A DNA stretch of 64,000 bases from Lachnospiraceae bacterium AC2031 (GTDB taxonomy: Bacteria; Bacillota; Clostridia; Lachnospirales; Lachnospiraceae): positions 1-64,000 of the forward strand of contig JIAB01000001.1 of the NCBI GenBank assembly GCA_000687975.1, written 5' to 3'. Shown one piece after another: positions 1 to 64,000 of the stretch (the stretch's first letter is position 1; each line of letters opens with the position of its first letter). The translations under genes and the position numbers were made by a program. The notes under the pieces were generated by a model. It had not been told where the DNA came from. It was given only the letters and a program-made list of their open reading frames with translations, and made no database searches.

Positions 1-29
1 ACCTAGAGGTCATAAGGAGGAAATAAATT

Positions 30-1316
30 ATGAGTTTAACTTATGAAAAGTTAGAAGGAAACATGGCAGAGCTTACTATTACAGTACCTGCTGAAGATTT
101 TAAGAAGGCTTGTGTTGAAGTTTACAACAAACAGAAGAACAAGTTCCAGCTTGATGGCTTCCGTAAGGGTCACGTACCTATGCAGTTTATTGAGAAGACA
201 TATGGCCCAGCTGTATTCTTTGAGGATGCTGCTAATGATCTTATTAACAAGACATATTTTGAAGAGATCAAGGATATTGATCTTGAGATAGTATCTAATC
301 CTGAGATTTCTCTCAGCCAGATTGAGAAGGGTAAGGATTTCATTTATAAGGCAAAGGTTGCTACTAAGCCACCTGTAGAGCTTGGTGATCTTTCTAAGAT
401 TGAGATTGAGAAGGTTGACGCTGAAGTAACAGATGAGGATGTTGAGAAGGAGATCGAGTCTAAGCTTAAGGCTAACTCAACAAAGCAGGATGTTACAGAC
501 AGAGCTGCACAGGATAAGGATGAAGCTACAATCAACTTCGAAGGATTTGTTGATGGAGTTGCATTTGAAGGTGGTAAGGGTGAGAAGTATCCACTCGTAC
601 TTGGTTCAGGTTCTTTCATCCCTGGTTTTGAAGATCAGATTATTGGAAAGAATGTTGGTGACAGCTTCGATGTAAATGTTACATTCCCAGAGAATTATCA
701 GGCAGAGGATCTTGCTGGTAAGGAAGCTGTATTTAAGTGTGAACTTCTTGGACTTAAGGAGACAGTTCTTCCTACACTTGATGATGAGTATATCTCAGAT
801 ACAACTGATTTTGAGACAGTTGATGAGTGGAAGGCTGATATCAAGAAGCAGGTAACAGAGCGTAAGGAGAAGCAGGCTAAGCATCAGAAGGAAGAGAGAG
901 CTATCGCTAAGCTTGTTGAGCTTTCATCTATGGAGCTTCCTGAACCTATGGTAGCTTATCAGCAGGAAAAGATGATCGATAACTTCGGTCAGCAGCTTAT
1001 GTATCAGGGTATGAACCTTGAGCAGTATCTTAATATGACAGGTCAGACTCGTGACGATATGAGAGATCAGGTTCGTCCAGAGGCTGAGAAGACAATCAAG
1101 AATAGTCTTGTTATTGAGGCTGTTGCTGATGCTCAGGGCTTCGATGTAACTGAAGAAGAAGTTGAAGAAGAAATGAACAAGATGGCTGAGCAGTATAAGA
1201 TGGAGATCGAGAAGATTAAGGAATTCATGGGTGAGGAGCAGATTGATAGCCTTAAGCATGATATCAAGATGAACAAGGCAATCGAGTACATCGCTTCTCA
1301 GGCAAAAGAGAAATAA
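30..1316 (+). CDS. tig: Trigger factor, ribosome-associated chaperone
   Basis: The 428-residue product has the usual trigger factor length. Trigger factor binds the ribosome next to the exit tunnel and shields nascent chains in the cytosol. The N-terminal ribosome-binding signature GFRKGHVPMQFIEKTYG is visible at about residues 44-60. An FKBP-like peptidyl-prolyl isomerase domain follows at about 150-245, with LVLGSGSFIPGFEDQIIG as its core, and a charged helical C-terminal substrate-binding domain completes it. The ATG follows an AAGGAGG ribosome binding site. It is the first of four closely spaced same-strand genes (tig-clpP-clpX-engB), a classic protein-quality-control operon in Firmicutes. 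The promoter lies upstream of the window. Confidence 0.97.
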   Translation: MSLTYEKLEGNMAELTITVPAEDFKKACVEVYNKQKNKFQLDGFRKGHVPMQFIEKTYGPAVFFEDAANDLINKTYFEEIKDIDLEIVSNPEISLSQIEKGKDFIYKAKVATKPPVELGDLSKIEIEKVDAEVTDEDVEKEIESKLKANSTKQDVTDRAAQDKDEATINFEGFVDGVAFEGGKGEKYPLVLGSGSFIPGFEDQIIGKNVGDSFDVNVTFPENYQAEDLAGKEAVFKCELLGLKETVLPTLDDEYISDTTDFETVDEWKADIKKQVTERKEKQAKHQKEERAIAKLVELSSMELPEPMVAYQQEKMIDNFGQQLMYQGMNLEQYLNMTGQTRDDMRDQVRPEAEKTIKNSLVIEAVADAQGFDVTEEEVEEEMNKMAEQYKMEIEKIKEFMGEEQIDSLKHDIKMNKAIEYIASQAKEK

Positions 1317-1341
1317 TTAGAATGTAGGAGGTTACAAGTTT

Positions 1342-1926
1342 ATGGCATTAGTACCTACAGTCATTGAAACGACTAACAGAGGCGAGAGAGCCTATGATAT
1401 TTATTCTAGACTTTTAAAGGAAAGAATCATTTTCCTTGGGGATGAAGTAAATGATGTTACAGCAAGTCTTGTTGTTGCACAGCTTCTTTTCCTTGAGTCT
1501 GAGGATTCAAACAAAGATATTAACTTGTATATTAATAGCCCAGGCGGTTCTGTAACCGCCGGCATGGCTATATATGACACAATGAATTATATCAAGTGTG
1601 ATGTATCAACTATCTGTGTTGGTATGGCAGCATCTATGGGTGCTTTCCTTCTTTCAGGTGGTGCAAAGGGTAAGAGATATGCACTTCCAAATGCTGAAAT
1701 CATGATTCATCAGCCACTTGGTGGTACTCAGGGTCAGGCTACTGATATGGAGATTGAGGTTGAGCATATGCTCAGAATCAAGAAGAATCTTATTTCTATT
1801 ATGGCAGATAATGCAGGTAAGGACTATGATACAGTACTTGCAGACTGTGAGAGAAATAACTGGATGACAGCTAAAGAGGCTCTTGAGTACGGTCTTATCG
1901 ATAACGTAGTTGAGAATAGAAAATAA
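1342..1926 (+). CDS. clpP: ATP-dependent Clp protease proteolytic subunit
   Basis: The 194-residue product matches ClpP length. ClpP is a tetradecameric serine protease that degrades proteins fed to it by ClpX or ClpC. The nucleophile serine lies in [14 protein letters not shown] and the catalytic histidine in MIHQPLGG. The early segment [20 protein letters not shown] is typical of the family. It lies 25 bp after tig and 19 bp before clpX with AGGAGG before the ATG, so it is co-transcribed with its partner ATPase. Confidence 0.97.
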
Positions 1927-1945
1927 AGATAAGAGAGATTAAAAC

Positions 1946-3163
1946 ATGGCTAATCGTAAAGAGGAGAAGCTTAGATGCTCCTTTTGTAACAAGACACAGG
2001 ATCAGGTAAGAAAGCTTATTGCTGGTCCTGATGTATATATCTGTGATGAATGTGTAGGAATCTGCGCTGATATTATCGAGGATGAGATCAAGAATATGAC
2101 TGAGGAAGATGGTGAACTTAGTCTTCCAAAGCCAAAAGAGATCAAGGCATTTCTTGATGATTATGTTATCGGTCAGGAGGCTGCAAAGAAGGCTCTTTCT
2201 GTTGCTGTTTATAATCACTATAAGAGAGTATTAGCAGGAAAGAACTTCGATGTTGAGCTTCAGAAGAGTAATATTCTTATGATTGGACCTACTGGTTCTG
2301 GTAAGACATATCTTGCTCAGACACTTGCTAAGATGTTAAATGTACCATTTGCTATTGCTGATGCTACAACATTAACTGAAGCTGGTTATGTAGGCGAGGA
2401 TGTTGAGAATATTCTGCTTAAGCTTATCCAGGCAGCTGATTATGATATAGATCGAGCTGAGCGTGGTATTGTATATATCGACGAGATTGATAAGATTTCT
2501 AAGAAGTCTGAGAATGTTTCTATAACCAGAGATGTATCTGGTGAAGGCGTTCAGCAGGCACTTCTTAAGATAGTTGAGGGAACTATTGCTTCTGTTCCAC
2601 CTCAGGGTGGTCGTAAGCATCCTCAGCAGGAGTTCATTGAGATTGATACTTCGAATATTCTTTTTATCTGTGGCGGTGCATTTGATGGCCTCGATAAGGT
2701 GATTGAGAATAGAGTTGGTAAGAAGTCTATTGGTTTTAATGCTGATATCCAGAAGGATAAGACTATCGTTGATTCTGAACTTCTTCGTAAGGTTCAGCCT
2801 CAGGATCTTGTAAAGTTTGGTATTATTCCTGAGTTCGTTGGTCGTGTACCAGTTCTTGTTACACTTGATCAGCTTGATGAAGAAGCTCTTGTCAGCATTT
2901 TAACAGAACCAAAGTCTTCAATCGTAAAGCAGTATAAGAAGCTTTTTGAGTTTGATGATGTTGAACTTGAGTTCAATGAGGATGCTCTTCGTGAGGTTGC
3001 CAAGGAAGCTATGGAGCGTGCAACTGGTGCCAGAGGACTTAGAGCGATACTTGAGCATTCTATGATGGATGTAATGTATGAAATACCTTCAAATGAGGAA
3101 ATCAAGAAGGTTACAATTACTAAGGAAACTATAACAGAAGGTGCTTCACCTATTACTGAATAA
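1946..3163 (+). CDS. clpX: ATP-dependent Clp protease ATPase subunit ClpX
   Basis: The 405-residue AAA+ unfoldase carries the ClpX N-terminal C4 zinc finger ([14 protein letters not shown], then CDECV, residues about 11-38). Walker A is GPTGSGKT, the pore motif GYVG follows, and Walker B is IVYIDEIDK. The IGF tripeptide in [10 protein letters not shown] is the known docking loop for ClpP, so the two neighbouring gene products should form ClpXP. The C-terminal AAA+ small domain includes [12 protein letters not shown]. The gene lies inside the tig-clpP-clpX-engB operon. Confidence 0.97.
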
Positions 3164-3178
3164 AACTGATAAAAAATT

Positions 3179-3766
3179 ATGAAGATTAAAACATCTGAGC
3201 TTAGTGGTGTCTTTGGACCTACTTCTAAGCTTCCAGCAGAAACACTTCCTGAGATAGCATTTGCAGGAAGATCTAATGTTGGAAAATCATCTCTAATTAA
3301 TTCTTTACTTAATCGTAAAAATCTTGCCAGGACATCATCTAGTCCCGGCAAGACTGTAACGATTAATTTCTATAATGTTAATGAGGAATTCTTCCTTGTT
3401 GATTTACCCGGATATGGATATGCAAAAGCTTCTCTGACTGAGAGAGCTAAATGGGGAAAAATGATTGAAAAATACCTTGGGACAAGAGAAAGTCTCAAGG
3501 CTGTTGTTCTATTGGTTGATATTAGACATGCTCCTACAAAGGATGATGTCATGATGTATAACTGGATAGTGGAAACTGGACTGACTCCTGTTATCGTTGC
3601 TACAAAGCTTGATAAGATTAAGAGAAGTCAGAAGGATAAGCAGCTTAAGCTTCTTCGCGAAACTCTTGGGATAAAAGCTGGTTCAGACATAAATATAGTC
3701 CCTTACTCCAGTGAAACGAAGCAGGGACGTGATGAGTTACTCGCTATTCTTTCTTTATTCCTTTGA
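3179..3766 (+). CDS. engB: Ribosome biogenesis GTP-binding protein EngB/YsxC
   Basis: This 195-residue TRAFAC GTPase acts in late assembly of the large ribosomal subunit. G1 is GRSNVGKSSL, the switch region reads SSPGKTVTINFY, G3 is DLPGYGYA and G4 is TKLDK. It starts 15 bp after clpX, a very common pairing in Firmicutes. The ribosome binding site is weak, which suggests coupling to clpX translation. Its last 12 bases overlap the end of the convergent gene on the minus strand. Confidence 0.95.
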   Translation: MKIKTSELSGVFGPTSKLPAETLPEIAFAGRSNVGKSSLINSLLNRKNLARTSSSPGKTVTINFYNVNEEFFLVDLPGYGYAKASLTERAKWGKMIEKYLGTRESLKAVVLLVDIRHAPTKDDVMMYNWIVETGLTPVIVATKLDKIKRSQKDKQLKLLRETLGIKAGSDINIVPYSSETKQGRDELLAILSLFL

Positions 3767-4282
3767 CCAAAGTTCATTAACAAGATACTGATAAACATCG
3801 GTACTTTTTGAACGCCAGTTATCACAGATCGATCTGGCCATGTCTTTCGTTGGTACATTGATCCTAATATCTAAAAGCGTCTCACGACGTTCCATGATAG
3901 CGCATTTTACTGTGTATTCGTTATGTTCGTTGAATATAAAATCTGCAATGATTTCTGATTCATTCTTTAGATTGATTTTTTCTTCCTTGAAATATTCTCT
4001 AATTTCTTGTTTAATGTTATTGGAGATTCTGTTTTCGAAGTAGAAAAGAGCTTCTTCACCAAGATTTGTGATCTTATAATGCTTTGTATTTCGGATAGTA
4101 CTAACCGATATAAAGTCCTTATCAATCAGTTCACTGATCGATTCGTGTATATTAAACAGGTTAGTATATCCCTTGTCTTGAATGAAATTAGTAATCTGAG
4201 CGTTTGTCAGAGTATATTCATCTATTCTATCAAGCATATATAAAATTATTAATTTATATAGCATTAGATTTTGGTTTTCCAT
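3755..4282 (-). CDS. DUF4364-like protein, probable winged-helix regulator
   Basis: The product of about 175 residues starts at an ATG with GGGG eight bases upstream; a TTG five codons earlier is less likely. The N-terminal 75 residues alternate helices and a strand in the style of a PadR or winged-helix DNA-binding domain (LTNAQITNFIQDKGYTNLF, then a helix ending KDFISV). The rest is an alpha/beta dimerisation-like domain. I recall this architecture as DUF4364, common beside rho in Lachnospiraceae, but this is unverified. It converges on engB with a 12-base overlap and diverges from rho, so it could regulate rho. Confidence 0.7.
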   Translation of the reverse strand: MENQNLMLYKLIILYMLDRIDEYTLTNAQITNFIQDKGYTNLFNIHESISELIDKDFISVSTIRNTKHYKITNLGEEALFYFENRISNNIKQEIREYFKEEKINLKNESEIIADFIFNEHNEYTVKCAIMERRETLLDIRINVPTKDMARSICDNWRSKSTDVYQYLVNELWSKE

Positions 4283-4397
4283 ACTGTAACCCCGCAAAAG
4301 TTGAATAAGAATATTAGACCGTGAAAAACGGTGTGTTTTATAGGATAACCCTGTTGGGGGATATTTTCAAGAGTGAATTAATTCGAAAGGAGAAAAT

Positions 4398-6008
4398 ATG
4401 GATTTTGAAAAAATGAAGGTTTCTGAGCTTAGAGAGTATGCAGAGTCTAAGGGGCTTAGGGGGATTTCGGGACTAAAGAAGAATGAACTTCTTGATCTTG
4501 TTATGAAAATGAATCAAAAGATGGCTGAGAATCAGCCTGATAACAATATAGAATCAGAAGATAAAAAGAAAAAGTCGGCTAAAAAGTCTACTACTAAAAA
4601 ATCAACTGAGAAAAAAACTGTAGAAAAGAAATCAGCTGAGAAAGGAACTGCAAAAAAGCAGGAAGCTGATAATAAAACGGAAAATAAAAAGAATGCTGAT
4701 AAGAAGGCGTCAGATAAGAAAAAGCCTGTTTCTAAGAAAGCAACCAATGATAAAAATGTTAAAGAGTCTGCAAACAAAGCAGAAGATATTTCTTCTGATG
4801 TAAAGGAGATTGCTCAGGAAAGTTCTGTGGCTGCTGAACCTGTCGAGGCTTCTGAGGTACAGGAGACAGAAGCTCCTGTTAATGAGGTTGCTGAAGGTAT
4901 CTTAGAAGTTCTTGCTGAGGGGTATGGTTTTATCAGAAGCGATAACTATATGCCTGGTGAGAGGGATATATATGTATCTCCATCTCAGATAAGACGATTC
5001 AGACTTCGTACTGGAGATATTATAAAAGGACCTATCAGAAAAAAGCAGAATCCAAATGAAAAATTCAGTGCGCTTCTTTATATTGAATCAGTTAATGGTT
5101 ATAAACCGGAAGAAATTATCAATCGTATGAAATTTGAGGATATGACTCCGATCTTCCCAAATGAGAGAATCCATTTGGATTTTCCTGGTGCACCTGTTTC
5201 TCTTCGTATAGTTGATCTTTTCAGTCCTATAGGAAAAGGCCAGAGAGGTATGATTGTTTCACCTCCTAAGGCAGGTAAGACAACTCTTATTAAGCAGATT
5301 GCAAAGAGAATATCCAAGGCTTATCCTGACATGAATCTTCTTGTTCTTCTTATTGATGAGAGACCGGAAGAGGTTACTGATATTAAAGAATCTATTGAGG
5401 GAGAGAATGCTGAGGTAATCTATTCAACATTTGATGAACTTCCAGAACATCATAAGAGAGTTTCTGAAATGGCAATCGAACGTGCTAAGAGACTTGTGGA
5501 AAGCGGTCAGGATGTTGTGATCCTTATAGACTCTATTACAAGACTTTCCAGAGCTTATAACCTTACTGTTACCCCAAGTGGTAGAACTCTTTCTGGTGGT
5601 CTTGATCCTGCGGCTCTTCATATGCCTAAGAAATTTTTTGGTGCTGCCAGAAATATGCGCGAGGGTGGTTCTCTTACGATTTTGGCTACTGCGCTTATTG
5701 ATACAGGAAGTCGTCTTGATGATGTGGTATTTGAGGAGTTTAAGGGAACAGGTAATATGGAACTTGTTCTTGATAGAAATCTTCAGGAGAAAAGAGTGTT
5801 CCCAGCTATCGATGTATCTAAGTCTGGTACAAGAAAGGATGATCTGCTTCTTGATGCTGATGAGAGGGAAATTCTGGATATAATTCATAGAAGATTCCAT
5901 AGTCTCAGACCTGAGGAGGTTACTGAGGATCTTCTTAAGCTGTTTTCACAGACTAAGGATAATAAACAATTTATTGCAGTGGCAAATAAACTGTTTCAAA
6001 AGAGATAG
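4398..6008 (+). CDS. rho: Transcription termination factor Rho
   Basis: This is a 536-residue hexameric RNA helicase. Residues about 1-45 form the Rho N-terminal SAP-like domain ([20 protein letters not shown]). A long Lys/Glu/Ala-rich insert fills about 50-165, as in many Lachnospiraceae and Actinobacteria, and may add RNA contacts. The cold-shock-like RNA-binding domain follows ([18 protein letters not shown]). Walker A is [14 protein letters not shown] and the Walker B region is [23 protein letters not shown] precedes the ATG. Its presence matters for reading the many intergenic hairpins downstream, since both intrinsic and Rho-dependent termination should occur here. Confidence 0.97.
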
Positions 6009-6070
6009 GTTAGTGTTATAATAAATTGGTTAAGGTTTGTAAAGTTTAGTTTTCGGAGGCGAAACAGAAG

Positions 6071-8956
6071 TTGAATTTCAGCAAGGAAAATGTAAAGAAA
6101 AAGCAGAAGAAGATAAGTGCAAAGAGCCAGCGTCTCGAAAGAAGAGCTCTTATAGCTCTCTTTAAGGTGCTTCTTGTTGCGTTTGTTTTTGTTGTGCTTG
6201 TAATGGCAGGGGCAGGCTTTGGTATGATGAAGGGAATTCTTGATGATTCTCCTGATATTTCAAGTATCAGTATCAAGCCTAAGGGATTTAAGACAGTTAT
6301 TTATGATCAGGATAATAACGAGAGAAATACTCTTTCTACAGTTAATTCGAACAGAGTATATGTTTATTATGATGATATTCCTCAGCAGGTTATAGATGCC
6401 TTTGTTGCAATCGAGGATGAGAGATACTGGACTCATAACGGTATTGATATGAAGGGTATCTTCAGAGCTCTTGCAAAAGACGTTATGGCTCGAAACTTTA
6501 ATGAGGGTGCTTCAACCATAACCCAGCAGCTCATTAAGAACAGCGTGTTTAATGTTGGTATGAATGAAACAACGAAGATACAGAAGATTGAACGTAAGGT
6601 TCAGGAACAGTATCTTGCCATAGATCTTGAAAAGACTCATACAAAAGAGCAGATCATGGAAGCCTATCTGAATACAATATATCTTGGACAGGGATGTAAT
6701 GGTATTGAGGCTGCGGCTAACAGATACTTTAATAAGTCTTGTGATCAGCTTACATTATCTGAGATTTCAGTAATTGCTGGTATTACAAAGAACCCATATT
6801 CATTTGATCCAGTTATCTTCCCAACTAAGAACAGCTATCGTCGTGAAGACGTTCTGGATAAGATGCTTGAGCTTGAGTATATAACACAGGCTCAGTACGA
6901 TGCGGCTATGAATGATAATGTTTATGACCGTATTCAGAAGATAAAAGAAACAAATGATGAGAATTTTGAATATAATTCATATTATACAGATGACCTTATG
7001 AGACAGCTCTGTAAAGATTTTATGGAGATGTATGATATGTCTGAGGAACAGGCCTATGATGAGATATATACTGGTGGTTATAGTGTATATTCTGTTCAGG
7101 ATTATGATATTCAGGCTATCGTTGATGAGGTTATCAATGATGAACAGTATTATCCATCAAGTACTTCAGTTGCGCTTAATTATAAACTGACTTTGCTTGA
7201 TAAAGATGGAATTACTACTTACAACTATGATACTAACACGTTACTTACGTATTATAGAAAGATTACTGAGAATTCGAAATATAATAATATATATCCTTCT
7301 GAAGAGGATGCTAGGGCTGCAGCCGATACATATAAGGATGCTATGCTTGATGAAACAGGGGCAACTTTCCTTAATGAAGAGTTTAAGACGGCTATTCAGC
7401 CACAGGCTTCGTTTTCGGTTATAGATCAGAAGACAGGATATATTAAAGCTATCGGTGGTGGTAGAGGAGAAAAGACTGAGAATCTTGGTTTTGATAGAGC
7501 TACTAATGCTATGAGACAGCCTGGTTCTACTTTCAAGGTTCTTGCTGCATTCCTTCCATATATTGATACAGAGGGAAGTCTTGCTCATGGTTTTGATGAT
7601 AAGGCTTATACTTTCCAAAATGGTACTCCGGTAAGAAACTGGTATGGAGGCTATTGGGGACCTAACTCAATAAGAAAAGCTATTGAGCAATCTATGAATA
7701 TTATTGCGGTTCAGGCTATTACTGCGGTAACCCCTTCTGTTGCTTATGATTATCTTATAGATGAAGGTTTTACAACAATTGTCGATAAAGAGATAGGAGC
7801 TGATGGAAGCGTTTATTCTGATATTCAGCAGGCTACAGCTCTTGGTGGTTTGACACATGGTGTAACTAATCTTGAGATTACAGCTGCGTATGCTGGTATT
7901 GCAAATATGGGTATGTATGTTAAACCTGTATACTATGACAGAGTTTATGATCATGATGGTAATCTTGTTATTGATAACAGAGAACCAGCAGACCGTTCAC
8001 ACAGAATGTGTAAAGAAACTACAGCATATCAGCTTATTGATGCCATGAAGGATGTTGTTACTCAGGGTACAGGTACCAGAGCAAAGATGACTACTGGTGT
8101 TAAATGTGCTGGTAAAACAGGTACTACATCTAACAGTTATGACCTTTGGTTCTGTGGTATGACTCCATATTATACAGCTTCTGTATGGTTTGGTTATGAT
8201 TCAAATGTCACGATCAATACTAATAATCATAAGGTTATGTGGCGTGATATCATGGATAAGATAGCTATTTTAGAAGATCAGAGTACTGAAGTTGATTGGC
8301 AACAGCCTGAGGGATTGGTTAAGACATCTGTATGTAAGATTACGGGACTTGCGCCTGTTGACGGTTGTCCTACAGCTTATGACTGGTGTGATGAGGCACA
8401 TGTACCTAAGAAGGTTTGTACAGGCCATTTCAATACAATCATGATATGTCCTGAATCACATTGTAAAGCAACTAATAACTGTCCTAATCCTGTTTCTTAT
8501 ACTATTTCATACAATGACAAAGGTCAGAGGATTATTGTAGGTGCTGATTTTGAATATGATCAGTCTATATTTACTTCTACATGTCCTCTTCATCCAGAAT
8601 CCGAAGGTGGTATTAGTATTACCGCTACAGCTAGTGAGGGAGGAACCATATCTAATACTGTTGCAAATATCGAATCTGGTTCGGATGTAACATTTTATAT
8701 AACTGCAAATGAAGGTTATGCAATTAGTGATGTTGTTGTAGATGATGTGAGTGTTGGACCAGTTGCATCATATACATTTACAAATGTCACTGCGTCACAT
8801 ACTATTAGCGCATATTTCTATTATACTGGTGAAGCTTCTTCTGATCCGGCTTCTACCGAGGCTGCTACGGAAGCGGCAACGGAGGCTGCTACGGAAGCGG
8901 CAACGGAGGCTCCTACAGATGCGCCACCACCAGAAGATACTGGTGTTACAGAATAG
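6071..8956 (+). CDS. Class A penicillin-binding protein (transglycosylase/transpeptidase)
   Basis: This 961-residue PBP1A-like enzyme polymerises and cross-links peptidoglycan outside the membrane. A TTG start is chosen because CGGAGG lies just upstream. A cytosolic basic segment and one membrane span (residues about 30-52) come first. The GT51 domain has EDERYWTHNGIDMKG and EGASTITQQLIKN. The transpeptidase has QPGSTFKV with Ser486, QSMN and KTGTT. The extracellular tail is unusual: a cysteine-containing segment, a bacterial-repeat-like beta domain (EGGTISNTV onward) and a low-complexity run of Ala-Thr-Glu repeats ending in a Pro-rich tail. It is followed by a strong terminator. Confidence 0.93.
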   Translation: MNFSKENVKKKQKKISAKSQRLERRALIALFKVLLVAFVFVVLVMAGAGFGMMKGILDDSPDISSISIKPKGFKTVIYDQDNNERNTLSTVNSNRVYVYYDDIPQQVIDAFVAIEDERYWTHNGIDMKGIFRALAKDVMARNFNEGASTITQQLIKNSVFNVGMNETTKIQKIERKVQEQYLAIDLEKTHTKEQIMEAYLNTIYLGQGCNGIEAAANRYFNKSCDQLTLSEISVIAGITKNPYSFDPVIFPTKNSYRREDVLDKMLELEYITQAQYDAAMNDNVYDRIQKIKETNDENFEYNSYYTDDLMRQLCKDFMEMYDMSEEQAYDEIYTGGYSVYSVQDYDIQAIVDEVINDEQYYPSSTSVALNYKLTLLDKDGITTYNYDTNTLLTYYRKITENSKYNNIYPSEEDARAAADTYKDAMLDETGATFLNEEFKTAIQPQASFSVIDQKTGYIKAIGGGRGEKTENLGFDRATNAMRQPGSTFKVLAAFLPYIDTEGSLAHGFDDKAYTFQNGTPVRNWYGGYWGPNSIRKAIEQSMNIIAVQAITAVTPSVAYDYLIDEGFTTIVDKEIGADGSVYSDIQQATALGGLTHGVTNLEITAAYAGIANMGMYVKPVYYDRVYDHDGNLVIDNREPADRSHRMCKETTAYQLIDAMKDVVTQGTGTRAKMTTGVKCAGKTGTTSNSYDLWFCGMTPYYTASVWFGYDSNVTINTNNHKVMWRDIMDKIAILEDQSTEVDWQQPEGLVKTSVCKITGLAPVDGCPTAYDWCDEAHVPKKVCTGHFNTIMICPESHCKATNNCPNPVSYTISYNDKGQRIIVGADFEYDQSIFTSTCPLHPESEGGISITATASEGGTISNTVANIESGSDVTFYITANEGYAISDVVVDDVSVGPVASYTFTNVTASHTISAYFYYTGEASSDPASTEAATEAATEAATEAATEAPTDAPPPEDTGVTE

Positions 8957-8961
8957 TTATT

Positions 8962-9034
8962 AACCACCTGACAATATATAAGTCAGGTGGTTTTTATATT
9001 ATAGGGATAGTCTTTTACGTGACTATACCCTTTT
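8962..9034 (+). terminator. Tandem intrinsic terminators after the PBP gene
   Basis: ACCACCTGAC and GTCAGGTGGT form a perfect 10-bp stem followed by TTTTTAT. A second, weaker hairpin (GGGATAGTC with GACTATACCC) ends in a T run about 10 bases later. Together they close the penicillin-binding protein transcript. Confidence 0.85.
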
Positions 9035-9093
9035 TATTTTAGAAATAAGTCATCCATAGTGTGGATTTGTGTTATTTTAGGAGGGAGTTATTT

Positions 9094-9498
9094 ATGGAGA
9101 TTATAGAATATAACAAGAGAAGTTTAGTGGATTTAGTTCGTGTTTTAAGAATTATTCTTAGACAGATAATGTTACTTGATGATTACATGACAACTAGTGA
9201 TAGTTATATTTCTAGAGTAGTTAGTAATAAGAAGCTTGTTAGATATGAAAAAGGGTCGAAATACTATACATTTCATTTTACTGATCATTATGAAATTATG
9301 GATTCAAGAACTGCTCGTAAGCTAATAAATTCTAGAGATATGATGGGATTTGTTACATTAAATGAGAAGGATGTTGTGAATATGAACTATTTCCAAATGG
9401 TTAATCAAAATGGGGCTTTAATAGAGCATAATAAGTCCTTTATTCCGGTATCAAGAAAAGGTCGTCATTCGCTTGAGAATTATCTGTATTTTTGGTAA
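9094..9498 (+). CDS. Small protein with possible LytTR-like DNA-binding domain
   Basis: The 134-residue product starts at an ATG preceded by TAGGAGGGAG; an upstream GTG lacks a good ribosome binding site. The C-terminal half (GFVTLNEKDVVNMNYFQMV, later FIPVSRKGRHSLENYL) resembles the second half of a LytTR domain, where a conserved Asn-x-x-x-Phe segment is followed by a PVSR motif. No receiver domain is present. This is a motif-level guess. It lies alone between terminators and pyrF, which begins 38 bases after its stop. Confidence 0.6.
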   Translation: MEIIEYNKRSLVDLVRVLRIILRQIMLLDDYMTTSDSYISRVVSNKKLVRYEKGSKYYTFHFTDHYEIMDSRTARKLINSRDMMGFVTLNEKDVVNMNYFQMVNQNGALIEHNKSFIPVSRKGRHSLENYLYFW

Positions 9499-9536
9499 AA
9501 TACACGGAAGTAACAAATAATAAAGGGGAAACTACT

Positions 9537-10460
9537 ATGATTAATAAACTGATTAAAGAGATTGTTAAGAAGAATGCACCAATTGTTGTTGGTCTTGATC
9601 CACAGCTTGGATTTGTTCCTCAGCAGATTTTAGAAAAATGGTATGCTGAAAAGTTATATTCATTGGAAGCAGTTGGAGAAGCTATATTCGAATATAATAA
9701 AGGCATTATTGATGCTACATATGATCTGATACCTGCAGTTAAACCTCAGGTTGCAATGTATGAGCAGTTTGGTATACCAGGTGTGATCGCATTTAAGAAG
9801 ACTGTTGATTATGCTCGTGAAAAGGGTCTTATTATCATTGGTGATATTAAGAGAGGAGATATAGGTTCTACTTCAGAGGCTTATGCTCTTGGTCACATTG
9901 GTAATGTAAAGATCGGCGATAATGTATTTAATCCATTTAATGAGGATATAGTTACTGTAAATCCTTATCTCGGTTCAGACGGTGTTATGCCATTTGTGAA
10001 TGTGTGCAAGGAAAATGATAAGGGAATATTTGTTCTTGTTAAGACATCTAATCCTTCTTCTGGAGAGTTTCAGGATAGACTCATAGATGGTAAACCTCTT
10101 TATGAGATTGTTGCAGATAAAGTTAACGAGTGGGGTGAGTCCACAATTGATAATGAATATGGATATTCAGATGTAGGCGCTGTTGTTGGTGCTACATATC
10201 CAGAGATGGGTGTCAGACTTCGTGAACTCATGCCAAAGGCTTATATTCTTGTTCCGGGATATGGTGCTCAGGGAGGAAGCGGTAAGGATCTTAAGGGCTT
10301 CTTCAATAAGGACGGTCTTGGAGCTATTGTTAATTCTTCTCGTGGAATTATTGCTGCATACAAAAATGAGAAATACGCTAAATTTGGTGCAGAAGGATAT
10401 GCTGATGCATCAAGAGCAGCTGTTGAAGATATGCTTAGTGATATTCGCGAGAATGTCTAA
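9537..10460 (+). CDS. pyrF: Orotidine 5'-phosphate decarboxylase
   Basis: This 307-residue enzyme of the longer (group 2) OMP decarboxylase type converts OMP to UMP, the last step of UMP synthesis. The catalytic D-x-K-x-x-D signature is visible as GDIKRGDIGSTSEAYA, with VGLDPQLGF near the N-terminus and VPGYGAQGG for phosphate binding. The ATG is chosen because AAAGGGGAA precedes it; a TTG upstream overlaps the previous gene. It heads a pyrF-pyrK-pyrD group. Confidence 0.93.
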   Translation: MINKLIKEIVKKNAPIVVGLDPQLGFVPQQILEKWYAEKLYSLEAVGEAIFEYNKGIIDATYDLIPAVKPQVAMYEQFGIPGVIAFKKTVDYAREKGLIIIGDIKRGDIGSTSEAYALGHIGNVKIGDNVFNPFNEDIVTVNPYLGSDGVMPFVNVCKENDKGIFVLVKTSNPSSGEFQDRLIDGKPLYEIVADKVNEWGESTIDNEYGYSDVGAVVGATYPEMGVRLRELMPKAYILVPGYGAQGGSGKDLKGFFNKDGLGAIVNSSRGIIAAYKNEKYAKFGAEGYADASRAAVEDMLSDIRENV

Positions 10461-10526
10461 ATCTTCATTTCTACAACTTTGGATGACTTATTTATATATT
10501 AAAAATATTTTTTGTAATAGGTGATT

Positions 10527-11303
10527 ATGGAAAAGATAAGTGCGGATATAATTAAACAGGAAAATCTGGTGGATGATATATATTCTATGTGGATTAAATG
10601 TCCTCAGGTTGCTAAGGATGCTCATAGTGGTCAGTTTGTTAATCTTTATTCGAAAGATTCATCAAGACTTCTTCCTCGTCCTATAAGTATATGTGAAGTA
10701 GACAAGAAGGGAGATTCTCTCAGACTTGTGTATCGTACAGCTGGTGCTGGTACAAAAGAGTTTAGTTTGATGAAAAAAGGTGATAGCATTGATGTGCTGG
10801 GTCCTGTAGGTAATGGATACACACTTGAATGTCAGCACCCTATACTTATGGGAGGCGGTATAGGTATTCCACCTATGCTTCAGCTGGCAAAAGAGCTTTC
10901 TGCTAAAGGTATAGACAAAGATAACATTTCAGTTGTACTTGGCTATCGTGATGCTACATTCTTATTAAATGAATTCAAGAAGATTGCTACTGTATATATT
11001 TCCAGCGATACAGGAAGCGTTGGAATAAAAGGAAATGTAATTGATGCAGTGAGAGAATATGGCGTTGAGGGTGATGCTATATACGCATGTGGTCCAAAGC
11101 CTATGCTTCGCGCAATAAAGGAATATGCGTATGAAAATGATATTCCTGCTTACATTTCTTTAGAGGAAAGAATGGCTTGTGGAATAGGTGCGTGTCTTGC
11201 CTGTGTATGTGAGACCATTGATAAGGATGAGCATTCTCAGGTTAATAATGCTCGTATTTGTGTAGATGGTCCTGTTTTTAAGGCTGATGAAGTTATACTT
11301 TAG
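10527..11303 (+). CDS. pyrK: Dihydroorotate dehydrogenase B, electron transfer subunit
   Basis: The product of about 258 residues passes electrons from NADH through FAD and a [2Fe-2S] cluster to PyrD. FAD binding is indicated by RLLPRPISIC and nucleotide binding by LMGGGIGIPPML. The cluster cysteines sit in MACGIGACLACVCET and a later ARIC. The start may be this ATG or a GTG six bases upstream; neither has a strong ribosome binding site. It lies between pyrF and its obligate partner pyrD. Confidence 0.93.
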   Translation: MEKISADIIKQENLVDDIYSMWIKCPQVAKDAHSGQFVNLYSKDSSRLLPRPISICEVDKKGDSLRLVYRTAGAGTKEFSLMKKGDSIDVLGPVGNGYTLECQHPILMGGGIGIPPMLQLAKELSAKGIDKDNISVVLGYRDATFLLNEFKKIATVYISSDTGSVGIKGNVIDAVREYGVEGDAIYACGPKPMLRAIKEYAYENDIPAYISLEERMACGIGACLACVCETIDKDEHSQVNNARICVDGPVFKADEVIL

Positions 11304-11325
11304 GATTAAAGGTTAGGGATAGATA

Positions 11326-12246
11326 ATGGATAATAATGTCAATATGGCCGTAGATTTCTGCGGCGTTAATATGAAAAATCCAGTCACTGTTGCTTCGGGT
11401 ACATTTGGTTCTGGTATGGAATATAGTGACTTTGTTGATTTATCAAAGCTTGGTGCTGTTACAACAAAAGGTGTTGCCATCACTCCTTGGGAGGGAAATG
11501 CTACACCTAGAGTTGCTGAAGTTTATGGTGGAATGCTTAATGCTATAGGACTTCAGAATCCGGGACTTGATACTTTTATATCTCGTGATCTTAAGTTTCT
11601 TGAAACTCAGGATACTAAAGTTATAGTAAATGTCTGTGGCCACAGTGAAGAGGAGTATGTTTCTTGTGTTGAGAGGCTTGGTGAGTGCGATAATGTGGAT
11701 TTGTTGGAAATAAATGTTTCATGCCCAAATGTAAAAGAGGGTGGAATAGCATTTGGAACTGATCCAAAGTGTCTTAATAATATTACTAAGATGATCAAGG
11801 CAAAGGCTAAGCAGCCTGTGATTATGAAGCTTAGTCCAAATGTTACTGATATTTGTGAGATGGCCAGAGCTGCTGTTGATGGTGGTGCGGATGCTCTGTC
11901 TCTTATAAATACTCTTACTGGTATGAAGATTGATATTTATCGCAGATGTTATACGCTTGCTAACAGAACTGGTGGAATGTCTGGTCCTGCTATAAAGCCT
12001 GTGGCTCTTCGTATGGTTAATCAGGTTGCATCAGCGGTTTCTGTTCCGATTATAGGAATGGGTGGTATAGCTACTGCTGAAGATGCTATTGAATTTATTA
12101 TGGCCGGTGCAACTATGGTTTCGGTTGGTACTGCGAACTTCCATAATCCTACAGTTACTAGTGAGATAGTTGATGGAATAGAAGAGTTTATGAAGTCACA
12201 AGGAATAAAGGATTTAAGTGAAATTCGTAACTGTGTACGTTGGTAA
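11326..12246 (+). CDS. pyrD: Dihydroorotate dehydrogenase (NAD+), catalytic subunit, class 1B
   Basis: This 306-residue TIM-barrel flavoenzyme oxidises dihydroorotate to orotate. Family hallmarks are NPVTVASGTFGSGMEY near the N-terminus, LEINVSCPNVKEGG with the active-site cysteine typical of class 1B, and IPIIGMGGIATAEDAIEF for FMN phosphate binding. It is 23 bp from pyrK, with which it forms the heterotetramer. Other de novo pyrimidine genes (pyrB, pyrC, pyrE) are not in the window. Confidence 0.95.
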   Translation: MDNNVNMAVDFCGVNMKNPVTVASGTFGSGMEYSDFVDLSKLGAVTTKGVAITPWEGNATPRVAEVYGGMLNAIGLQNPGLDTFISRDLKFLETQDTKVIVNVCGHSEEEYVSCVERLGECDNVDLLEINVSCPNVKEGGIAFGTDPKCLNNITKMIKAKAKQPVIMKLSPNVTDICEMARAAVDGGADALSLINTLTGMKIDIYRRCYTLANRTGGMSGPAIKPVALRMVNQVASAVSVPIIGMGGIATAEDAIEFIMAGATMVSVGTANFHNPTVTSEIVDGIEEFMKSQGIKDLSEIRNCVRW

Positions 12247-12266
12247 AAAACTGTTAAGGAAGATTT

Positions 12267-12581
12267 ATGGCAATGCGTAAAAAGAAAGTCTATAAGTTCT
12301 CCGATGAGGTAATGGCAAAAGATGCTATTATCTCCCTTGTTTTCGGAGGACTTGGGCTTATATCAATAATATTTGTAATTGTGATGGGAATCGTCCTTAA
12401 GGGTTCGGTTCCATTTGAAATAAGTGCATTTCTCTTGGTTGCTGCTATAATGGGAGTAACCGGGTTTATTTTTGCATTGATCTCGCTTGGAGATTCGGAT
12501 AGCGGAGTTATAGGTAAAAGAATGGCAATGATCTTATCTTTAGTTGATATTGTTATACTTGCTGTTTTGTATATAGTTTAA
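12267..12581 (+). CDS. Small membrane protein, DUF4190-like
   Basis: This 104-residue protein has a basic N-terminus and three hydrophobic stretches (about residues 24-45, 51-75 and 86-104). The alternating small residues and the glycine-rich GLGLISIIFVIVMGIVL segment recall the small DUF4190 membrane family. The function is unknown. It starts 21 bp after pyrD with AAGGAAG upstream, so it may be the last gene of the pyr transcript. Confidence 0.7.
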   Translation: MAMRKKKVYKFSDEVMAKDAIISLVFGGLGLISIIFVIVMGIVLKGSVPFEISAFLLVAAIMGVTGFIFALISLGDSDSGVIGKRMAMILSLVDIVILAVLYIV

Positions 12582-12615
12582 GTTATTATTTATTTGACTT
12601 TACAGGAGGATTTGA

Positions 12616-14745
12616 ATGGGTCAGGAAGAAATAATGCTAGAGGGGATTACTCTTGGTAATATAGATGAAAGATTTGATCTTGTAAGGGATCGAATCCGTG
12701 AGATTCCAGATGAGCTTACTTGTGTTAATGAGGAGAAGTATACTTATCTGGATTTTTTTGACGTTAAAGCGCAGTATATTAATAAAATGCTTGATATATT
12801 TGGAAAGATAGAATCAGGTGACATTTCTGATATTTTGGGTAAAGAGATTAATCATGAGATGTATGAGGATATAATTTGCGATAATTATAACTCATCATAC
12901 TGTAATCCGGATTATGCAGAAGAGAAGCTTGGAATTTATGGTAAGGCATTCTCTTTTATATCTGCTGAGATTGCTGAACTTCCTGGACTTGTTTTCGATA
13001 AAAAGAAGGCTGAGATATCATTTTTATTGGAGACTTTTCTTGAACTATATTTTATGTTTAATAATAGGGATTCGATTACCGTTTCATCGGTAGAAGATGT
13101 TGTACGTTCCTACGCTGTTGATTATGCTGAGTATCATACCATTGCGAGAATGCAAGACACTTTTGTTTCTGGCGGTAATCTTGCTAATGACATCATTGAA
13201 TCTGCAGATTTATCGGATGCGTCATATCTTTATAGTTACGGTGAATATATTTCTGATACAGAGATTAAGATGGCTGAGTATCTGGCGTCTCTTCCTCAGG
13301 AAAGAATAGATGATATTGCTAAAACTTTTGCTGATGGATTTAGACGCGGCTACACTGTAATGGGTGTTGATTTTACTGGAAAGAAAAATGTTCAGATAAG
13401 ATATCATCTGGGACAGGAGAGGATAGTCCGCTCCACATGTGAGTTTTTTAGTCAAATGGGTCTCTCGCCTATACTTTTTCGAACTGCATCCAGCAGAATG
13501 GTGAAACGAGGAACAGTTCGTCAGGGGTATGAATCTTCCTATGCAAATCAGCAATTCTGTTATGATCATAGAAATGATAATGCGCTTTTTTTAAACTCTG
13601 ATTTTGTTGAAAGAAGAGTTAATGCTACAAAAAGAGCTTATGAAGGTTTTAAAAACTATGATAATGATGGTGAGATATTAGATCTTACTTCTGCTTTTGC
13701 AGGACCTGCTGTAATTGAAACATTTGGAGAGGATTTATTCTCACCTGTTCAGAAGGGGTCTGTTCCTACTCTTACTAAGGAACAGGAAGCTCTTGAAAGA
13801 AAAATGTTTGGACAACTTGCTCAGGTTTCTAATGAGTTTATTCCTGGGGATAGCTATAGCTTTTCAATTATAGCATTCCCAGTTCCGGATATTGGCGATG
13901 ACTTTGAAAAGATATTTGATGAAGTTGTTGCTATCAATACACTTGATAATGAAAAGTATAAGGCTATTCAACAGAAAATTATTGATACACTCGATATTGC
14001 AGATATAGTTCGTGTTATCGGAATGAATGGAAATAAAACTGATATTACTGTTCAGATGCGTCATCTGGAAAATCCTGCAAAGGAAACTCAGTTTGAAAAC
14101 TGTACAGCTGACGTAAATATTCCTCTTGGTGAAGTGTTTACTTCTCCTGTCTTAAAAGGTACGGAGGGAGTTCTTAATGTAAGCAGTACATATCTTAATG
14201 GCTATAATTTTGAGAATATTGAGATCTATTTTAAAGACGGAGTAGTATCGGATTATTATTGTTCTAATTTCCTTGATAATGACAGTGATTCTGAAGAAGG
14301 GGTAGAGAAGGGTAAGAGATATATTAAAGAGAATATACTTTTTAATCATGAGTTTCTTCCTTTGGGCGAGTTTGCTATTGGTACCAATACCTTGGCTTAT
14401 ACTATGGCAAGACGATATGACATATTACAGAAACTGCCTATTCTTATAGTTGAAAAGACGGGACCGCATTTTGCTCTTGGTGACACCTGTTACAGTCATA
14501 TGGAGGATCATGCTGTATTTAATCCGGATGGTAAGGAAATAGTGAGCCGAGAAAATGATTTTTCGCTTCTTCGTGATACAGAACCAGAAAAGGCTTATTT
14601 TAATTGTCATACAGATATCACTATTCCTTATAATGAATTAGGTAGACTGTATACAATTAGTCCTGAAGGAGATGAAACTGATATTATTGTTGAAGGTCGT
14701 TTTGTGCTTCCTGGTACTGAATCGTTAAATGAAGCGTTAGATTGA
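12616..14745 (+). CDS. Uncharacterised 709-residue protein, DUF5716-like
   Basis: I do not recognise a function. The protein has no signal peptide or membrane span and is acidic, with a helical N-terminal half (to about residue 250) and a mixed beta-rich C-terminal half. There are no cysteine clusters or nucleotide-binding loops. I recall large Lachnospiraceae proteins of this kind listed as DUF5716, but cannot check that. The ATG follows AGGAGG. It stands between the pyr genes and pyrimidine-nucleoside phosphorylase with 35- and 50-bp gaps, which may only reflect co-orientation. Confidence 0.7.
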   Translation: MGQEEIMLEGITLGNIDERFDLVRDRIREIPDELTCVNEEKYTYLDFFDVKAQYINKMLDIFGKIESGDISDILGKEINHEMYEDIICDNYNSSYCNPDYAEEKLGIYGKAFSFISAEIAELPGLVFDKKKAEISFLLETFLELYFMFNNRDSITVSSVEDVVRSYAVDYAEYHTIARMQDTFVSGGNLANDIIESADLSDASYLYSYGEYISDTEIKMAEYLASLPQERIDDIAKTFADGFRRGYTVMGVDFTGKKNVQIRYHLGQERIVRSTCEFFSQMGLSPILFRTASSRMVKRGTVRQGYESSYANQQFCYDHRNDNALFLNSDFVERRVNATKRAYEGFKNYDNDGEILDLTSAFAGPAVIETFGEDLFSPVQKGSVPTLTKEQEALERKMFGQLAQVSNEFIPGDSYSFSIIAFPVPDIGDDFEKIFDEVVAINTLDNEKYKAIQQKIIDTLDIADIVRVIGMNGNKTDITVQMRHLENPAKETQFENCTADVNIPLGEVFTSPVLKGTEGVLNVSSTYLNGYNFENIEIYFKDGVVSDYYCSNFLDNDSDSEEGVEKGKRYIKENILFNHEFLPLGEFAIGTNTLAYTMARRYDILQKLPILIVEKTGPHFALGDTCYSHMEDHAVFNPDGKEIVSRENDFSLLRDTEPEKAYFNCHTDITIPYNELGRLYTISPEGDETDIIVEGRFVLPGTESLNEALD

Positions 14746-14796
14746 TGACTTTGTTCAGGGGATAAAATAGGGGTTATAACTTATTGGGGGTGTTAC

Positions 14797-16110
14797 ATGA
14801 ATATAGTTGAGATAATAGAAAAAAAGAAGAGAGGTAATGCTCTAACTTCTGAAGAAATCAAATATGCAGTAAATGGACTACTTGATGGTACGGTAAAAGA
14901 TTATCAGATGTCATCTCTTCTTATGGCCATATGTCTTAAGGGGATGAATGCTGAAGAAACTACAGAACTTACTATGGCTATGAGAGATAGTGGAGATGTT
15001 TTAGATCTTTCTGATATTGGTAAGACGGTGGTAGATAAACATTCAACAGGGGGAGTAGGTGACAAGACAACTCTTATTGTTGGTCCTGTTATGGCGTCTC
15101 TCGGAGTTCCTGTTGCTAAGATGAGTGGTCGAGGTCTTGGAATTACAGGTGGAACAATAGATAAACTAGATTCGATTCCTGGTTTTAGTTCTGATGTGTC
15201 CGATGAGGATTTTATATCTCTGGTAAAAAAAGTGGGTATGGTTGATGCTGCTCAGACAAAGAATCTGGCACCTGCGGATAAGGTGCTATATGCTCTAAGA
15301 GATGTTACTGGCACAGTTGACAGTATTCCACTTATTGCGTCCAGTATTATGAGTAAAAAATTGGCTTCGGGCGCTGATGGTATAGTTCTTGATGTCAAAT
15401 GTGGTTCGGGTGCATTTATGACTGACTTTGAATCAGCGAAGAGTCTTGCAAATGCTATGATCGATATTGCACATCTTGCTGGTAAAAAGTGTACCGCTGT
15501 TATTTCAGATATGAATCAACCTCTTGGTTATTCGGTTGGTAATCTTCTGGAGGTTAGGGAGGCGATTCATTTTCTTTCTGGAAAAACGCAAAATCCTCGA
15601 CTGTATAAATTGGTAGTAGAATTGTGTAGTCAAATGTATAAGCTTTCAGATGAGTATTGTGATAATTCTGATTTAGAAGTAGAAATGATAATTAAAGATG
15701 CTATATCTTCTGGAAAAGCATATGCTAAGTTTAAGGAATTTGTATCTGCTCAGGGTGGAGATGTCCGTTTTGTTGAAGACATAGAATCTGATTCGTTAGT
15801 TATAGAAGATATAAAATTGGATATTGTGGCTAAAAGTTCTGGAGTGATCACTGCTATTGATGCCGAAAAAATTGGCAGGGCGTCACTTGCTTTGGGCGCT
15901 GGCAGAGAAACTAAGGAATCAGAAATTGATCTTAATTCGGGTATTGAATTTAAGAAAGTGGTTGGCGATAGTATTGCTGAAGGAGATGTGGTTGCCAGCT
16001 TATATGCTGCTACAGGTAAAAAGTTAAGGTTTGGTGAAAGTCTTGTTCTGGATGCTATAACAGTGGATGATATATATAAATCATCGGATATCATTCTGGG
16101 TGTGATATAA
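14797..16110 (+). CDS. pdp: Pyrimidine-nucleoside phosphorylase
   Basis: This 437-residue enzyme of nucleoside phosphorylase family II cleaves uridine and thymidine with phosphate during pyrimidine salvage. The family signature is complete: DKHSTGGVGDKTTLIVGPV followed by SGRGLGITGGTIDKLDSIPG. SSIMSKKLASGADGIVLDVK and GSGAFM contribute to phosphate and substrate binding. It could equally be called DeoA-type thymidine phosphorylase; Firmicute enzymes of this length usually accept both substrates. The ATG follows TTGGGGGTG. Confidence 0.92.
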   Translation: MNIVEIIEKKKRGNALTSEEIKYAVNGLLDGTVKDYQMSSLLMAICLKGMNAEETTELTMAMRDSGDVLDLSDIGKTVVDKHSTGGVGDKTTLIVGPVMASLGVPVAKMSGRGLGITGGTIDKLDSIPGFSSDVSDEDFISLVKKVGMVDAAQTKNLAPADKVLYALRDVTGTVDSIPLIASSIMSKKLASGADGIVLDVKCGSGAFMTDFESAKSLANAMIDIAHLAGKKCTAVISDMNQPLGYSVGNLLEVREAIHFLSGKTQNPRLYKLVVELCSQMYKLSDEYCDNSDLEVEMIIKDAISSGKAYAKFKEFVSAQGGDVRFVEDIESDSLVIEDIKLDIVAKSSGVITAIDAEKIGRASLALGAGRETKESEIDLNSGIEFKKVVGDSIAEGDVVASLYAATGKKLRFGESLVLDAITVDDIYKSSDIILGVI

Positions 16111-16142
16111 GTTATGGGATTACCGGCTTGCTAAGGTTTTCA

Positions 16143-16171
16143 TTGAATAAGTGTTATTCATAAGGTATAAT
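16143..16171 (+). promoter_or_regulatory. Sigma-A-type promoter of the PspA-like gene
   Basis: TTGAAT (16143-16148) and TATAAT (16166-16171) are separated by exactly 17 bases, 33 bases before the start codon of the PspA-like gene. This is the only clear promoter in the gap. Confidence 0.7.
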
Positions 16172-16203
16172 ATTTTATTATTTATAAAAGGGAGGTTTTA
16201 AAA

Positions 16204-16893
16204 GTGGGAATTTTACAGAGATTTAAGGATATCATGTCATCAAATATCAATGCATTACTTGATAAGGCAGAGGATCCAGAAAAGATGGTAGATCAGACAC
16301 TTCGTAATCTTAATTCAGATCTTGCGAAGGTTAAGGCTGAAACAGCAGGGGTTATGGCTGATGAGCAGAAGGCAAAGCGTAATCTTGATGAGGTTAATGC
16401 TGAGATTGCTAAGATGCAGAGTTATGCTGAGAAGGCTGTTGTTGCTGGTAATGATGCAGATGCAACCAGATTCCTTGCTGAGAAGAATAAGCTTGTAGCT
16501 AAGCAGGCTCAGCTTCAGCAGATATATGATGTTGCCGCAGCTAACGCTATGAAGATGCGTCAGATGCATGATAAGCTTGTAACAGATATAGCAGAGCTTG
16601 AATCACGACGTGATCTTATTAAATCTAAGGTTAAGCTTGCAAAGGCTCAGCAGCATATTAATCAGGCTACATCAAAGATTGATTCTCAGTCAGGATTTGC
16701 CGCATTCCAGAGAATAGAGGATAAGGCAGATGCAATGCTTGATATGGCACAGGCTGAGGCTCAGCTTAATGCTACATCAGCATCCAGTGAGGTGGATAGT
16801 CTTACTGCTAAGTATGATGCTTCTCCTGATATTGCTGTTCAGGACGAGCTTGCTGCTCTTAAGGCTAAGCTTGGAACTACTTCAGCTGAATAA
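16204..16893 (+). CDS. pspA: PspA/IM30 family membrane-stress protein
   Basis: The 229-residue protein is almost entirely coiled coil, as in the ESCRT-III-like PspA/Vipp1 family that coats and protects the inner membrane. It opens with the family start GILQRFKDIMSSNINALLDK, followed by AEDPEKMVDQTLRNL. A GTG start follows GGGAGG. It has its own promoter and no phage-shock partners nearby. The core is Ala/Lys/Glu-rich, with no cysteine. Confidence 0.9.
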   Translation: MGILQRFKDIMSSNINALLDKAEDPEKMVDQTLRNLNSDLAKVKAETAGVMADEQKAKRNLDEVNAEIAKMQSYAEKAVVAGNDADATRFLAEKNKLVAKQAQLQQIYDVAAANAMKMRQMHDKLVTDIAELESRRDLIKSKVKLAKAQQHINQATSKIDSQSGFAAFQRIEDKADAMLDMAQAEAQLNATSASSEVDSLTAKYDASPDIAVQDELAALKAKLGTTSAE

Positions 16894-16929
16894 TTCTATA
16901 TAAAAGCTTTTTAGAAGGACATTTTATTA

Positions 16930-19152
16930 ATGCTAGGACTTAATAACAAACAGTGGGAGGCCTGCTCATATACGGAGGGGCCTCTCCTTATTTTAGCAGG
17001 GGCAGGTTCTGGAAAAACCAGAGTGCTTGTGCATAGAATTGCGTATTTAATTGAAGAAAAGCAGGTTGATCCATATAACATACTTGCAATCACATTTACT
17101 AATAAAGCTGCTAATGAGATGAAGGAACGAGTGGAAGCTGCTATAGATGTTGAGCCGGGTCGTATCTGGGTTAGCACATTTCACTCTATGTGTGTTAAGA
17201 TTCTTCGTCGATTTTATGTTCGTATAGGTGGCGATAACAACTTTGCTATATATGATACTGATGATCAGAAGGCGGTGTGTAAAGAGGTACTTAAGACTCT
17301 TAATCTTGATCCTAAGATGTATAAGGAGAAGGCTTGTATAGCATTTATTTCAAGTGCTAAAGAATCCTGTAAAACACCTGAGGATCTTGAGATAGAGATG
17401 GCGGGTGATTATAGAGCTTCTCAGATGGTAAGAGTATATCGAGAATATCAGCATCGAATGAAGATCAATAATGCTCTTGATTTTGATGATCTTATATTTA
17501 AGACTCTTGATCTTTTTGCTCAGGACCCTGAGGTTCTTGAATATTATCAGGATCGCTTCAAGTATATAATGGTTGATGAGTATCAGGATACAAATGAGTC
17601 TCAGTTCCAGCTGGTCAGATTACTTGCTGGAAAATGGCGCAATCTTTGTGTCGTAGGTGATGATGATCAGTCAATTTATAAATTCCGTGGGGCTAACATC
17701 TATAATATTCTTAACTTTGAAGATGAATATAAGGATGCTAAAGTTGTTAAGCTTGAACAGAACTATAGATCAACAGAAACTATACTAAATGCTGCTAATG
17801 CAGTTATTGCGAACAATACAGGTCGTAAACAGAAGAGACTCTGGACTGAAAATGGAGTCGGCGAGAAAATCAATTACCAGGTTTACGAGACGGAACATGA
17901 AGAGGCACTTGGTGCTGTAAATAACATCATGGAGCTCTGCAATAATGGCAGAGAGTATTCGGATATAGCTATACTTTATAGAACCAACGCTCAGTCCCGT
18001 GTGATCGAAGAAAAACTTGTTTATGCAAGTATTCCTTATAAACTTGTAGGCGGAACTGGATTCTATAACAGAAAAGAAATCAGAGATATTGTGGCTTATT
18101 TGAAGCTACTTTCTAATCCTTCCGATGAGATAGCATTTTCCAGGATAATCAATGTACCTAGACGTGGTATAGGTGCAACAACGGTAACCAAGATCAGAGA
18201 GTTAAGTCTGCAAAATGGCATCTCAATGTATAATTTCTGTAAGGACGAAGGTAACAGAAAACTTCTCGGTCGAAGTGCTGATAAGATTGGCGACTTCGTT
18301 GAGATGATGGAAAGCTTTAGACCTTATATTGAAACTGGAGAGCTTGATGAGCTTTTTGACTCCATTATGGAGAAAACTGGTTATGAGATGGAATTAAGAG
18401 CTGAAGGGACGGATGAGGCAAGAGGACGACTCGAAAACCTTGATGAACTTCGCAATAAGATCTTGGGATATATGGAGGAAGAGGAACCTACTTTGTTAGG
18501 ACTCTTAGAGGATATTTCTCTGGTTGCAGATACTGACGATAGTGCGGATGATACAGATAACAAGGTTACTCTTATGACTCTTCATAGTGCAAAGGGTCTC
18601 GAGTTTCCTGTTGTATTCATGGTTGGTATGGAAGAGAGGCTTTTCCCTAGTGGACTTTCGATGGATAGTGATGATCCAGATGCTGTTGAAGAGGAACGTC
18701 GTCTATGCTATGTTGGTATTACCAGAGCTATGAAAAGACTTTTTCTCAGCTCCTGTACAACTCGTATGTCATATCAAGGTAGAGCTTACAATGCTGAGTC
18801 TAGATTTATCGAAGAGATTCCTAAAGAATATATGACCAGAACAGGTGTGAAGGCAAATGTTATTAAAACTGAACCTTTTGCTAAGAAATCCTCTGTTTCA
18901 GGTTTTAACTTTGGAGTTGGTGCCGGTGTAGCTAAGGCTATGCCTAAATCTGTACCAGCATATAATACTGGGACAAGTAATAATGTTTCAATAGATTATA
19001 ATGTAGGTGACAGAGTTAAACATATAAAATTTGGTAAGGGAACTGTTACAGATATGAAGCCGTCAGCTGATGATTTTGAAATCACAGTAAATTTTGACAA
19101 CGTTGGCGAGAAACATATGTTTGCTAAGCTAGCAAAGCTAAAGAAGATTTAA
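16930..19152 (+). CDS. pcrA: ATP-dependent DNA helicase PcrA/UvrD
   Basis: This 740-residue superfamily 1A helicase unwinds DNA in repair and displaces RecA. Motif I is AGAGSGKTRVLVHRIAYL, motif II YIMVDEYQDTNESQ, motif III VVGDDDQSIYKFRGA, motif IV LEQNYRS and motif V/VI VTLMTLHSAKGLEFPVVF with YVGITRA. The C-terminal DYNVGDRVKHIKFGKGTV is the PcrA tail that contacts RNA polymerase. It begins 36 bp after the PspA-like gene. Confidence 0.96.
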   Translation: MLGLNNKQWEACSYTEGPLLILAGAGSGKTRVLVHRIAYLIEEKQVDPYNILAITFTNKAANEMKERVEAAIDVEPGRIWVSTFHSMCVKILRRFYVRIGGDNNFAIYDTDDQKAVCKEVLKTLNLDPKMYKEKACIAFISSAKESCKTPEDLEIEMAGDYRASQMVRVYREYQHRMKINNALDFDDLIFKTLDLFAQDPEVLEYYQDRFKYIMVDEYQDTNESQFQLVRLLAGKWRNLCVVGDDDQSIYKFRGANIYNILNFEDEYKDAKVVKLEQNYRSTETILNAANAVIANNTGRKQKRLWTENGVGEKINYQVYETEHEEALGAVNNIMELCNNGREYSDIAILYRTNAQSRVIEEKLVYASIPYKLVGGTGFYNRKEIRDIVAYLKLLSNPSDEIAFSRIINVPRRGIGATTVTKIRELSLQNGISMYNFCKDEGNRKLLGRSADKIGDFVEMMESFRPYIETGELDELFDSIMEKTGYEMELRAEGTDEARGRLENLDELRNKILGYMEEEEPTLLGLLEDISLVADTDDSADDTDNKVTLMTLHSAKGLEFPVVFMVGMEERLFPSGLSMDSDDPDAVEEERRLCYVGITRAMKRLFLSSCTTRMSYQGRAYNAESRFIEEIPKEYMTRTGVKANVIKTEPFAKKSSVSGFNFGVGAGVAKAMPKSVPAYNTGTSNNVSIDYNVGDRVKHIKFGKGTVTDMKPSADDFEITVNFDNVGEKHMFAKLAKLKKI

Positions 19153-19186
19153 TGTATCTTTTTGTTTTATGCTAAAGGATTTAACT

Positions 19187-19795
19187 ATGAGAAGAAAAAT
19201 AAAAAATAACGGATTTTCTATTGCGCAGATTATAATAGCTATAGCTGCGGTAATAATTATTATTGCGGTTTCACTTGTTGCTGGAATTCTTATTCATAAA
19301 AAATGGACAGATAAGGAGAAAGAAGCTCCTCGTATCACGTCCTATGAAGTTACTGAACGCCTTGAAAGTGTAAGTGAGCTTACAACGCAGAAGATCATAT
19401 ATCAGGGCTATATTCATTATGAAGAGGGAAGTATTCCATTTATTGATAAAAAGAGTTATTCCATGACTTATACAGCTGAGATTGAAGCTGGTATAGACAT
19501 CAGTGAGATTGAGGTGACTGATGCTGGCGATAGAATAATAATTGAAATACCTGATTCTGATGTTCAGAATATTTATGTTGATCCTGACTCTGTGCAGTTT
19601 CATGATGAATCCTTTGCAATCTTTAATTGGGATTCAAAGGAAGATGGTGTTGAGGCTGTGAAAAATGCTGAGGCTGATTGCAAGGAGCATGCTGATATAG
19701 CTACTCTTAAAGAAGAAGCGGATAAGCATGCTAAGGAACTTATAGAAGATTTATTCCAGGATGCTATATCTGATCAGCAAGTTGAAGTTAGATGA
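19187..19795 (+). CDS. DUF4230-like single-span membrane protein
   Basis: The product of about 202 residues has a basic N-terminus and one membrane span (residues about 10-32), then an exported-looking domain. The ATG is chosen because AAAGGA lies seven bases upstream; the ATG 18 bases earlier has no ribosome binding site. The pattern, membrane anchor followed by SELTTQKIIYQGYIHYEEG and later IIIEIPDSDV, resembles DUF4230. The function is unknown. It follows pcrA by about 35 bp. Confidence 0.7.
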   Translation: MRRKIKNNGFSIAQIIIAIAAVIIIIAVSLVAGILIHKKWTDKEKEAPRITSYEVTERLESVSELTTQKIIYQGYIHYEEGSIPFIDKKSYSMTYTAEIEAGIDISEIEVTDAGDRIIIEIPDSDVQNIYVDPDSVQFHDESFAIFNWDSKEDGVEAVKNAEADCKEHADIATLKEEADKHAKELIEDLFQDAISDQQVEVR

Positions 19796-19842
19796 TTATT
19801 TTTTCTATGATGACTTTTTGATTTAGCTGGGTGAAATAATCT

Positions 19843-19870
19843 TTGCATAGACAAATAATTATGTTATAAT
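19843..19870 (+). promoter_or_regulatory. Sigma-A-type promoter
   Basis: TTGCAT (19843-19848) and TATAAT (19865-19870) are separated by 16 bases, upstream of the small acidic membrane protein gene. It leaves a 5' leader of roughly 60 bases. Confidence 0.7.
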
Positions 19871-19934
19871 CTCTCTATGTTATGAGTGATTTTTCACAAA
19901 ATATGATTGAATACTAGAAAGGGGGTTTCTTGAT

Positions 19935-20171
19935 ATGAGAAACGATGTGGTAGTTAAGGATGATGCAGTTGAGACAGCTAAGAGTGCTATAATTGCAATA
20001 TGCATAATTGTTGGTGTTATTACACTTATTGCAGGTGTTGCTGTAGCAGTATATAAGTATCTCACACCAGATTACCTCGATGACTTTGATGAGTTTGATG
20101 ATGACTTTGATGACGATTTCTTTGAGGATGATGCAGACTTTACTGATGATGTTGCTCCAGCTGAGGCATAA
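19935..20171 (+). CDS. Small membrane protein with acidic tail
   Basis: This 78-residue protein has one membrane span (about residues 18-38, AIIAICIIVGVITLIAGVAV) and an extremely acidic, Asp/Phe-rich tail with repeated DDFDD blocks. The ATG follows AAAGGGGG. It has its own promoter and its own terminator, so it is expressed as a single unit. The function is unknown; the tail could bind cations or a basic partner. Confidence 0.8.
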   Translation: MRNDVVVKDDAVETAKSAIIAICIIVGVITLIAGVAVAVYKYLTPDYLDDFDEFDDDFDDDFFEDDADFTDDVAPAEA

Positions 20172-20200
20172 GAGCATTTATATAGTAGAGACTTTATTAT

Positions 20201-20230
20201 GTGACAGGGAGGCACTCCCTGTCACTTTTA
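20201..20230 (+). terminator. Intrinsic terminator
   Basis: GTGACAGGGA and TCCCTGTCAC form a perfect 10-bp stem around a five-base loop, followed by TTTTATT. Confidence 0.9.
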
Positions 20231-20379
20231 TTGTATAATGAGAAAGTGATGAATCTTTATATTTATTTCTTTCATCTTAAATAATTCTTAATAAATTTGA
20301 ATTTTGTTTTTAATAACTATAATCTACAATTCATATTGTAAAACGTTTTATGGGCTTTGCCCGATTCTGGAGGGATGAA

Positions 20380-21105
20380 ATGTATAAGGTACTCGTTTGT
20401 GATGATGACAAGGATATTGTTGAGGCAATAAGTATTTATCTTGAGACTGCTGGATACGGCGTTGTAAAGGCTTATGATGGATTTGAAGCCTTGAAGTATA
20501 TGAAAGAACAGTCCGAATCTGGTGATCCTGAGAAAAAGATACATCTAGTTATTATCGATATAATGATGCCTAACATGGATGGTATTATGGCTACTCGTAA
20601 GATGAGAGAGTTTAGCCAGGTACCGATTATCTTTCTTACTGCTAAGTCTGAGGATGCAGACAAGATATTAGGTCTTGATATTGGAGCTGATGACTATGTT
20701 ACAAAGCCATTTAACCCACTGGAGCTTGTTGCCAGAGTTAAGTCACAGATAAGACGCTATACTCAGCTAGGGGCTATTACAGAGGTATCATCTGATGATG
20801 ATAAACTTATCGTTAATGGTGGTCTTGTAATTAATGATAGTGCTAAGTCGGTTTCAGTGGATGGCGATGAAGTAAAACTTACTCCTATTGAATATAATAT
20901 ACTTCTTTTCTTGACTGAGAATAGAGGAAGAGTATTTAATACCAGTCAGATTTATGAGGCTGTATGGGATGAGGATGCTTTAGCTTCTGATAATATCATA
21001 GCTGTGCATATCAGACATATCAGAGAGAAGATAGAGATAAACCCTAAGGAACCTAGATATCTTAAGGTTGTTTGGGGCCAGGGTTATAAAGTAGAGAAAT
21101 TATGA
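20380..21105 (+). CDS. OmpR/PhoB-family response regulator
   Basis: This is a 241-residue two-component regulator. The ATG is chosen because GGAGGG lies five bases upstream. The receiver domain has the acidic pocket (VLVCDDD), the phospho-acceptor Asp60 in IIDIMMPNMDG, the conserved Thr in IIFLTAK and the Lys in DDYVTKPF. A short insert (EQSESGDPEKKIH) lengthens the loop before the phospho-acceptor strand. The C-terminal winged helix has LTPIEYNILLFL and HIRHIREKIE. Only 10 bp separate it from the kinase gene, its presumed partner. Confidence 0.93.
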   Translation: MYKVLVCDDDKDIVEAISIYLETAGYGVVKAYDGFEALKYMKEQSESGDPEKKIHLVIIDIMMPNMDGIMATRKMREFSQVPIIFLTAKSEDADKILGLDIGADDYVTKPFNPLELVARVKSQIRRYTQLGAITEVSSDDDKLIVNGGLVINDSAKSVSVDGDEVKLTPIEYNILLFLTENRGRVFNTSQIYEAVWDEDALASDNIIAVHIRHIREKIEINPKEPRYLKVVWGQGYKVEKL

Positions 21106-21115
21106 GGAAGAGTAG

Positions 21116-23809
21116 ATGAAGGTTATTAAAAATAAAGGTTTTAGAATAGGACTGTATATTCTCGGATTTGTTACAGCTGTACTTTCAATCTTTTCATATT
21201 TTGCTTGTTTCTTTATGTATGGTCATTTTTCTAATGAAGATACATTCGATGGACCGTATGAAACTTCTGATTCAGTAGTGAGTTCTATATATTCTGAACT
21301 TGATGCGTTGCAGAGAAAAGCAAACACTGAAAAGAAACTATATGATGTGGAGTTTCTTGATAATACATTAGAACTCTATGATTATACTGATCTGATCAAA
21401 AACATAAATGGTAAGAATTCATCTGATAAAAGGTCTAAGTTTACAGTTGAAAACCTCCTTGGTACAGAAGATGCGATAAAAAAACTATCTGTTTATGTTG
21501 ATAATGAAGGTGGGGCAGATACAATCTATGGTGCATATCCTAATATGGCTTACTCTAATGATCATAGATATATTCGGATGACTTGGGCTGAATATATTGA
21601 TATAGTACATGAAAGATGTATTAAGTATAGCTACAAGTATGATGATTTTTATAATTATGATGAAGAAACCCAGGATCTTGAATTAAATGAGTATGAACAA
21701 AATTTGTATCATAAGCTAAAGGATAATTATCCGGATGATGGTATATGTGATGGTAATTATTTTACTTTTATAAATGATTATCTTTACATGTGGGATATGG
21801 AAAATGATCTTTTATATTATGCAAAATACGGTAATGCATCAATGATCCCTGATGTGAATATGCTTGATTATGTATATTTCCCTTATGTTGATATAGATAC
21901 ATTTGAGGATATAGAAGCGTTTGAGGATTATATTCTTTCCTCGTATATTTATAGAAATGATATCGAACTTTGTTATTCGACTTTAAATGATTATCAGAAG
22001 GCTCAAATAACTCAGGAAAGTGATATATATAATTATTATACATATGGATGCAATACTGCTTTTAGCGTAGATGGAGAGCGTGTCTCTCGTGCATGGATAT
22101 ATGATCAGGATGGTCTTACTAAGATTAATGATTCAGTAAGTTCTGGCTATAATGAAACATATCCGGAAATGGTGGATATATTTAAGCAAAAATCAGATAT
22201 CTTTATCTGTTATGATGCTAAATCTGGAAATATAGAGCAGTGGTATAAAAACGAAAAAGGCGAAGTGGTGCCTTATGATTATATTAATTCACAGCAGTTA
22301 AATACTCTCACTAATGAATGTAACGAGGATTTTGTACTTTCGATAAATCTTTCTTCAGTGTATTCGAACCATATATGGGATAAGGCTGTATATAATTATA
22401 CAAGTCATTTTTCAAATCCGTTGTGGATTCTTTTTATGAGTATTTTGGTTTTCCTTGCAGTTGTTGTTCTTTTGATCATAGGCGAACCAAAAAAGTTATA
22501 TATTGTAGATAGGGCTCCTTATATAGTATGGGCTGGCCTTTATTCTGGATATATGCTCCTTGTTTGTGGTTTGATTGTTACGCTTTCATTTAGTACCAAT
22601 GATTTTGCTCAATTTATTTTTAAACACACGGGAACGGTTATTACGCTCGCTATTATAACGATACTGCTTACATATGCCTTTACTGCAGCGATTGTAATGA
22701 ATCTTGTAAGAAGAATCAAATGCCGTAAATTCCTTGATGGTTTTGTAACTATCTGGGTTATCAAATGGCTTAGAAAAATTTACAAAAAGAATAGAGATCG
22801 TTTATCAGGAAAGAAGATTACTATTATTTTTGTTATTAGTTATATACTTATCAATATAATATTAATTGGTATCATTTGTTGTTATTCGATTGATAGTGAA
22901 GTTATAGTTTTTGCTGGTTTGCTTGTTACTATAGATATTATTGCTGCATTTATTATTTTTAGATATCTTACTGATATCGAAAAGATACTTAAAGTTAGTA
23001 AAAGTATTGAAGCGGGTGAACTGGACGCTAAAGTTGATCTAAATGATCTGACATTTAATTCTAGAGAAATGGGATCCAGCCTGAACAACCTCGGCGACGG
23101 ACTATCCAAGGCAGTAGATTCCTCCATACGTGATGAGAGAACCAAAGCTGAGCTTATTACTAATGTATCTCACGATATAAAGACTCCTCTTACTTCAATA
23201 ATAAATTATGTTGATCTGCTAAAGAAAGAGGATATAGACAATGAAAAGGCGAAAGAATATATTACTGTACTTGATCAGAAGTCAGCTCGCCTTAAACAGC
23301 TTATTCTTGATCTGATCGAGGCTTCAAAAACTAGTACTGGAAATATTGAACTGGAATGTATGAATCTTAATTTTGCGGAGCTTCTTAATCAGGGGCTGGG
23401 AGAGTATGAAGATAAGTTTACATCTGCATCTCTTGAGGTTTGCAAAACTATACAGGCTGAAAATGCAGTAATATACGCTGATGGACGCCGTGTGTTCCGA
23501 GTTATTGATAATCTGCTCAATAATATAGTAAAATACGCTCAGCCTAACACCAGGGTGTATATTGATCTTTCTAATAAGGATTCAAATGTTATCCTCAGTG
23601 TAAAGAATGTAAGTAAGGAAATGCTCAATATTACTGCTCAGGAACTTACTGAGAGATTTGTAAGAGGAGATAGATCCAGAAATACTGAAGGATCAGGTCT
23701 TGGATTATCAATTGCTAAGAATCTGGTGGAACTACAGGGTGGAGTTTTTGATATATCAATTGATGGGGATCTTTTCAGAGTTGATATAACATTTCCACTT
23801 GCAAAATAA
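21116..23809 (+). CDS. Large membrane sensor histidine kinase
   Basis: The 897-residue kinase has a membrane span at about residues 8-30, a very long extracellular region (about 35-440) rich in Asp and Tyr, then several membrane spans (about 445-630), a HAMP-like linker, HisKA with phospho-acceptor His686 in NVSHDIKTPLTSIIN, and HATPase_c with NLLNNIVKYA and EGSGLGLSIAKNLVELQGG. It should phosphorylate the adjacent OmpR-type regulator. The extracellular domain is unusually large and I cannot name its fold, so the signal is unknown. An 11-bp hairpin lies just after it. Confidence 0.92.
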   Translation: MKVIKNKGFRIGLYILGFVTAVLSIFSYFACFFMYGHFSNEDTFDGPYETSDSVVSSIYSELDALQRKANTEKKLYDVEFLDNTLELYDYTDLIKNINGKNSSDKRSKFTVENLLGTEDAIKKLSVYVDNEGGADTIYGAYPNMAYSNDHRYIRMTWAEYIDIVHERCIKYSYKYDDFYNYDEETQDLELNEYEQNLYHKLKDNYPDDGICDGNYFTFINDYLYMWDMENDLLYYAKYGNASMIPDVNMLDYVYFPYVDIDTFEDIEAFEDYILSSYIYRNDIELCYSTLNDYQKAQITQESDIYNYYTYGCNTAFSVDGERVSRAWIYDQDGLTKINDSVSSGYNETYPEMVDIFKQKSDIFICYDAKSGNIEQWYKNEKGEVVPYDYINSQQLNTLTNECNEDFVLSINLSSVYSNHIWDKAVYNYTSHFSNPLWILFMSILVFLAVVVLLIIGEPKKLYIVDRAPYIVWAGLYSGYMLLVCGLIVTLSFSTNDFAQFIFKHTGTVITLAIITILLTYAFTAAIVMNLVRRIKCRKFLDGFVTIWVIKWLRKIYKKNRDRLSGKKITIIFVISYILINIILIGIICCYSIDSEVIVFAGLLVTIDIIAAFIIFRYLTDIEKILKVSKSIEAGELDAKVDLNDLTFNSREMGSSLNNLGDGLSKAVDSSIRDERTKAELITNVSHDIKTPLTSIINYVDLLKKEDIDNEKAKEYITVLDQKSARLKQLILDLIEASKTSTGNIELECMNLNFAELLNQGLGEYEDKFTSASLEVCKTIQAENAVIYADGRRVFRVIDNLLNNIVKYAQPNTRVYIDLSNKDSNVILSVKNVSKEMLNITAQELTERFVRGDRSRNTEGSGLGLSIAKNLVELQGGVFDISIDGDLFRVDITFPLAK

Positions 23810-23820
23810 TTTTAAATTTT

Positions 23821-23876
23821 GAGTCACTTTGTGAAAATTATGGGACATACTAATGCTCGCAAAGTGGCTCGTTTTG
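23821..23876 (+). terminator. Probable terminator after the sensor kinase
   Basis: GAGTCACTTTG (23821-23831) and CAAAGTGGCTC (23860-23870) pair over 11 bp with one G-T, with a 28-base loop and a short GTTTTG end. The long loop makes it weaker than the others in the window. Confidence 0.5.
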
Positions 23877-23926
23877 GGACTTTGAAAGGCATTAAAAAAA
23901 TAGTTAAAAATATCTATAAAAATTGC

Positions 23927-23955
23927 TTGACAAAGTAGGGGTGCATCACTATAAT
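23927..23955 (+). promoter_or_regulatory. Consensus promoter of the tRNA operon
   Basis: TTGACA (23927-23932) and TATAAT (23950-23955), both perfect consensus, are separated by 17 bases. The first tRNA starts 38 bases further on. It is the strongest promoter-like sequence in the core part of the window. Confidence 0.9.
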
Positions 23956-23992
23956 AGGAAAAGTGCTGTTGAGAAATCAACAGAAACGAAAT

Positions 23993-24065
23993 GGGGTCTT
24001 AGCTCAGCTGGGAGAGCATCTGCCTTACAAGCAGAGGGTCACAGGTTCGAGCCCTGTAGGCCCCA
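23993..24065 (+). tRNA. tRNA-Val (anticodon UAC)
   Basis: A full cloverleaf of 73 bases can be drawn. The acceptor GGGGTCT pairs with AGGCCCC, the anticodon loop CTTACAA carries TAC, and the T loop is GGTTCGAGCC. CCA is not encoded. It is the first gene of the tRNA operon. Confidence 0.95.
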
Positions 24066-24069
24066 ATAT

Positions 24070-24143
24070 GGCGGGATAGCTCAGTTGGCTAGAGCATACG
24101 GTTCATACCCGTAGTGTCGAGGGTTCGAATCCCCCTCCCGCTA
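24070..24143 (+). tRNA. tRNA-Met (anticodon CAU), elongator-like
   Basis: The anticodon loop TTCATAC carries CAT. The acceptor GGCGGGA pairs with TCCCGCT with no mismatch at 1:72, which argues against an initiator. A lysidine-modified Ile isoacceptor with the same anticodon cannot be excluded by eye. Confidence 0.88.
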
Positions 24144-24157
24144 TATATAACACCTAC

Positions 24158-24232
24158 CGGGGTGTGGCTCAGCTTGGCTAGAGCGCTTGATTTGGGATCA
24201 AGAGGTCGCAGGTTCGAATCCTGTCACCCCGA
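24158..24232 (+). tRNA. tRNA-Pro (anticodon UGG)
   Basis: The acceptor CGGGGTG pairs with CACCCCG and the anticodon loop TTTGGGA carries TGG. The T arm is intact and the discriminator base is A. Confidence 0.95.
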
Positions 24233-24317
24233 CTCGGATGTTAAATGACTTGACATCCAAAACAAAATTTTATATCATTTAGTAGCTGTAAGTCGCAGTT
24301 ATTAGACTTAATGTCAT

Positions 24318-24388
24318 GCGGGTGTAGTTCAGTGGTAGAACACCAGCCTTCCAAGCTGGATATGTGGGTTCGATTCCCATCACCCGCT
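24318..24388 (+). tRNA. tRNA-Gly (anticodon UCC)
   Basis: The acceptor GCGGGTG pairs with CACCCGC and the anticodon loop CTTCCAA carries TCC. It is separated from the tRNA-Pro gene by an 85-base spacer, the longest in the cluster. Confidence 0.95.
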
Positions 24389-24415
24389 TTTAGACTGTCA
24401 TTTAGATGGTCATAT

Positions 24416-24489
<74 letters not shown>

Positions 24490-24547
24490 AATTTGCAGCT
24501 TCGATGAAGCTGCTATTTTTCAAGATTGCACATGCAATCTGCACTGT

Positions 24548-24622
24548 GGTGGGTATGGCGCAGTTGGCTAGCGCGCCAGATTGTGGCTCTGGAGGCCGAG
24601 GGTTCAAGTCCCTCTACCCACC
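24548..24622 (+). tRNA. tRNA-His (anticodon GUG)
   Basis: The anticodon loop TTGTGGC carries GTG. The encoded extra G at the 5' end faces a C discriminator, the identity mark of tRNA-His. The acceptor GTGGGTA pairs with TACCCAC. Confidence 0.95.
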
Positions 24623-24689
24623 CTTTTTTTTATAAAAGGATTAATCCTGATATTAGCTGGATCATTCAGCGATATGCAGAAATTAACAT

Positions 24690-24761
24690 TGGGCTATCGC
24701 CAAGTGGTAAGGCACAGCACTTTGACTGCTGCATTCGTTGGTTCGAATCCAACTAGCCCAG
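24690..24761 (+). tRNA. tRNA-Gln (anticodon UUG)
   Basis: The acceptor TGGGCTA pairs with TAGCCCA with the U1-A72 pair typical of tRNA-Gln. The anticodon loop CTTTGAC carries TTG and the discriminator is G. Confidence 0.95.
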
Positions 24762-24774
24762 ATTTAATCATTAT

Positions 24775-24847
24775 GTGCCACTAGCTCAGTCGGTAGAGCA
24801 CTTGACTTTTAATCAAGTTGTCGGGGGTTCGATTCCCCCGTGGCACA
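24775..24847 (+). tRNA. tRNA-Lys (anticodon UUU)
   Basis: The acceptor GTGCCAC pairs with GTGGCAC and the anticodon loop CTTTTAA carries TTT. The T arm (GGGGGTTCGATTCCCCC) is perfectly paired. Confidence 0.95.
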
Positions 24848-24855
24848 CTATATAA

Positions 24856-24937
24856 GCGGATATGGCGGAATTGGCAGACGCGCTAGATTTAGGTTCTAGT
24901 GGGGAATCCCGTGCAGGTTCAACTCCTGTTATCCGCA
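24856..24937 (+). tRNA. tRNA-Leu (anticodon UAG)
   Basis: This 82-base class II tRNA has a long variable arm (GGGGAATCCCG). The acceptor GCGGATA pairs with TATCCGC and the anticodon loop TTTAGGT carries TAG. It is the last gene of the operon. The accessory region begins just downstream, but no copy of its 3' end was found further right. Confidence 0.95.
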
Positions 24938-24953
24938 CTAAGTTATTAATCAG

Positions 24954-24982
24954 CTCATTTTGTAATAAGATGAGTTTTTTTT
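24954..24982 (+). terminator. Terminator of the tRNA operon
   Basis: CTCAT (24954-24958) and ATGAG (24970-24974), with partial pairing inside, are followed by eight T residues. The stem is short but the T tract is strong. Confidence 0.7.
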
Positions 24983-25067
24983 ATTTCTTTTAAGCGTTAT
25001 TTTTTAATGGTTTGTAAACAGTCAGACCTCTCATCCTGTTTCATCTTGTTTTATTATATGTTATTTA

Positions 25068-25101
25068 GTACAACATATGAATGTTGTACAAAATGTTGTA
25101 C
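25068..25101. repeat. Clustered GTACAACAT / ATGTTGTAC inverted repeats
   Basis: GTACAACAT (25068-25076) is followed by ATGTTGTAC at 25081-25089 and again at 25093-25101. The first two form a hairpin and the last two a direct repeat with a 12-base period. They lie in a gene-free stretch (24,983-25,370) at the start of the accessory region and could be protein-binding sites. Nothing else is evident there. Confidence 0.55.
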
Positions 25102-25370
25102 ATAAAATAGTTTATTGTCTTATAACTGATAGAATTATCTGTCTTTTCATATTTCCCCAAAAGAAATATTTACACTTTGATGTTTATATGTATGAGACGT
25201 TTTCTGGGGCTAAATAGGATATTTTAGCTTTACACTTATATATTTATACATTTATTTGTGTTTGGATTGAAAATTAGGCTTCTAGGATGCCTCTCAGAGC
25301 ATTATTGTAAATGATACTATAAAAATGTCGTAAAGTGGAAAATAGAAATGTCGTTTTCTACTAAGAGTGA

Positions 25371-25616
25371 TATCCTTTTCCTGAAGGTGTTGTTTCTTTT
25401 CCATCATCTATTCCATTTCTGTCAACTAATTTTGGCGTTACATCCGATGGAAATAATAATGAGGGATCGTTAGGAAATTCATCAAATGGTGGAAAGGAAT
25501 CTTCATACTCAAGCGAGTGGGTAGATGGAAAGTGGTACAATGCAGATGGATCACAGACTTATGGACCAACAATGTCTTGAAAGTCAAATGGTCAAGGTTG
25601 GTGGATAGAGGAAATC
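25371..25616 (+). pseudogene. Broken surface-protein remnant with wall-binding repeat
   Basis: From 25371 a frame reads a Ser/Gly/Asn-rich linker and then SEWVDGKWYNADGSQTYGP, the start of the tryptophan-rich wall-binding repeat seen intact at 28.15 kb and 61.2 kb. A TGA at 25578-25580 interrupts it. The same frame then resumes with KSNGQGWWIEE before similarity stops at about 25616. There is no start codon or signal peptide upstream. It is the 3' end of a decayed gene homologous to its intact neighbour at 26265. Confidence 0.75.
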
Positions 25617-25973
25617 TTGATATTGACAATTCTCTGCAGAAAACGGTTTCTGTTCTATCTGCCATTGAAGTGCTTCAGTGGAATAAAAAAGATCTTCAAA
25701 GAATGATAGAAAATGAAAATCATAAAAAGCAAAAAGAACAATCAATTAACAGGAATAAAAATGAGATATCATAGGAAATAGATATAGATTTTATTGTGCA
25801 ATTGAGAAAAAATAATAAATGTAATTTATGAAATGTTATACGAAATTAACATAATGTATTGAAAAACTATGAACCTTCAAAAGTGTTGCGCTTTTGTTGC
25901 GGTCTGGTTGATATAATGTTTTATGTGTTTGATACAAGTGTAGTTTTAATAGATTTATTGAGACAGAAAGGGA
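25617..25973. other. Gene-poor stretch after the broken surface gene
   Basis: One frame stays open to a TAA at 25774 and encodes a helical, Lys/Glu/Asn-rich tail (SAIEVLQWNKKDLQRMIENE), which could be the truncated end of a different gene fused to the remnant. No start or ribosome binding site is visible. Nothing else is recognisable up to the promoter at 25974. Confidence 0.35.
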
Positions 25974-26001
25974 TTGACACATATGAATTATAGATTAAAC
26001 T
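25974..26001 (+). promoter_or_regulatory. Putative promoter of the structured leader
   Basis: TTGACA (25974-25979) lies 16 bases before TAAACT (25996-26001), a four-of-six match to the -10 consensus. Transcription from here would give a leader of about 255 bases before the surface-protein gene. Confidence 0.5.
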
Positions 26002-26017
26002 CAATACATACATGCAT

Positions 26018-26113
26018 AGGGCGTTCTCCGTCCTTTTATCAGTGTGCGGAAAATTAAAGCATCCGATGATGACTTACGGAACAGTACCGTAGGTTATTGT
26101 CGGGTGTTTTTTG
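26018..26113 (+). promoter_or_regulatory. Structured 5' leader with terminator-like 20-bp hairpin
   Basis: A small hairpin (GGGCG with CGTCC, about 26018-26034) precedes a long one. Arm 26060-26079 pairs with 26087-26106 over 20 continuous base pairs, including several G-T pairs, around a seven-base loop. It is followed by TTTTTTG. The hairpin sits between a promoter and the start of the surface-protein gene, as an attenuator would. It does not match the c-di-GMP aptamer pattern found at 33.2 and 58.3 kb, and I cannot name a ligand class. Confidence 0.55.
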
Positions 26114-26264
26114 TTTTAAATCATTTCATTTCTGGTAATTAGTAAGCCAAAATGAAAGATGTAAACTAAGTAACAAAGTAACAAAAACAGAACATGATAC
26201 CAAAGCGGGAGAGATATAACAGACGGTATCATGCAATAAAAAAGTAAAGGAGAGTGATGTGTTT

Positions 26265-28586
26265 ATGAATCAAAAAAAGAAATCTGGAAGAAAGGTGATA
26301 AGCTATGTGCTGGCACTGGTGATGGTGTTTAGTACATTTACCGGTATTGTTCCCGGAACGAGTAAGACGGCGTATGCGGCGGAGCAAAAAGTGACCTTCA
26401 CAGCTGCAGGAAAAAAAAATGGGATAACTGTATCGCCAACTTTGTACACTAACGGAGCCTTTTTTGTCAATAATAGAGGTAATGTGAATAAAGTGTACAT
26501 ATATTCAAGTAATTATAACATTACCAAGCTAGTGCTTACTGATAGAAAACTGTATAGTGGCCATTGGGGCGCTTCCTACCTTGGAGCATCAGCAGGTAAT
26601 GTAAGTTTTAGCGGTGATACGATGACGGTTACCGGTATTAATGCAAAAACGGTTATCATACAAGGGGAAAATCAATTATATGCCGCTATCAGTTCAATTG
26701 ACGTATACTACGACGTTCCTGACGGATATAGTGTGACCATCAATCCGGGCAGCGATATGACCAAGACCGATGGTTCCGGTGCTGCATCTCAGACCGGTGT
26801 GACCGGTGCGATAACAGACGTGGTTTATACTGCAAATGACGGGTATTATTTCCCAACAGACTATACCGTTGCGGAAGATAATGGAATTAAAGTAACACGC
26901 GATAGCTATACACAGATTACAGTTTCCGGTACACCGACCGCTGATGCTGCAATTACACTTACAGCACCTACGGAAAAGACAACACCGGATGCACCTACGA
27001 CAGTTAAAGCATTTGACTGTACAACAGCAGATAATAATGACGGAAAGCTTACAGGCGTTACAACCGACATGGAATATAAGAAGTCAGATGCTACTGAATG
27101 GACGGCTGGAACAGGCAGTGACATCACAGGTCTTGTTCCTGGTACTTACTATGTGCGCGTAAAGGCGACCGATACGACCCTTGCTTCTGATAATCAGGAA
27201 CTTACGATAGCGAGTTATCTCACTGTAGCAAAGGAAGCCGCAAAGGGAGAACTTGCAACATATAGAAGTGGCAAGGCTGACAGTGACTATGATGAAGAAG
27301 GAGTAATAGCATTAAATACAGCTAAGACAAACGGAGATACAGCAATCGAAGCTGCTACAACAACAGAGTCGGTAGCAACAGCACTGCAAAATGCCAAAGA
27401 TGCCATTGATGCAGTCAAAACTAAAGCACAGAAAGATCAAGATGCGGCAGATGCAGTAATCGCAAAGATCAACGCACTTCCTGCAACTGACGCAATCACA
27501 TCTGCAAATAAGGATGCAATCGAAGCAGCAAGAAAGGCATACGATGCACTTACAGCTGACCAGAAGAAGCTGGTTGATACAACTACACTTAAGAAGCTGA
27601 CTGATGCAGAAGCAGCCCTTACTGCAGCTGAAGAATCAGAGAAAGCTGCAGCGGAAAAGAAAGCAACAGATGAGGCTGCAGCAAAAGCGGTAACAGATAA
27701 GATCAACGCTCTTCCATCAAGCGATAAGGTGTCAATTACAGATAAAGAAGCAATCGAAGCAGCAAGAAAGGCATACGATGCACTTACAGCTGACCAGAAG
27801 AAGCTGGTTGATGCAACTACACTTAAGAAGCTGGTTGATGCAACTACACTTAAGAAGCTGACTGATGCAGAAGCAGCCCTTACTGCAGCTGAAGAATCAG
27901 AGAAAGCTGCAGCGGAAAAGAAAGCAACAGATGAGGCTGCAGCAAAAGCGGTAACAGATAAGATCAACGCTCTTCCATCAAACGATAAGGTAGCAACTAC
28001 AGATAAAGATGCAATTGAAGCAGCAAGAAAGGCATACGATGCACTTACAGCTGACCAGAAGAAGCTGGTTGATACAACTACACTTAAGAAGCTGACTGAT
28101 GCAGAAGCAGCCCTTACTGCAGCAGAGAACAAGAAGGATGAAGCTCTAGGAAACAACTATTCATCTGAGTGGGTAGATGGACTTTGGTACAATGCAGATG
28201 GTACTCAGACTTATGGATATAAGGGCTCATGGAAGACAAATGGATTTGGCTGGTGGTACGAAGCTGAATCAGGCTGGTATCCAGTAGCTACATGGCAGAA
28301 GATAGACGGTAAGTGGTACTATTTCGATGCAGAAGGTTATATGGCTTCAAACGAGTGGATTGGAGGATATTGGCTCAGCGGAAATGGTGCTTGGGAATAT
28401 GAGTATATCGGAAGCTGGAAGACCAACGGAACAGACTGGTGGTATGAAGATACATCAGGTTGGTATCCTGTATCACAGTGGCAGAAGATAGATGGCAAAT
28501 GGTATTATTTCGGAAGCGACGGAATAATGCTTACAGATCAGTATATCGGTGAGTACTGGGTAGGAAGCGATGGCTCATGGCAGTAA
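26265..28586 (+). CDS. Secreted repeat protein with C-terminal wall-binding repeats
   Basis: The product has about 773 residues; an alternative GTG start lies six bases upstream. A signal peptide runs over about residues 8-40 (VISYVLALVMVFSTFTGIV, cleaved near TAYA). A beta-rich region follows to about 330. Then come three helical repeats of about 80 residues with the core IEAARKAYDALTADQKKLVD. Last are four Trp/Gly-rich repeats (SEWVDGLWYNADGTQTYGY, WQKIDGKWYYF) of the choline-binding or wall-binding type, which should anchor it to wall polymers. The Gly-x-Trp-Tyr-Tyr pattern is shared with the gene at 58504. A strong terminator follows. Confidence 0.88.
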   Translation: MNQKKKSGRKVISYVLALVMVFSTFTGIVPGTSKTAYAAEQKVTFTAAGKKNGITVSPTLYTNGAFFVNNRGNVNKVYIYSSNYNITKLVLTDRKLYSGHWGASYLGASAGNVSFSGDTMTVTGINAKTVIIQGENQLYAAISSIDVYYDVPDGYSVTINPGSDMTKTDGSGAASQTGVTGAITDVVYTANDGYYFPTDYTVAEDNGIKVTRDSYTQITVSGTPTADAAITLTAPTEKTTPDAPTTVKAFDCTTADNNDGKLTGVTTDMEYKKSDATEWTAGTGSDITGLVPGTYYVRVKATDTTLASDNQELTIASYLTVAKEAAKGELATYRSGKADSDYDEEGVIALNTAKTNGDTAIEAATTTESVATALQNAKDAIDAVKTKAQKDQDAADAVIAKINALPATDAITSANKDAIEAARKAYDALTADQKKLVDTTTLKKLTDAEAALTAAEESEKAAAEKKATDEAAAKAVTDKINALPSSDKVSITDKEAIEAARKAYDALTADQKKLVDATTLKKLVDATTLKKLTDAEAALTAAEESEKAAAEKKATDEAAAKAVTDKINALPSNDKVATTDKDAIEAARKAYDALTADQKKLVDTTTLKKLTDAEAALTAAENKKDEALGNNYSSEWVDGLWYNADGTQTYGYKGSWKTNGFGWWYEAESGWYPVATWQKIDGKWYYFDAEGYMASNEWIGGYWLSGNGAWEYEYIGSWKTNGTDWWYEDTSGWYPVSQWQKIDGKWYYFGSDGIMLTDQYIGEYWVGSDGSWQ
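27442..28130 (+). repeat. Three tandem ~80-residue coding repeats, with a 27-bp microduplication
   Basis: Three nearly identical units start at about 27445, 27679 and 27931. The second and third are almost identical in DNA. Inside the second, a 27-bp unit (encoding KLVDATTLK) is exactly duplicated at 27801-27827 and 27828-27854 and keeps the frame. Such recent tandem copies show that the array changes length by slippage or unequal recombination. Confidence 0.85.
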
Positions 28587-28639
28587 TACCTATACTGGTT
28601 GAAAAAAAGTTATTATTGTTTCATAAACATTAACCCTAA

Positions 28640-28685
28640 GGATTCGTCGGTGTTCATTAGAATGCCGGCGGATCCGTTTTTTTTT
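28640..28685 (+). terminator. Strong intrinsic terminator
   Basis: Arms 28640-28655 and 28660-28675 pair over 16 bp, with a few G-T pairs, around an ATTA loop, followed by a run of nine or more T. It ends the surface-protein transcript. Confidence 0.9.
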
Positions 28686-28717
28686 CTGTTTTGAATTCTT
28701 TATTCAAATGATGAGTT

Positions 28718-28991
28718 AGTGTACACTTTGCATCATTATAATATTTAATTATATGAAATAAGATGAAAGAAGGATTTGAAGACTTCCCTTATATAATAAT
28801 GATTTGTAACAGGATACAACAAGATGTAACTGACTACAGTTTCCCCCCATAAGTAACAAAATACCTTCTCCAAAAGAGCTTACCTACCCCGGTAAGCTCT
28901 TTTACTTTGTAGAGTTTTTGCCGTAGTGTAGCGTTTAAGTTGATATAATTATATTTCAATGTTTTTGATAGTGTACACATTAGTGTACACT
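28718..28991. promoter_or_regulatory. Three AGTGTACACT palindromes
   Basis: The 10-bp palindrome AGTGTACACT occurs at 28718-28727 and 28982-28991, with AGTGTACACA at 28970-28979. The last two are spaced by 12 bases. They flank the hairpins between the surface gene and the HTH gene at 29048 and look like operator sites. The rest of the 460-bp gap holds only the terminators. Confidence 0.5.
28872..28903. terminator. Bidirectional terminator hairpin
   Basis: AAAAGAGCTTACC and GGTAAGCTCTTTT form a perfect 13-bp stem with A and T tracts outside, so it can act in both directions. No gene ends immediately beside it on either strand, which suggests a lost gene. Confidence 0.7.
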
Positions 28992-29014
28992 TTTATTTTT
29001 TTGGTTGATTTTGT

Positions 29015-29045
29015 CCCCCTAAAGTAAATTACTTTAGGGGGATTG
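29015..29045. terminator. CCCCCTAAAGTAA hairpin
   Basis: CCCCCTAAAGTAA and TTACTTTAGGGGG are near-perfect inverted repeats with almost no loop. The U-rich side is only on the plus strand (ATTGTTTTAT), yet the hairpin lies just past the stop of the minus-strand HTH gene. It may be a terminator or a cruciform-type binding site. Confidence 0.45.
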
Positions 29046-29047
29046 TT

Positions 29048-29242
29048 TTATAACTTGGATTGTTTTTTGATATATTCGCTCAAAGCTGCTCTAGATATCC
29101 TGTAATTTCCCCTGTCATTTATCCTAAACCCTTTTAGTTCATTGTTATTAAGCAATTGATAAACAGCATTTTTTCCTGATCTAAGAATTTTAGCGACTTC
29201 TGATACAGAGAGAATATCTGTGATTTCATTTTCTGTGTACAT
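29048..29242 (-). CDS. Excisionase-like helix-turn-helix protein
   Basis: This 64-residue protein is built as one small MerR/excisionase-type HTH domain. LSVSEVAKILRSGKNAVYQL supplies the two DNA-binding helices, and FRINDRGNYRISRAALSEYI supplies the wing and last helix. Such proteins direct excision or regulate mobile elements. AGGAGG precedes its ATG on the minus strand. A second protein of the same kind, also on the minus strand, lies 0.4 kb to the right. Confidence 0.8.
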   Translation of the reverse strand: MYTENEITDILSVSEVAKILRSGKNAVYQLLNNNELKGFRINDRGNYRISRAALSEYIKKQSKL

Positions 29243-29365
29243 TTTTTGATCCTCCTTATAATTTATATTTTTTTTACTAAGTTTAATAACATATATGTAA
29301 TCCAGATGTTTTTAGATGTATTTGAATATATTTGGATGAATAAACTTAGAAAGGAGGGAAGAAAT

Positions 29366-29638
29366 ATGTATTACGCGCTAAATGGTAAAAATGGAGTTGG
29401 TGTATTCGATGATTACGGAAAGCTTTATAAAAATCTGAATTATATATTTAAGCCAAGAGTCAAAGGTTTTGATAGTTATAGTGAAGCTTTAGACTATGCA
29501 CTATTACTTTACGATGAGGCACAGAATGATTTTGATTGTAAATTTGATCCGGATGATGTGATGGATATGCAAATCAATTATTTTTATTACAAGAATCAAA
29601 TACGAAAGAAACACCTTGAAAAATATCATGGTATTTAA
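29366..29638 (+). CDS. RNase H1 hybrid-binding-domain-like small protein
   Basis: The 90-residue protein starts at an ATG preceded by AAAGGAGGG. The N-terminal 45 residues (YYALNGKNGVGVFDDYGKLY, then a segment ending VKGFDSYSEALDYA) match the pattern of the caulimovirus viroplasmin or RNase H1 hybrid-binding domain, in which a Tyr-Tyr-Ala strand leads to a strand carrying Gly-[IV]-[FY] and a helix after a Phe-x-Ser/Tyr turn. There is no RNase H catalytic domain. It may bind RNA-DNA hybrids or double-stranded RNA during element transfer; this is a pattern match only. Confidence 0.55.
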   Translation: MYYALNGKNGVGVFDDYGKLYKNLNYIFKPRVKGFDSYSEALDYALLLYDEAQNDFDCKFDPDDVMDMQINYFYYKNQIRKKHLEKYHGI

Positions 29639-29643
29639 TATTT

Positions 29644-29674
29644 CAAGCCGCGAGATTGTTTATTTCGCGGTTTG
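29644..29674. terminator. Hairpin between converging genes
   Basis: CAAGCCGCGA and TCGCGGTTTG form a 10-bp stem with one G-T pair. It lies between the plus-strand gene ending at 29638 and overlaps the 3' end of the minus-strand HTH gene, so it can serve both. Confidence 0.55.
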
Positions 29675-29857
29675 AACCATTTTTGAGTTGGTTATTATGA
29701 ATGTTTCTACAGATGATAGAGGAATCTTCCAGTGTCTACCAATTCTAAGTGCTTCGATTTTTGATGAGTTAAGCAGCGCATATGCTGTATTGCTGGATAT
29801 ATTAAGTATGTCGCAAAGTTCGCTTACTGTAAGTAATTCAAGATTAGAATTATACAT
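29660..29857 (-). CDS. Second excisionase-like helix-turn-helix protein
   Basis: This 65-residue HTH protein belongs to the family of the one at 29048. LLTVSELCDILNISSNTAYA gives the helix-turn-helix and IEALRIGRHWKIPLSSVETF the wing, which is the classic IG-R-x-W-x-I form of excisionase-family proteins. Its promoter must lie between 29858 and 29943, divergent from the mobilization genes, so it probably represses or activates them. Confidence 0.82.
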   Translation of the reverse strand: MYNSNLELLTVSELCDILNISSNTAYALLNSSKIEALRIGRHWKIPLSSVETFIITNSKMVQTAK

Positions 29858-29943
29858 ATTTGTTACCTCCCAAAATATTTTATTATTACTATGTTTTGGG
29901 AATAATTATTAAAAACTTTTAATGGGAAAGGAGATGAATATAT

Positions 29944-30096
29944 TTGAAGGAACAAAGAAAAAAGCAGATCCAGAGAAATAAAGACAAGCATCAAAAAAAG
30001 GCTATTGTCATGTTAGATATTCTTATTAATGAAACTAAAGAAAAGAAAACTTCAGATATGTTGAAAGCAATAAGAAACGAGGTTGCTAAATTATGA
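29944..30096 (+). CDS. Small basic protein upstream of the relaxase paralogue
   Basis: This 50-residue Lys/Gln-rich protein starts with TTG behind AAAGGAG. Its TGA overlaps the next ATG in the arrangement ATGA, so the two genes are translationally coupled. The N-terminal half is strongly basic (KEQRKKQIQRNKDKHQKK) and the second half is a single helix. It may be a small DNA-binding accessory protein. No family is recognised. Confidence 0.6.
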   Translation: MKEQRKKQIQRNKDKHQKKAIVMLDILINETKEKKTSDMLKAIRNEVAKL

Positions 30097-30656
30097 GAGA
30101 GATGGACTTTAGAATATCTCATCTTAATACGCAGAAGAATTTAGAAGGTATAAAAATATATAATTACAGAGATTTTGATAATGTACGTGATTTTGTAAAA
30201 TGTATTTCTACTGGTTATCAAGGCAGAAAACCTATTGAGGTATATCAATATGGATTGATAGATACTAATCCTGATGCATTGGTTGAGAGTATACAGCAAT
30301 CAGCAGATTTATTTTCAAAAAACACTGGAATTCTGTTAAGGGGTCTTTTTGTTCAGATTGATAAAGTTTGCATTAATGATTCTGCAATTATCAAATCTCT
30401 TGCTAATGAGTTTGCTAAGTATATACTTTATAGAGGTTTCATACTTAAGTATATAATATATGATATGGATTCATATTTTGTGATTATATATTTGATAAAT
30501 CCAATCAATTATGTAGATGGCTCCAAATATAAAACCAATAATACAGATGTGTTAGAAGATGAGTATAGATGTTTATGTCAATGTGTCAATTATATAAGAG
30601 GGAACTGCACAGAATATGATTTTTCAACCTTGGAAACGTATCCGTTACCATATTAG
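30093..30656 (+). CDS. Relaxase-like protein lacking catalytic residues
   Basis: The 187-residue protein aligns by eye along most of its length with the relaxase at 31359. Matching points are the helix before the catalytic position (VRDFVKCI against VEKVIRYI), GLIDTNPDALVESIQQSADL against GVLTNNGVEEIIYQFNQTQL, and YFVIIYLINPINYVDGSKY against HFHIHIVHNSINFLTGRKY. The catalytic Tyr becomes Cys37, and the four metal-site His positions become Tyr128, Val130, Ile132 and Ile135. It should therefore be unable to nick DNA. It may be a structural partner, an oriT-binding repressor, or a decaying duplicate, but the frame is open and coupled to the gene before it. Confidence 0.7.
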   Translation: MREMDFRISHLNTQKNLEGIKIYNYRDFDNVRDFVKCISTGYQGRKPIEVYQYGLIDTNPDALVESIQQSADLFSKNTGILLRGLFVQIDKVCINDSAIIKSLANEFAKYILYRGFILKYIIYDMDSYFVIIYLINPINYVDGSKYKTNNTDVLEDEYRCLCQCVNYIRGNCTEYDFSTLETYPLPY

Positions 30657-31066
30657 CGTATGTTGGTTGAAATAAAATTTGAACGCATTTATATATTGTA
30701 ATTATTCTGTGCTAATAATGATTAAATTGATATATTATTATTTGTTATTAACATATAGATAAATGCGAATTAATTATAGATGGTGATATATGGGATAGGA
30801 GTGGCCGAAAAGATAAAGGAAAACAAATGAGGATTTAGTATAGTCTATACGATGACACATAAGTGTAGATAAAGAAATATAACAAGATATGATTACTTTT
30901 ACTTCAAATTATTGGACACGAGGAAAATGTATTACAAAACACGTATCTTGTTATATATTAGGAATTTAGTTCATGTAATATTATTTGCGTAGAAAATAAT
31001 ATTACATGAACTATTTTTATAATCTGCTTTTATAACAAAAAGCTTAGATTAGAAAGGATTAGTAAT
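30657..31066 (+). other. Candidate origin of transfer region
   Basis: No gene is visible in these 410 bases. TATAACAAGATA (30878-30889) and TATCTTGTTATA (30944-30955) are perfect 12-bp inverted repeats enclosing 54 bases. A perfect 19-bp hairpin follows: arms 30968-30986 and 30994-31012, loop GCGTAGA, then ATTTTTAT. The block lies just before mobC and the relaxase gene, where oriT normally sits. The 19-bp hairpin could instead be a terminator. No nic site is assigned. Confidence 0.5.
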
Positions 31067-31384
31067 ATGAACAATAAGAAGATTAGAAAAGATAATAATA
31101 TATCTATTAGATGTTCTGATAAAGATAAAGAACAGATATTTGAATTAGCTAAAAAAGAAGATAAATCTTTTTCAGAATATGTTCTATCTTGTTGTATTCC
31201 TGATAAGGAAAAAGATCGTTTAGAAATGATTAACCATAGAAAAAGGATAGGATTTATTAATCAGATGAATCATTTATTAGACGAATTTGACAAAATGGGT
31301 TCTCAAAATGTTCTGAATTCATTGAAATCATTGATTAAAAATGAGGAGGATGATTTACGTGCCAGTATTAAAGAACTTAGGTAG
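31067..31384 (+). CDS. mobC: MobC-like relaxosome accessory protein
   Basis: This 105-residue protein has an N-terminal ribbon-helix-helix segment (NISIRCSDKDKEQIFELAKK, then SFSEYVLSCC), the usual DNA-binding form of MobC proteins, and a helical C-terminus (NHRKRIGFINQMNHLLDEFD). MobC binds near oriT and assists the relaxase. AGAAAGGA precedes the ATG. Its 3' end overlaps the relaxase gene by 26 bases, which indicates coupled translation. Confidence 0.8.
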   Translation: MNNKKIRKDNNISIRCSDKDKEQIFELAKKEDKSFSEYVLSCCIPDKEKDRLEMINHRKRIGFINQMNHLLDEFDKMGSQNVLNSLKSLIKNEEDDLRASIKELR

Positions 31385-32036
31385 TCCTTATACAAAGAAT
31401 AAATATACTAATGACGTTGACTCATATTATAAGAGTGAAGATTCTGTTGAAAAAGTTATTAGATACATTACTAGAACGAGAAAAAATGAAAATAGAATAG
31501 ATGAACTTATTAGTATTGGAGGATGTGGAGTATTAACTAATAATGGAGTGGAAGAAATCATATATCAATTTAATCAAACTCAACTGATATATGATTTAGA
31601 TAATCGTGGTGGACGTAGATTATATCACGAAACTTATTCTTTTAGTGATGAAGAAATATACGCGATTGGTGACATTAGTCTTCTAGATGAAATAGCATTT
31701 GAGATTTGTAGATATTATTACCTTCAAGGATATGAAGCAATATATGCAATTCATTATAGTGAGGAGAAGCATTTTCACATTCATATAGTTCATAATTCAA
31801 TAAATTTTCTTACTGGTAGGAAATATCAACAACATTGGAACGACTTAATATATAAGGAAATGGATTTCTTTAATATAGTATGTCGTGTATATAACAAATC
31901 AAATACTATTAGAAGAACTAACAATGTACCAATTATACCATTATATTTCTATACCAAACGCAACAAAGGGATACCTATAGAAAATGATAGATATAATGCG
32001 TATAAAGATTATCGATATGGATATATCGCTGGCTAA
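31359..32036 (+). CDS. Relaxase / mobilization nuclease, short form
   Basis: The 225-residue protein is a MobA/VirD2-type relaxase domain with no C-terminal extension. A GTG start is chosen because GAGGAGG lies nine bases upstream; ATGs at 31341 and 31350 overlap that site. The catalytic Tyr is probably Tyr36 in KVIRYITRTRK, in the place of the family's Tyr-Ile. The three-His metal site is HFHIHIVHN (His138, 140, 142, with His145). It should nick oriT and pilot the strand. At this length it lacks the helicase or primase parts found in larger relaxases, fitting an element mobilised by another conjugative system. Confidence 0.85.
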   Translation: MPVLKNLGSPYTKNKYTNDVDSYYKSEDSVEKVIRYITRTRKNENRIDELISIGGCGVLTNNGVEEIIYQFNQTQLIYDLDNRGGRRLYHETYSFSDEEIYAIGDISLLDEIAFEICRYYYLQGYEAIYAIHYSEEKHFHIHIVHNSINFLTGRKYQQHWNDLIYKEMDFFNIVCRVYNKSNTIRRTNNVPIIPLYFYTKRNKGIPIENDRYNAYKDYRYGYIAG

Positions 32037-32072
32037 GCAATCATTAATAGTTAATCGAAGGAGCTTACTAAT

Positions 32073-32270
32073 ATGAATAATCAGGATAATGTTGATAAAG
32101 AGATGGATAAGATTAAAAAGGAGTTACTAATATCTCTAGAGTGTAATCTTTTAATCATGCAATTGTATATATTAGATTCTCAATCTGAAAACGAAGATTA
32201 TATAAAGCTACCTAAAGAAATGGCAAAGAGGATATCGTCAGTTCTTGAGGTATATCAATTTATGGAATAA
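32073..32270 (+). CDS. Small helical protein of the mobilization module
   Basis: This 65-residue, mostly helical acidic protein has GAAGGAG before its ATG. It follows the relaxase by 36 bases and precedes another very short gene by 15, so the three probably share a transcript. No motif is recognised. Confidence 0.6.
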   Translation: MNNQDNVDKEMDKIKKELLISLECNLLIMQLYILDSQSENEDYIKLPKEMAKRISSVLEVYQFME

Positions 32271-32285
32271 TAGAAGGAGAGTAGT

Positions 32286-32420
32286 ATGCTGGCAGAAGTA
32301 ATTGATCTGTTGACTCAGATATTGGAACAAATGATAGAAGATAGTGAAGATAGGAATGAAATGAAAGAGGATATTGCAACTATAAAGGAACTACTAAAGA
32401 AACAATCGGATTATATATAG
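32286..32420 (+). CDS. Very small coiled-coil protein
   Basis: This 44-residue acidic protein (MLAEVIDLLTQILEQMIED at the start, then NEMKEDIATIKELLKK) is predicted to form a single amphipathic coiled coil. AGAAGGAG precedes the ATG. Such short coiled coils are common beside relaxase genes in integrative mobilizable elements. The function is unknown. Confidence 0.6.
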   Translation: MLAEVIDLLTQILEQMIEDSEDRNEMKEDIATIKELLKKQSDYI

Positions 32421-32503
32421 TTCTTTAAGCGACTATAGTTATTTTACATACTGTGTCTATAATAGTTAATGTAGTTCAAGAGTACAATTGGAGGCTTAGA
32501 AAA

Positions 32504-32779
32504 ATGGACGACTATATAGATGCAGTTCGAACAGGACGAAATATAAAAAAGTATATTAAGCAGAGTGGATATACAGTAAAAGAAATACAGATTTTTTTAG
32601 GGTTTAAATGTCCACAATCCATTTATAGGTGGCTAGATGGATCCTCATTGCCGACGATAGCACACTTATACATGTTAAGTTTATTGTTTGATGTGTATAT
32701 AGAGGATATGCTAGTGCTTAATGAGATGGTCGTATCTAAGCAGCTTATTAGTTTTGCAAGGTATATAAGCGAAGAATAG
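32504..32779 (+). CDS. XRE-like helix-turn-helix regulator
   Basis: The 91-residue protein starts at an ATG preceded by GGAGG. An HTH of the Cro/C1 kind is visible at about residues 8-60: NIKKYIKQSGYTVKEIQIFL, then SIYRWLDGSSLPTIAHLYML. The Trp after the recognition helix and the Leu-Pro-Thr turn are typical. It is the last gene before a 650-bp gap and probably controls the mobilization module. Confidence 0.75.
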   Translation: MDDYIDAVRTGRNIKKYIKQSGYTVKEIQIFLGFKCPQSIYRWLDGSSLPTIAHLYMLSLLFDVYIEDMLVLNEMVVSKQLISFARYISEE

Positions 32780-32816
32780 ACTTCTTTGTTCTTCATTAAG
32801 GGTTTTTATAGTATCG

Positions 32817-32947
32817 ATCACACTTAACGTAAATAGGACTGGTCCATTCGTTCCAGTGAGTGTGTGAAAGATTTTCTGTAAATAAGATATCCTAAGATAA
32901 TTGACGAGCTGTATGGCGGTAAGATTACCGTTGTCCAGCTCGTTTTG
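32817..32947 (+). ncRNA. Candidate small structured RNA with terminator
   Basis: The stretch has no reading frame of note. A nested hairpin pairs TCACACT with AGTGTGTGA and, inside it, ACTGG with CCAGT (about 32818-32873). About 30 bases later, ACGAGCTG (32904-32911) pairs with CAGCTCGT (32936-32943) around an inner CGGTAA/TTACCG stem, followed by TTTTG. The arrangement resembles a short RNA ended by its own terminator. No clear promoter was seen. The rest of the gap to 33,216 is AT-rich without recognisable features. Confidence 0.35.
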
Positions 32948-33216
32948 ACTATACCTAATCCCATTGATTTCGTCAAGAATTATGATAAAATTGATATATA
33001 ATTATATTCTAACACTCAGACAACGTCAATTGATAAAGGACAATTAAATATTCACATTCATGTTTATGCGTATGATGTTATTGATAAGATGTTTAAAAGT
33101 GTGATAAAATTTATTTATAGATTAACAGTATATATGTGTTATTTTGAAACGAATTCAAAACAAAGATGTAACTTATAAACTGCAAACTTTTTGATTGAAA
33201 GAATTGTATATTTTAG

Positions 33217-33278
33217 TAAAATCATGGAAACGTGATGACACAAAGCTATAGGGACTGTAAAATGTCAGCCAGTTGCAA
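33217..33278 (+). promoter_or_regulatory. c-di-GMP-I (GEMM) riboswitch aptamer
   Basis: The GEMM signature is present: a stem capped by a GAAA tetraloop (TCATGGAAACGTGA), the conserved joining segment GACACAAAGCTATAGGG, then TGTAAAATGTCAGCC. It lies 150 bases before a lipoprotein gene and just before a terminator hairpin. The 3' strand CAGCCA (33266-33271) is complementary to TGGCTG (33296-33301) in that hairpin. Such aptamers bind cyclic di-GMP; here ligand would favour the terminator, so an OFF switch is inferred. Confidence 0.85.
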
Positions 33279-33288
33279 TTTATGTATT

Positions 33289-33325
33289 ATCAGATTGGCT
33301 GGAGGAGTTGTATCTGATTTTTTTA
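33289..33325 (+). terminator. Riboswitch expression-platform terminator
   Basis: ATCAGAT (33289-33295) pairs with ATCTGAT (33312-33318), followed by seven T residues. The loop contains TGGCTG, which can pair with the 3' part of the c-di-GMP aptamer, so terminator and antiterminator states are mutually exclusive. Confidence 0.75.
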
Positions 33326-33428
33326 TTTATAGGTGCTTAAGAGAGAAAACTATAAGAATAGGACTTCCTAATAGGACATAGTAATTTTGATAGGAGTGTC
33401 GTGATAAATATACTTGAGAGGGTAAGGT

Positions 33429-34451
33429 ATGAATAAGAAAAAATTATTGATTATTTTTTTAGTTGTTACACTTTCAGGATGCGGAGCTAAAGAAGATAAT
33501 ACAATTACGGAAGCATCAACAGAGATATCACCAGAAACAACAACAGAAGTAATCACAGAAGCGATTACTGAGGCTACACCTGAGGATGCATTATTGGATT
33601 TTGAGGAAGAGCATAGTGAAGATGATATTAAAAAGAAAGGTAAAAGTGAAGATGCGATTTTGACATTTGATGATAAAATATGTCTTTATAATGATGAAAA
33701 GTTTACTGTTAATCTCAAAGGATTATTCCAAGAAAGAAATAATACTGATGGAGAAATCATAGTTGATAAAGGAATACTGTTAGATGTTACAAATAATACG
33801 AATAATAAATGCATGTTTAATTTAGAGGATTTATATTTGGGAGATGAAGGCGCAATATGCATAATTAAGAGTGGAAATGAAGGGCCGTCGCCAGGAAAAA
33901 CTCGAGAGTATTCATTTTATATAAATAGAGATACACAAACATCCGAAAAAATCCTTGATAAACTTAATGAACTGTCTGACTTAAACGGAGAATTTAGCTT
34001 TGAAATATACTCTGATGATGAGTCATATATTGATCTAGACAAAAGTTACAATGTATCATTTTCATTAATAGAACACAAAGATGAGATTAATAATATAGTT
34101 GATGAAAATATAGATTATGAGTATACAGGGTTTAGTTTTACGGATGAAAAAGAGGGACAGGCTGATTTAACCAATTTTGATATTTTAGGTAAATGGTATT
34201 CACTTAGGGGTAATGTTAAGGAGGAGTATGCCTTTTTTAATGAAGATGGTACTATATCGTATGGTGATAAAACAAAATGTACTTGGGAATTAAAACCAGA
34301 AAAGAAATGTGTATATCTATATTTTCCTGATTATGATTGGGGAGGCGATTATGCAATAAATGAATATAATGGATATTATATTATTCAATTGGAAGATATT
34401 ACTTTTGTGAGACCAGAGAATTATGATGATTACATAGAGTCAGTTGAATAG
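33429..34451 (+). CDS. c-di-GMP-controlled lipoprotein
   Basis: This 340-residue predicted lipoprotein has a signal peptide with lipobox VTLSGCG, giving Cys19 as the lipidated residue. A Thr/Glu-rich linker (repeats of ITEA) follows to about residue 48. The rest is an acidic beta-rich domain; the C-terminal 90 residues (LGKWYSLRGNVKEEYAFF onward, with Trp and Tyr alternation) look like a lipocalin-like or DUF5640-type small barrel. AGAGGGTAAGGT precedes the ATG. The riboswitch upstream ties it to the switch between motile and sessile life. The precise function is unknown. Confidence 0.82.
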   Translation: MNKKKLLIIFLVVTLSGCGAKEDNTITEASTEISPETTTEVITEAITEATPEDALLDFEEEHSEDDIKKKGKSEDAILTFDDKICLYNDEKFTVNLKGLFQERNNTDGEIIVDKGILLDVTNNTNNKCMFNLEDLYLGDEGAICIIKSGNEGPSPGKTREYSFYINRDTQTSEKILDKLNELSDLNGEFSFEIYSDDESYIDLDKSYNVSFSLIEHKDEINNIVDENIDYEYTGFSFTDEKEGQADLTNFDILGKWYSLRGNVKEEYAFFNEDGTISYGDKTKCTWELKPEKKCVYLYFPDYDWGGDYAINEYNGYYIIQLEDITFVRPENYDDYIESVE

Positions 34452-34473
34452 ATTTTTAACTGCATGCAGCGAT

Positions 34474-34510
34474 AAGGCGTTACGGGTAGAAATACTTGTG
34501 GCGCCTTTTT
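34474..34510 (+). terminator. Terminator of the lipoprotein gene
   Basis: AAGGCG (34474-34479) pairs with CGCCTT (34502-34507), followed by TTTTTG, 23 bases after the lipoprotein stop. A second hairpin, GAGGACG with CGTCCTC at 34633-34657, lies between this gene and the convergent HTH gene. Confidence 0.65.
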
Positions 34511-34662
34511 GACGCAATGAATGGCAGAAAGGATAATAGATGAAAATAAATTAATTAAAAAAGTAGAAGATATTATAAAGTATAATGCCTTGAAATAACT
34601 GTTTAATGTATGATTCTCGCATAAATAGAATAGAGGACGGGGTGATTTTTCGTCCTCGTTAA

Positions 34663-35184
34663 TTACTGATTATCTATTGAAGACTTAAGCTTATCGATAA
34701 TCGCTTGATCGAATTGCTCGTTGGCTAGAGCGTGTTCCATCCAAAGCTTCAGGGAATCGACTGTTAGTGACAGCTTTTCAAGCCTATCCTGAATGGACAA
34801 AAAGTCTGGCAGTTCATCTTCAGTAAGCGTACCATCCTCCGCAATCTCAATAAGTCTTTCCTTCTGTTTATTTAGAGAATTTATTGAGGCAAGTATGCCT
34901 AAAGATATTTCTGAAAGTGTAGAAAGTTTGACTTCTGGAACATATTCTTGACCAATTCTACAATCATGAGAACAATAATAATTGCATAGCCCCGGTTTTT
35001 TATAGGCTTCTGCCATAGCAACAACATCCTCTGGATGGATCATTACTTTTTCGTTTTCGAATTTCTCGATTTGGTATTCAGAGATAAATCCCATTTTTTC
35101 GCTAGCTTCTGCTCTGGTGAGACCGGCCTCTTCGCGACTTCTAAAATAAATATTCTTATTTTCTTTAATTGACTTTCTTCCCAT
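34663..35184 (-). CDS. XRE-family regulator with cysteine-rich segment
   Basis: This 173-residue protein has an N-terminal Cro/C1-type HTH (FRSREEAGLTRAEASEKMGF at about 13-32), a short motif CNYYCSHDCRIG at about 67-78 that could hold a metal, and a long C-terminal coiled coil. I recall this combination of HTH with a Cys-x-x-x-Cys-x-x-x-Cys block as frequent in Lachnospiraceae mobile regions. Its ATG on the minus strand follows GATGAGGTAAGG. It may regulate the divergent small gene at 35377. Confidence 0.8.
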   Translation of the reverse strand: MGRKSIKENKNIYFRSREEAGLTRAEASEKMGFISEYQIEKFENEKVMIHPEDVVAMAEAYKKPGLCNYYCSHDCRIGQEYVPEVKLSTLSEISLGILASINSLNKQKERLIEIAEDGTLTEDELPDFLSIQDRLEKLSLTVDSLKLWMEHALANEQFDQAIIDKLKSSIDNQ

Positions 35185-35376
35185 AGCCTTACCTCATCCT
35201 TCTCATAAGATAATCCTATTATACCTAAGGGGAATTGGTTTGCAAAGAACAGCGTTGAATATATTTGCCCAAAAAGCAAATTAAAACATAGCAAGTTGCT
35301 AATTCTCATATGTATATTACGATCCACAAACAATAAAATTAAGACATCAAAAGGGAAGTGATGGAGGTAAAGTATT

Positions 35377-35529
35377 ATGACAGTAAGGGAAAGAATTGCT
35401 CTTTGCAGAGTTATAGAGAAGATTGACAGACATGAGTCATATTCAAAGAATATAGGCATTTCCAATGAATCCAAGTTTAAGGGAAAGAAATGCTTTAAGC
35501 CTGTTAATAAATGCAAAGATAACAAATAA
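35377..35529 (+). CDS. Small basic protein
   Basis: This 50-residue Lys-rich protein (MTVRERIALCRVIEKIDRHE at the start) has GGAGGTAA before its ATG. It diverges from the XRE-type regulator. Its three cysteines do not form a recognisable metal site. No function is known. Confidence 0.5.
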   Translation: MTVRERIALCRVIEKIDRHESYSKNIGISNESKFKGKKCFKPVNKCKDNK

Positions 35530-35727
35530 GACAATATATTATCATTCTGCAAATGGTCTTCTCCTGTTAGGGATGGTAATCTACAATTTGAATAGGCATT
35601 TGGACTGCGCAAGTAGGAGAAAATGTTAGATCAGCTTGCAAAAATTCTCCTTTATTAAGTTACCAATTCCAGCTGACCGTTCAAGTGCTTCTAGGCTGGG
35701 ATAGATCATTCATAGTTATACCTCACG

Positions 35728-35764
35728 AAGAGACCTCTGAAGTAATTCAGAGGTCTCTTTTATG
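35728..35764 (+). terminator. Strong terminator in a gene-poor gap
   Basis: AAGAGACCTCTGAA (35728-35741) and TTCAGAGGTCTCTT (35746-35759) form a perfect 14-bp stem with a GTAA loop, then TTTTAT. The nearest upstream gene ends 200 bases earlier, so the transcript it ends may include an untranslated RNA at about 35,535-35,727, where I see no reading frame. Confidence 0.8.
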
Positions 35765-35888
35765 TTGCATAATATGCAAATTAAGAGTTTTCAACCTGCA
35801 GTGTTGGTTATGTATTGTCAATGCTTGTTTTCGTATAATCATATCAATAAATATAGGAACAACAAAGACAGGAAAGAAGGTGGTAGAT

Positions 35889-35975
35889 ATGTTAACTGAA
35901 GATATAACTGGAATTTGTAGAACGTCTATAAATACAAAAGAAATTAATTCTTTTGAAAAGTATAGGTCTAAATGA
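35889..35975 (+). CDS. Possible 28-residue peptide
   Basis: The short frame MLTEDITGICRTSINTKEIN and eight further residues has GAAGGTGG eight bases before its ATG. It lies 42 bases upstream of the secreted-protein gene and could be a leader peptide or a small coupled gene. The evidence is the ribosome binding site alone. Confidence 0.35.
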   Translation: MLTEDITGICRTSINTKEINSFEKYRSK

Positions 35976-36017
35976 TGCTGCTAAGATAACAGCAAATGGG
36001 AAAGGGAGGATAGAAAA

Positions 36018-37130
36018 ATGAAGAAGACAAATAAAAGAATTATAAGAAGAATGATAGCGGTAACATTAAGTGTGATGATGACAGTTACATTAATTAATCC
36101 AATGCAGGTTCATGCAAATGGGATAGAAGATTTCTGGGATGAGGTTATTATTATAAGCGAAGGTGCTTTAGAAGGGTATGAGGCATCAGTAATATCTAGA
36201 ATGGCGGGGAGAGCTGGGGCATCAACGATAAATGGTGCTAAGGGAATAGCCTTTGAGATCTTATATATGGATTCTGAAAATCTAGCAAATGCATTTTGGA
36301 TTTTTAAACCAGAAACAGTGATTCAACTTTCGGAGTCATCCATCGATGAAGTGGCTGATTTGGTAGTATACAATACTGAGAATGAAGTGGTTGGATTAAT
36401 TCAGTGCAAGGATTGTGTTTCCCCAGCTGGAATTAGAAATATACTTGAACAGGTTTCGAGTGGAAAATATGATACTGCAGAATTGGTTGGAACATCTGAT
36501 TGTGCAAGTGCATTTAACAAAGCGGCTGAAAAACTCGGCATAGAAGCAAGAATGATTGATTCAGGAATATCAGATGAAGTTGCAAAACAGATAGCAGAAA
36601 AATCGTTTGGGGTTTCAATTAAAAGTATAATCGAAAAAGTATCTTCTAGTTCATCTATAGGAGCTGCTGTGGGTGGAGTTTCATCCTTTGTCGAATCAAA
36701 GATTAACGGAGATAGTGATGCTACAACACTTGGTAATGTTACAACAGGATTAGCAAATGGTGCAGTATCAACGGCAGCAGGAACAGTAACTGGTGAACTT
36801 GTAACAGCTGGATTTGTTACAATAGGTGCATCTGGAGCAATAGCAACTGTAGCCGTATTTGCAGCAGTAATAATTGCTGGCACGATTGTATATACAGTAA
36901 TAGAAAAAGCGGAAGAAAAATATAACGTAAAAGAAACTCTTTCGAATGCTTATGACACGGGACTTACAGTAGTAGCGGATGCATATGTAGATTGCGAAGA
37001 TGCTGCACAAGATGGAATTGAGCCTGTAAAAGAAAACCTAAGCGTTGCAAAAGATAAGTTTGTTACAAGGGCAGGTGACACAGTGGGGTTCTATAAAAAT
37101 GTATTAAATTTGGGTAAGTTTAAAAAGTAA
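36018..37130 (+). CDS. Secreted protein with PD-(D/E)XK-like motif and glycine-rich hydrophobic domain
   Basis: This 370-residue protein has a Sec signal peptide (residues about 1-33, cleaved after VHA). The next domain has the spacing of a restriction-endonuclease fold: Glu80 in KGIAFE, Asp114 in DEVADLVVY, and Gln129-x-Lys131 in GLIQCKD, a QxK variant found in many REase-fold toxins. Residues about 215-290 are Gly/Ala/Ser/Thr-rich and hydrophobic, as in pore-forming or membrane-inserting segments, and a charged helical tail follows. An exported nuclease toxin acting on neighbours is a possible role, but no immunity gene is evident beside it. AAAGGGAGG precedes the ATG. Confidence 0.6.
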   Translation: MKKTNKRIIRRMIAVTLSVMMTVTLINPMQVHANGIEDFWDEVIIISEGALEGYEASVISRMAGRAGASTINGAKGIAFEILYMDSENLANAFWIFKPETVIQLSESSIDEVADLVVYNTENEVVGLIQCKDCVSPAGIRNILEQVSSGKYDTAELVGTSDCASAFNKAAEKLGIEARMIDSGISDEVAKQIAEKSFGVSIKSIIEKVSSSSSIGAAVGGVSSFVESKINGDSDATTLGNVTTGLANGAVSTAAGTVTGELVTAGFVTIGASGAIATVAVFAAVIIAGTIVYTVIEKAEEKYNVKETLSNAYDTGLTVVADAYVDCEDAAQDGIEPVKENLSVAKDKFVTRAGDTVGFYKNVLNLGKFKK

Positions 37131-37198
37131 TGATATCATTTGTATATTATAGATTTTTAAAAGTATGATAGATGTCATTTTATAAAGAAATTGTATTT

Positions 37199-37232
37199 TT
37201 GGGAGTAGCGCATATGCTACTCCCATTTATTT
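37199..37232 (+). terminator. Terminator after the secreted-protein gene
   Basis: GGGAGTAGC (37201-37209) and GCTACTCCC (37216-37224) form a perfect 9-bp stem followed by ATTTATTTAT. It separates the secreted-protein gene from the restriction locus. Confidence 0.75.
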
Positions 37233-37342
37233 ATGTATTAGATGTTGTTCCGTTTATGGTAGTAAGGATTTGTGGTATAATAAATGATGAATCTTGTTAT
37301 ATAGAATGATACGTATTGTGTATCATTAATAAGGGGGTATAT

Positions 37343-40261
37343 ATGGGTAAGGTTCAGTCAGAATATGATGTAGAGATTAAGTTTATTGAAAAACTAGAAA
37401 GTATTGGCTACGAGTTTATTGAATTAAAGAATTATGATGATGTAATAGCCAACTTTAGGAGTAAATTGATAGAGTTTAACTCCTCTAAATTAATCGAGGC
37501 CAAGGGTACTGCTGAATTATCAGATTCTGAGTTCAACAGAGTGCTTATCTATATAGATAATAAGAGCGTATATGAATCAGCGAAGATATTAAGAGATAAA
37601 TATATTCTTACATTAGACAATGGAAAAACTGTATATCTTGATTTCTTTTCTTTTGATACCGATAGAAATATCTATCAGGTTTCGCATCAGATAACTATGG
37701 ACAAGGATCATAAGGATGATGTCTTATATAAAAACAGATACGATGTTACTGTTTTTATTAATGGACTTCCTCTTGTCCAGATAGAATTAAAAAGACCAGG
37801 AATAGAAATAAACGAGGCTATTAATCAGATCAACAGATATAGAAGATTCTCATTTAGAGGAATCTTTAGATATCTGCAACTTTTTGTTGTGTCAAACTCC
37901 GTTCAGACAAAGTATTTCTGTAATGAAAATGAAATGGAAGATGGAACATATAATCCTATACTTAAGAGTTTGGTGTTCTTTTGGACTGATGAAAACAATA
38001 AGAGAATAAATACACTGGATGCTTTTACAGCTGAGTTCTTTAGAAAGGCATCTATTACAGAGATGCTTGATAAATATATGGTTATTAAGAGTACTGAGCC
38101 TGTTTTAATGGTTATGAGGCCTTATCAGATATATGCCGTTAAAGCTGCCAAGAAACGTGTTCTAGAGGCAAATCAGAATGGCTATGTGTTTGCTTGTACA
38201 GGATCCGGAAAGACGTTGACAAGCTTTAAACTGGCTCAGATATTAAGAGATGAGTCCAGAGTAGACAAAGTGGTCTTTCTTATTGATAGAAAAGATTTAG
38301 ATGATCAGACAGTAGATGAATATAATTCTTTTGAAAAAGACTGCGTTGATAATTCTGACACTACCTATGTACTTGTAAAGCAGCTTAAACAGGACGACAG
38401 AAAGCTTATAGTCACTACTATACAGAAAATGGCTAATGCTGTTAAAAATAGTAAATACGCGCAGCTAATGGATCAATACAGGGATAAGAAGGTCGTATTT
38501 ATTATCGATGAGTGTCATAGATCTCAGTTTGGAAGAATGCATGCTGATATTGAAAGACATTTTGAAAATGCAAACTATATAGGATTTACGGGAACTCCGA
38601 TATTTGAAGCAAATAAAGGCGCAGCAAAAAGAACTACAGCTGATCTATTTAATGCTGGAAGTAAGCTTGATGCCTGCCTTCATAAGTATATGATCAAGGA
38701 TGCTATTGCAGATGGTAATGTACTTAGATTTTCTGTGGAATATCAACGTACTATCTTTGCACATCAAATAGCTGCTAAGGGCATTGATCCAGAGCAGATT
38801 GAGGATCCGGAATACTGCAAACGCCATAAAATAGATATTGATAATCTGTATCACGCTGATGAAAGAATACAGAAAATAGCTAAAGATATATTTGATCATC
38901 ACGAACAGCACGTACATCCTCAGGGAAAAGATATCTATACAGCTTTATTTGCAGTTGATTCTATTAAGACACTTGGAAAGTATTATGATGCCTTCAAGGA
39001 ATTAAATGCGAAGATGCCGGAAGATAAGAGATATAAGGTTGCTGCTATCTTTAGTTATGGTGTAAACGAAGATATGGATGATGGGGCCGATGAGCATTCG
39101 GCTGAGCTTCTTTCTCGAATAATGGATGATTATAATGAGATGTTTGGTACTACGTATGCTTTAGATACATTCGATGGTTATAGAAAAGATATAGCTAAAA
39201 GAATGAAACAGAAGAATCTGCCACAGGTTGATATACTTCTAGTAGTCAATATGATGCTTACTGGTTTTGATGCTAAGCCGCTTAATACATTGTATCTGGA
39301 TAAGAACCTTGTATGGCATTCTCTTGTTCAGGCATACAGTAGAACGAATAGAGTAGATAAGAAGACTAAACAATTTGGTCAGATAGTCTCATACAGAAAT
39401 ATCAAGAAGTGGCAGGATGATGCACTTACTTTATTCTCTGGTGATGGAGATCCTAATGAGTATCTGCTTGAGAACTACGAATATTATGTTCAGAAATGGG
39501 TTAATCAGGTTCCTGTACTTAGAAAGATTACTCCAACAGTAGATGAAGCAGGTCAATTACAGAATGAAGATGAGATAAGAATGTTTATTCTTGCTTTTAG
39601 AACCCTTGTAACGATTCTTGCTACACTCAAGACATTTAGCAAGTTTGACTGGGCTGATCTTTCTGTTGTTCTTGATGAAGATGAGTTTGAGGGTTATAAG
39701 AGCTGGTATATGTATTATAGGGATCAGTCAATAAAGGATAATCCTAAGATTCCTGTTCCGGTAGATGTTGATTTTGATATTGAACTTGTTAGAACTGACA
39801 GAATAAATGTTGTATACATCTTAAATCTTCTAAAGGCTGCTAAGAATGCTAAGGAATTGACTGAAGAACAGATTCAGGCAAATATTGATCTGATTCTTAG
39901 AGAGATTGAAAGGTCCGATAATGAATCTCTTAGAGCTAAGCAGGATGTGATGAAGGAGTTTATTGAAACAAGGTTCTATGAACTTCCGGAAGAAGCTGAT
40001 ATACAGCAGGCTTATGAGGAGTTTGAAAGAGAGAGACTTCAAGCAGAAATAGAAAGTTTCTCTTATGAGAATGATATTGAGGTTAGTATAGTAACAGATA
40101 TATTTACAGATTATAGTTTCAGTGGTGGCATTTCGGATGAGAGTATTCGAAAGAGGCTAATGTCATATCACTTAGGATTATTAAAGATTACAAAGCTTAC
40201 AAAGGATATTAAGGGCTTTGTTATAAATACATATAACAAATATAAAGCAGAGGGTGAGTAA
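37343..40261 (+). CDS. hsdR: Type I restriction enzyme, R (motor/nuclease) subunit
   Basis: This is a 972-residue HsdR; the ATG is chosen because AAGGGGG lies upstream. The N-terminal nuclease domain has RYDVTVFINGLPLVQIELKR, giving the D...ExK catalytic residues. Helicase motif I is FACTGSGKTLTSFKLAQ, motif II is FIIDECHRSQFGRMH and motif III is FTGTP, with YSRTNRVDK near motif VI. HsdR translocates DNA and cuts when the HsdM2S complex meets an unmethylated site. It is the first gene of the locus and its TAA overlaps the ATG of hsdS by one base. Confidence 0.95.
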   Translation: MGKVQSEYDVEIKFIEKLESIGYEFIELKNYDDVIANFRSKLIEFNSSKLIEAKGTAELSDSEFNRVLIYIDNKSVYESAKILRDKYILTLDNGKTVYLDFFSFDTDRNIYQVSHQITMDKDHKDDVLYKNRYDVTVFINGLPLVQIELKRPGIEINEAINQINRYRRFSFRGIFRYLQLFVVSNSVQTKYFCNENEMEDGTYNPILKSLVFFWTDENNKRINTLDAFTAEFFRKASITEMLDKYMVIKSTEPVLMVMRPYQIYAVKAAKKRVLEANQNGYVFACTGSGKTLTSFKLAQILRDESRVDKVVFLIDRKDLDDQTVDEYNSFEKDCVDNSDTTYVLVKQLKQDDRKLIVTTIQKMANAVKNSKYAQLMDQYRDKKVVFIIDECHRSQFGRMHADIERHFENANYIGFTGTPIFEANKGAAKRTTADLFNAGSKLDACLHKYMIKDAIADGNVLRFSVEYQRTIFAHQIAAKGIDPEQIEDPEYCKRHKIDIDNLYHADERIQKIAKDIFDHHEQHVHPQGKDIYTALFAVDSIKTLGKYYDAFKELNAKMPEDKRYKVAAIFSYGVNEDMDDGADEHSAELLSRIMDDYNEMFGTTYALDTFDGYRKDIAKRMKQKNLPQVDILLVVNMMLTGFDAKPLNTLYLDKNLVWHSLVQAYSRTNRVDKKTKQFGQIVSYRNIKKWQDDALTLFSGDGDPNEYLLENYEYYVQKWVNQVPVLRKITPTVDEAGQLQNEDEIRMFILAFRTLVTILATLKTFSKFDWADLSVVLDEDEFEGYKSWYMYYRDQSIKDNPKIPVPVDVDFDIELVRTDRINVVYILNLLKAAKNAKELTEEQIQANIDLILREIERSDNESLRAKQDVMKEFIETRFYELPEEADIQQAYEEFERERLQAEIESFSYENDIEVSIVTDIFTDYSFSGGISDESIRKRLMSYHLGLLKITKLTKDIKGFVINTYNKYKAEGE

Positions 40262-41478
40262 TGGGTGAGAAAAATACACCAAAAATAAGATTTCCAGGTT
40301 TTACTGATTCTTGGGAACAGCGTAAGTTGGGAGAGGTGTTTAAGCAGACATCTAATTTCGTAAATCCCAGTGATGATAATATTGAGTTATGGAGTCTTAC
40401 TGTAGAAGACGGATTGACTCCAAAATCAGAAAGATATAATCGTGAGTTTCTTGTGAAGAAAGATGATAACTTCAAAGAGGTACGACCAGGAGATATAGTC
40501 TACAACCCAATGAATATGACATTAGGGGCTGTTGGATATAATGGAATGGCTAAAAGTGTTGCTGTTTCGGGTTATTATACAACTATGATTGCTAGAGAAA
40601 ATTATGATTCTTATTACATCAATACATGGTTGAAAAGTCCCCAAGCGATTTTATTATATAGGACATATGCAACAGGTTCCTTGATTGAAAAGCAAAGAGT
40701 ACAGTTTCCGACGCTTTCAATAATACCTGTATTATTTCCAAAATATGAGGAACAAAAGAGGATTGGGGGGGTTTTTGCAAACCTCGACAATCTTATCACC
40801 TTTCATCAGCGTAAATTAGAAGAAATTAAAGAATATAAGGCTGGAATGCTACAGAGGATGATCCCTAAAAATGGAGAAAATGTTCCGGAGATAAGATTTC
40901 CTGGGTTTACTGACGCTTGGGAACAGCGTAAGTTATCAGATGAGTTTTCAGATTTCATTGTACCGATGAGAGATAAGCCCAAGGAATTTGGAGGTAATAT
41001 TCCCTGGACTCGTATCGAAGACATAGAAGGGAAGTATCTTAACGGATCCTTGTCTGACCAATATGTTACAGAAGAAACTGTACAAAAGATGAATTTGAAG
41101 ATTATCCCAAAAGATTCATTGATAGTTTCATCAAGTGCTACATTTGGTGTGGTTGCCATAGTTACGCAGGATTTAATAACAAATCAGACTTTTATTGGTT
41201 TGGTTCCAAATGAAAAAGAAACATTAGATTACTGGTATGCATACTTCTATTCGGATGCAGCAAGAAAGTATATGAAACTACAATCTGCTGGTTCGACTAT
41301 ATTCTATATTGCGAGAGAGAGTTTTGAAAATATGCCAATCACTGTTCCTTCGAAGGAAGAAATGATGAAAATTGGAACATATTTTGATAACCTCGACAAC
41401 CTTATCACTCTTCATCAGCGAAAGCTAGAGGAGATAAAAGAATATAAAAAAGGATTATTACAACAAATGTTTGTTTAA
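40261..41478 (+). CDS. hsdS: Type I restriction specificity subunit, first copy
   Basis: This 405-residue HsdS has two target recognition domains. Each half opens with the same anchor (RFPGFTDSWEQRKL at about 11 and RFPGFTDAWEQRKL at about 212) and closes with a conserved helix, NLDNLITLHQRKLEEIKEYK at the end and FHQRKLEEIKEYKAGMLQ in the centre. The two recognition domains between these anchors differ, so the DNA target is bipartite. A paralogue at 44772 shares the anchors nearly base for base. Confidence 0.94.
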   Translation: MGEKNTPKIRFPGFTDSWEQRKLGEVFKQTSNFVNPSDDNIELWSLTVEDGLTPKSERYNREFLVKKDDNFKEVRPGDIVYNPMNMTLGAVGYNGMAKSVAVSGYYTTMIARENYDSYYINTWLKSPQAILLYRTYATGSLIEKQRVQFPTLSIIPVLFPKYEEQKRIGGVFANLDNLITFHQRKLEEIKEYKAGMLQRMIPKNGENVPEIRFPGFTDAWEQRKLSDEFSDFIVPMRDKPKEFGGNIPWTRIEDIEGKYLNGSLSDQYVTEETVQKMNLKIIPKDSLIVSSSATFGVVAIVTQDLITNQTFIGLVPNEKETLDYWYAYFYSDAARKYMKLQSAGSTIFYIARESFENMPITVPSKEEMMKIGTYFDNLDNLITLHQRKLEEIKEYKKGLLQQMFV

Positions 41479-41519
41479 GCACTGTATATCTTTTTATGAT
41501 TATAGAAAGGATTATTGTA

Positions 41520-42446
41520 ATGAATACCATAGGGAAACTGGAAGAAGTAGATGTTCGAGAGCTTTGGAAACATGAGCAGTATGACTTTTCAAATTGGCTC
41601 TCACAAGATGAGAATATTGAATATCTTAATGATATAGTAGGTTTAACTCTTATTGATGTTGATAAAGAAGTTTATGTAGGACCATACCGTTGTGATATTG
41701 TTGCGAAAGATGAAACTTCTGGGATTACCGTTATTGTAGAAAACCAGCTTGAAGGAACAAATCATGACCATTTAGGTAAAATAATTACATATGCTTCAGG
41801 GTTAGATGCGAAAGTAATGATATGGATCGTTAAAGAAGCAAAAGAGGAACATCGTGCAGCGATTGAATGGCTTAATAATAATACGAATAACGAAATAAGT
41901 TTTTTTCTATTAGAAATTCATGCATATAAGATAGGAGATTCAAAACCAGCTCCAAAATTTGAAGTAGTAGAAAAACCAAATGATTTTGTTAAGAGAAGTA
42001 AGAAAAACATAGAAAGTGGAGAATTAAATAAGAGTCAGGGAGAAAGATTAAACTTTTGGGAACAGTTTAATCAGATTGTAATAAGTCGAGGAAAACCATT
42101 TAATCTTAGAAAACCTACAACTGATCATTGGTATGATGTGGCTATGGGTACAAGTGATGCGCATATTGCTATAGATTTAGTTAATAAAGATGGAAGAATA
42201 GTTGTTGAATGTTATATTAATGATAATAAGGAATTATTTGATTCTTTTGAATCTCATAAAGAGGAAATTGAAAATGAACTCGGGTTTTCGTTGATTTGGG
42301 ATAGGCTTGATGGGAAGAAGGCATCTCGAATTAAGTATCGTATTCAAGGACTTAATTTTGATGACCATTCTAACTATAACGATCTAATGAATAAAACCAT
42401 AGATGTAGTAATAAAAATGAGAGATACATTTAAAAGATATTTATAA
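41520..42446 (+). CDS. DUF4268-like predicted nuclease inside the type I locus
   Basis: The 308-residue protein starts at an ATG with GAAAGGA upstream. The N-terminal domain has a PD-(D/E)XK-like arrangement: Asp59 in YRCDIVAK and Glu74-x-Gln76 in TVIVENQLEG. A His-Leu-Gly-Lys-Ile-Ile-Thr-Tyr helix follows, typical of such folds. The C-terminal half resembles DUF4268 (WEQFNQIVISRGKPFNLRKP, later YINDNKELFDSFESHKEEIE). It is inserted between hsdS and hsdM and oriented with them. It may be an additional effector or a methylation-dependent nuclease. The family name is from memory. Confidence 0.75.
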   Translation: MNTIGKLEEVDVRELWKHEQYDFSNWLSQDENIEYLNDIVGLTLIDVDKEVYVGPYRCDIVAKDETSGITVIVENQLEGTNHDHLGKIITYASGLDAKVMIWIVKEAKEEHRAAIEWLNNNTNNEISFFLLEIHAYKIGDSKPAPKFEVVEKPNDFVKRSKKNIESGELNKSQGERLNFWEQFNQIVISRGKPFNLRKPTTDHWYDVAMGTSDAHIAIDLVNKDGRIVVECYINDNKELFDSFESHKEEIENELGFSLIWDRLDGKKASRIKYRIQGLNFDDHSNYNDLMNKTIDVVIKMRDTFKRYL

Positions 42447-42491
42447 ACAAATTTTCGGCAGCCTAAAGTGATACATGGAGGATTTAATAGA

Positions 42492-44081
42492 ATGGCAATA
42501 GATACAAATAAAGTGCAGAGTCAAGCGGCAGAGCTTTCATCTACGTGTTGGCAGATCGCTAATGATCTTAGAGGTGGTATGGATGCTTCTGAGTTTAAAA
42601 ACTACATTCTTGGTACTATCTTTTATAGATACCTTTCTGAAAGAACGGAAATGTATATGCAGGAGATACTTCAAGAGGATGGCCTTTCTTATGAAGAGGC
42701 TTTTGCTAATGCTGATTTCAAGCCTATTGTAGAGCAGTGGAGCATAGAACATTTAGGATATATTATAAAGCCAGAAAATCTCTTTAGAGAGCTTTCAAGG
42801 AAGATAACTAAGCCTAAAGATGAGAATGATAAGTTTTCTGTTGAAGATTATGAAAGAGCTATAGGTGATCTTACCGGCTCGACTCTTGGACACGAATCGG
42901 AGGCAGCCTTTTCTGGATTGTTTGATGATGTCAGACTTCAAGATACAAGGCTTGGAGATACTGTATCAGAGAGAACTTCAACCATAGGAAGTGTTATATC
43001 AAGAATAGCGGAACTTGATATGGATCTTCAGAATCACGAGTTTGATGTTCTCGGTACGGCTTATATGATTCTGATAGGTCTATTCCAATCAAATGCCGGT
43101 AAAAAAGGTGGAGAGTTCTTTACGCCAGTAGGACCATCAACTTTATGTGCAACATTAGCTACTGTTGGACTTGATGAGGCTAAAACAGTTGGTGACTGTA
43201 CTTGTGGTAGTGCTTCAATGCTTCTTGATGTACAGAAACACCTTACAACTGGAAAGGTTGGACATTTTTATGGACAGGAGAACAATCCTACTACATACAA
43301 CTTGGCTCGTATGAATATGCTCATGCACGGTGTTGATTACCAGAACTTTACAATTTGTAAGGGAGACACCATTTATAACGATACTTATGGCGATGTCAAG
43401 ATGACCGTTCAGGTATGTAATCCACCATATTCTTTAAAATATGATGCTAATCCGGCTTTATTAGATGATCCTAGATATTCTGGTGTAGGTAAACTAGCTC
43501 CTAAGAGTCACGCTGATTATGCTTTTGTACAGCACATGATTTATCACATGGATGATACTGATGGAAGAGTAGCAGTTCTTCTCCCACATGGTGTTCTTTT
43601 TAGAGGAGGAGCAGAAGAGGCTATAAGAAAGAATATAGTAAAGGATCTGAATAGGCTTGATGCAGTAATAGGACTTCCTGCTAATTTGTTCCACGGTACG
43701 TCTATTCCTGTTTGTATTCTTGTATTGAAGAGTAAGAGAAATGGCAATAGTGATAATATACTATTTATAGATGCAAGCAAGGACTTCATTAAAGGCAAGA
43801 ATCAAAATGAGCTTTCGGATGAGCATATTGAGAAGATAGTTAATGCTTACAAGGAAAGAAAAGATATCGATAAGTTTTCGCATGTTGCAACTATGGAAGA
43901 GATTAAGGCAAATGACTATAATCTAAACATTCCTAGATATGTTGATACAGCAGAAGAGGAAGAAGAAATTGATCTTGATGAAGTTACAGGAAAGATTAAG
44001 GATATAGATAAAGAGATAGAAGAAGTATCTAGATCATTAAAGAAATCCTTTGATGAATTGGGGTTAGATTTTCCTTTTTAG
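42492..44081 (+). CDS. hsdM: Type I restriction-modification methyltransferase subunit
   Basis: This 529-residue HsdM is an N6-adenine methyltransferase; the ATG follows GGAGG. An N-terminal helical domain (LRGGMDASEFKNYILGTIFY) precedes the catalytic domain. GGEFFTPVGPS leads in, motif I is DCTCGSASMLLDVQ, and motif IV is VCNPPY. The C-terminal coiled coil (IDKEIEEVSRSLKKSFDELG) contacts HsdS. Together with either HsdS it forms the modification enzyme. The gene order R-S-x-M-x-S is unusual; M-S-R or R-M-S is common. Confidence 0.95.
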   Translation: MAIDTNKVQSQAAELSSTCWQIANDLRGGMDASEFKNYILGTIFYRYLSERTEMYMQEILQEDGLSYEEAFANADFKPIVEQWSIEHLGYIIKPENLFRELSRKITKPKDENDKFSVEDYERAIGDLTGSTLGHESEAAFSGLFDDVRLQDTRLGDTVSERTSTIGSVISRIAELDMDLQNHEFDVLGTAYMILIGLFQSNAGKKGGEFFTPVGPSTLCATLATVGLDEAKTVGDCTCGSASMLLDVQKHLTTGKVGHFYGQENNPTTYNLARMNMLMHGVDYQNFTICKGDTIYNDTYGDVKMTVQVCNPPYSLKYDANPALLDDPRYSGVGKLAPKSHADYAFVQHMIYHMDDTDGRVAVLLPHGVLFRGGAEEAIRKNIVKDLNRLDAVIGLPANLFHGTSIPVCILVLKSKRNGNSDNILFIDASKDFIKGKNQNELSDEHIEKIVNAYKERKDIDKFSHVATMEEIKANDYNLNIPRYVDTAEEEEEIDLDEVTGKIKDIDKEIEEVSRSLKKSFDELGLDFPF

Positions 44082-44147
44082 ATAATCTATATAACCGGTA
44101 TATTATTTAAGAGACAGTCATTGTTAGGCGAATATGCGGAGATGACG

Positions 44148-44765
44148 ATGAATAGAATTGAATTAAATCCTTGGATGGATTATGAAGAATCAAATGCTAA
44201 AGAAATATATAGAGTTTCTAATCAAATATGTAGTATTGTAAAGAAACTAAATAAATTCGGGGTAAGTATTATTATTGAGGTGGATAATGAAACGCTTTTA
44301 TATAATATTAATATAGTTATTTCTTATTGGACAAAGCATACATATGTGGGCAAAAGAAAGAATGATACTATAAGAACTGCTTTCCAGTCTTTTTTTGTTA
44401 ATTTATATGAGCTTTTGATTTTTTTTAAATATAATAGTTGTGATTATTATAGTGAGTTGGCAAATAATAGCCTGTATCAAGGAAGGCTGTATAGATATTT
44501 AGGACATGGGCATGCTAATGAAGATATACAAAGAAAAATACTTCCAGAATATGATGAGATATATGTGTCTTGGAGTAAAAAATCCCCAAGCCTTTATTTA
44601 GAACAAAAACTATATGGAACAATAACTATATTGTCATGTGTGGTTGACAATCCTTATTGGGCTATTGATTTAAAACAATTAGGGGCTGTGTGTGAGGGGG
44701 AAGACGAGGCTGTTTTTCCTACAATAAGTGAAACTGTTAAAGAAATTAAGTTTATTGAAAGATGA
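44148..44765 (+). CDS. Unknown 205-residue protein inside the type I locus
   Basis: I do not recognise this protein. The ATG is chosen because GGAG lies six bases upstream. It is alpha-rich with many aromatic residues, lacks a signal peptide or membrane span, and has no nucleotide-binding or nuclease motif I can see. Local features are LYELLIFFKYNSCDYYSELA and YLGHGHANEDIQRKIL. It ends six bases before the second hsdS, so it belongs to the same transcript. Lower codon bias and higher AT than hsdM suggest later insertion. Confidence 0.65.
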   Translation: MNRIELNPWMDYEESNAKEIYRVSNQICSIVKKLNKFGVSIIIEVDNETLLYNINIVISYWTKHTYVGKRKNDTIRTAFQSFFVNLYELLIFFKYNSCDYYSELANNSLYQGRLYRYLGHGHANEDIQRKILPEYDEIYVSWSKKSPSLYLEQKLYGTITILSCVVDNPYWAIDLKQLGAVCEGEDEAVFPTISETVKEIKFIER

Positions 44766-44771
44766 GAATGT

Positions 44772-46034
44772 ATGAAAAAGGAAATGAAAAATGTTCCGGA
44801 TATTAGATTTCAAGGATTTACAGACACCTGGGAACAGCGTAAGTTAGGAGAACTTGTATCGTTTTCAAAGGGTTCTGGCTATTCAAAAGGAGATTTGAAG
44901 GAAGATGGAACTCCTATAATATTGTATGGAAGGCTATACACGAAATATGAAACAGTTATATCAGAGGTGGATACTTTTGTTGATGAAAAGAAGAACTCTG
45001 TTTATAGCAAGGGTGGGGAGGTTATTGTTCCTGCTTCAGGAGAAACTGCAGAAGACATTTCAATTGCCTCAGTCGTTGAAAAATCAGGGGTTTTACTTGG
45101 AGGAGACCTTAATGTAATAACTCCTCCGAAAGATTTGGATTCAGCGTTTTTGGCTATTAGCATATCAAATGGAAAACCGCATAATGATATGGCAAAAATG
45201 GCTCAGGGAAAGTCAGTTGTTCATCTACACAATTCTGATTTGGCCCAAATTGATTTACCATATCCAAGTTATGAGGAACAGCGTAGAATAAGTGGGCTTT
45301 TATCTGACATTGACAATCTTATCACTCTTCATCAGCGTAAGGTGGATGAAATTATTGAGTATAAAGCTGGAATGCTACAGAAGATGTTTCCTAAAAAAGG
45401 AGAAAATGTTCCGGAAATTAGGTTTTCGGGATTTACTGATGCTTGGGAACAGCGTAAGTTTGGAGATTTAGCAGATTATAAAAAGGGACCGTTCGGAAGT
45501 GCCATCACAAAAGATATGTTTGTGCCTAAAAGTGAGGAATCAGTAAAGGTTTATGAGCAGCAAAACGCAATCAATAAAGACTGGACTTTGGAGAGATATT
45601 TTCTGCCAAAAGAATATGCATTAACAAAGCTTAAATCGTTTGAAGTATATGGTGGAGATATTATTGTTTCTTGTGCTGGCACCATTGGTGAAATTTATGA
45701 AATCCCTGTAAATGCTGAAAGTGGAGTGATTAATCAGGCGTTGATGCGAGTTCGTGTAAATGAAAATATGATAGATAAAAAAATGTTTATAATATCATTT
45801 TCTAATATGATTGATGACTTCACTAGAGCGCATAGTAATGGATCTGCCATAAAAAATATACCCCCTTTTGCAGACTTAAAACCAATGGAAGTAATGATGC
45901 CATCATTGGAAGAACAAAGAAAGATTAGCAGTTTTTTTGATAACCTCGACAACCTTATCACTCTTCATCAGCGTAAGCTTGAGAGGATCAAAGATTATAA
46001 AAAAGGATTATTACAACATATGTTTATTAAATGA
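44772..46034 (+). CDS. hsdS: Type I restriction specificity subunit, second copy
   Basis: This 420-residue HsdS has the same layout as the copy at 40261: anchors RFQGFTDTWEQRKLGE at about 12 and RFSGFTDAWEQRKFGD at about 216, and a final NLDNLITLHQRKLERIKDYK helix. Both recognition domains differ from those of the first copy, so the cell could methylate two targets, or four if half-genes recombine. A 38-bp segment at 45936-45973 is identical to 41383-41420. Confidence 0.94.
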   Translation: MKKEMKNVPDIRFQGFTDTWEQRKLGELVSFSKGSGYSKGDLKEDGTPIILYGRLYTKYETVISEVDTFVDEKKNSVYSKGGEVIVPASGETAEDISIASVVEKSGVLLGGDLNVITPPKDLDSAFLAISISNGKPHNDMAKMAQGKSVVHLHNSDLAQIDLPYPSYEEQRRISGLLSDIDNLITLHQRKVDEIIEYKAGMLQKMFPKKGENVPEIRFSGFTDAWEQRKFGDLADYKKGPFGSAITKDMFVPKSEESVKVYEQQNAINKDWTLERYFLPKEYALTKLKSFEVYGGDIIVSCAGTIGEIYEIPVNAESGVINQALMRVRVNENMIDKKMFIISFSNMIDDFTRAHSNGSAIKNIPPFADLKPMEVMMPSLEEQRKISSFFDNLDNLITLHQRKLERIKDYKKGLLQHMFIK

Positions 46035-46048
46035 TTTATGGGGTTAAT

Positions 46049-46249
46049 ATGACAGATTTAACTACGCCGATTGAAAATATAATAATTGATAATAGATCTG
46101 TTCATAGATTACATGAGCAAGGTTATTATATGTATTCGGATATTAAGGATTTGACTCTTGATCAATTAAGAGCCATTCCAGGTATGGGTGAGGTATCGGT
46201 TCAACGTGTTTATTGCGCTTTACAAGATTTGAAGAGAGTTAAATATTGA
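46049..46249 (+). CDS. Small helix-hairpin-helix protein like the RNA polymerase alpha C-terminal domain
   Basis: The product of about 66 residues starts at an ATG after GGGGTTAAT; an ATG 18 bases upstream overlaps the hsdS stop. The whole protein matches the alpha-CTD pattern: IENIIIDNRSVHRLHEQGYY corresponds to the Ile-Glu-x-Leu-x-x-x-x-Arg-Ser-x-x-x-Leu-x-x-x-Gly block, and DLTLDQLRAIPGMGEVSVQR to the second half with its helix-hairpin-helix. It could bind DNA or compete for alpha-CTD partners. It is the last gene of the restriction locus. Confidence 0.65.
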   Translation: MTDLTTPIENIIIDNRSVHRLHEQGYYMYSDIKDLTLDQLRAIPGMGEVSVQRVYCALQDLKRVKY

Positions 46250-46350
46250 GTTTTATTGTGGGTATAAAGTGCAATATCAAATTAAAAATGATGATTTTTA
46301 TTTACTCAAATTTGAAGATACTGTTTTCAATTAAATATTTGAATACAGAT

Positions 46351-46424
46351 GGATAAAACTGGCGACACAAAGCTACAGGGGTTGTAAATAAGGAGGCGTA
46401 GACTATGTCAGATGCTTTGCATGG
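46351..46424 (+). promoter_or_regulatory. Possible atypical c-di-GMP-I-like leader enclosing the start codon
   Basis: GACACAAAGCTACAGGG and TGTAAA (46364-46388) match the core of the aptamer at 33.2 kb at almost every position. The next conserved block, ATGTCAG, is displaced by about 17 bases and coincides with the ATG of the following gene, so AAGGAGG and the start codon lie inside the would-be aptamer. The 5' hairpin is poor and lacks a clear GNRA loop. It may be a translational variant or a decayed aptamer. Confidence 0.4.
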
Positions 46425-47958
46425 ATTAATGGTAAAAACGGCTCAAAAATATCATGGACGATATTCAGCTGAAATAGCATATCGAACGGGGAAGAATCGA
46501 CATTTATCTGTTCTTCTTCCTTCTCTTATGGGAATGTTTCCTTTAATACCAAATATTTATGATTCTTTAAATTATAGAGATAGACTATTTGTGATTGTTG
46601 AGTCGCAAGAGGATATTTCGGAGATTAATAAAACTCTTTTTGGGGCCAATAGGGACGAAGATTGTATTTATCCTATTACAGTAAATGATTTCATTAATGA
46701 TTACCCTAAAGGAGACTGTTACATTTTATACGGCTTGAACCAAGATAGCAGAATTAAGCTAATAGATTTGTTAGGTCCTCTTAAAGATAAGGTGGTAATT
46801 TCTGTTGGTAAATTAGAAAATATTAATGCTACTAAAGTAGATAAAGCGTTCACTTCAATTCATGCAAACGAAATACTTAACGAACTTTATGATATAACTT
46901 TATCGGATGGCGAACCTCAATGCATGATTTTTAATATGGATTCTATTCTTGATATTAGAGATATAGCATATGCTCCTATGCCGGAGAAAGATCTTCTTTT
47001 GAAGGAACTGTATGATGTTTGTAATTTATATGAAAAAGATAAAAAGAAAACTGAATACGCTTTAGATAATAATGATAAGCTTATTATGTACCAAAAAGCT
47101 CAAGAAGAACTTGAACTTCAAATCCGATTTTTAAAAATGGTAGCTGCTTCTGCTGGAGTGAATTCAAATGAATTAGAAGATTGCCTTGATAAGATTCAAA
47201 AACTTAAAGCAGATTATTCGGTTAAGTTTGAAAGTACTCATGATGAAGACGAAATGGAAATACTTGAAACGGAATTTCAGACTGTTATTGCTGATCTTTG
47301 TGTACAGGTTACAAAAGGGCTGATGACACTGGACAAGAGAGATGAATATGAAAATAGTCTCATTAGTTCATTAACCAATAAGGTTTGGAATAAGCTTACA
47401 AGACATAGTCAAATGTATCTCATTTCTGCTCTCATGACCTTTGATTCATTAGAGAGAATACCTGATAAAGATAATATTGATTTTTCTGGAGTATGTTTAC
47501 AGGTTACTAAGGTCTTAGATGAAGAAATGGCACTTCGATTATTTGATGATTATAAGATTTATCTGAATGATCGAGATATTGCAGATTGGCCTGATGCTAT
47601 GAAAGAACGTAAACGAAACGGAAACTACGTAGTATTACCTGAATACAGATTTACTATTGGTTCGATTCAAAAAGTCATTGGATATGATGTTAAACAAAAT
47701 ACAGTGTCTAATAGAGAATCATTTGAATTGATGAAAGAATATGCAAAAGCTAGAATATATGAATCAGGAAAATCAAATGCTGAAATAGAAAGAAGCCTTA
47801 TTTCAATTGCAGTATGCGCTGAAAAAACTCGGAACGATTATCGAAATCCTTCGGCACACCGAAACGCAATGCCATACATTTCGGCAAAGGAGTGTATTGA
47901 ATACCTTATTGAACAAGCTCAAATGTTGAGAGAGATTATGAAAGACATGAGGTATTAG
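46405..47958 (+). CDS. Unknown 517-residue protein with C-terminal HEPN motif
   Basis: The N-terminal 180 residues look like an alpha/beta domain without a nucleotide-binding loop. A long coiled coil spans about 205-310 (YEKDKKKTEYALDNND onward). The C-terminal region is helical and carries RNPSAH at residues 480-485, the RN-x-x-x-H motif of HEPN ribonucleases, in EKTRNDYRNPSAHRNAMPYI. HEPN domains with this motif cut RNA in many abortive-infection and toxin systems. It starts two bases before the next gene's leader of a four-gene group next to a type I restriction locus. AAGGAGG precedes the ATG. Function in defence is inferred from context and one motif. Confidence 0.65.
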   Translation: MSDALHGLMVKTAQKYHGRYSAEIAYRTGKNRHLSVLLPSLMGMFPLIPNIYDSLNYRDRLFVIVESQEDISEINKTLFGANRDEDCIYPITVNDFINDYPKGDCYILYGLNQDSRIKLIDLLGPLKDKVVISVGKLENINATKVDKAFTSIHANEILNELYDITLSDGEPQCMIFNMDSILDIRDIAYAPMPEKDLLLKELYDVCNLYEKDKKKTEYALDNNDKLIMYQKAQEELELQIRFLKMVAASAGVNSNELEDCLDKIQKLKADYSVKFESTHDEDEMEILETEFQTVIADLCVQVTKGLMTLDKRDEYENSLISSLTNKVWNKLTRHSQMYLISALMTFDSLERIPDKDNIDFSGVCLQVTKVLDEEMALRLFDDYKIYLNDRDIADWPDAMKERKRNGNYVVLPEYRFTIGSIQKVIGYDVKQNTVSNRESFELMKEYAKARIYESGKSNAEIERSLISIAVCAEKTRNDYRNPSAHRNAMPYISAKECIEYLIEQAQMLREIMKDMRY

Positions 47959-47960
47959 CT

Positions 47961-48983
47961 ATGGAAAAGTTTACAATAGATAATCCTAATATATTAGTAT
48001 TTGATGTAGGTCCCGCGCCTTTAGATAAAACCATAATAATTGAATTTCAAAAAGATGATGTTTATATATCAGTATATAGTGATCCTGATGGCGATTTATA
48101 TATTACATCAAAGAAGAGCGTCATTGAGAATGGATTGATTGATGAGGAGAACTCTGAAAATGACGATTATTTGATTGAGTGTTATGAAGGTCTACAGAAT
48201 GCTAGAGAATCACAGTATTATGAAGAGTTCACTGAATTATCCCAAAAGATAATAAAAAAATGGACTGAGATAAGGGACTATGTGTTAGATACAAAGAATT
48301 ACGGTATACGACTTGGTGCGCGATATGATTCGGATGGAATAAACATTTTTGCAGAAGCATTTAATCAAGTGCAACCGGAATATAAAGAATACATCCAAAT
48401 CCAAAAGAAAAATGATAAGTATGTTTATACAGCTTCGCATGAAAGTTATTTTATGAAATATCAACTTGGTGACATTTTTCATTTTTGCTTTGGTGATCCA
48501 CCCCAAGAAGAATACTATATTAATATATCTGATTTAAGTGACCTTGATAGCAAATACTATTATTTTGCAGAGTTTTTTAAACATCTTCAAAAAATAATTG
48601 CTGAGAATGAGTTTCAGAATGAAATGCTTGATATTATTGAAGAATATGATCCTATAGTCACTTCCATAAAAGGCTTAAACAAGGAGGGCTATCAAATAAT
48701 TGAAATGGTTCTCGATAAGAGTAAAGCTATAAGACTATATTTATCCATCCAATTAGTAGATTCTCAATCAATTATTTATAGAGTATCAAAAAATAGTATC
48801 TTAGAATCAGTACTTTCAAACGAATCTATAGAAAACACTATAGAAGAATATGATGATATCGATAAAATTGGAGAATTCGAGAAAAATTATTTTTGTAAAT
48901 TGAAGAATGACTTTGATTATATGATCAGTAATCGGCATAACTTCATTTGGCGATATGGCGATGGAAATAAGTATAATATTTAA
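47961..48983 (+). CDS. Unknown 340-residue protein, partner of the HEPN-motif protein
   Basis: I do not recognise this protein. It begins two bases after the HEPN-motif gene's stop, so the two are translationally coupled. It is acidic and alternates strands and helices, with two similar halves: FDVGPAPLDKTIIIEFQKDD near the N-terminus and IIEMVLDKSKAIRLYLSIQL near 245, each followed by a segment reading SKKSVIENGLIDEEN or SKNSILESVLSNESIENT. This points to an internal duplication. No catalytic residues stand out. It could be an antitoxin, sensor or scaffold. Confidence 0.65.
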   Translation: MEKFTIDNPNILVFDVGPAPLDKTIIIEFQKDDVYISVYSDPDGDLYITSKKSVIENGLIDEENSENDDYLIECYEGLQNARESQYYEEFTELSQKIIKKWTEIRDYVLDTKNYGIRLGARYDSDGINIFAEAFNQVQPEYKEYIQIQKKNDKYVYTASHESYFMKYQLGDIFHFCFGDPPQEEYYINISDLSDLDSKYYYFAEFFKHLQKIIAENEFQNEMLDIIEEYDPIVTSIKGLNKEGYQIIEMVLDKSKAIRLYLSIQLVDSQSIIYRVSKNSILESVLSNESIENTIEEYDDIDKIGEFEKNYFCKLKNDFDYMISNRHNFIWRYGDGNKYNI

Positions 48984-48995
48984 AGGAGAACAAAC

Positions 48996-49472
48996 ATGGG
49001 GAAGTATTTTGTGAATGATGTAAAATGTGGCGTTAGTGGTGGTGGAATAGCGTGCGGTCCTGTTGAAGGTGCTATTAATGTATCGATTAATATAACTGAA
49101 AATAATCGTACTTTTTGGCTAACTAATTCGGAACTTGCTGGTATTCCAAATTTTTATATTACTGATGATGATATCTTTGATAGATTAATGACTGATTTAG
49201 ATGATGATTTCGTTGAATATCTAAGTGGAAAAAACATCACTGAGTTCGAGGGTATTTCATTAGGTGAATACGATGAAATCTTTGAGTCCATCAATGATAA
49301 TAGTAATAATCCTGCAACATCTCTTATACGATATATCATTTTACTAACTAGATGTTCAATGGAGGAATCAGATAATATTATTAGTTTATCAAAAGGAAAA
49401 TACATAGACACAATTGTATTGCCTGAAAGTGATTTAGAAGAACAATACCGTATTCAAAATAACCTAAAATGA
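48996..49472 (+). CDS. Acidic paralogue A of the HEPN-motif gene group
   Basis: This 158-residue acidic protein has AAAGGAG before its ATG and lies 12 bases after the previous gene. It aligns with the 151-residue product at 49535 over its full length. Shared points are the N-terminal [YF]F-[VI]-x-[DE]-VK-x-G, a Trp-Leu-[TS]-Asn-[AS]-E block, FEGI followed by Y-[DE]-[ED]-[IM]-F, NPA, and GKYID near the end. There is no signal peptide or metal-binding cluster. The function is unknown; acidic duplicated partners suggest immunity-like or adaptor proteins. Confidence 0.7.
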   Translation: MGKYFVNDVKCGVSGGGIACGPVEGAINVSINITENNRTFWLTNSELAGIPNFYITDDDIFDRLMTDLDDDFVEYLSGKNITEFEGISLGEYDEIFESINDNSNNPATSLIRYIILLTRCSMEESDNIISLSKGKYIDTIVLPESDLEEQYRIQNNLK

Positions 49473-49534
49473 CAGAAAACTATCCATTGAAATAATAGTA
49501 TTAAATAAAGTAAAAGATTTTAAGGAGGAGGCAA

Positions 49535-49990
49535 ATGAGTAGATTTTTTATAGAAGAAGTAAAGTATGGATTGGCAGACAGTGATTTACCACCAGCAGAT
49601 GTAATAGTTACAATTAAGTATCGTAAAGATGATGGTCCGAGTCAATGGCTATCTAATGCTGAAAGTGGAGGTTTTTGTACTGTCTATCAAAATGATTTTG
49701 ATCCGTTTGAATTATTGATTTCGGGAGATGTTGATGATACCCGATGGGGAATAGGGATGATAGATTCATTTGAAGGGATAGAGTTCAATGATTACGAGGA
49801 TATGTTTGATTATTTCCTGGAAAATAAGACAAATCCTGCAATTCCACTTCTAAGATTGCTAATTGCAGTTACCCGTATCGGGTTGAATAAATCAAATGAA
49901 TTTATAACAGCTGTTGAAGGAAAATATATTGATGAAGTGGACGTTCCAATAAGTGATATTGAAGAAGACTATTTAGATGAAAACGAATAA
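49535..49990 (+). CDS. Acidic paralogue B of the HEPN-motif gene group
   Basis: This 151-residue protein is homologous to the one at 48996 (FFIEEVKYG, QWLSNAESGG, SFEGIEFNDYEDMF, NPAIPLLRLL, GKYIDEV). AAGGAGG precedes the ATG, and a 62-base spacer separates the two. No domain is recognised. After it comes a 278-base gap whose only clear feature is a terminator at 50208. Confidence 0.7.
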   Translation: MSRFFIEEVKYGLADSDLPPADVIVTIKYRKDDGPSQWLSNAESGGFCTVYQNDFDPFELLISGDVDDTRWGIGMIDSFEGIEFNDYEDMFDYFLENKTNPAIPLLRLLIAVTRIGLNKSNEFITAVEGKYIDEVDVPISDIEEDYLDENE

Positions 49991-50207
49991 CCACCAATCC
50001 TCCAAGCGGCGTTTTGTCATTGGAATGAGAATTAGGGTAAAGGTTAATGACACCAAAAAACGAAATGGTTTCTGGAGCGTAGATGTGGAATGAGTTGTAT
50101 CATGGTGTATTGTAGATTCCTATGTAAGTAGAATGAATACGCAAAATACACAAAACTAAATAATTGTAAAAGTATATAAAAATAAATATATATAATATAT
50201 ATGTATA

Positions 50208-50246
50208 AAGACCAGTGGATATTACCACTGGTCTTATTTTATTTAT
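50208..50246 (+). terminator. Terminator before the recombination cassette
   Basis: AAGACCAGTGG (50208-50218) and CCACTGGTCTT (50225-50235) form a perfect 11-bp stem, followed by ATTTTATTTAT. It lies just 22 bases before the ribosome binding site of the next gene. Confidence 0.85.
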
Positions 50247-50267
50247 AAGATAGAAAGGAGGTGAAGC

Positions 50268-50429
50268 ATGAATAATAATTGTTATCGTGGGAGTCGTGCT
50301 GCTTTTGTTAGACCTGATTCTAGATGGCATAAGAGTGTAGGATTTGCTGTTGCAGGCTTAATTTCGTTTGGTGTTGTGCTGGCAAAGAAACTAAATAAAA
50401 ATGCTAAAGAAAAACATAGAAAATATTAA
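50268..50429 (+). CDS. Small single-span membrane protein
   Basis: This 53-residue protein has GAAAGGAGGTG before its ATG. The N-terminal 25 residues are basic, then VGFAVAGLISFGVVLAKKL forms one hydrophobic span, and a Lys-rich tail follows. It heads the recombination cassette, 19 bases before the DUF932 gene. A similar small hydrophobic peptide recurs at 54113. The function is unknown. Confidence 0.6.
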   Translation: MNNNCYRGSRAAFVRPDSRWHKSVGFAVAGLISFGVVLAKKLNKNAKEKHRKY

Positions 50430-50448
50430 GAGAAAGGAGTGAATAAGA

Positions 50449-51381
50449 ATGTCTGCAGATGTAGAAACTATGATGTATGTAGGAGAGAGGAATAAACCGT
50501 GGCATGGTCTGGGAGTATCAGTTGAAGAGGCGCCAAATTCAGAACAAGCTCTTATTCTTGCGGGACTTGATTGGAAAGTTATCCAGAAATCGATCTATAC
50601 AGTAGATGGAACCAAGGTTGAAGGTTACCGAGCTAATGTTAGAGATAAGGATAATAAGGTGCTTGGTGTGGTAAGTGATAGATATAAGGTTGTACAAAAT
50701 GGTGAGGCATTTAAGTTTACAGATGCATTACTGGGTGAAGGAGTAAGATATGAAACGGCCGGATCATTGCAGGATGGTAAAAAGGTTTGGATTTTAGCAA
50801 GGTTGCCAAGGGAATATATTATTACAGAGGAAAGGATTTGTCCTTACTTGGTGTTCTCAACAACGCATGATGGGAGTGGAGCTGTTAGGGTGGCTATAAC
50901 GCCTGTTAGAGTAGTTTGCAATAATACATTAAATCTAGCGTTAAATACAGCGAGCAGGAGCTTTTCTATAATGCATACGCAATCTGTAAATAGTCGACTT
51001 CAAGAAGCGCGTGATACATTATTTAGGGCAGAGGATTATATGGATAAGCTAGAAAATGAAATTGAACGATTAAGTGATATACCTGTTTCGGATAAATTGT
51101 TAGAAGAATATATTGAACAACTGTTGCCGATCAGTCAGGATGCTACTCCGACTCAGGTAAAGAATATATTTAAACTTAGAGATAATATGAGAACAAGATA
51201 TTTTGATGCGCCTGATTTAAAGAAAGTTGGTAAGAATGCTTATCGTTTCATAAATGCAGTATCAGATTTTGCTACACATAGTAATCCATTAAGGAAAACA
51301 GTTAATTATAATGAGAATCTGTTTATTAAGACGATAGATGGTAATCCTTTTATAGATAAAGCGTATGAATTAGTTGCATAG
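50449..51381 (+). CDS. DUF932 phage/plasmid-like protein
   Basis: This 310-residue protein matches the phage/plasmid-like DUF932 family by its opening MMYVGERNKPWHGLGVSVEE and by RANVRDKDNKVLGVVSDRYK, then ITPVRVVCNNTLNLALNTAS. Members are common beside YqaJ nucleases and annealing proteins on phages and plasmids. The biochemical role is unknown. AGAAAGGAG precedes the ATG. A terminator hairpin begins at its stop codon. Confidence 0.88.
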   Translation: MSADVETMMYVGERNKPWHGLGVSVEEAPNSEQALILAGLDWKVIQKSIYTVDGTKVEGYRANVRDKDNKVLGVVSDRYKVVQNGEAFKFTDALLGEGVRYETAGSLQDGKKVWILARLPREYIITEERICPYLVFSTTHDGSGAVRVAITPVRVVCNNTLNLALNTASRSFSIMHTQSVNSRLQEARDTLFRAEDYMDKLENEIERLSDIPVSDKLLEEYIEQLLPISQDATPTQVKNIFKLRDNMRTRYFDAPDLKKVGKNAYRFINAVSDFATHSNPLRKTVNYNENLFIKTIDGNPFIDKAYELVA

Positions 51382-51415
51382 AAGATCATTCATGAAAATG
51401 AATGGTCTTTTTATT
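51382..51415 (+). terminator. Hairpin between DUF932 and exonuclease genes
   Basis: AAGATCATTCAT (51382-51393) pairs with ATGAATGGTCTT (51398-51409) over 12 bp with one G-T pair and a four-base loop, then TTTATTTAT. It begins at the stop codon of the DUF932 gene. Confidence 0.8.
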
Positions 51416-51464
51416 TATGCCATACATCACAGAAAATCTAAAAGGGAAGGGGGTGATAATTACG

Positions 51465-52394
51465 TTGTATGATAAGATAAAAAAAAGCGATTTGACATAT
51501 GAAGAGTGGCTAGAACTTAGGAAAAATGGAATTGGTGGATCTGATGCTGGGGCAATAGTAGGAGTAAATCCCTATAGTAGTAGGATGAAGGTTTTTCGGG
51601 ATAAAACTACTAATGAAATAGAGATTGTATCATCAGAATCTATGAGGGTTGGGAAAGATTTGGAAGAGTATGTAGCGCAGCGGTTTTGTGAAGCTACAGG
51701 CAAAAAAGTTCGTAAATCGAACTATATGTATGTATCAAAAGCGCATCCTTTTATGCTGGCTGATGTTGATAGATTAGTTATTGGAGAAGATGCGATTTTA
51801 GAGTGTAAAACAGCAAATGCATATCATGCGTCTAAGTGGGCAAATTCTGAGATTCCAGAAAGCTATCTAATTCAGTGTTACCACTATATGGCGGTTACAG
51901 GTCGGAAAACCGTTTACCTTGCGTGTCTAATCATGGGAGTTGGCTTTACTTACAAGGTTATTAAATGGGATGATGAATTAATCTCTGCTCTAATAGAAGC
52001 AGAGAGGGATTTTTGGGAGAATTATATTATTCCTAGAAAGATGCCGCAAGTAGATGGAAGTAAGTGCTGCGATGAAGTGTTGTATAAGTATTTTCCGAAT
52101 GCAGAGAAGAATAGAATTCAACTTGATCCTGATTTATCTGACAAACTTGATCGAAGGGAGGAAATACTAGATACGATTGATAAGCTGCAAAATGAACAGA
52201 GAAAGATAGAACAAGAAGTTAAACTATTTATGACAGATAATGAATTTGCTGAATCTGAAAAATATCGTATTAGCTGGAGTAATGTAGAATCGACCAGGCT
52301 GGATACTACAAGAATTAAGAATGAAAGGCCGGATATATATTCAGAATATGCAAAGACTACTTGTTCAAGGCGCTTTCAGGTGAAGGTAGCCTAA
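51465..52394 (+). CDS. YqaJ-type viral recombinase exonuclease
   Basis: The product of about 309 residues starts with TTG behind AAGGGGGTG; other in-frame starts upstream overlap the terminator. The lambda-exonuclease fold is visible: LRKNGIGGSDAGAIVGVNPY, then LRVGKDLEEYVAQRF with the first Glu, FMLADVDRLV with Asp, and AILECKTA with the Glu-x-Lys pair. A helical C-terminal extension follows. It should resect double-stranded DNA to provide single strands for the Rad52-like protein encoded next. Confidence 0.88.
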   Translation: MYDKIKKSDLTYEEWLELRKNGIGGSDAGAIVGVNPYSSRMKVFRDKTTNEIEIVSSESMRVGKDLEEYVAQRFCEATGKKVRKSNYMYVSKAHPFMLADVDRLVIGEDAILECKTANAYHASKWANSEIPESYLIQCYHYMAVTGRKTVYLACLIMGVGFTYKVIKWDDELISALIEAERDFWENYIIPRKMPQVDGSKCCDEVLYKYFPNAEKNRIQLDPDLSDKLDRREEILDTIDKLQNEQRKIEQEVKLFMTDNEFAESEKYRISWSNVESTRLDTTRIKNERPDIYSEYAKTTCSRRFQVKVA

Positions 52395-52400
52395 TTATAC

Positions 52401-52435
52401 AGAAGTCACTATCTAAGTATGGTGGCTTCTTTTTA
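52401..52435 (+). terminator. Hairpin between exonuclease and annealing-protein genes
   Basis: AGAAGTCACT (52401-52410) pairs with GGTGGCTTCT (52421-52430) with G-T wobble pairs, then TTTTATG. It lies seven bases after the exonuclease stop and 10 bases before the next ribosome binding site. Confidence 0.7.
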
Positions 52436-52454
52436 TGTAGGAAAGGAGAAATAA

Positions 52455-53165
52455 GTGGAAAAAGAAATCAGATTGCTACGTGCTAATGAGATTGAAGTCA
52501 GAGTATCTTCAATTAATGAGAAGGGCGTAAGTTTGCTGTTATATGTTGATGCACGTGCTGATATGAAGATTCTAGATGAAGTTTTTGGCGTTGAAGGTTG
52601 GCAACGTCGACACATGATGGTAGGGGATAACCTCTATTGTTCTATTTTGATATGGGATGAAAAGAAGATGTCCTGGATTGAAAAAATGGATGTAGGTACT
52701 GCTGGTTTTACAGAGAAAGAAAAATCATTAAGCTCTGATAGTTTTAAGAGGTGTTGTACGGTGGTTGGTGTAGGACGTGAGTTGTATACGGCTCCGTTTA
52801 TATGGGTTTCAGCTGATAAAGTAGATCTGGTTCGTAGATTGGATAAACTGTATTGCAATACAAGATTCAGTGTAAAGGATGTCGAGTATAGTGCAGAACG
52901 TGAAATAACGGCTCTTACAATCGTAAATGATAAAGGTGAAGAAGTTTATAAATATTCAAAGGTTATTTCCTATAAAAACGGTTCTGCTAAGAATAAGAAA
53001 CTAACTAAAACAGAGATAAAGAAGCTAGATGACGAATTAATGAGAACAGGGGTGAGTTGGGACGAAGTCAAAGAAAGATATGATGTTGGTTCTAGCACAT
53101 CGGATGTATCACCGGAAATATATAGCAAACTAATGGTAGCGCTGCAGAGGACTCAAAGTGCTTAG
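52455..53165 (+). CDS. Rad52-like single-strand annealing protein
   Basis: This 236-residue protein begins with GTG after AAAGGAG. The Rad52/Rad22-like core includes ILDEVFGVEGWQRRHMMVGD, WIEKMDVGTAGFTEKEKSLS and SDSFKRCCTVVGVGRELYTA, where a Lys-Ser-Ser/Ala-x-x-Asp-Ser-[FL]-Lys-Arg helix is the family hallmark. Together with the YqaJ exonuclease it forms a two-component recombination pair like lambda Red. The stop overlaps the region before the next gene by a few bases. Confidence 0.8.
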   Translation: MEKEIRLLRANEIEVRVSSINEKGVSLLLYVDARADMKILDEVFGVEGWQRRHMMVGDNLYCSILIWDEKKMSWIEKMDVGTAGFTEKEKSLSSDSFKRCCTVVGVGRELYTAPFIWVSADKVDLVRRLDKLYCNTRFSVKDVEYSAEREITALTIVNDKGEEVYKYSKVISYKNGSAKNKKLTKTEIKKLDDELMRTGVSWDEVKERYDVGSSTSDVSPEIYSKLMVALQRTQSA

Positions 53166-53178
53166 GAGGTATATTAAT

Positions 53179-54093
53179 ATGAAGAAAATAAAGACTTATA
53201 AAAGATTCACACGAGAAATACGGGATATACTTGAAGATTACTATAAAGACAATGCGATAGTCGAAATTACAGAGGTTTTAAAAACAAATGGAAAAAGAAT
53301 AGAAGGTATTAATGTTGTTTTGAAAGATGATCCTTCTAGAGTTAGTCCGATTATATATCTGGATGGATTTTTTGATGACTACAATAAAGGAAAGACTATA
53401 CATGATTGTATTAGGGAGATAAATAAGCTGGTAGATGAGCATCAGAGTAATAGTAAAGAAGTTAATGGTTTTGATTCTATTGCTATTTCATGGGAGCAGG
53501 CCAAGGATAGAATATACCCAGTGTTGATAAATACTGAATCAAATAAAGAGTTACTAAGAAATCTAGTGAGCTTTCCATTCCTGGATCTTAGTATCATATT
53601 CGTTGTTCGAGGTGAAATAACCTCGACAGGATATAAGAGCGTAAAAGTTACTAAGGAATTAATAGAGAAGGGATATAAGGTTGATGCTGAAACTCTCAAG
53701 GAACAGGCGTTTAATAATATGAAAAAAGATAATTATAAAATCACATCTATGTTTGATATGGTTAAAAGACTGATGGGTTCGACTATAGTTTCGGAAGATG
53801 AACACATGATTCTGGATAATTTATATGTTTTAACTAATCAGGATGGAGTGTTTGGCGCGGCTGGGATGCTTTATAATGAATATCTTAATGAGATTCTTGA
53901 TGAAGACGCGTATTTGATTCCGAGCTCTATTAATGAATTAATTATAGTCAAGGATACTAATAAAATAGGGGCAGAAGAGCTATCTGAAATGATCCAGTCT
54001 GTTAACGAGACAGTAGTTGAGCAAGAAGCTCGCTTAAGCTCGCACCCTTATTACTATGATTCTGATACAAAGTCAGTCAGAATGTGTGCATAA
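53179..54093 (+). CDS. DUF5688-like protein
   Basis: The 304-residue protein starts at an ATG behind TAGGAGG. Features recalled for the DUF5688 group are an early helical segment, FPFLDLSIIFVVR in the middle, and a C-terminal HPYYYDSDTKSV. These proteins are frequent in Lachnospiraceae mobile regions and have no assigned role. It is the last large gene of the recombination cassette. Confidence 0.7.
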   Translation: MKKIKTYKRFTREIRDILEDYYKDNAIVEITEVLKTNGKRIEGINVVLKDDPSRVSPIIYLDGFFDDYNKGKTIHDCIREINKLVDEHQSNSKEVNGFDSIAISWEQAKDRIYPVLINTESNKELLRNLVSFPFLDLSIIFVVRGEITSTGYKSVKVTKELIEKGYKVDAETLKEQAFNNMKKDNYKITSMFDMVKRLMGSTIVSEDEHMILDNLYVLTNQDGVFGAAGMLYNEYLNEILDEDAYLIPSSINELIIVKDTNKIGAEELSEMIQSVNETVVEQEARLSSHPYYYDSDTKSVRMCA

Positions 54094-54112
54094 AGAGGGG
54101 GGAGATTTTAGA

Positions 54113-54202
54113 GTGGATATAATAAAGGCAGTCGTAGCAGGGTTGCTCTATGTTGGGGCAGCTATACTTAATGAGATTGGAAAAGATCAAAAAAAGGAAT
54201 AG
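54113..54202 (+). CDS. 29-residue hydrophobic peptide
   Basis: A GTG start follows GGGGGGAGA. The peptide DIIKAVVAGLLYVGAAILNE plus a charged tail GKDQKKE forms a single membrane-type helix. It lies 20 bases after the DUF5688 gene and eight bases before a terminator. It resembles the hydrophobic segment of the 53-residue protein that opens the cassette. Confidence 0.45.
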   Translation: MDIIKAVVAGLLYVGAAILNEIGKDQKKE

Positions 54203-54209
54203 ATATTTT

Positions 54210-54240
54210 GAAGAAGGGTGGGTTTCACCCTTCTTCTTAT
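54210..54240 (+). terminator. Terminator of the recombination cassette
   Basis: AAGAAGGGTG (54211-54220) and CACCCTTCTT (54226-54235) form a perfect 10-bp stem, then CTTAT. The T tract is weak. Confidence 0.7.
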
Positions 54241-54352
54241 GTAGTGGTTTATTATGAGATGTTGATTAATACACGTGAAATATTCTGTGCATATAGGAAG
54301 GAAAAGATGTATGTATAGTACCTAAAGTTGAGCTTTTGTTATATATTTTTCG

Positions 54353-54486
54353 AATCTCTGTAGAACAAATAAAGAAAATTACGACAAAATCTGCAGAATT
54401 TACACGCGATAAATGGCTAAAAAGTGTAAAAATACTGTAAAATTCTGCAGAATTAACTTGACGAATTCTGTAGAATAAAATATAAT
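54353..54486 (+). promoter_or_regulatory. Promoter with four TCTGYAGA palindromic operators
   Basis: The promoter is TTGACG (54458-54463), a 17-base spacer, and TATAAT (54481-54486). Four palindromes share the core TCTGYAGA: about 54357-54364 (half-degenerate), 54390-54397, AATTCTGCAGAATT at 54441-54454 (perfect over 14 bp), and ATTCTGTAGAAT at 54465-54476. The last fills the spacer between -35 and -10 and the third abuts the -35. Centres are 33, 54 and 23 bases apart. The layout is that of a repressor-controlled promoter for the PLD nuclease gene. No C-protein gene is adjacent. Confidence 0.75.
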
Positions 54487-54518
54487 GACCTCAAATAGTT
54501 ATAAAGGAGGTCGTTAAT

Positions 54519-55688
54519 ATGGCAAAAGCAACTTATCTTATACAGGGCTTAAATGAAGAAGTTAATCATGATAATAAGATTAATGAATTATTATCTCGTC
54601 ATTTTCCTCAAGTTTATATTTATTCTGCTTTCGTTAACAAGAATGGAGTAATTGAGATTGAAGAAGAACTGAAAAACAACGAAGTGACAATGCTTGTTGG
54701 TATACGTAATGGTATAACTACAAAACAGGGGCTTGAAAGGCTTCTTGAAGCGGGAGTGAATGTATATGTGATAGATACAGGTAGTAGAGCTGATATATTC
54801 CATCCTAAGACTGTGGTGGGGGTAGACTATTCCAGTAAGGTTGCAGAAATAATCATTGGTAGTGCGAATGTTACTTCTGGAGGCCTGCGTAAGAATATTG
54901 AAAATGGAGCGATAATTCATTTGGATTTGAGTGACAAAGATGATATGGATTGTCTAGATCAATTTCTTTCGGGATTCAACAGTCTGGTAAATGATTTCTC
55001 ATCAGAAAATGTATTTCTTATAAAGACTAATCAGGACGTTGAGGTATTATTTGATGCTGGCAGAGTGGTTGATGAAAAACAAAGTCGTACGATTAATAGT
55101 GTAGGTACTGATAAAGGCGGTAAAAAAATCGTTAAAAAGATGCCGCTAAAAATAGGAAAAAGTAAAAAGAAAACCTCTAAATCTCATAAGGAAGAATCTG
55201 CATCATCAGATTCGATGTCTGCAACAGTTGGAAGTTTCGTGTGGAAAGTTTCTGAGGTTTGGAAAAGTAAGGGATTGGTAGAGAGAGATCTTGGTACTCC
55301 ATCCGGAGGAAACACAAATGCGACAGGTTCGATGCTTATGAAACGTGGCGCATATAAGATTGATCAGCAGAGTTATTTTCGTAAAGTGGTATTTAATGAA
55401 TTGGTGTGGGAACCTAAAGGTAAAAAGTCTTCTGACTTTGAATTTGCTAAAGCAAAATTTCATTTTCTGATTGAGGGTGTTTCGTATGGTCCTTACGAAT
55501 TGGAGTTAAAGAATGATTTAAGGACAGATACTAAGACATATAAGCAAAAGCAGCCTACTGTATCGCTATCTTGGGGAAAAGAAGCAGGACAGATAATAAA
55601 GAATAGATATTTGCTTGGTAAGATTCTTCATCTATATGCGATTGAAGGTAAAGAGGATGAATTTCTTATTGAAATTCGTGATGACTAA
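54519..55688 (+). CDS. PLD-family restriction endonuclease, BfiI/NgoFVII-like
   Basis: This 389-residue protein has AAAGGAGG before its ATG. The N-terminal phospholipase D-like nuclease has one HxK motif: His95-Pro-Lys97 in FHPKTVV, with GSANVTSGGLRKNIENG (Asn117, Glu128) completing the site. Enzymes of this family work as dimers sharing one active site and need no metal ion. A Lys/Ser-rich linker spans about 205-235. The C-terminal half (SFVWKVSEVWKSKG onward) could be the B3-like DNA-recognition domain known from BfiI. Its methyltransferase partner is encoded next. The promoter carries operator palindromes. Confidence 0.82.
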   Translation: MAKATYLIQGLNEEVNHDNKINELLSRHFPQVYIYSAFVNKNGVIEIEEELKNNEVTMLVGIRNGITTKQGLERLLEAGVNVYVIDTGSRADIFHPKTVVGVDYSSKVAEIIIGSANVTSGGLRKNIENGAIIHLDLSDKDDMDCLDQFLSGFNSLVNDFSSENVFLIKTNQDVEVLFDAGRVVDEKQSRTINSVGTDKGGKKIVKKMPLKIGKSKKKTSKSHKEESASSDSMSATVGSFVWKVSEVWKSKGLVERDLGTPSGGNTNATGSMLMKRGAYKIDQQSYFRKVVFNELVWEPKGKKSSDFEFAKAKFHFLIEGVSYGPYELELKNDLRTDTKTYKQKQPTVSLSWGKEAGQIIKNRYLLGKILHLYAIEGKEDEFLIEIRDD

Positions 55689-55724
55689 TGTTTAACCATA
55701 TAATTTAATAAAAAGTATAAGTAT

Positions 55725-55760
55725 AAAAAAGGTGTGTGTATTCATACACCTTTTTTTGAT
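55725..55760 (+). terminator. Hairpin between nuclease and methyltransferase genes
   Basis: AAAAAAGGTGT (55725-55735) and ACACCTTTTTTT (55746-55757) pair to give a stem with its own A and T tracts, so it could act in both directions. It suggests separate expression of the two genes. Confidence 0.75.
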
Positions 55761-55819
55761 GGTATTATTTAGGTATAGTATTTTTATAAATAGATAGCTA
55801 TAATAAATGATAAAATTGA

Positions 55820-57550
55820 ATGAATGATAATGAAGAAGGAGATATAAAAGATTTGGTATTAAAAGAAGATGCATCAGAAGAAAAATTAGCGGGAAGATTT
55901 TTTACACCTCAAAGGTTAGCGGATTTTGTTTCTGATTGGGTGTTGGATCAACCTGATAATAATATTATTAATATTTTGGAACCCAGTGTTGGAGATGGCG
56001 TATTTTTAAATAGCATGAATCGTCACAGGGATATAATAGATACTGCAAATATTATCGCTATTGAAATTGATGAGGAGGTTTCTAAAGAAGCGTCGAACAA
56101 AAATGATGAATATGCGTGGGTGAAGGGATGGAAAGAATGTGATTTTAATAAAGAGATAATTAATGATGATTTCTATGTCGCATATAAAAATGGCTTAGAA
56201 GAAAAAAAGTTTCAGGCTATTTTGGGAAATCCTCCATATATTAGATATCAATATCTTGAGAAAGAACAGAGAGATGAGCAGAGCTTAATTATCAAAAAAA
56301 ATGGAATGAAGCCCAACAAGCTTATAAATGCATGGGTATCCTTTACTGTTGCAAGCATTAGTTGTATGGATGTGAATAGCAAGATAGGTTTTGTTATTCC
56401 TGCTGAATTACTTCAAGTTAAATACTCAGAAGCTTTAAGGCTGTTTTTGGCTTCACATCTTAATAGAATTACTATAGTGACTTTTGAAGATCTTGTTTTT
56501 GATGGCGTTGAACAAGAAGTTGTTGTTTTATTAGGCGAAAAAATCGAAGATGATGCTAGACATGATATTAGAATTATTCAATTAGGCAATTTAGAAGATT
56601 TGGAGAATATAAATATCGACGCAAATGAGTATTTTGATGCTGATTTGCATTCTAGCAAGTGGACAAAATACTTCTTGCCTGACGAACAACTTGAACTTGT
56701 TAATAGGATTGAACGTGATAATAGATTTATAAGATTTTCTGATGTGGCAAAGTGTGAGGTGGGTATCACAACAGGAAATAATAAATATTTTTGTGTAGAC
56801 AATGATACTGTAAACCAATACGATCTCAGACAATACTGTAAGCCACTGATAGCAAGAAGTGTAAATATTAAAGGAGCACAATTTACCATAGATGATTGGA
56901 CAGAGAATATTCAATCGGGTGCAAGAACTTTTCTGTTAGATCTAGCAAGGTTTGATAAATCTACGTTTAATACGGGATTACTCGCATATATCAAATATGG
57001 AGAAGAAAATGGACATAATTCTTCCTACAAATGTAGTATTAGAGATGAATGGTATAAGGTTCCTTCGGTCTGGGTTCCAGATGGTTTCTTTTTAAGACGT
57101 AACTATTTATATCCGAAATTAATGTTAAATACACACGTTGTAAGCGCTGTAAGTACAGATACCATGCATAGATTGGTCTTTAATGGCGGGATAGATGGAA
57201 AGCGTATTGTTGTAGCTTATTATACGAGTATTTCGTTGCTGTTTGCTGAATTAGAGGGCAGAAGCTATGGAGGCGGTGTTTTAGAAATACTTCCAGGAGA
57301 AGTAGGAAAGATTCTGCTTCCGAACGTTTTTAATAACAGAAATTTCAATGATGATATGGTAGATAGGTTGTTTAACATTATTGATCATTATATAAGAAAT
57401 AATGATGATATTGAGGGACTTCTTGATATTATGGATAGGGAAATTTTGATAAATGGATTAGGTATGAGAAATTATGAAGTTCAATTAATTAGAGATTCGT
57501 GGTTGAATCTTAGAAAAAGAAGATTAACAAGAGGTGGAAGAAATATATAG
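55820..57550 (+). CDS. N6-adenine DNA methyltransferase, Eco57I/TaqI-like
   Basis: This 576-residue methyltransferase has FFTPQRLADFVSDWV leading into motif I (LEPSVGDGVF, residues 53-62) and motif IV NPPY at 137-140 in ILGNPPYIRYQYL. The C-terminal half is a target-recognition domain (EVGITTGNNKYFCVDNDT, later FLRRNYLYPKLMLNTHVV). The first ATG has no ribosome binding site. A TTG at 55853, eleven codons on, has GAAGGAG upstream and may be the true start. It should protect host sites from the PLD nuclease. Confidence 0.88.
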   Translation: MNDNEEGDIKDLVLKEDASEEKLAGRFFTPQRLADFVSDWVLDQPDNNIINILEPSVGDGVFLNSMNRHRDIIDTANIIAIEIDEEVSKEASNKNDEYAWVKGWKECDFNKEIINDDFYVAYKNGLEEKKFQAILGNPPYIRYQYLEKEQRDEQSLIIKKNGMKPNKLINAWVSFTVASISCMDVNSKIGFVIPAELLQVKYSEALRLFLASHLNRITIVTFEDLVFDGVEQEVVVLLGEKIEDDARHDIRIIQLGNLEDLENINIDANEYFDADLHSSKWTKYFLPDEQLELVNRIERDNRFIRFSDVAKCEVGITTGNNKYFCVDNDTVNQYDLRQYCKPLIARSVNIKGAQFTIDDWTENIQSGARTFLLDLARFDKSTFNTGLLAYIKYGEENGHNSSYKCSIRDEWYKVPSVWVPDGFFLRRNYLYPKLMLNTHVVSAVSTDTMHRLVFNGGIDGKRIVVAYYTSISLLFAELEGRSYGGGVLEILPGEVGKILLPNVFNNRNFNDDMVDRLFNIIDHYIRNNDDIEGLLDIMDREILINGLGMRNYEVQLIRDSWLNLRKRRLTRGGRNI

Positions 57551-57596
57551 GAGAACTAGAAGTTTTAAAAACTGATTTATTCTTTTGGCAGAAAGA

Positions 57597-57628
57597 AGGG
57601 TGCGATGAATGATCATCGCACCTTTTTT
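57597..57628 (+). terminator. Terminator of the methyltransferase gene
   Basis: GGTGCGATG (57599-57607) and CATCGCACC (57614-57622) form a perfect 9-bp stem followed by TTTTTTC. Confidence 0.88.
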
Positions 57629-57730
57629 CTGACTATAATGTTTAGGTAATGAAATGTGTATGCTTGTAGTGTTATTTAGTGTTACAAAACAATTGGATGA
57701 TGATTTTGAAAAAAAGAGAGGAGTAATCTT

Positions 57731-57934
57731 ATGGTTGAGATGTATGAAACATGGCAAGGGTGGGTGATACGTAGGAAAGATAATAATAGGTGGATATATG
57801 TCAGTGGTTATAAAAACGGGGAATATAAATGGGTTTTAGATTATCTATATTCTAAAAAATTCAGATTGGTACAAACAGCTCTGAAACATTTTCGGATTAT
57901 TAACAGTTGTAGCTGCAATCGTAAAAGAGATTAG
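57731..57934 (+). CDS. Small protein, possibly frameshifted
   Basis: This 67-residue frame has GAGAGGAG before its ATG and starts with MVEMYETWQGWVIRRKDNNR and WIYVSGYKNGEYKWVL, a Trp/Tyr-rich domain of unknown role. The C-terminal 20 residues (HFRIINSCSCNRKRD) look out of frame. In another frame the same bases read LLTVVAAIVKEIRND, a hydrophobic helix like the one in the peptide at 54113. A frameshift or an overlapping small gene is possible. Confidence 0.5.
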   Translation: MVEMYETWQGWVIRRKDNNRWIYVSGYKNGEYKWVLDYLYSKKFRLVQTALKHFRIINSCSCNRKRD

Positions 57935-57969
57935 GAATGATGGTCTTAATAAAAATGCTGATATATTTC

Positions 57970-58003
57970 TTGGAGAAGGTGATGTCACCTTCTCCAATTA
58001 TTC
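57970..58003 (+). terminator. Strong terminator hairpin
   Basis: TTGGAGAAGGTGA (57970-57982) and TCACCTTCTCCAA (57985-57997) form a 13-bp perfect inverted repeat, followed by TTATT. Confidence 0.75.
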
Positions 58004-58032
58004 TATGAATGATTTATAGAGAGGAGATAGAA

Positions 58033-58182
58033 TTGGAAAAACATGCTCTAAAGGATTTATTAATAGAAATGCTTTCTAGGAAAAGTGAAGGTGAAGAAAA
58101 CTCTGATGATGACAGTAATGAGAAATATAAAGTTAAAGATTTATTACTGGAATTCCTTACTAGGGATTCTAAAAATCAATAA
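58033..58182 (+). CDS. 49-residue acidic protein with an internal duplication
   Basis: A TTG start follows GAGAGGAG. The sequence holds two similar helices, ALKDLLIEMLSRKSEGE and KVKDLLLEFLTRDSKN, joined by an acidic linker (EENSDDDSNE). It may be an amphipathic oligomer or an antitoxin-like peptide. No family is recognised. Confidence 0.45.
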   Translation: MEKHALKDLLIEMLSRKSEGEENSDDDSNEKYKVKDLLLEFLTRDSKNQ

Positions 58183-58330
58183 AAAATAATGAGTGATACG
58201 TATTGATGCGTGGGTTATAGACGAAATCAATATTTTGACAGGGAGAATATTCTTTTTTTGTATAGTTTATGTACCCTTTGTGTTGACGTAGTATGATAAT
58301 TCCCATATAATATAAATATGTAAATATTTT

Positions 58331-58396
58331 AGCAAAACAAGGGAAACCTTGCGACGCAAAGCTCTAGAACCTGTAAAATGGTAGTCAGCTGCAAGA
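58331..58396 (+). promoter_or_regulatory. c-di-GMP-I (GEMM) riboswitch aptamer
   Basis: The GEMM pattern is clear: AAGGGAAACCTT gives a stem with a GAAA tetraloop, then GCGACGCAAAGCTCTAGAACC, a TGTAAAATGGTAG block and TCAGCTGC. It precedes the 1037-residue surface-protein gene by about 110 bases. ATGGTAG (58378-58384) is exactly complementary to CTACCAT (58411-58417) in the terminator that follows, so ligand binding should free the terminator and switch the gene off. Confidence 0.9.
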
Positions 58397-58403
58397 AGAT
58401 TAT

Positions 58404-58434
58404 TAGGCATCTACCATAGGTAGGTGCCTTTTGT
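58404..58434 (+). terminator. Riboswitch expression-platform terminator
   Basis: AGGCATCTACC (58405-58415) pairs with GGTAGGTGCCT (58419-58429) with one G-T pair, followed by TTTTG. The 5' arm includes CTACC, which can alternatively pair with the aptamer. Confidence 0.85.
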
Positions 58435-58503
58435 GTATAAAATGAAAATTTTAAATTATTAATAAATTCATAAAGATAATATATTATTGAAGGAGGTGGA
58501 TTA

Positions 58504-61500
58504 ATGAAAAAATATAAGTATTTGATTGTAATTGTTTTAGTAGTTATTTTGTTATCCTCAAATAAAACATATGCGGAATCACATGTTCATGAGTGGGGTT
58601 CTGGAAAGATAAAGGTGAAATCGTCATGCACTTCCGAAGGTATTATAGTGTATACTTGTTCATTTTGTGGAGAAACAAAAGAAGAAACTATTCCTGAATT
58701 AGGTCATAAAATGGTTTATACGGAAGAGCTAACTCCTACATGCGCTGATGATGGTCATATAGGATTTTATACATGTGAAAGATGTTTAGATATTTTTAGT
58801 GATAATGAAGGTTTGAATGAGCTTTCTAAGAATGAATTGATCTTAAAAAGTTCAGGACATAATTTTATTGAAATTGAAGGAATTGAACCTACATGTAAGA
58901 AAGCAGGGATGTCTAGTTATAAAAAATGTGAAACTTGTGGTGCAATTTATGTTACTATTGTACATACTTATTTTCCAGATCCAGGAGATAAGGTTCAAGT
59001 TAATAATTTAAATCTCTATGGTTCACCATGGGCTACATCATCAACTAACAAAGTTTCAGGTACATATTATATTTATAAAAGTGGTGTAACTAATGGAAGA
59101 ATTCGAATAACGGATCAAAAAGAATTTGTTGGTGTAGCTGGTATGATGACTGGTTGGATTGATGTGTCGGGATTCCTTGAGACTGTATCAGAAGACAAGC
59201 AATCATCACTGCCTGAATTGGTGATTAAACCTTTAGACCATGATTGGGGCGCTTGGGAACCTAGTCGCCTTGATTCTAAAAGAGAAATTAGATGGTGTAA
59301 TAATGAAGGATCCAAGCACTCTGAAGAACGAAGAGCAATTGATTCTTCGCATGTACATACATTTAGCCATTTTGATTATAAAGCTTCAACATGTTCTGAG
59401 TATGGAAATATAGAGTATTATTATTGTTCGAGTTGTAGAAGGTATTATAAAGATAGTGGAGCAACAAATGAAATTAATTCAGACGATACAATTATTCCAT
59501 TAAGAACTCATACATGGTTATATGCAGAGACAACTACATACCCTACATGCAGAACTCGTGGAATAGATACTTATGTGTGCTCGGGCTGTGGTGAAACTAA
59601 AACAAAGTACACTCCAAAAGCTCGGCATCGTACGCAGGAAATTGGTTACAAAGATTCAACATGCTCTGAGGCAGGCAATATTTATTATTGTGAATGCTCA
59701 AGGTGTGGAAAAAAATATGATAATATTTATGCTGATAATGAGTTGTTTGCTTTCGATTGTATTATACCAGCGAAAGAACATAGTATAGTTTTTGTTGATA
59801 AATTGGAACCAACATGTGAAGAGGAAGGATATATTCAACATTATAAATGTCGGAATTGTGAAGAATTGTTTGTGGATGAATGTGGAATTACTAAAATATC
59901 AGATGATGATGTAGTTATTCCTGCTAAATCACATGATTGGGATGATGGAACTGTAGTTCAAGATGCTGATTGTACTTCCAGAGGTTCGGTTGTGTATACT
60001 TGTAAAAATGATTCATCTCATCAAATGTGGGATACAATTCCTATAAAAGGTCATTTGTGTGTAAAAATAAATGCGAAAGATGCTTCGTGCTCAGAGGATG
60101 GAAATATAGAATATTGGATATGTTCCCGTTGTGGGAAATATTATAATAATTCTGAAGGGACTGTAGAGTTTTCTGAAGAAGATATTATTATAAATAAATA
60201 TCATCTTTGGGACGAGGGAACTATTACAAATCCTCCAACTGAAAATGAAACTGGAATAAGAACATATACTTGTATAAGATGCGGCGAGAAAAAACGTGAG
60301 GAAATTGCAGCGCTAGGTCATGATTATAAAGAATTAGTAGGAACGTTAATAGAAGCAACTTGTACTGAAGACGGAAAAGAAGCAGATATGAAGTGTACAA
60401 GGTGCGGGAATATAATAACTGGTGCAATTATTAAGGCTAAAGGACATATAGAAGAAGAGATTCCAGCTGTGGAAGCAACATGTTTGGAAAATGGAAGCAC
60501 AGCGGGAAAGAAATGCTCTATATGTAAGAAAGTATTGGTAAAAACGGAGGAGGTAGCTAAATTAGGACATTATTATGTTGATATAGTTAATTCTGCTGTA
60601 GCCCCAACATGTACAGAATATGGAAAAGGATCTGATAAGAAATGCACTAGATGTAATTCTGTTATTAGTGGAGAAGTCATTAATCCAACTGGTCACAATT
60701 TAATAGAGTATAGTAAAAAGAACTCTTCATGTATCGAAAAGGGAAATAATGCATATTGGGCTTGTAGTAAATGCAAGAAGTATTATTCAGATGAGAAAGG
60801 AAATAATGAAGTTGAAAAAAATAGTTGGATTATTCCTGAACTAGGTCATGATTATAAAGATATTACTGGAACTTTTAAAGAGGCAACTTGTTCTGATTAT
60901 GGTAAAGAAGCTGATAAAAAGTGTTCTAGATGTGAGAAAATACAATATGGAAATAGGATTAATAAGAAAGGACATATAGAAGAAGTGATTCCTGCGGTTG
61001 AAGCAACATATATGTCAGTTGGAAGAACGGAAGGAAAGAAATGCTCTATTTGTGGAGACGTTCTTGTTGCTCCTAGGGAGATTCCAAAGCTAAGTAAAGA
61101 TAATAGTGGTACTTCTAGTTCTTCGAATACTTCTGGTAATAAGGTTGATGGAGAAGGTTCAGGAAATAAAAATGCAAATGAAAGACAATATTCCAATGAG
61201 TGGGTAGATGGCAAATGGTATGATGAACAAGGTAATCAAACTTATCAAGGAGTTCTTTTATGGAAATGTAATTCAACTGGTTGGTGGGTTGAAGATAGCT
61301 CTGGCTGGTACCCAGTATCAAATTGGCAGAAGATAGATGGTGTATGGTATTACTTTGGTGCTTCAGGTTACATGGCGACAAATGAATATGTTGATGGTTA
61401 CTGGTTGAATAATGATGGATCTTGTTCCAATGATTATTATCTTACATGGAAATCAAATAGTATCGGATGGTGGATAGAGGATAAGTCTGGATGGTGGCCT

Positions 61501-61617
61501 TCAAGTAGATGGCTGAAGATAAATGGTAGCTGGTATTATTTTAACAGCTCTGGATATATGGTAACTAATCAATATGTTGATGGTTATTGGATTGGTTCAG
61601 ATGGCGTGTGTAATTAA
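58504..61617 (+). CDS. c-di-GMP-controlled surface protein with cysteine-pair repeats
   Basis: The 1037-residue protein has a signal peptide over residues 1-24. It then carries about a dozen repeats of roughly 60-75 residues, each with Cys before a turn and a CxxC pair: examples are TCADDGHIGFYTCERCLDIF and TCTEDGKEADMKCTRCGNII. A GH motif recurs before each unit. The CxxC pairs may bind metal or form disulfides. The C-terminal 140 residues are four Trp-rich wall-binding repeats (NEWVDGKWYDEQGNQTY, WQKIDGVWYYF) as in the gene at 26265. A Ser/Gly/Asn linker joins the two parts. The riboswitch upstream suggests expression only at low c-di-GMP. AAGGAGGTG precedes the ATG. Confidence 0.88.
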   Translation: MKKYKYLIVIVLVVILLSSNKTYAESHVHEWGSGKIKVKSSCTSEGIIVYTCSFCGETKEETIPELGHKMVYTEELTPTCADDGHIGFYTCERCLDIFSDNEGLNELSKNELILKSSGHNFIEIEGIEPTCKKAGMSSYKKCETCGAIYVTIVHTYFPDPGDKVQVNNLNLYGSPWATSSTNKVSGTYYIYKSGVTNGRIRITDQKEFVGVAGMMTGWIDVSGFLETVSEDKQSSLPELVIKPLDHDWGAWEPSRLDSKREIRWCNNEGSKHSEERRAIDSSHVHTFSHFDYKASTCSEYGNIEYYYCSSCRRYYKDSGATNEINSDDTIIPLRTHTWLYAETTTYPTCRTRGIDTYVCSGCGETKTKYTPKARHRTQEIGYKDSTCSEAGNIYYCECSRCGKKYDNIYADNELFAFDCIIPAKEHSIVFVDKLEPTCEEEGYIQHYKCRNCEELFVDECGITKISDDDVVIPAKSHDWDDGTVVQDADCTSRGSVVYTCKNDSSHQMWDTIPIKGHLCVKINAKDASCSEDGNIEYWICSRCGKYYNNSEGTVEFSEEDIIINKYHLWDEGTITNPPTENETGIRTYTCIRCGEKKREEIAALGHDYKELVGTLIEATCTEDGKEADMKCTRCGNIITGAIIKAKGHIEEEIPAVEATCLENGSTAGKKCSICKKVLVKTEEVAKLGHYYVDIVNSAVAPTCTEYGKGSDKKCTRCNSVISGEVINPTGHNLIEYSKKNSSCIEKGNNAYWACSKCKKYYSDEKGNNEVEKNSWIIPELGHDYKDITGTFKEATCSDYGKEADKKCSRCEKIQYGNRINKKGHIEEVIPAVEATYMSVGRTEGKKCSICGDVLVAPREIPKLSKDNSGTSSSSNTSGNKVDGEGSGNKNANERQYSNEWVDGKWYDEQGNQTYQGVLLWKCNSTGWWVEDSSGWYPVSNWQKIDGVWYYFGASGYMATNEYVDGYWLNNDGSCSNDYYLTWKSNSIGWWIEDKSGWWPSSRWLKINGSWYYFNSSGYMVTNQYVDGYWIGSDGVCN

Positions 61618-61646
61618 CTGATTGTCACATTATTATCTTATATCAT

Positions 61647-61683
61647 AAAAAGAGGACGGGGTTATTCTCGTCCTCTTTTTCGT
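61647..61683 (+). terminator. Terminator of the surface-protein gene
   Basis: AAAAAGAGGACG (61647-61658) and CGTCCTCTTTTT (61669-61680) form a perfect 12-bp stem with T tract. The core GAGGACG stem is also present at 34633. Confidence 0.9.
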
Positions 61684-61872
61684 TGTAGTCAAAACTGTTG
61701 AGTTATGGTTATGTGAGAAGAGTGTACTATTGCTGATTTAATTAATAGGAAAAAAGAAGAAAACTGAGGCTCTTTAAAAATAATTTGTTAAGTTAACACA
61801 TTAATGTTAAAATTATTATTGAAAAGCATTTTAAAACCTAAATTTTATAGGGCAAGAAATTTGAGGTCAACC

Positions 61873-62520
61873 ATGAATTATAATGATAATAGCATTGATA
61901 ACAGCAAGGATATCGAAAAAGAATTAACACGTATTTTTGACCGTTTTAATCATCGCTTTTTTAATGACGAACTTCCAACCGTTATTATTACATTTAAGCC
62001 TACAAGAGGTTCTTTGGGCCATATGACAACTTGGCAAGCGTGGGGTTCTGATGTTGCGGAAGATAAATATGAATTAAATATTAGTGCATTTGATTTAGCC
62101 CGTTCTCCGAAGGAAATATGTGAAACGCTTCTTCATGAACAATGCCATTTGTATAATATAATTCATGGAATAAAGGATTGTTCGAATAAAGGACGATATC
62201 ATAATACATACTTCAAAAGAACAGCCGAGAAACACGGTCTAATTTGTGAAGAGTTTGAATACTATGGGTGGGCGATAACTACTTTCAACGATGATGCACT
62301 CGCTTATTTCAAACGATTAAACATAAAGAAATTTACCTATTATTATAAAGATGATATTTCAAAGAAAAAATTGTTATTAAGATATCAATGCCCTGTATGC
62401 CAAGAAACAACGGCATGGCTTTCTAAAGACCAAAATATTCTGTGTGGTAATTGTTTATGTTCGCTGATTTATACTCCAACAAAGAAAAAGTATATAAAAA
62501 GAAAATCGGGTCCTATATAA
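61873..62520 (+). CDS. SprT-like zinc metallopeptidase
   Basis: The 215-residue protein starts at an ATG with TGAGGTC upstream; an ATG 69 bases earlier has no ribosome binding site. SprT-like features are the HExxH motif HEQCH at residues 88-92 in ETLLHEQCHLYN, a second helix with HNTYFKRTAEKHGL, and a C-terminal zinc ribbon CPVC with CGNC. In eukaryotes the SPRTN relatives cut proteins cross-linked to DNA. In bacteria the role is unclear, though such genes are often on mobile elements. Confidence 0.85.
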   Translation: MNYNDNSIDNSKDIEKELTRIFDRFNHRFFNDELPTVIITFKPTRGSLGHMTTWQAWGSDVAEDKYELNISAFDLARSPKEICETLLHEQCHLYNIIHGIKDCSNKGRYHNTYFKRTAEKHGLICEEFEYYGWAITTFNDDALAYFKRLNIKKFTYYYKDDISKKKLLLRYQCPVCQETTAWLSKDQNILCGNCLCSLIYTPTKKKYIKRKSGPI

Positions 62521-62524
62521 CATT

Positions 62525-62553
62525 AAGCCTTAACTATCGTTAGGGCTTTTTTA
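62525..62553 (+). terminator. Terminator after the SprT-like gene
   Basis: AAGCCTTAAC and GTTAGGGCTT form a 10-bp stem with one G-T pair, followed by TTTTTAG. A further hairpin, GAGGAT with ATCCTC at 62611-62633, ends in TTTTTATT. Confidence 0.8.
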
Positions 62554-62676
62554 GTGGAAGAAGGCATTTAATATAATCAATCAAATTAAAATGAAGGCTT
62601 AATATATAAAGAGGATGTCTGAATGGAATCCTCCTTTTTATTATAGTCATAATAAATGGTCAGGAGTAAGTCATAA

Positions 62677-62744
62677 TATAAAAATCAAAGGGAACCATTG
62701 TTCTTATATATTATATCCCAGTAAATATGTATAAAAATCAAAGG
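62677..62744. repeat. 15-bp direct repeats upstream of the serine recombinase
   Basis: TATAAAAATCAAAGG occurs exactly at 62677-62691 and 62730-62744, with a period of 53 bases, about five helical turns. It lies 40 bases before the recombinase start. Such repeats often are binding sites of a resolvase or of a regulator. Confidence 0.5.
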
Positions 62745-62784
62745 AAGGTTTGTTTTTAATAATTTAGATATGAGGTGATGTAAT

Positions 62785-63468
62785 ATGGTGTATGGATATA
62801 TTAGAGTTTCAACTACAAATCAAAATCTGGCGCGGCAAAGATCTAATATAGAGCGTGAATACCCTGAGGTAATAATCTATGAAGAAAAGTATTCTGCTAA
62901 GACCGATATCAGGCCGGTGTTCCAGCGATTGTTAAGAAATGTCAAGTCTGGTGATGTAATAGTATTTGATGAGGTTTCAAGAATGTCCAGGAATGCAGAA
63001 GAAGGCTTTGAGGATTATAGAAATCTCTTTGATAAGGGGGTGGAGCTAAGGTTTATTAAGGAGCCACAGATCAATTCTGATGTATATAAGACTGCTCTTG
63101 ATACAAGCATTGAAATGACAGGAAATGATATTGCGGATATTTATATAGAAGCAACAAATAAAGTTCTTATGATATTGGCTGAAAAACAAATAAAGGCTGC
63201 GTTTGAACAGGCAGAAAAGGAGAGAATTCTACTTTCAAAAAGAACAAGAGAAGGCATGGCTAAAGGAAGGAAAGCAGGAAGAATAAAAGGGGTTCCTCAG
63301 CATCAGAAGAAGGAGGAATATGCTAAAAAAATCATAAGAAAGAATAATGTGGCTTTTGGGGGTTCTTTAAATAATATAGATACCATGAAGCTTGCTGGGA
63401 TATCTGCACCGACGTTTTATAAGTATATTAGAGAAATGAAGGGAGACAAGCCAGATGAAACTATGTAG
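62785..63468 (+). CDS. Small serine recombinase (resolvase/invertase family)
   Basis: The 227-residue recombinase has the catalytic domain opening VYGYIRVSTTNQNLARQ with nucleophile Ser9, and VIVFDEVSRMSRNAEEGFED containing the active-site arginine. After a long helix (EKQIKAAFEQAEKERILLSK) comes a short HTH (MKLAGISAPTFYKYIREM). The size fits the Tn3 resolvase or invertase group rather than large serine integrases. It may resolve or invert a segment in the island, or be an element-borne resolvase. GAGGTGATG precedes its start. Confidence 0.9.
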   Translation: MVYGYIRVSTTNQNLARQRSNIEREYPEVIIYEEKYSAKTDIRPVFQRLLRNVKSGDVIVFDEVSRMSRNAEEGFEDYRNLFDKGVELRFIKEPQINSDVYKTALDTSIEMTGNDIADIYIEATNKVLMILAEKQIKAAFEQAEKERILLSKRTREGMAKGRKAGRIKGVPQHQKKEEYAKKIIRKNNVAFGGSLNNIDTMKLAGISAPTFYKYIREMKGDKPDETM

Positions 63469-63613
63469 GTGGTGTCAGCAAGCTCTTTACAGTAGAGGGG
63501 AGCCATTTAAGGTTATCAGGTATTATGGCCCTTGGGACGAAGCTCCTACGTATGAAGAGGAGAGATGCGAATGGTGTGGAGAGCAAGATAAATGCGATGA
63601 GGTTGAACTATAG
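63455..63613 (+). CDS. 52-residue CxxC protein overlapping the recombinase gene
   Basis: The ATG has AGGGAG nine bases upstream and lies 14 bases inside the end of the recombinase gene. The protein begins MKLCRWCQQALYSRGE and ends with ERCEWCGEQDKCDEVEL, so two CxxC pairs 34 residues apart can form a zinc ribbon. Coupled translation with the recombinase suggests a shared role, perhaps as an accessory DNA-binding protein. Confidence 0.65.
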   Translation: MKLCRWCQQALYSRGEPFKVIRYYGPWDEAPTYEEERCEWCGEQDKCDEVEL

Positions 63614-63656
63614 ATTCCATATGGTTGAATATGATGGGGACGCTTGTCTAAGCTTT

Positions 63657-63695
63657 AAGCGCCAGTAGCTTTGATGACTACTGGTGCTTTTTATA
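63657..63695 (+). terminator. Terminator after the CxxC gene
   Basis: AAGCGCCAGTAG (63657-63668) and CTACTGGTGCTT (63678-63689) pair over 12 bp with one G-T pair, followed by TTTATATTTAT. Confidence 0.85.
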
Positions 63696-63815
63696 TTTAT
63701 TCTATGTTGTAGGCATAATAAGTTGATTTAGGAAGCTATCATAAACGAATTTGGATGATGCTGTGTATAAGAGACTCTGCTTATCTGAATCTGTAATGAA
63801 ATGTTGAACTGTCTA

Positions 63816-64000
63816 TTACAAGATTTTTAAATTTCTGGTATATTCGTTGAGCTTGAACCTGAGATAGTATTTATTAAGTTCTTCTTTGATTGTAATCTTT
63901 ATAGTTTCAGAATTGTATAATAATTCTTTGTGACTGCTTAAGTGTTTCTCTAAATTTTTAATGTGTTTTCTGAGCTGTTTGTCGTTTTCAATAAAATTGT
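63816..64000 (-). CDS. C-terminal end of a helical protein, truncated by the window edge
   Basis: On the minus strand, a frame enters at the right edge and runs 60 codons to a TAA at 63816-63818. It reads NFIENDKQLRKHIKNLEKHL and ends YYLRFKLNEYTRNLKIL, a Lys/Leu-rich coiled coil. No function can be assigned from this part. The stretch between 63,696 and 63,815 has no recognisable feature. Confidence 0.45.
   Translation of the reverse strand, partial: NFIENDKQLRKHIKNLEKHLSSHKELLYNSETIKITIKEELNKYYLRFKLNEYTRNLKIL

Follow-up and report, generated by a model that had tools for sequence, protein, structure and literature searches.

The window analysed here is the first 64 kb of a genome that consists of a single contig of 3.19 Mb. 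A low-GC stretch of this window (29–32 kb, 27–30%) carries two relaxase genes, one of them with an intact catalytic site and the other dead, by which we mean a relaxase homologue that lacks the catalytic Tyr and the three histidines of the metal site. The gene order is HTH_17 (−), small protein (+), HTH_17 (−), P0004, P0001, a 410-bp gap, P0003 and P0002, with the last four genes all pointing rightward. The features referred to below are:

29048..29242, minus strand: second HTH_17 gene (PF12728, 45 bits)
29366-29638, plus strand: 90-aa protein adjoining the HTH_17 genes (PF01693, the RNase H1 N-terminal domain, 17.5 bits, under the cut-off of 21)
29660..29857, minus strand: HTH_17 gene divergent from P0004-P0001, presumably of the excisionase/regulator type (PF12728, 53.2 bits)
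29868..29901: perfect inverted repeat of 8 bp, TCCCAAAA/TTTTGGGA, with 18 nt between its arms, located between the divergent genes, putative operator
29944..30096, plus strand: P0004, Lys-rich 50-aa ORF with a TTG start (ORF list)
30093..30656, plus strand: P0001, 187-aa relaxase homologue, catalytic Tyr and HUH histidines lost (BLASTP, HMM, alignment)
30657..31066: AT-rich gap of 410 bp between genes, containing inverted repeats, putative oriT/control region
31067..31384, plus strand: P0003, MobC/NikA-like ribbon-helix-helix (RHH) protein (PF21983, 31.9 bits, cut-off 27)
31359..32036, plus strand: P0002, 225-aa short relaxase with Tyr36 and HIH intact (PF03432, 57.8 bits, E 1.8e-15)
32453..32779, plus strand: small HTH protein, 3' of P0002 (PF12844, 18.3 bits, under the cut-off of 30.2)
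50449..54093, plus strand: DUF932, YqaJ, Rad52 and DUF5688 genes, ∼ 20 kb from P0001 (Pfam)
62785..63468, plus strand: serine recombinase of the resolvase type, ∼ 32 kb from P0001 (PF00239, 81.5 bits)

The mobilization module and its surroundings

For P0002 we took the GTG at 31359 as the start; in the ORF list it begins at the ATG at 31341 (231 aa). It scores well above the cut-off of the family model (57.8 versus 24.6 bits) and has Y36, H132, H140 and H142 all present; we take the three conserved histidines to be the metal ligands. Short relaxases of Clostridia (P0002, L008, L009, L011, G312, G657, L119 and L122) are ∼ 160–230 aa long, as is P0001, but their HxH motif is intact, unlike that of P0001 and of the other four dead proteins described below. 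A MobC-like gene lies just upstream in seven of these eight; the contig of G312 ends at the gene. P0004 occupies the position in which MobC precedes the other short relaxases. For a headless MobC its position fits, but its sequence is indecisive (240 of 1000 shuffles matched a MobC HMM as well as P0004 did, and 15 of 500 an HMM of MobC from HxH loci only).

The window contains a relaxase, a MobC and a serine recombinase (Pfam), and its island is a candidate integrative mobilizable element. IME_Rho_tet, an integrative mobilizable element of Bacillota from gut Lachnospiraceae and Oscillospiraceae, likewise combines a relaxase, mobC and a serine recombinase (PMC12904643). The likeness is in gene content, and the excerpted text of that report makes no mention of a dead relaxase.

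Elsewhere in the window a nine-tRNA array (23992-24938) lies upstream of the low-GC stretch, and a c-di-GMP-I riboswitch aptamer (33205-33280, 51 bits, gathering 35) lies 5' of a 340-aa lipoprotein-like gene at 33429; at the relaxase locus Rfam gave nothing up to E 0.1. By eye, the genes at 37316-46034 resemble a type I restriction-modification system, with two specificity-subunit-like genes (40261, 44772).

Relaxase homology and lost catalytic residues of P0001

The start of P0001 overlaps the stop of P0004 as ATGA. Its frame was open in none of 2000 dinucleotide shuffles and its G+C content at the three codon positions (0.364/0.283/0.219) is like that of P0002 (0.391/0.289/0.173), so that P0001 is very likely coding. 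The initial annotation, which had described an intact frame coupled to a 50-residue gene, thus holds on both counts.

Judged by its sequence, P0001 is homologous to relaxases of the MobA/VirD2 type. BLASTP aligns it with P0002 at 27% identity over 78 columns of the motif region (E = 3e-6, one comparison), and against the 3.19-Mb genome each protein finds only the other besides itself (P0001 as query, E 0.0026, no other match up to E 0.01; P0002 as query, E 0.0034, no other up to E 1). An HMM of HxH relaxases, built without P0001 and scored among 1836 ORFs in which overlapping loci are counted repeatedly, gave P0001 31.8 bits (E 1.2e-8) and the best unrelated ORF 5.7 bits. The BLASTP and HMM scores bear out the earlier claim that the 187-residue product aligns with the relaxase. 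The outcome with profiles is divided, however: the HMM of HxH relaxases recognizes P0001, but the Pfam relaxase model does not, and Pfam, PHROGs and NCBIfam gave no match to P0001 up to E 1. We consider it very improbable that the similarity is due to chance or to a mere common α/β arrangement. Such a view would account for the missing Pfam match and for the chance matches of similar score in genome searches with P0001 (E down to 1e-4), but is at odds with the HMM and BLASTP scores and with the fold list given below. Genome-search matches of P0001 at E ∼ 1e-3 to 1e-4 are indeed untrustworthy alone; those of ∼ 290 aa that were opened are, presumably, RapZ-like by sequence.

The structure model of P0001, whose input alignment included the HxH relaxase P0002, is of low confidence (mean pLDDT 54.7, pTM 0.62). 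Relaxases head its Foldseek fold list, with a best E of 2.1e-3 and none at ≤ 0.001; solved relaxases are its best matches, at low model confidence. For the dead protein P0007, modelled with no HxH relaxase in the input (pLDDT 49.7), no relaxase was among the top 50 matches. Among the closest known relaxases, MobA of R1162 (relaxase domain, PDB 2ns6) and the staphylococcal relaxase NES (4ht4) are active nicking enzymes with a Tyr and a His metal site, in contrast to P0001, which lacks every one of the four residues.

In the alignment with P0002, Tyr36 is replaced by Cys37, as first annotated, and His132, His140 and His142 by Tyr123, Val130 and Ile132; the motif Asn146 is kept as Asn136, also as claimed. 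The initial annotation had listed His138, 140, 142 and 145 as replaced by Tyr, Val, Ile and Ile. Its alignment was right, but the motif is formed by His132, His140 and His142, and His138 and His145 lie outside it. We compared 78 rows, made up of 71 relaxases taken by HMM score (≥ 40 bits and ≥ 120 residues, with shorter domains such as L017 dropped), P0002, P0006 and five dead proteins; a tandem pair from genome G532 that keeps HxH but has lost the Tyr was found later and left out. The three His columns hold H in 73 of 73 other relaxases and in none of the five dead ones. At the Tyr column 72 of the 73 have Y, whereas the dead proteins have C, S, T, R and D. The Asn that ends the motif is present in 70 of 73 and in all five dead proteins, in which an NN pair after the motif is also invariant. 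This tally of 73 versus five contrasts two groups and gives no rate of loss, because the HMM came from relaxases picked by their HxH pattern. MobA/VirD2-family relaxases without the Tyr and the metal site should not nick, and with neither present P0001 is not expected to nick oriT or to attach to it covalently.

Dead relaxases in other genomes

Relaxase homologues lacking every one of the four residues were found in four further genomes (G570, G450, G507 and L102). P0001 led to G570, the G570 protein to G450 and G507, and a two-row alignment to L102, whose dead protein is 85% identical to that of G450. Of the five dead proteins, three score above the Pfam cut-off for relaxases and two, P0009 (12.2 bits) and P0001 (no match), fall short of it. 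The G450 and L102 proteins (P0007 and P0010) differ by dN 0.083 and dS 1.12, which gives a dN/dS of 0.075, a rough value since this dS is near saturation; between the same two loci dN/dS is 0.048 for DUF932, 0.013 for YqaJ and 0.323 for the MobC-like gene. The pair is therefore not decaying, and at least in the G450/L102 lineage the protein is being kept for a role in which nicking should be dispensable.

No close orthologue of P0001 was found in the genome-contig and viral-contig collections or among plasmids (the latter searched up to E 1), nor in the genomes of 61 relatives, 392 members of the order and 397 of the family, three overlapping draws in each of which the own genome is counted. 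Matches of P0001 opened in those genomes were HxH relaxases, chance matches (e.g. RapZ) and G570. With no close orthologue found, purifying selection on P0001 itself is something that we infer. Scans of viral contigs with P0002, P0005, A3 and A7 gave no relative. Profile A5 matched 74 of 299 family genomes, and the dead relaxases seen there were the four already in A5; the 26 loci inspected among its matches were all HxH. Seven more places, chosen for their short or odd open frames, comprise five with HxH relaxases (among them the Tyr-less G532 pair), L160, which lies at a contig end and begins within the motif, and L158, whose protein is unrelated. Because inspection covered these 26 loci and seven places, further dead relaxases may exist. 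Two 56-genome searches around G507 and G450 (E 1e-9), which overlap with each other and with the A5 search, gave no new one. A dynein regulatory protein, the one match of A5 in a PDB sequence search (E 0.037), was taken as chance.

The initial annotation had proposed a pseudoenzyme rather than a plain pseudogene. Four more loci have lost the same residues and one pair is under strong purifying selection, and we regard this part of the proposal as supported; binding to oriT, repression and partnership with P0002 are conjectural. The survey of genomes speaks for conservation in that the residues are lost in five of five dead proteins and P0007/P0010 are under selection, but it turned up no orthologue of P0001 itself. 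Homologues that keep the histidines had been named as a sign of mere decay; all 73 other aligned relaxases do keep them, but a histidine-less set is conserved as well. A decaying duplicate, that is, a copy on its way out whose frame is open by chance or youth, seems rather unlikely to us, since the frame was open in none of the shuffles and has neighbour-like codon-position G+C, the start is coupled to P0004, and the P0007/P0010 pair is under purifying selection. Moreover, identities of 21–27% to P0009 and P0002 (BLASTP alignments) point to a long divergence with the frame intact. Decay would fit with the missing orthologues, the long branch of P0001 (2.84 changes per column) and an HMM built from the other four dead proteins that does not group P0001 with them (16.2 bits, versus up to 39.4 for many HxH relaxases). 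Three relaxase pseudogenes are also reported in streptococcal mobilizable elements with two relaxases (PMC5357655).

Since this dead-protein HMM favours many HxH relaxases over P0001, P0001 may be a separate loss. In a quick tree from all columns the five dead proteins lie on one side of a branch (SH-aLRT support 85). When the motif columns are left out, two changes are required on the free tree, and the tree with the dead proteins together has the higher likelihood (p-AU 0.874, not rejected); a grouping of P0001 with P0002 likewise withstands the test (p-AU 0.502 and 0.68). Independent losses of the catalytic residues are possible on these sequences, and genome G532 adds to that:

L156 2016-3882 and 4123-4341: tandem relaxase-like pair of G532 with a gene in the MobC position between

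The two G532 proteins share 42% identity, score above the Pfam cut-off for relaxases (30.3 and 45.1 bits) and keep HxH, with Tyr replaced by His in one and by Phe in the other. Their order is that of the window: divergent HTH_17, relaxase-like A, MobC-position gene (no Pfam match), relaxase-like B. P0001 matches G532_A at E 0.066 and the two are not clearly orthologous.

Around each of the other four dead relaxases, the fetched stretch contains homologues of YqaJ, DUF5688 and the serine recombinase (phmmer), and in three of the four also a DUF932 homologue. As in the dead loci, parts of this module accompany some of the HxH short relaxases (G146, G196, G581 and G657); the fetched stretches of G237, G180, G312 and G532 have little or none of it. 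The module being common to both kinds of locus, the relaxase place in such islands can hold an HxH relaxase, a dead one or both. A divergent HTH_17 gene is also found in G507, G532 and G657, and one on the same strand in G570. In the genes upstream of the dead ones Pfam found no RHH family in G570 and G507, and in L102 a sub-threshold HTH_40 match. The ∼ 106-aa gene in this place in G570 was tried as a MobC and set aside (103 of 500 shuffles as good, no Pfam family; position alone fits). By eye, a 7.9-kb contig of G312 (L079) carries a Rep-like protein and an ATPase gene with a relative of P0002 (35–36% identity), so that short relaxases may be plasmid-borne as well; at 38% identity, the relative in G657 stands a little nearer to P0002. 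Also by eye, L122 (genome G387) has an HxH short relaxase, a MobC-like gene and HTH_17 beside a tyrosine-recombinase-like gene, by its gene content a compact mobilizable element.

An HxH short relaxase adjoins the dead one in two of the five loci, namely the window (702 bp between P0001 and P0002) and G570 (P0006, PF03432 41.4 bits, 1025 bp away, divergent). The relaxase HMM found none in the contigs of G450 (61.6 kb) and G507 (34.8 kb) or in 57 kb around L102. A genome-wide PF03432 search found other relaxases in G450, G507 and G570, and in the L102 genome, whose completeness is not given, the dead relaxase only. A fixed hetero-oligomer of active and dead relaxase is therefore not general, and the suggestion that P0001 is a subunit of such an arrangement is not upheld in that form. 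That P0001 and P0002 sit together at oriT, where one nicks and the other only binds, as with two F-type TraI, we consider unlikely for the same reasons. The two adjoining pairs and the gene order of G532 would suit it, but P0001 and G532_A are not clear orthologues; two relaxase molecules on one oriT are described in MOBF systems (PMC12857230).

Candidate binding sites and a possible role

The candidate operator next to the divergent HTH_17 gene is an 8-bp repeat of a kind (at least three G/C) that occurs in 34 of 2000 shuffles. When the other four dead loci were scanned in like manner, three had no counterpart and G507 had one A/T-only repeat. The 410-bp gap contains repeat arms at 30673-30696/30755-30778, 30877-30889/30944-30956 and 30957-30986/30994-31023; the stretch is a candidate oriT/control region, and the last of the repeats may instead be a terminator. 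A binding site common to both intergenic regions of the window was not retained, as they share short matches only (best E 0.11), and no operator common to the dead loci was found across loci. The repeat at the divergent HTH_17 promoter and the 410-bp gap are natural candidate binding sites of P0001.

Our preferred reading, held tentatively and at a little below an even chance, is that P0001 is a dead relaxase which the mobilization module retains as a partner or regulator that binds DNA but does not nick it. It builds on the homology, the loss of four residues, the intact coding frame, the set of five genomes, the selection on one pair and the common island genes. An HUH domain without catalysis may still bind its DNA or its partner. 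P0001 would accordingly keep the fold of an HUH domain minus the Tyr nucleophile and the metal site, and selection would retain it for binding DNA without nicking. It would act at the origin/control region of the short-relaxase module (HTH_17, dead relaxase where there is one, MobC, relaxase), either as a partner in the relaxosome or by repressing its own operon and the divergent HTH_17 promoter, and the island would be nicked or expressed under set conditions only. Inactivated homologues with other roles are described elsewhere. The origin-binding domains of papillomaviruses and polyomaviruses are inactivated HUH domains, in which the HUH motifs are lost and the domain is kept for origin binding (PMC6668415). 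P0001 may be likened to them, although these are viral replication proteins with a helicase domain, unlike relaxases. Inactive VirB1 homologues have been proposed to be adhesins (PMC12857230). In a word match of titles and abstract starts of open-licence PMC texts we found no report of a conserved dead relaxase family.

A dead relaxase might instead occupy a related oriT without nicking and so limit the relaxases of other elements (dominant-negative immunity). We think this improbable. The L102 genome, of completeness not given, shows no other PF03432 relaxase, but the PF03432 relaxases elsewhere in G450, G507 and G570 and the lack of an HxH relaxase in the searched stretches of three of the five loci are in line with such a guard, as are the genes that, by eye, resemble restriction-modification systems in the window and close to the G507 locus. 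More broadly, Lachnospiraceae islands may repeatedly have made relaxases into non-cutting oriT-binders that control their own transfer or block rivals, with G532 at an earlier stage; this, too, we rate as unlikely. Such oriT guards or silent relaxosome halves would then parallel, by an analogy that is no more probable, the HUH domains that small DNA viruses keep, in inactivated form, for origin binding.

Relaxase genes serve to call elements mobilizable, and such calls can include proteins without the residues for nicking, since three of the five dead relaxases pass the Pfam cut-off. If dead relaxases bind oriT, they would offer a nick-free protein for finding the oriT sites of gut elements and would represent a new level at which gene transfer is controlled or immunity to it conferred. 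The preservation of a dead relaxase in related bacteria suggests that an old cutting enzyme has been kept for another job, such as DNA binding.
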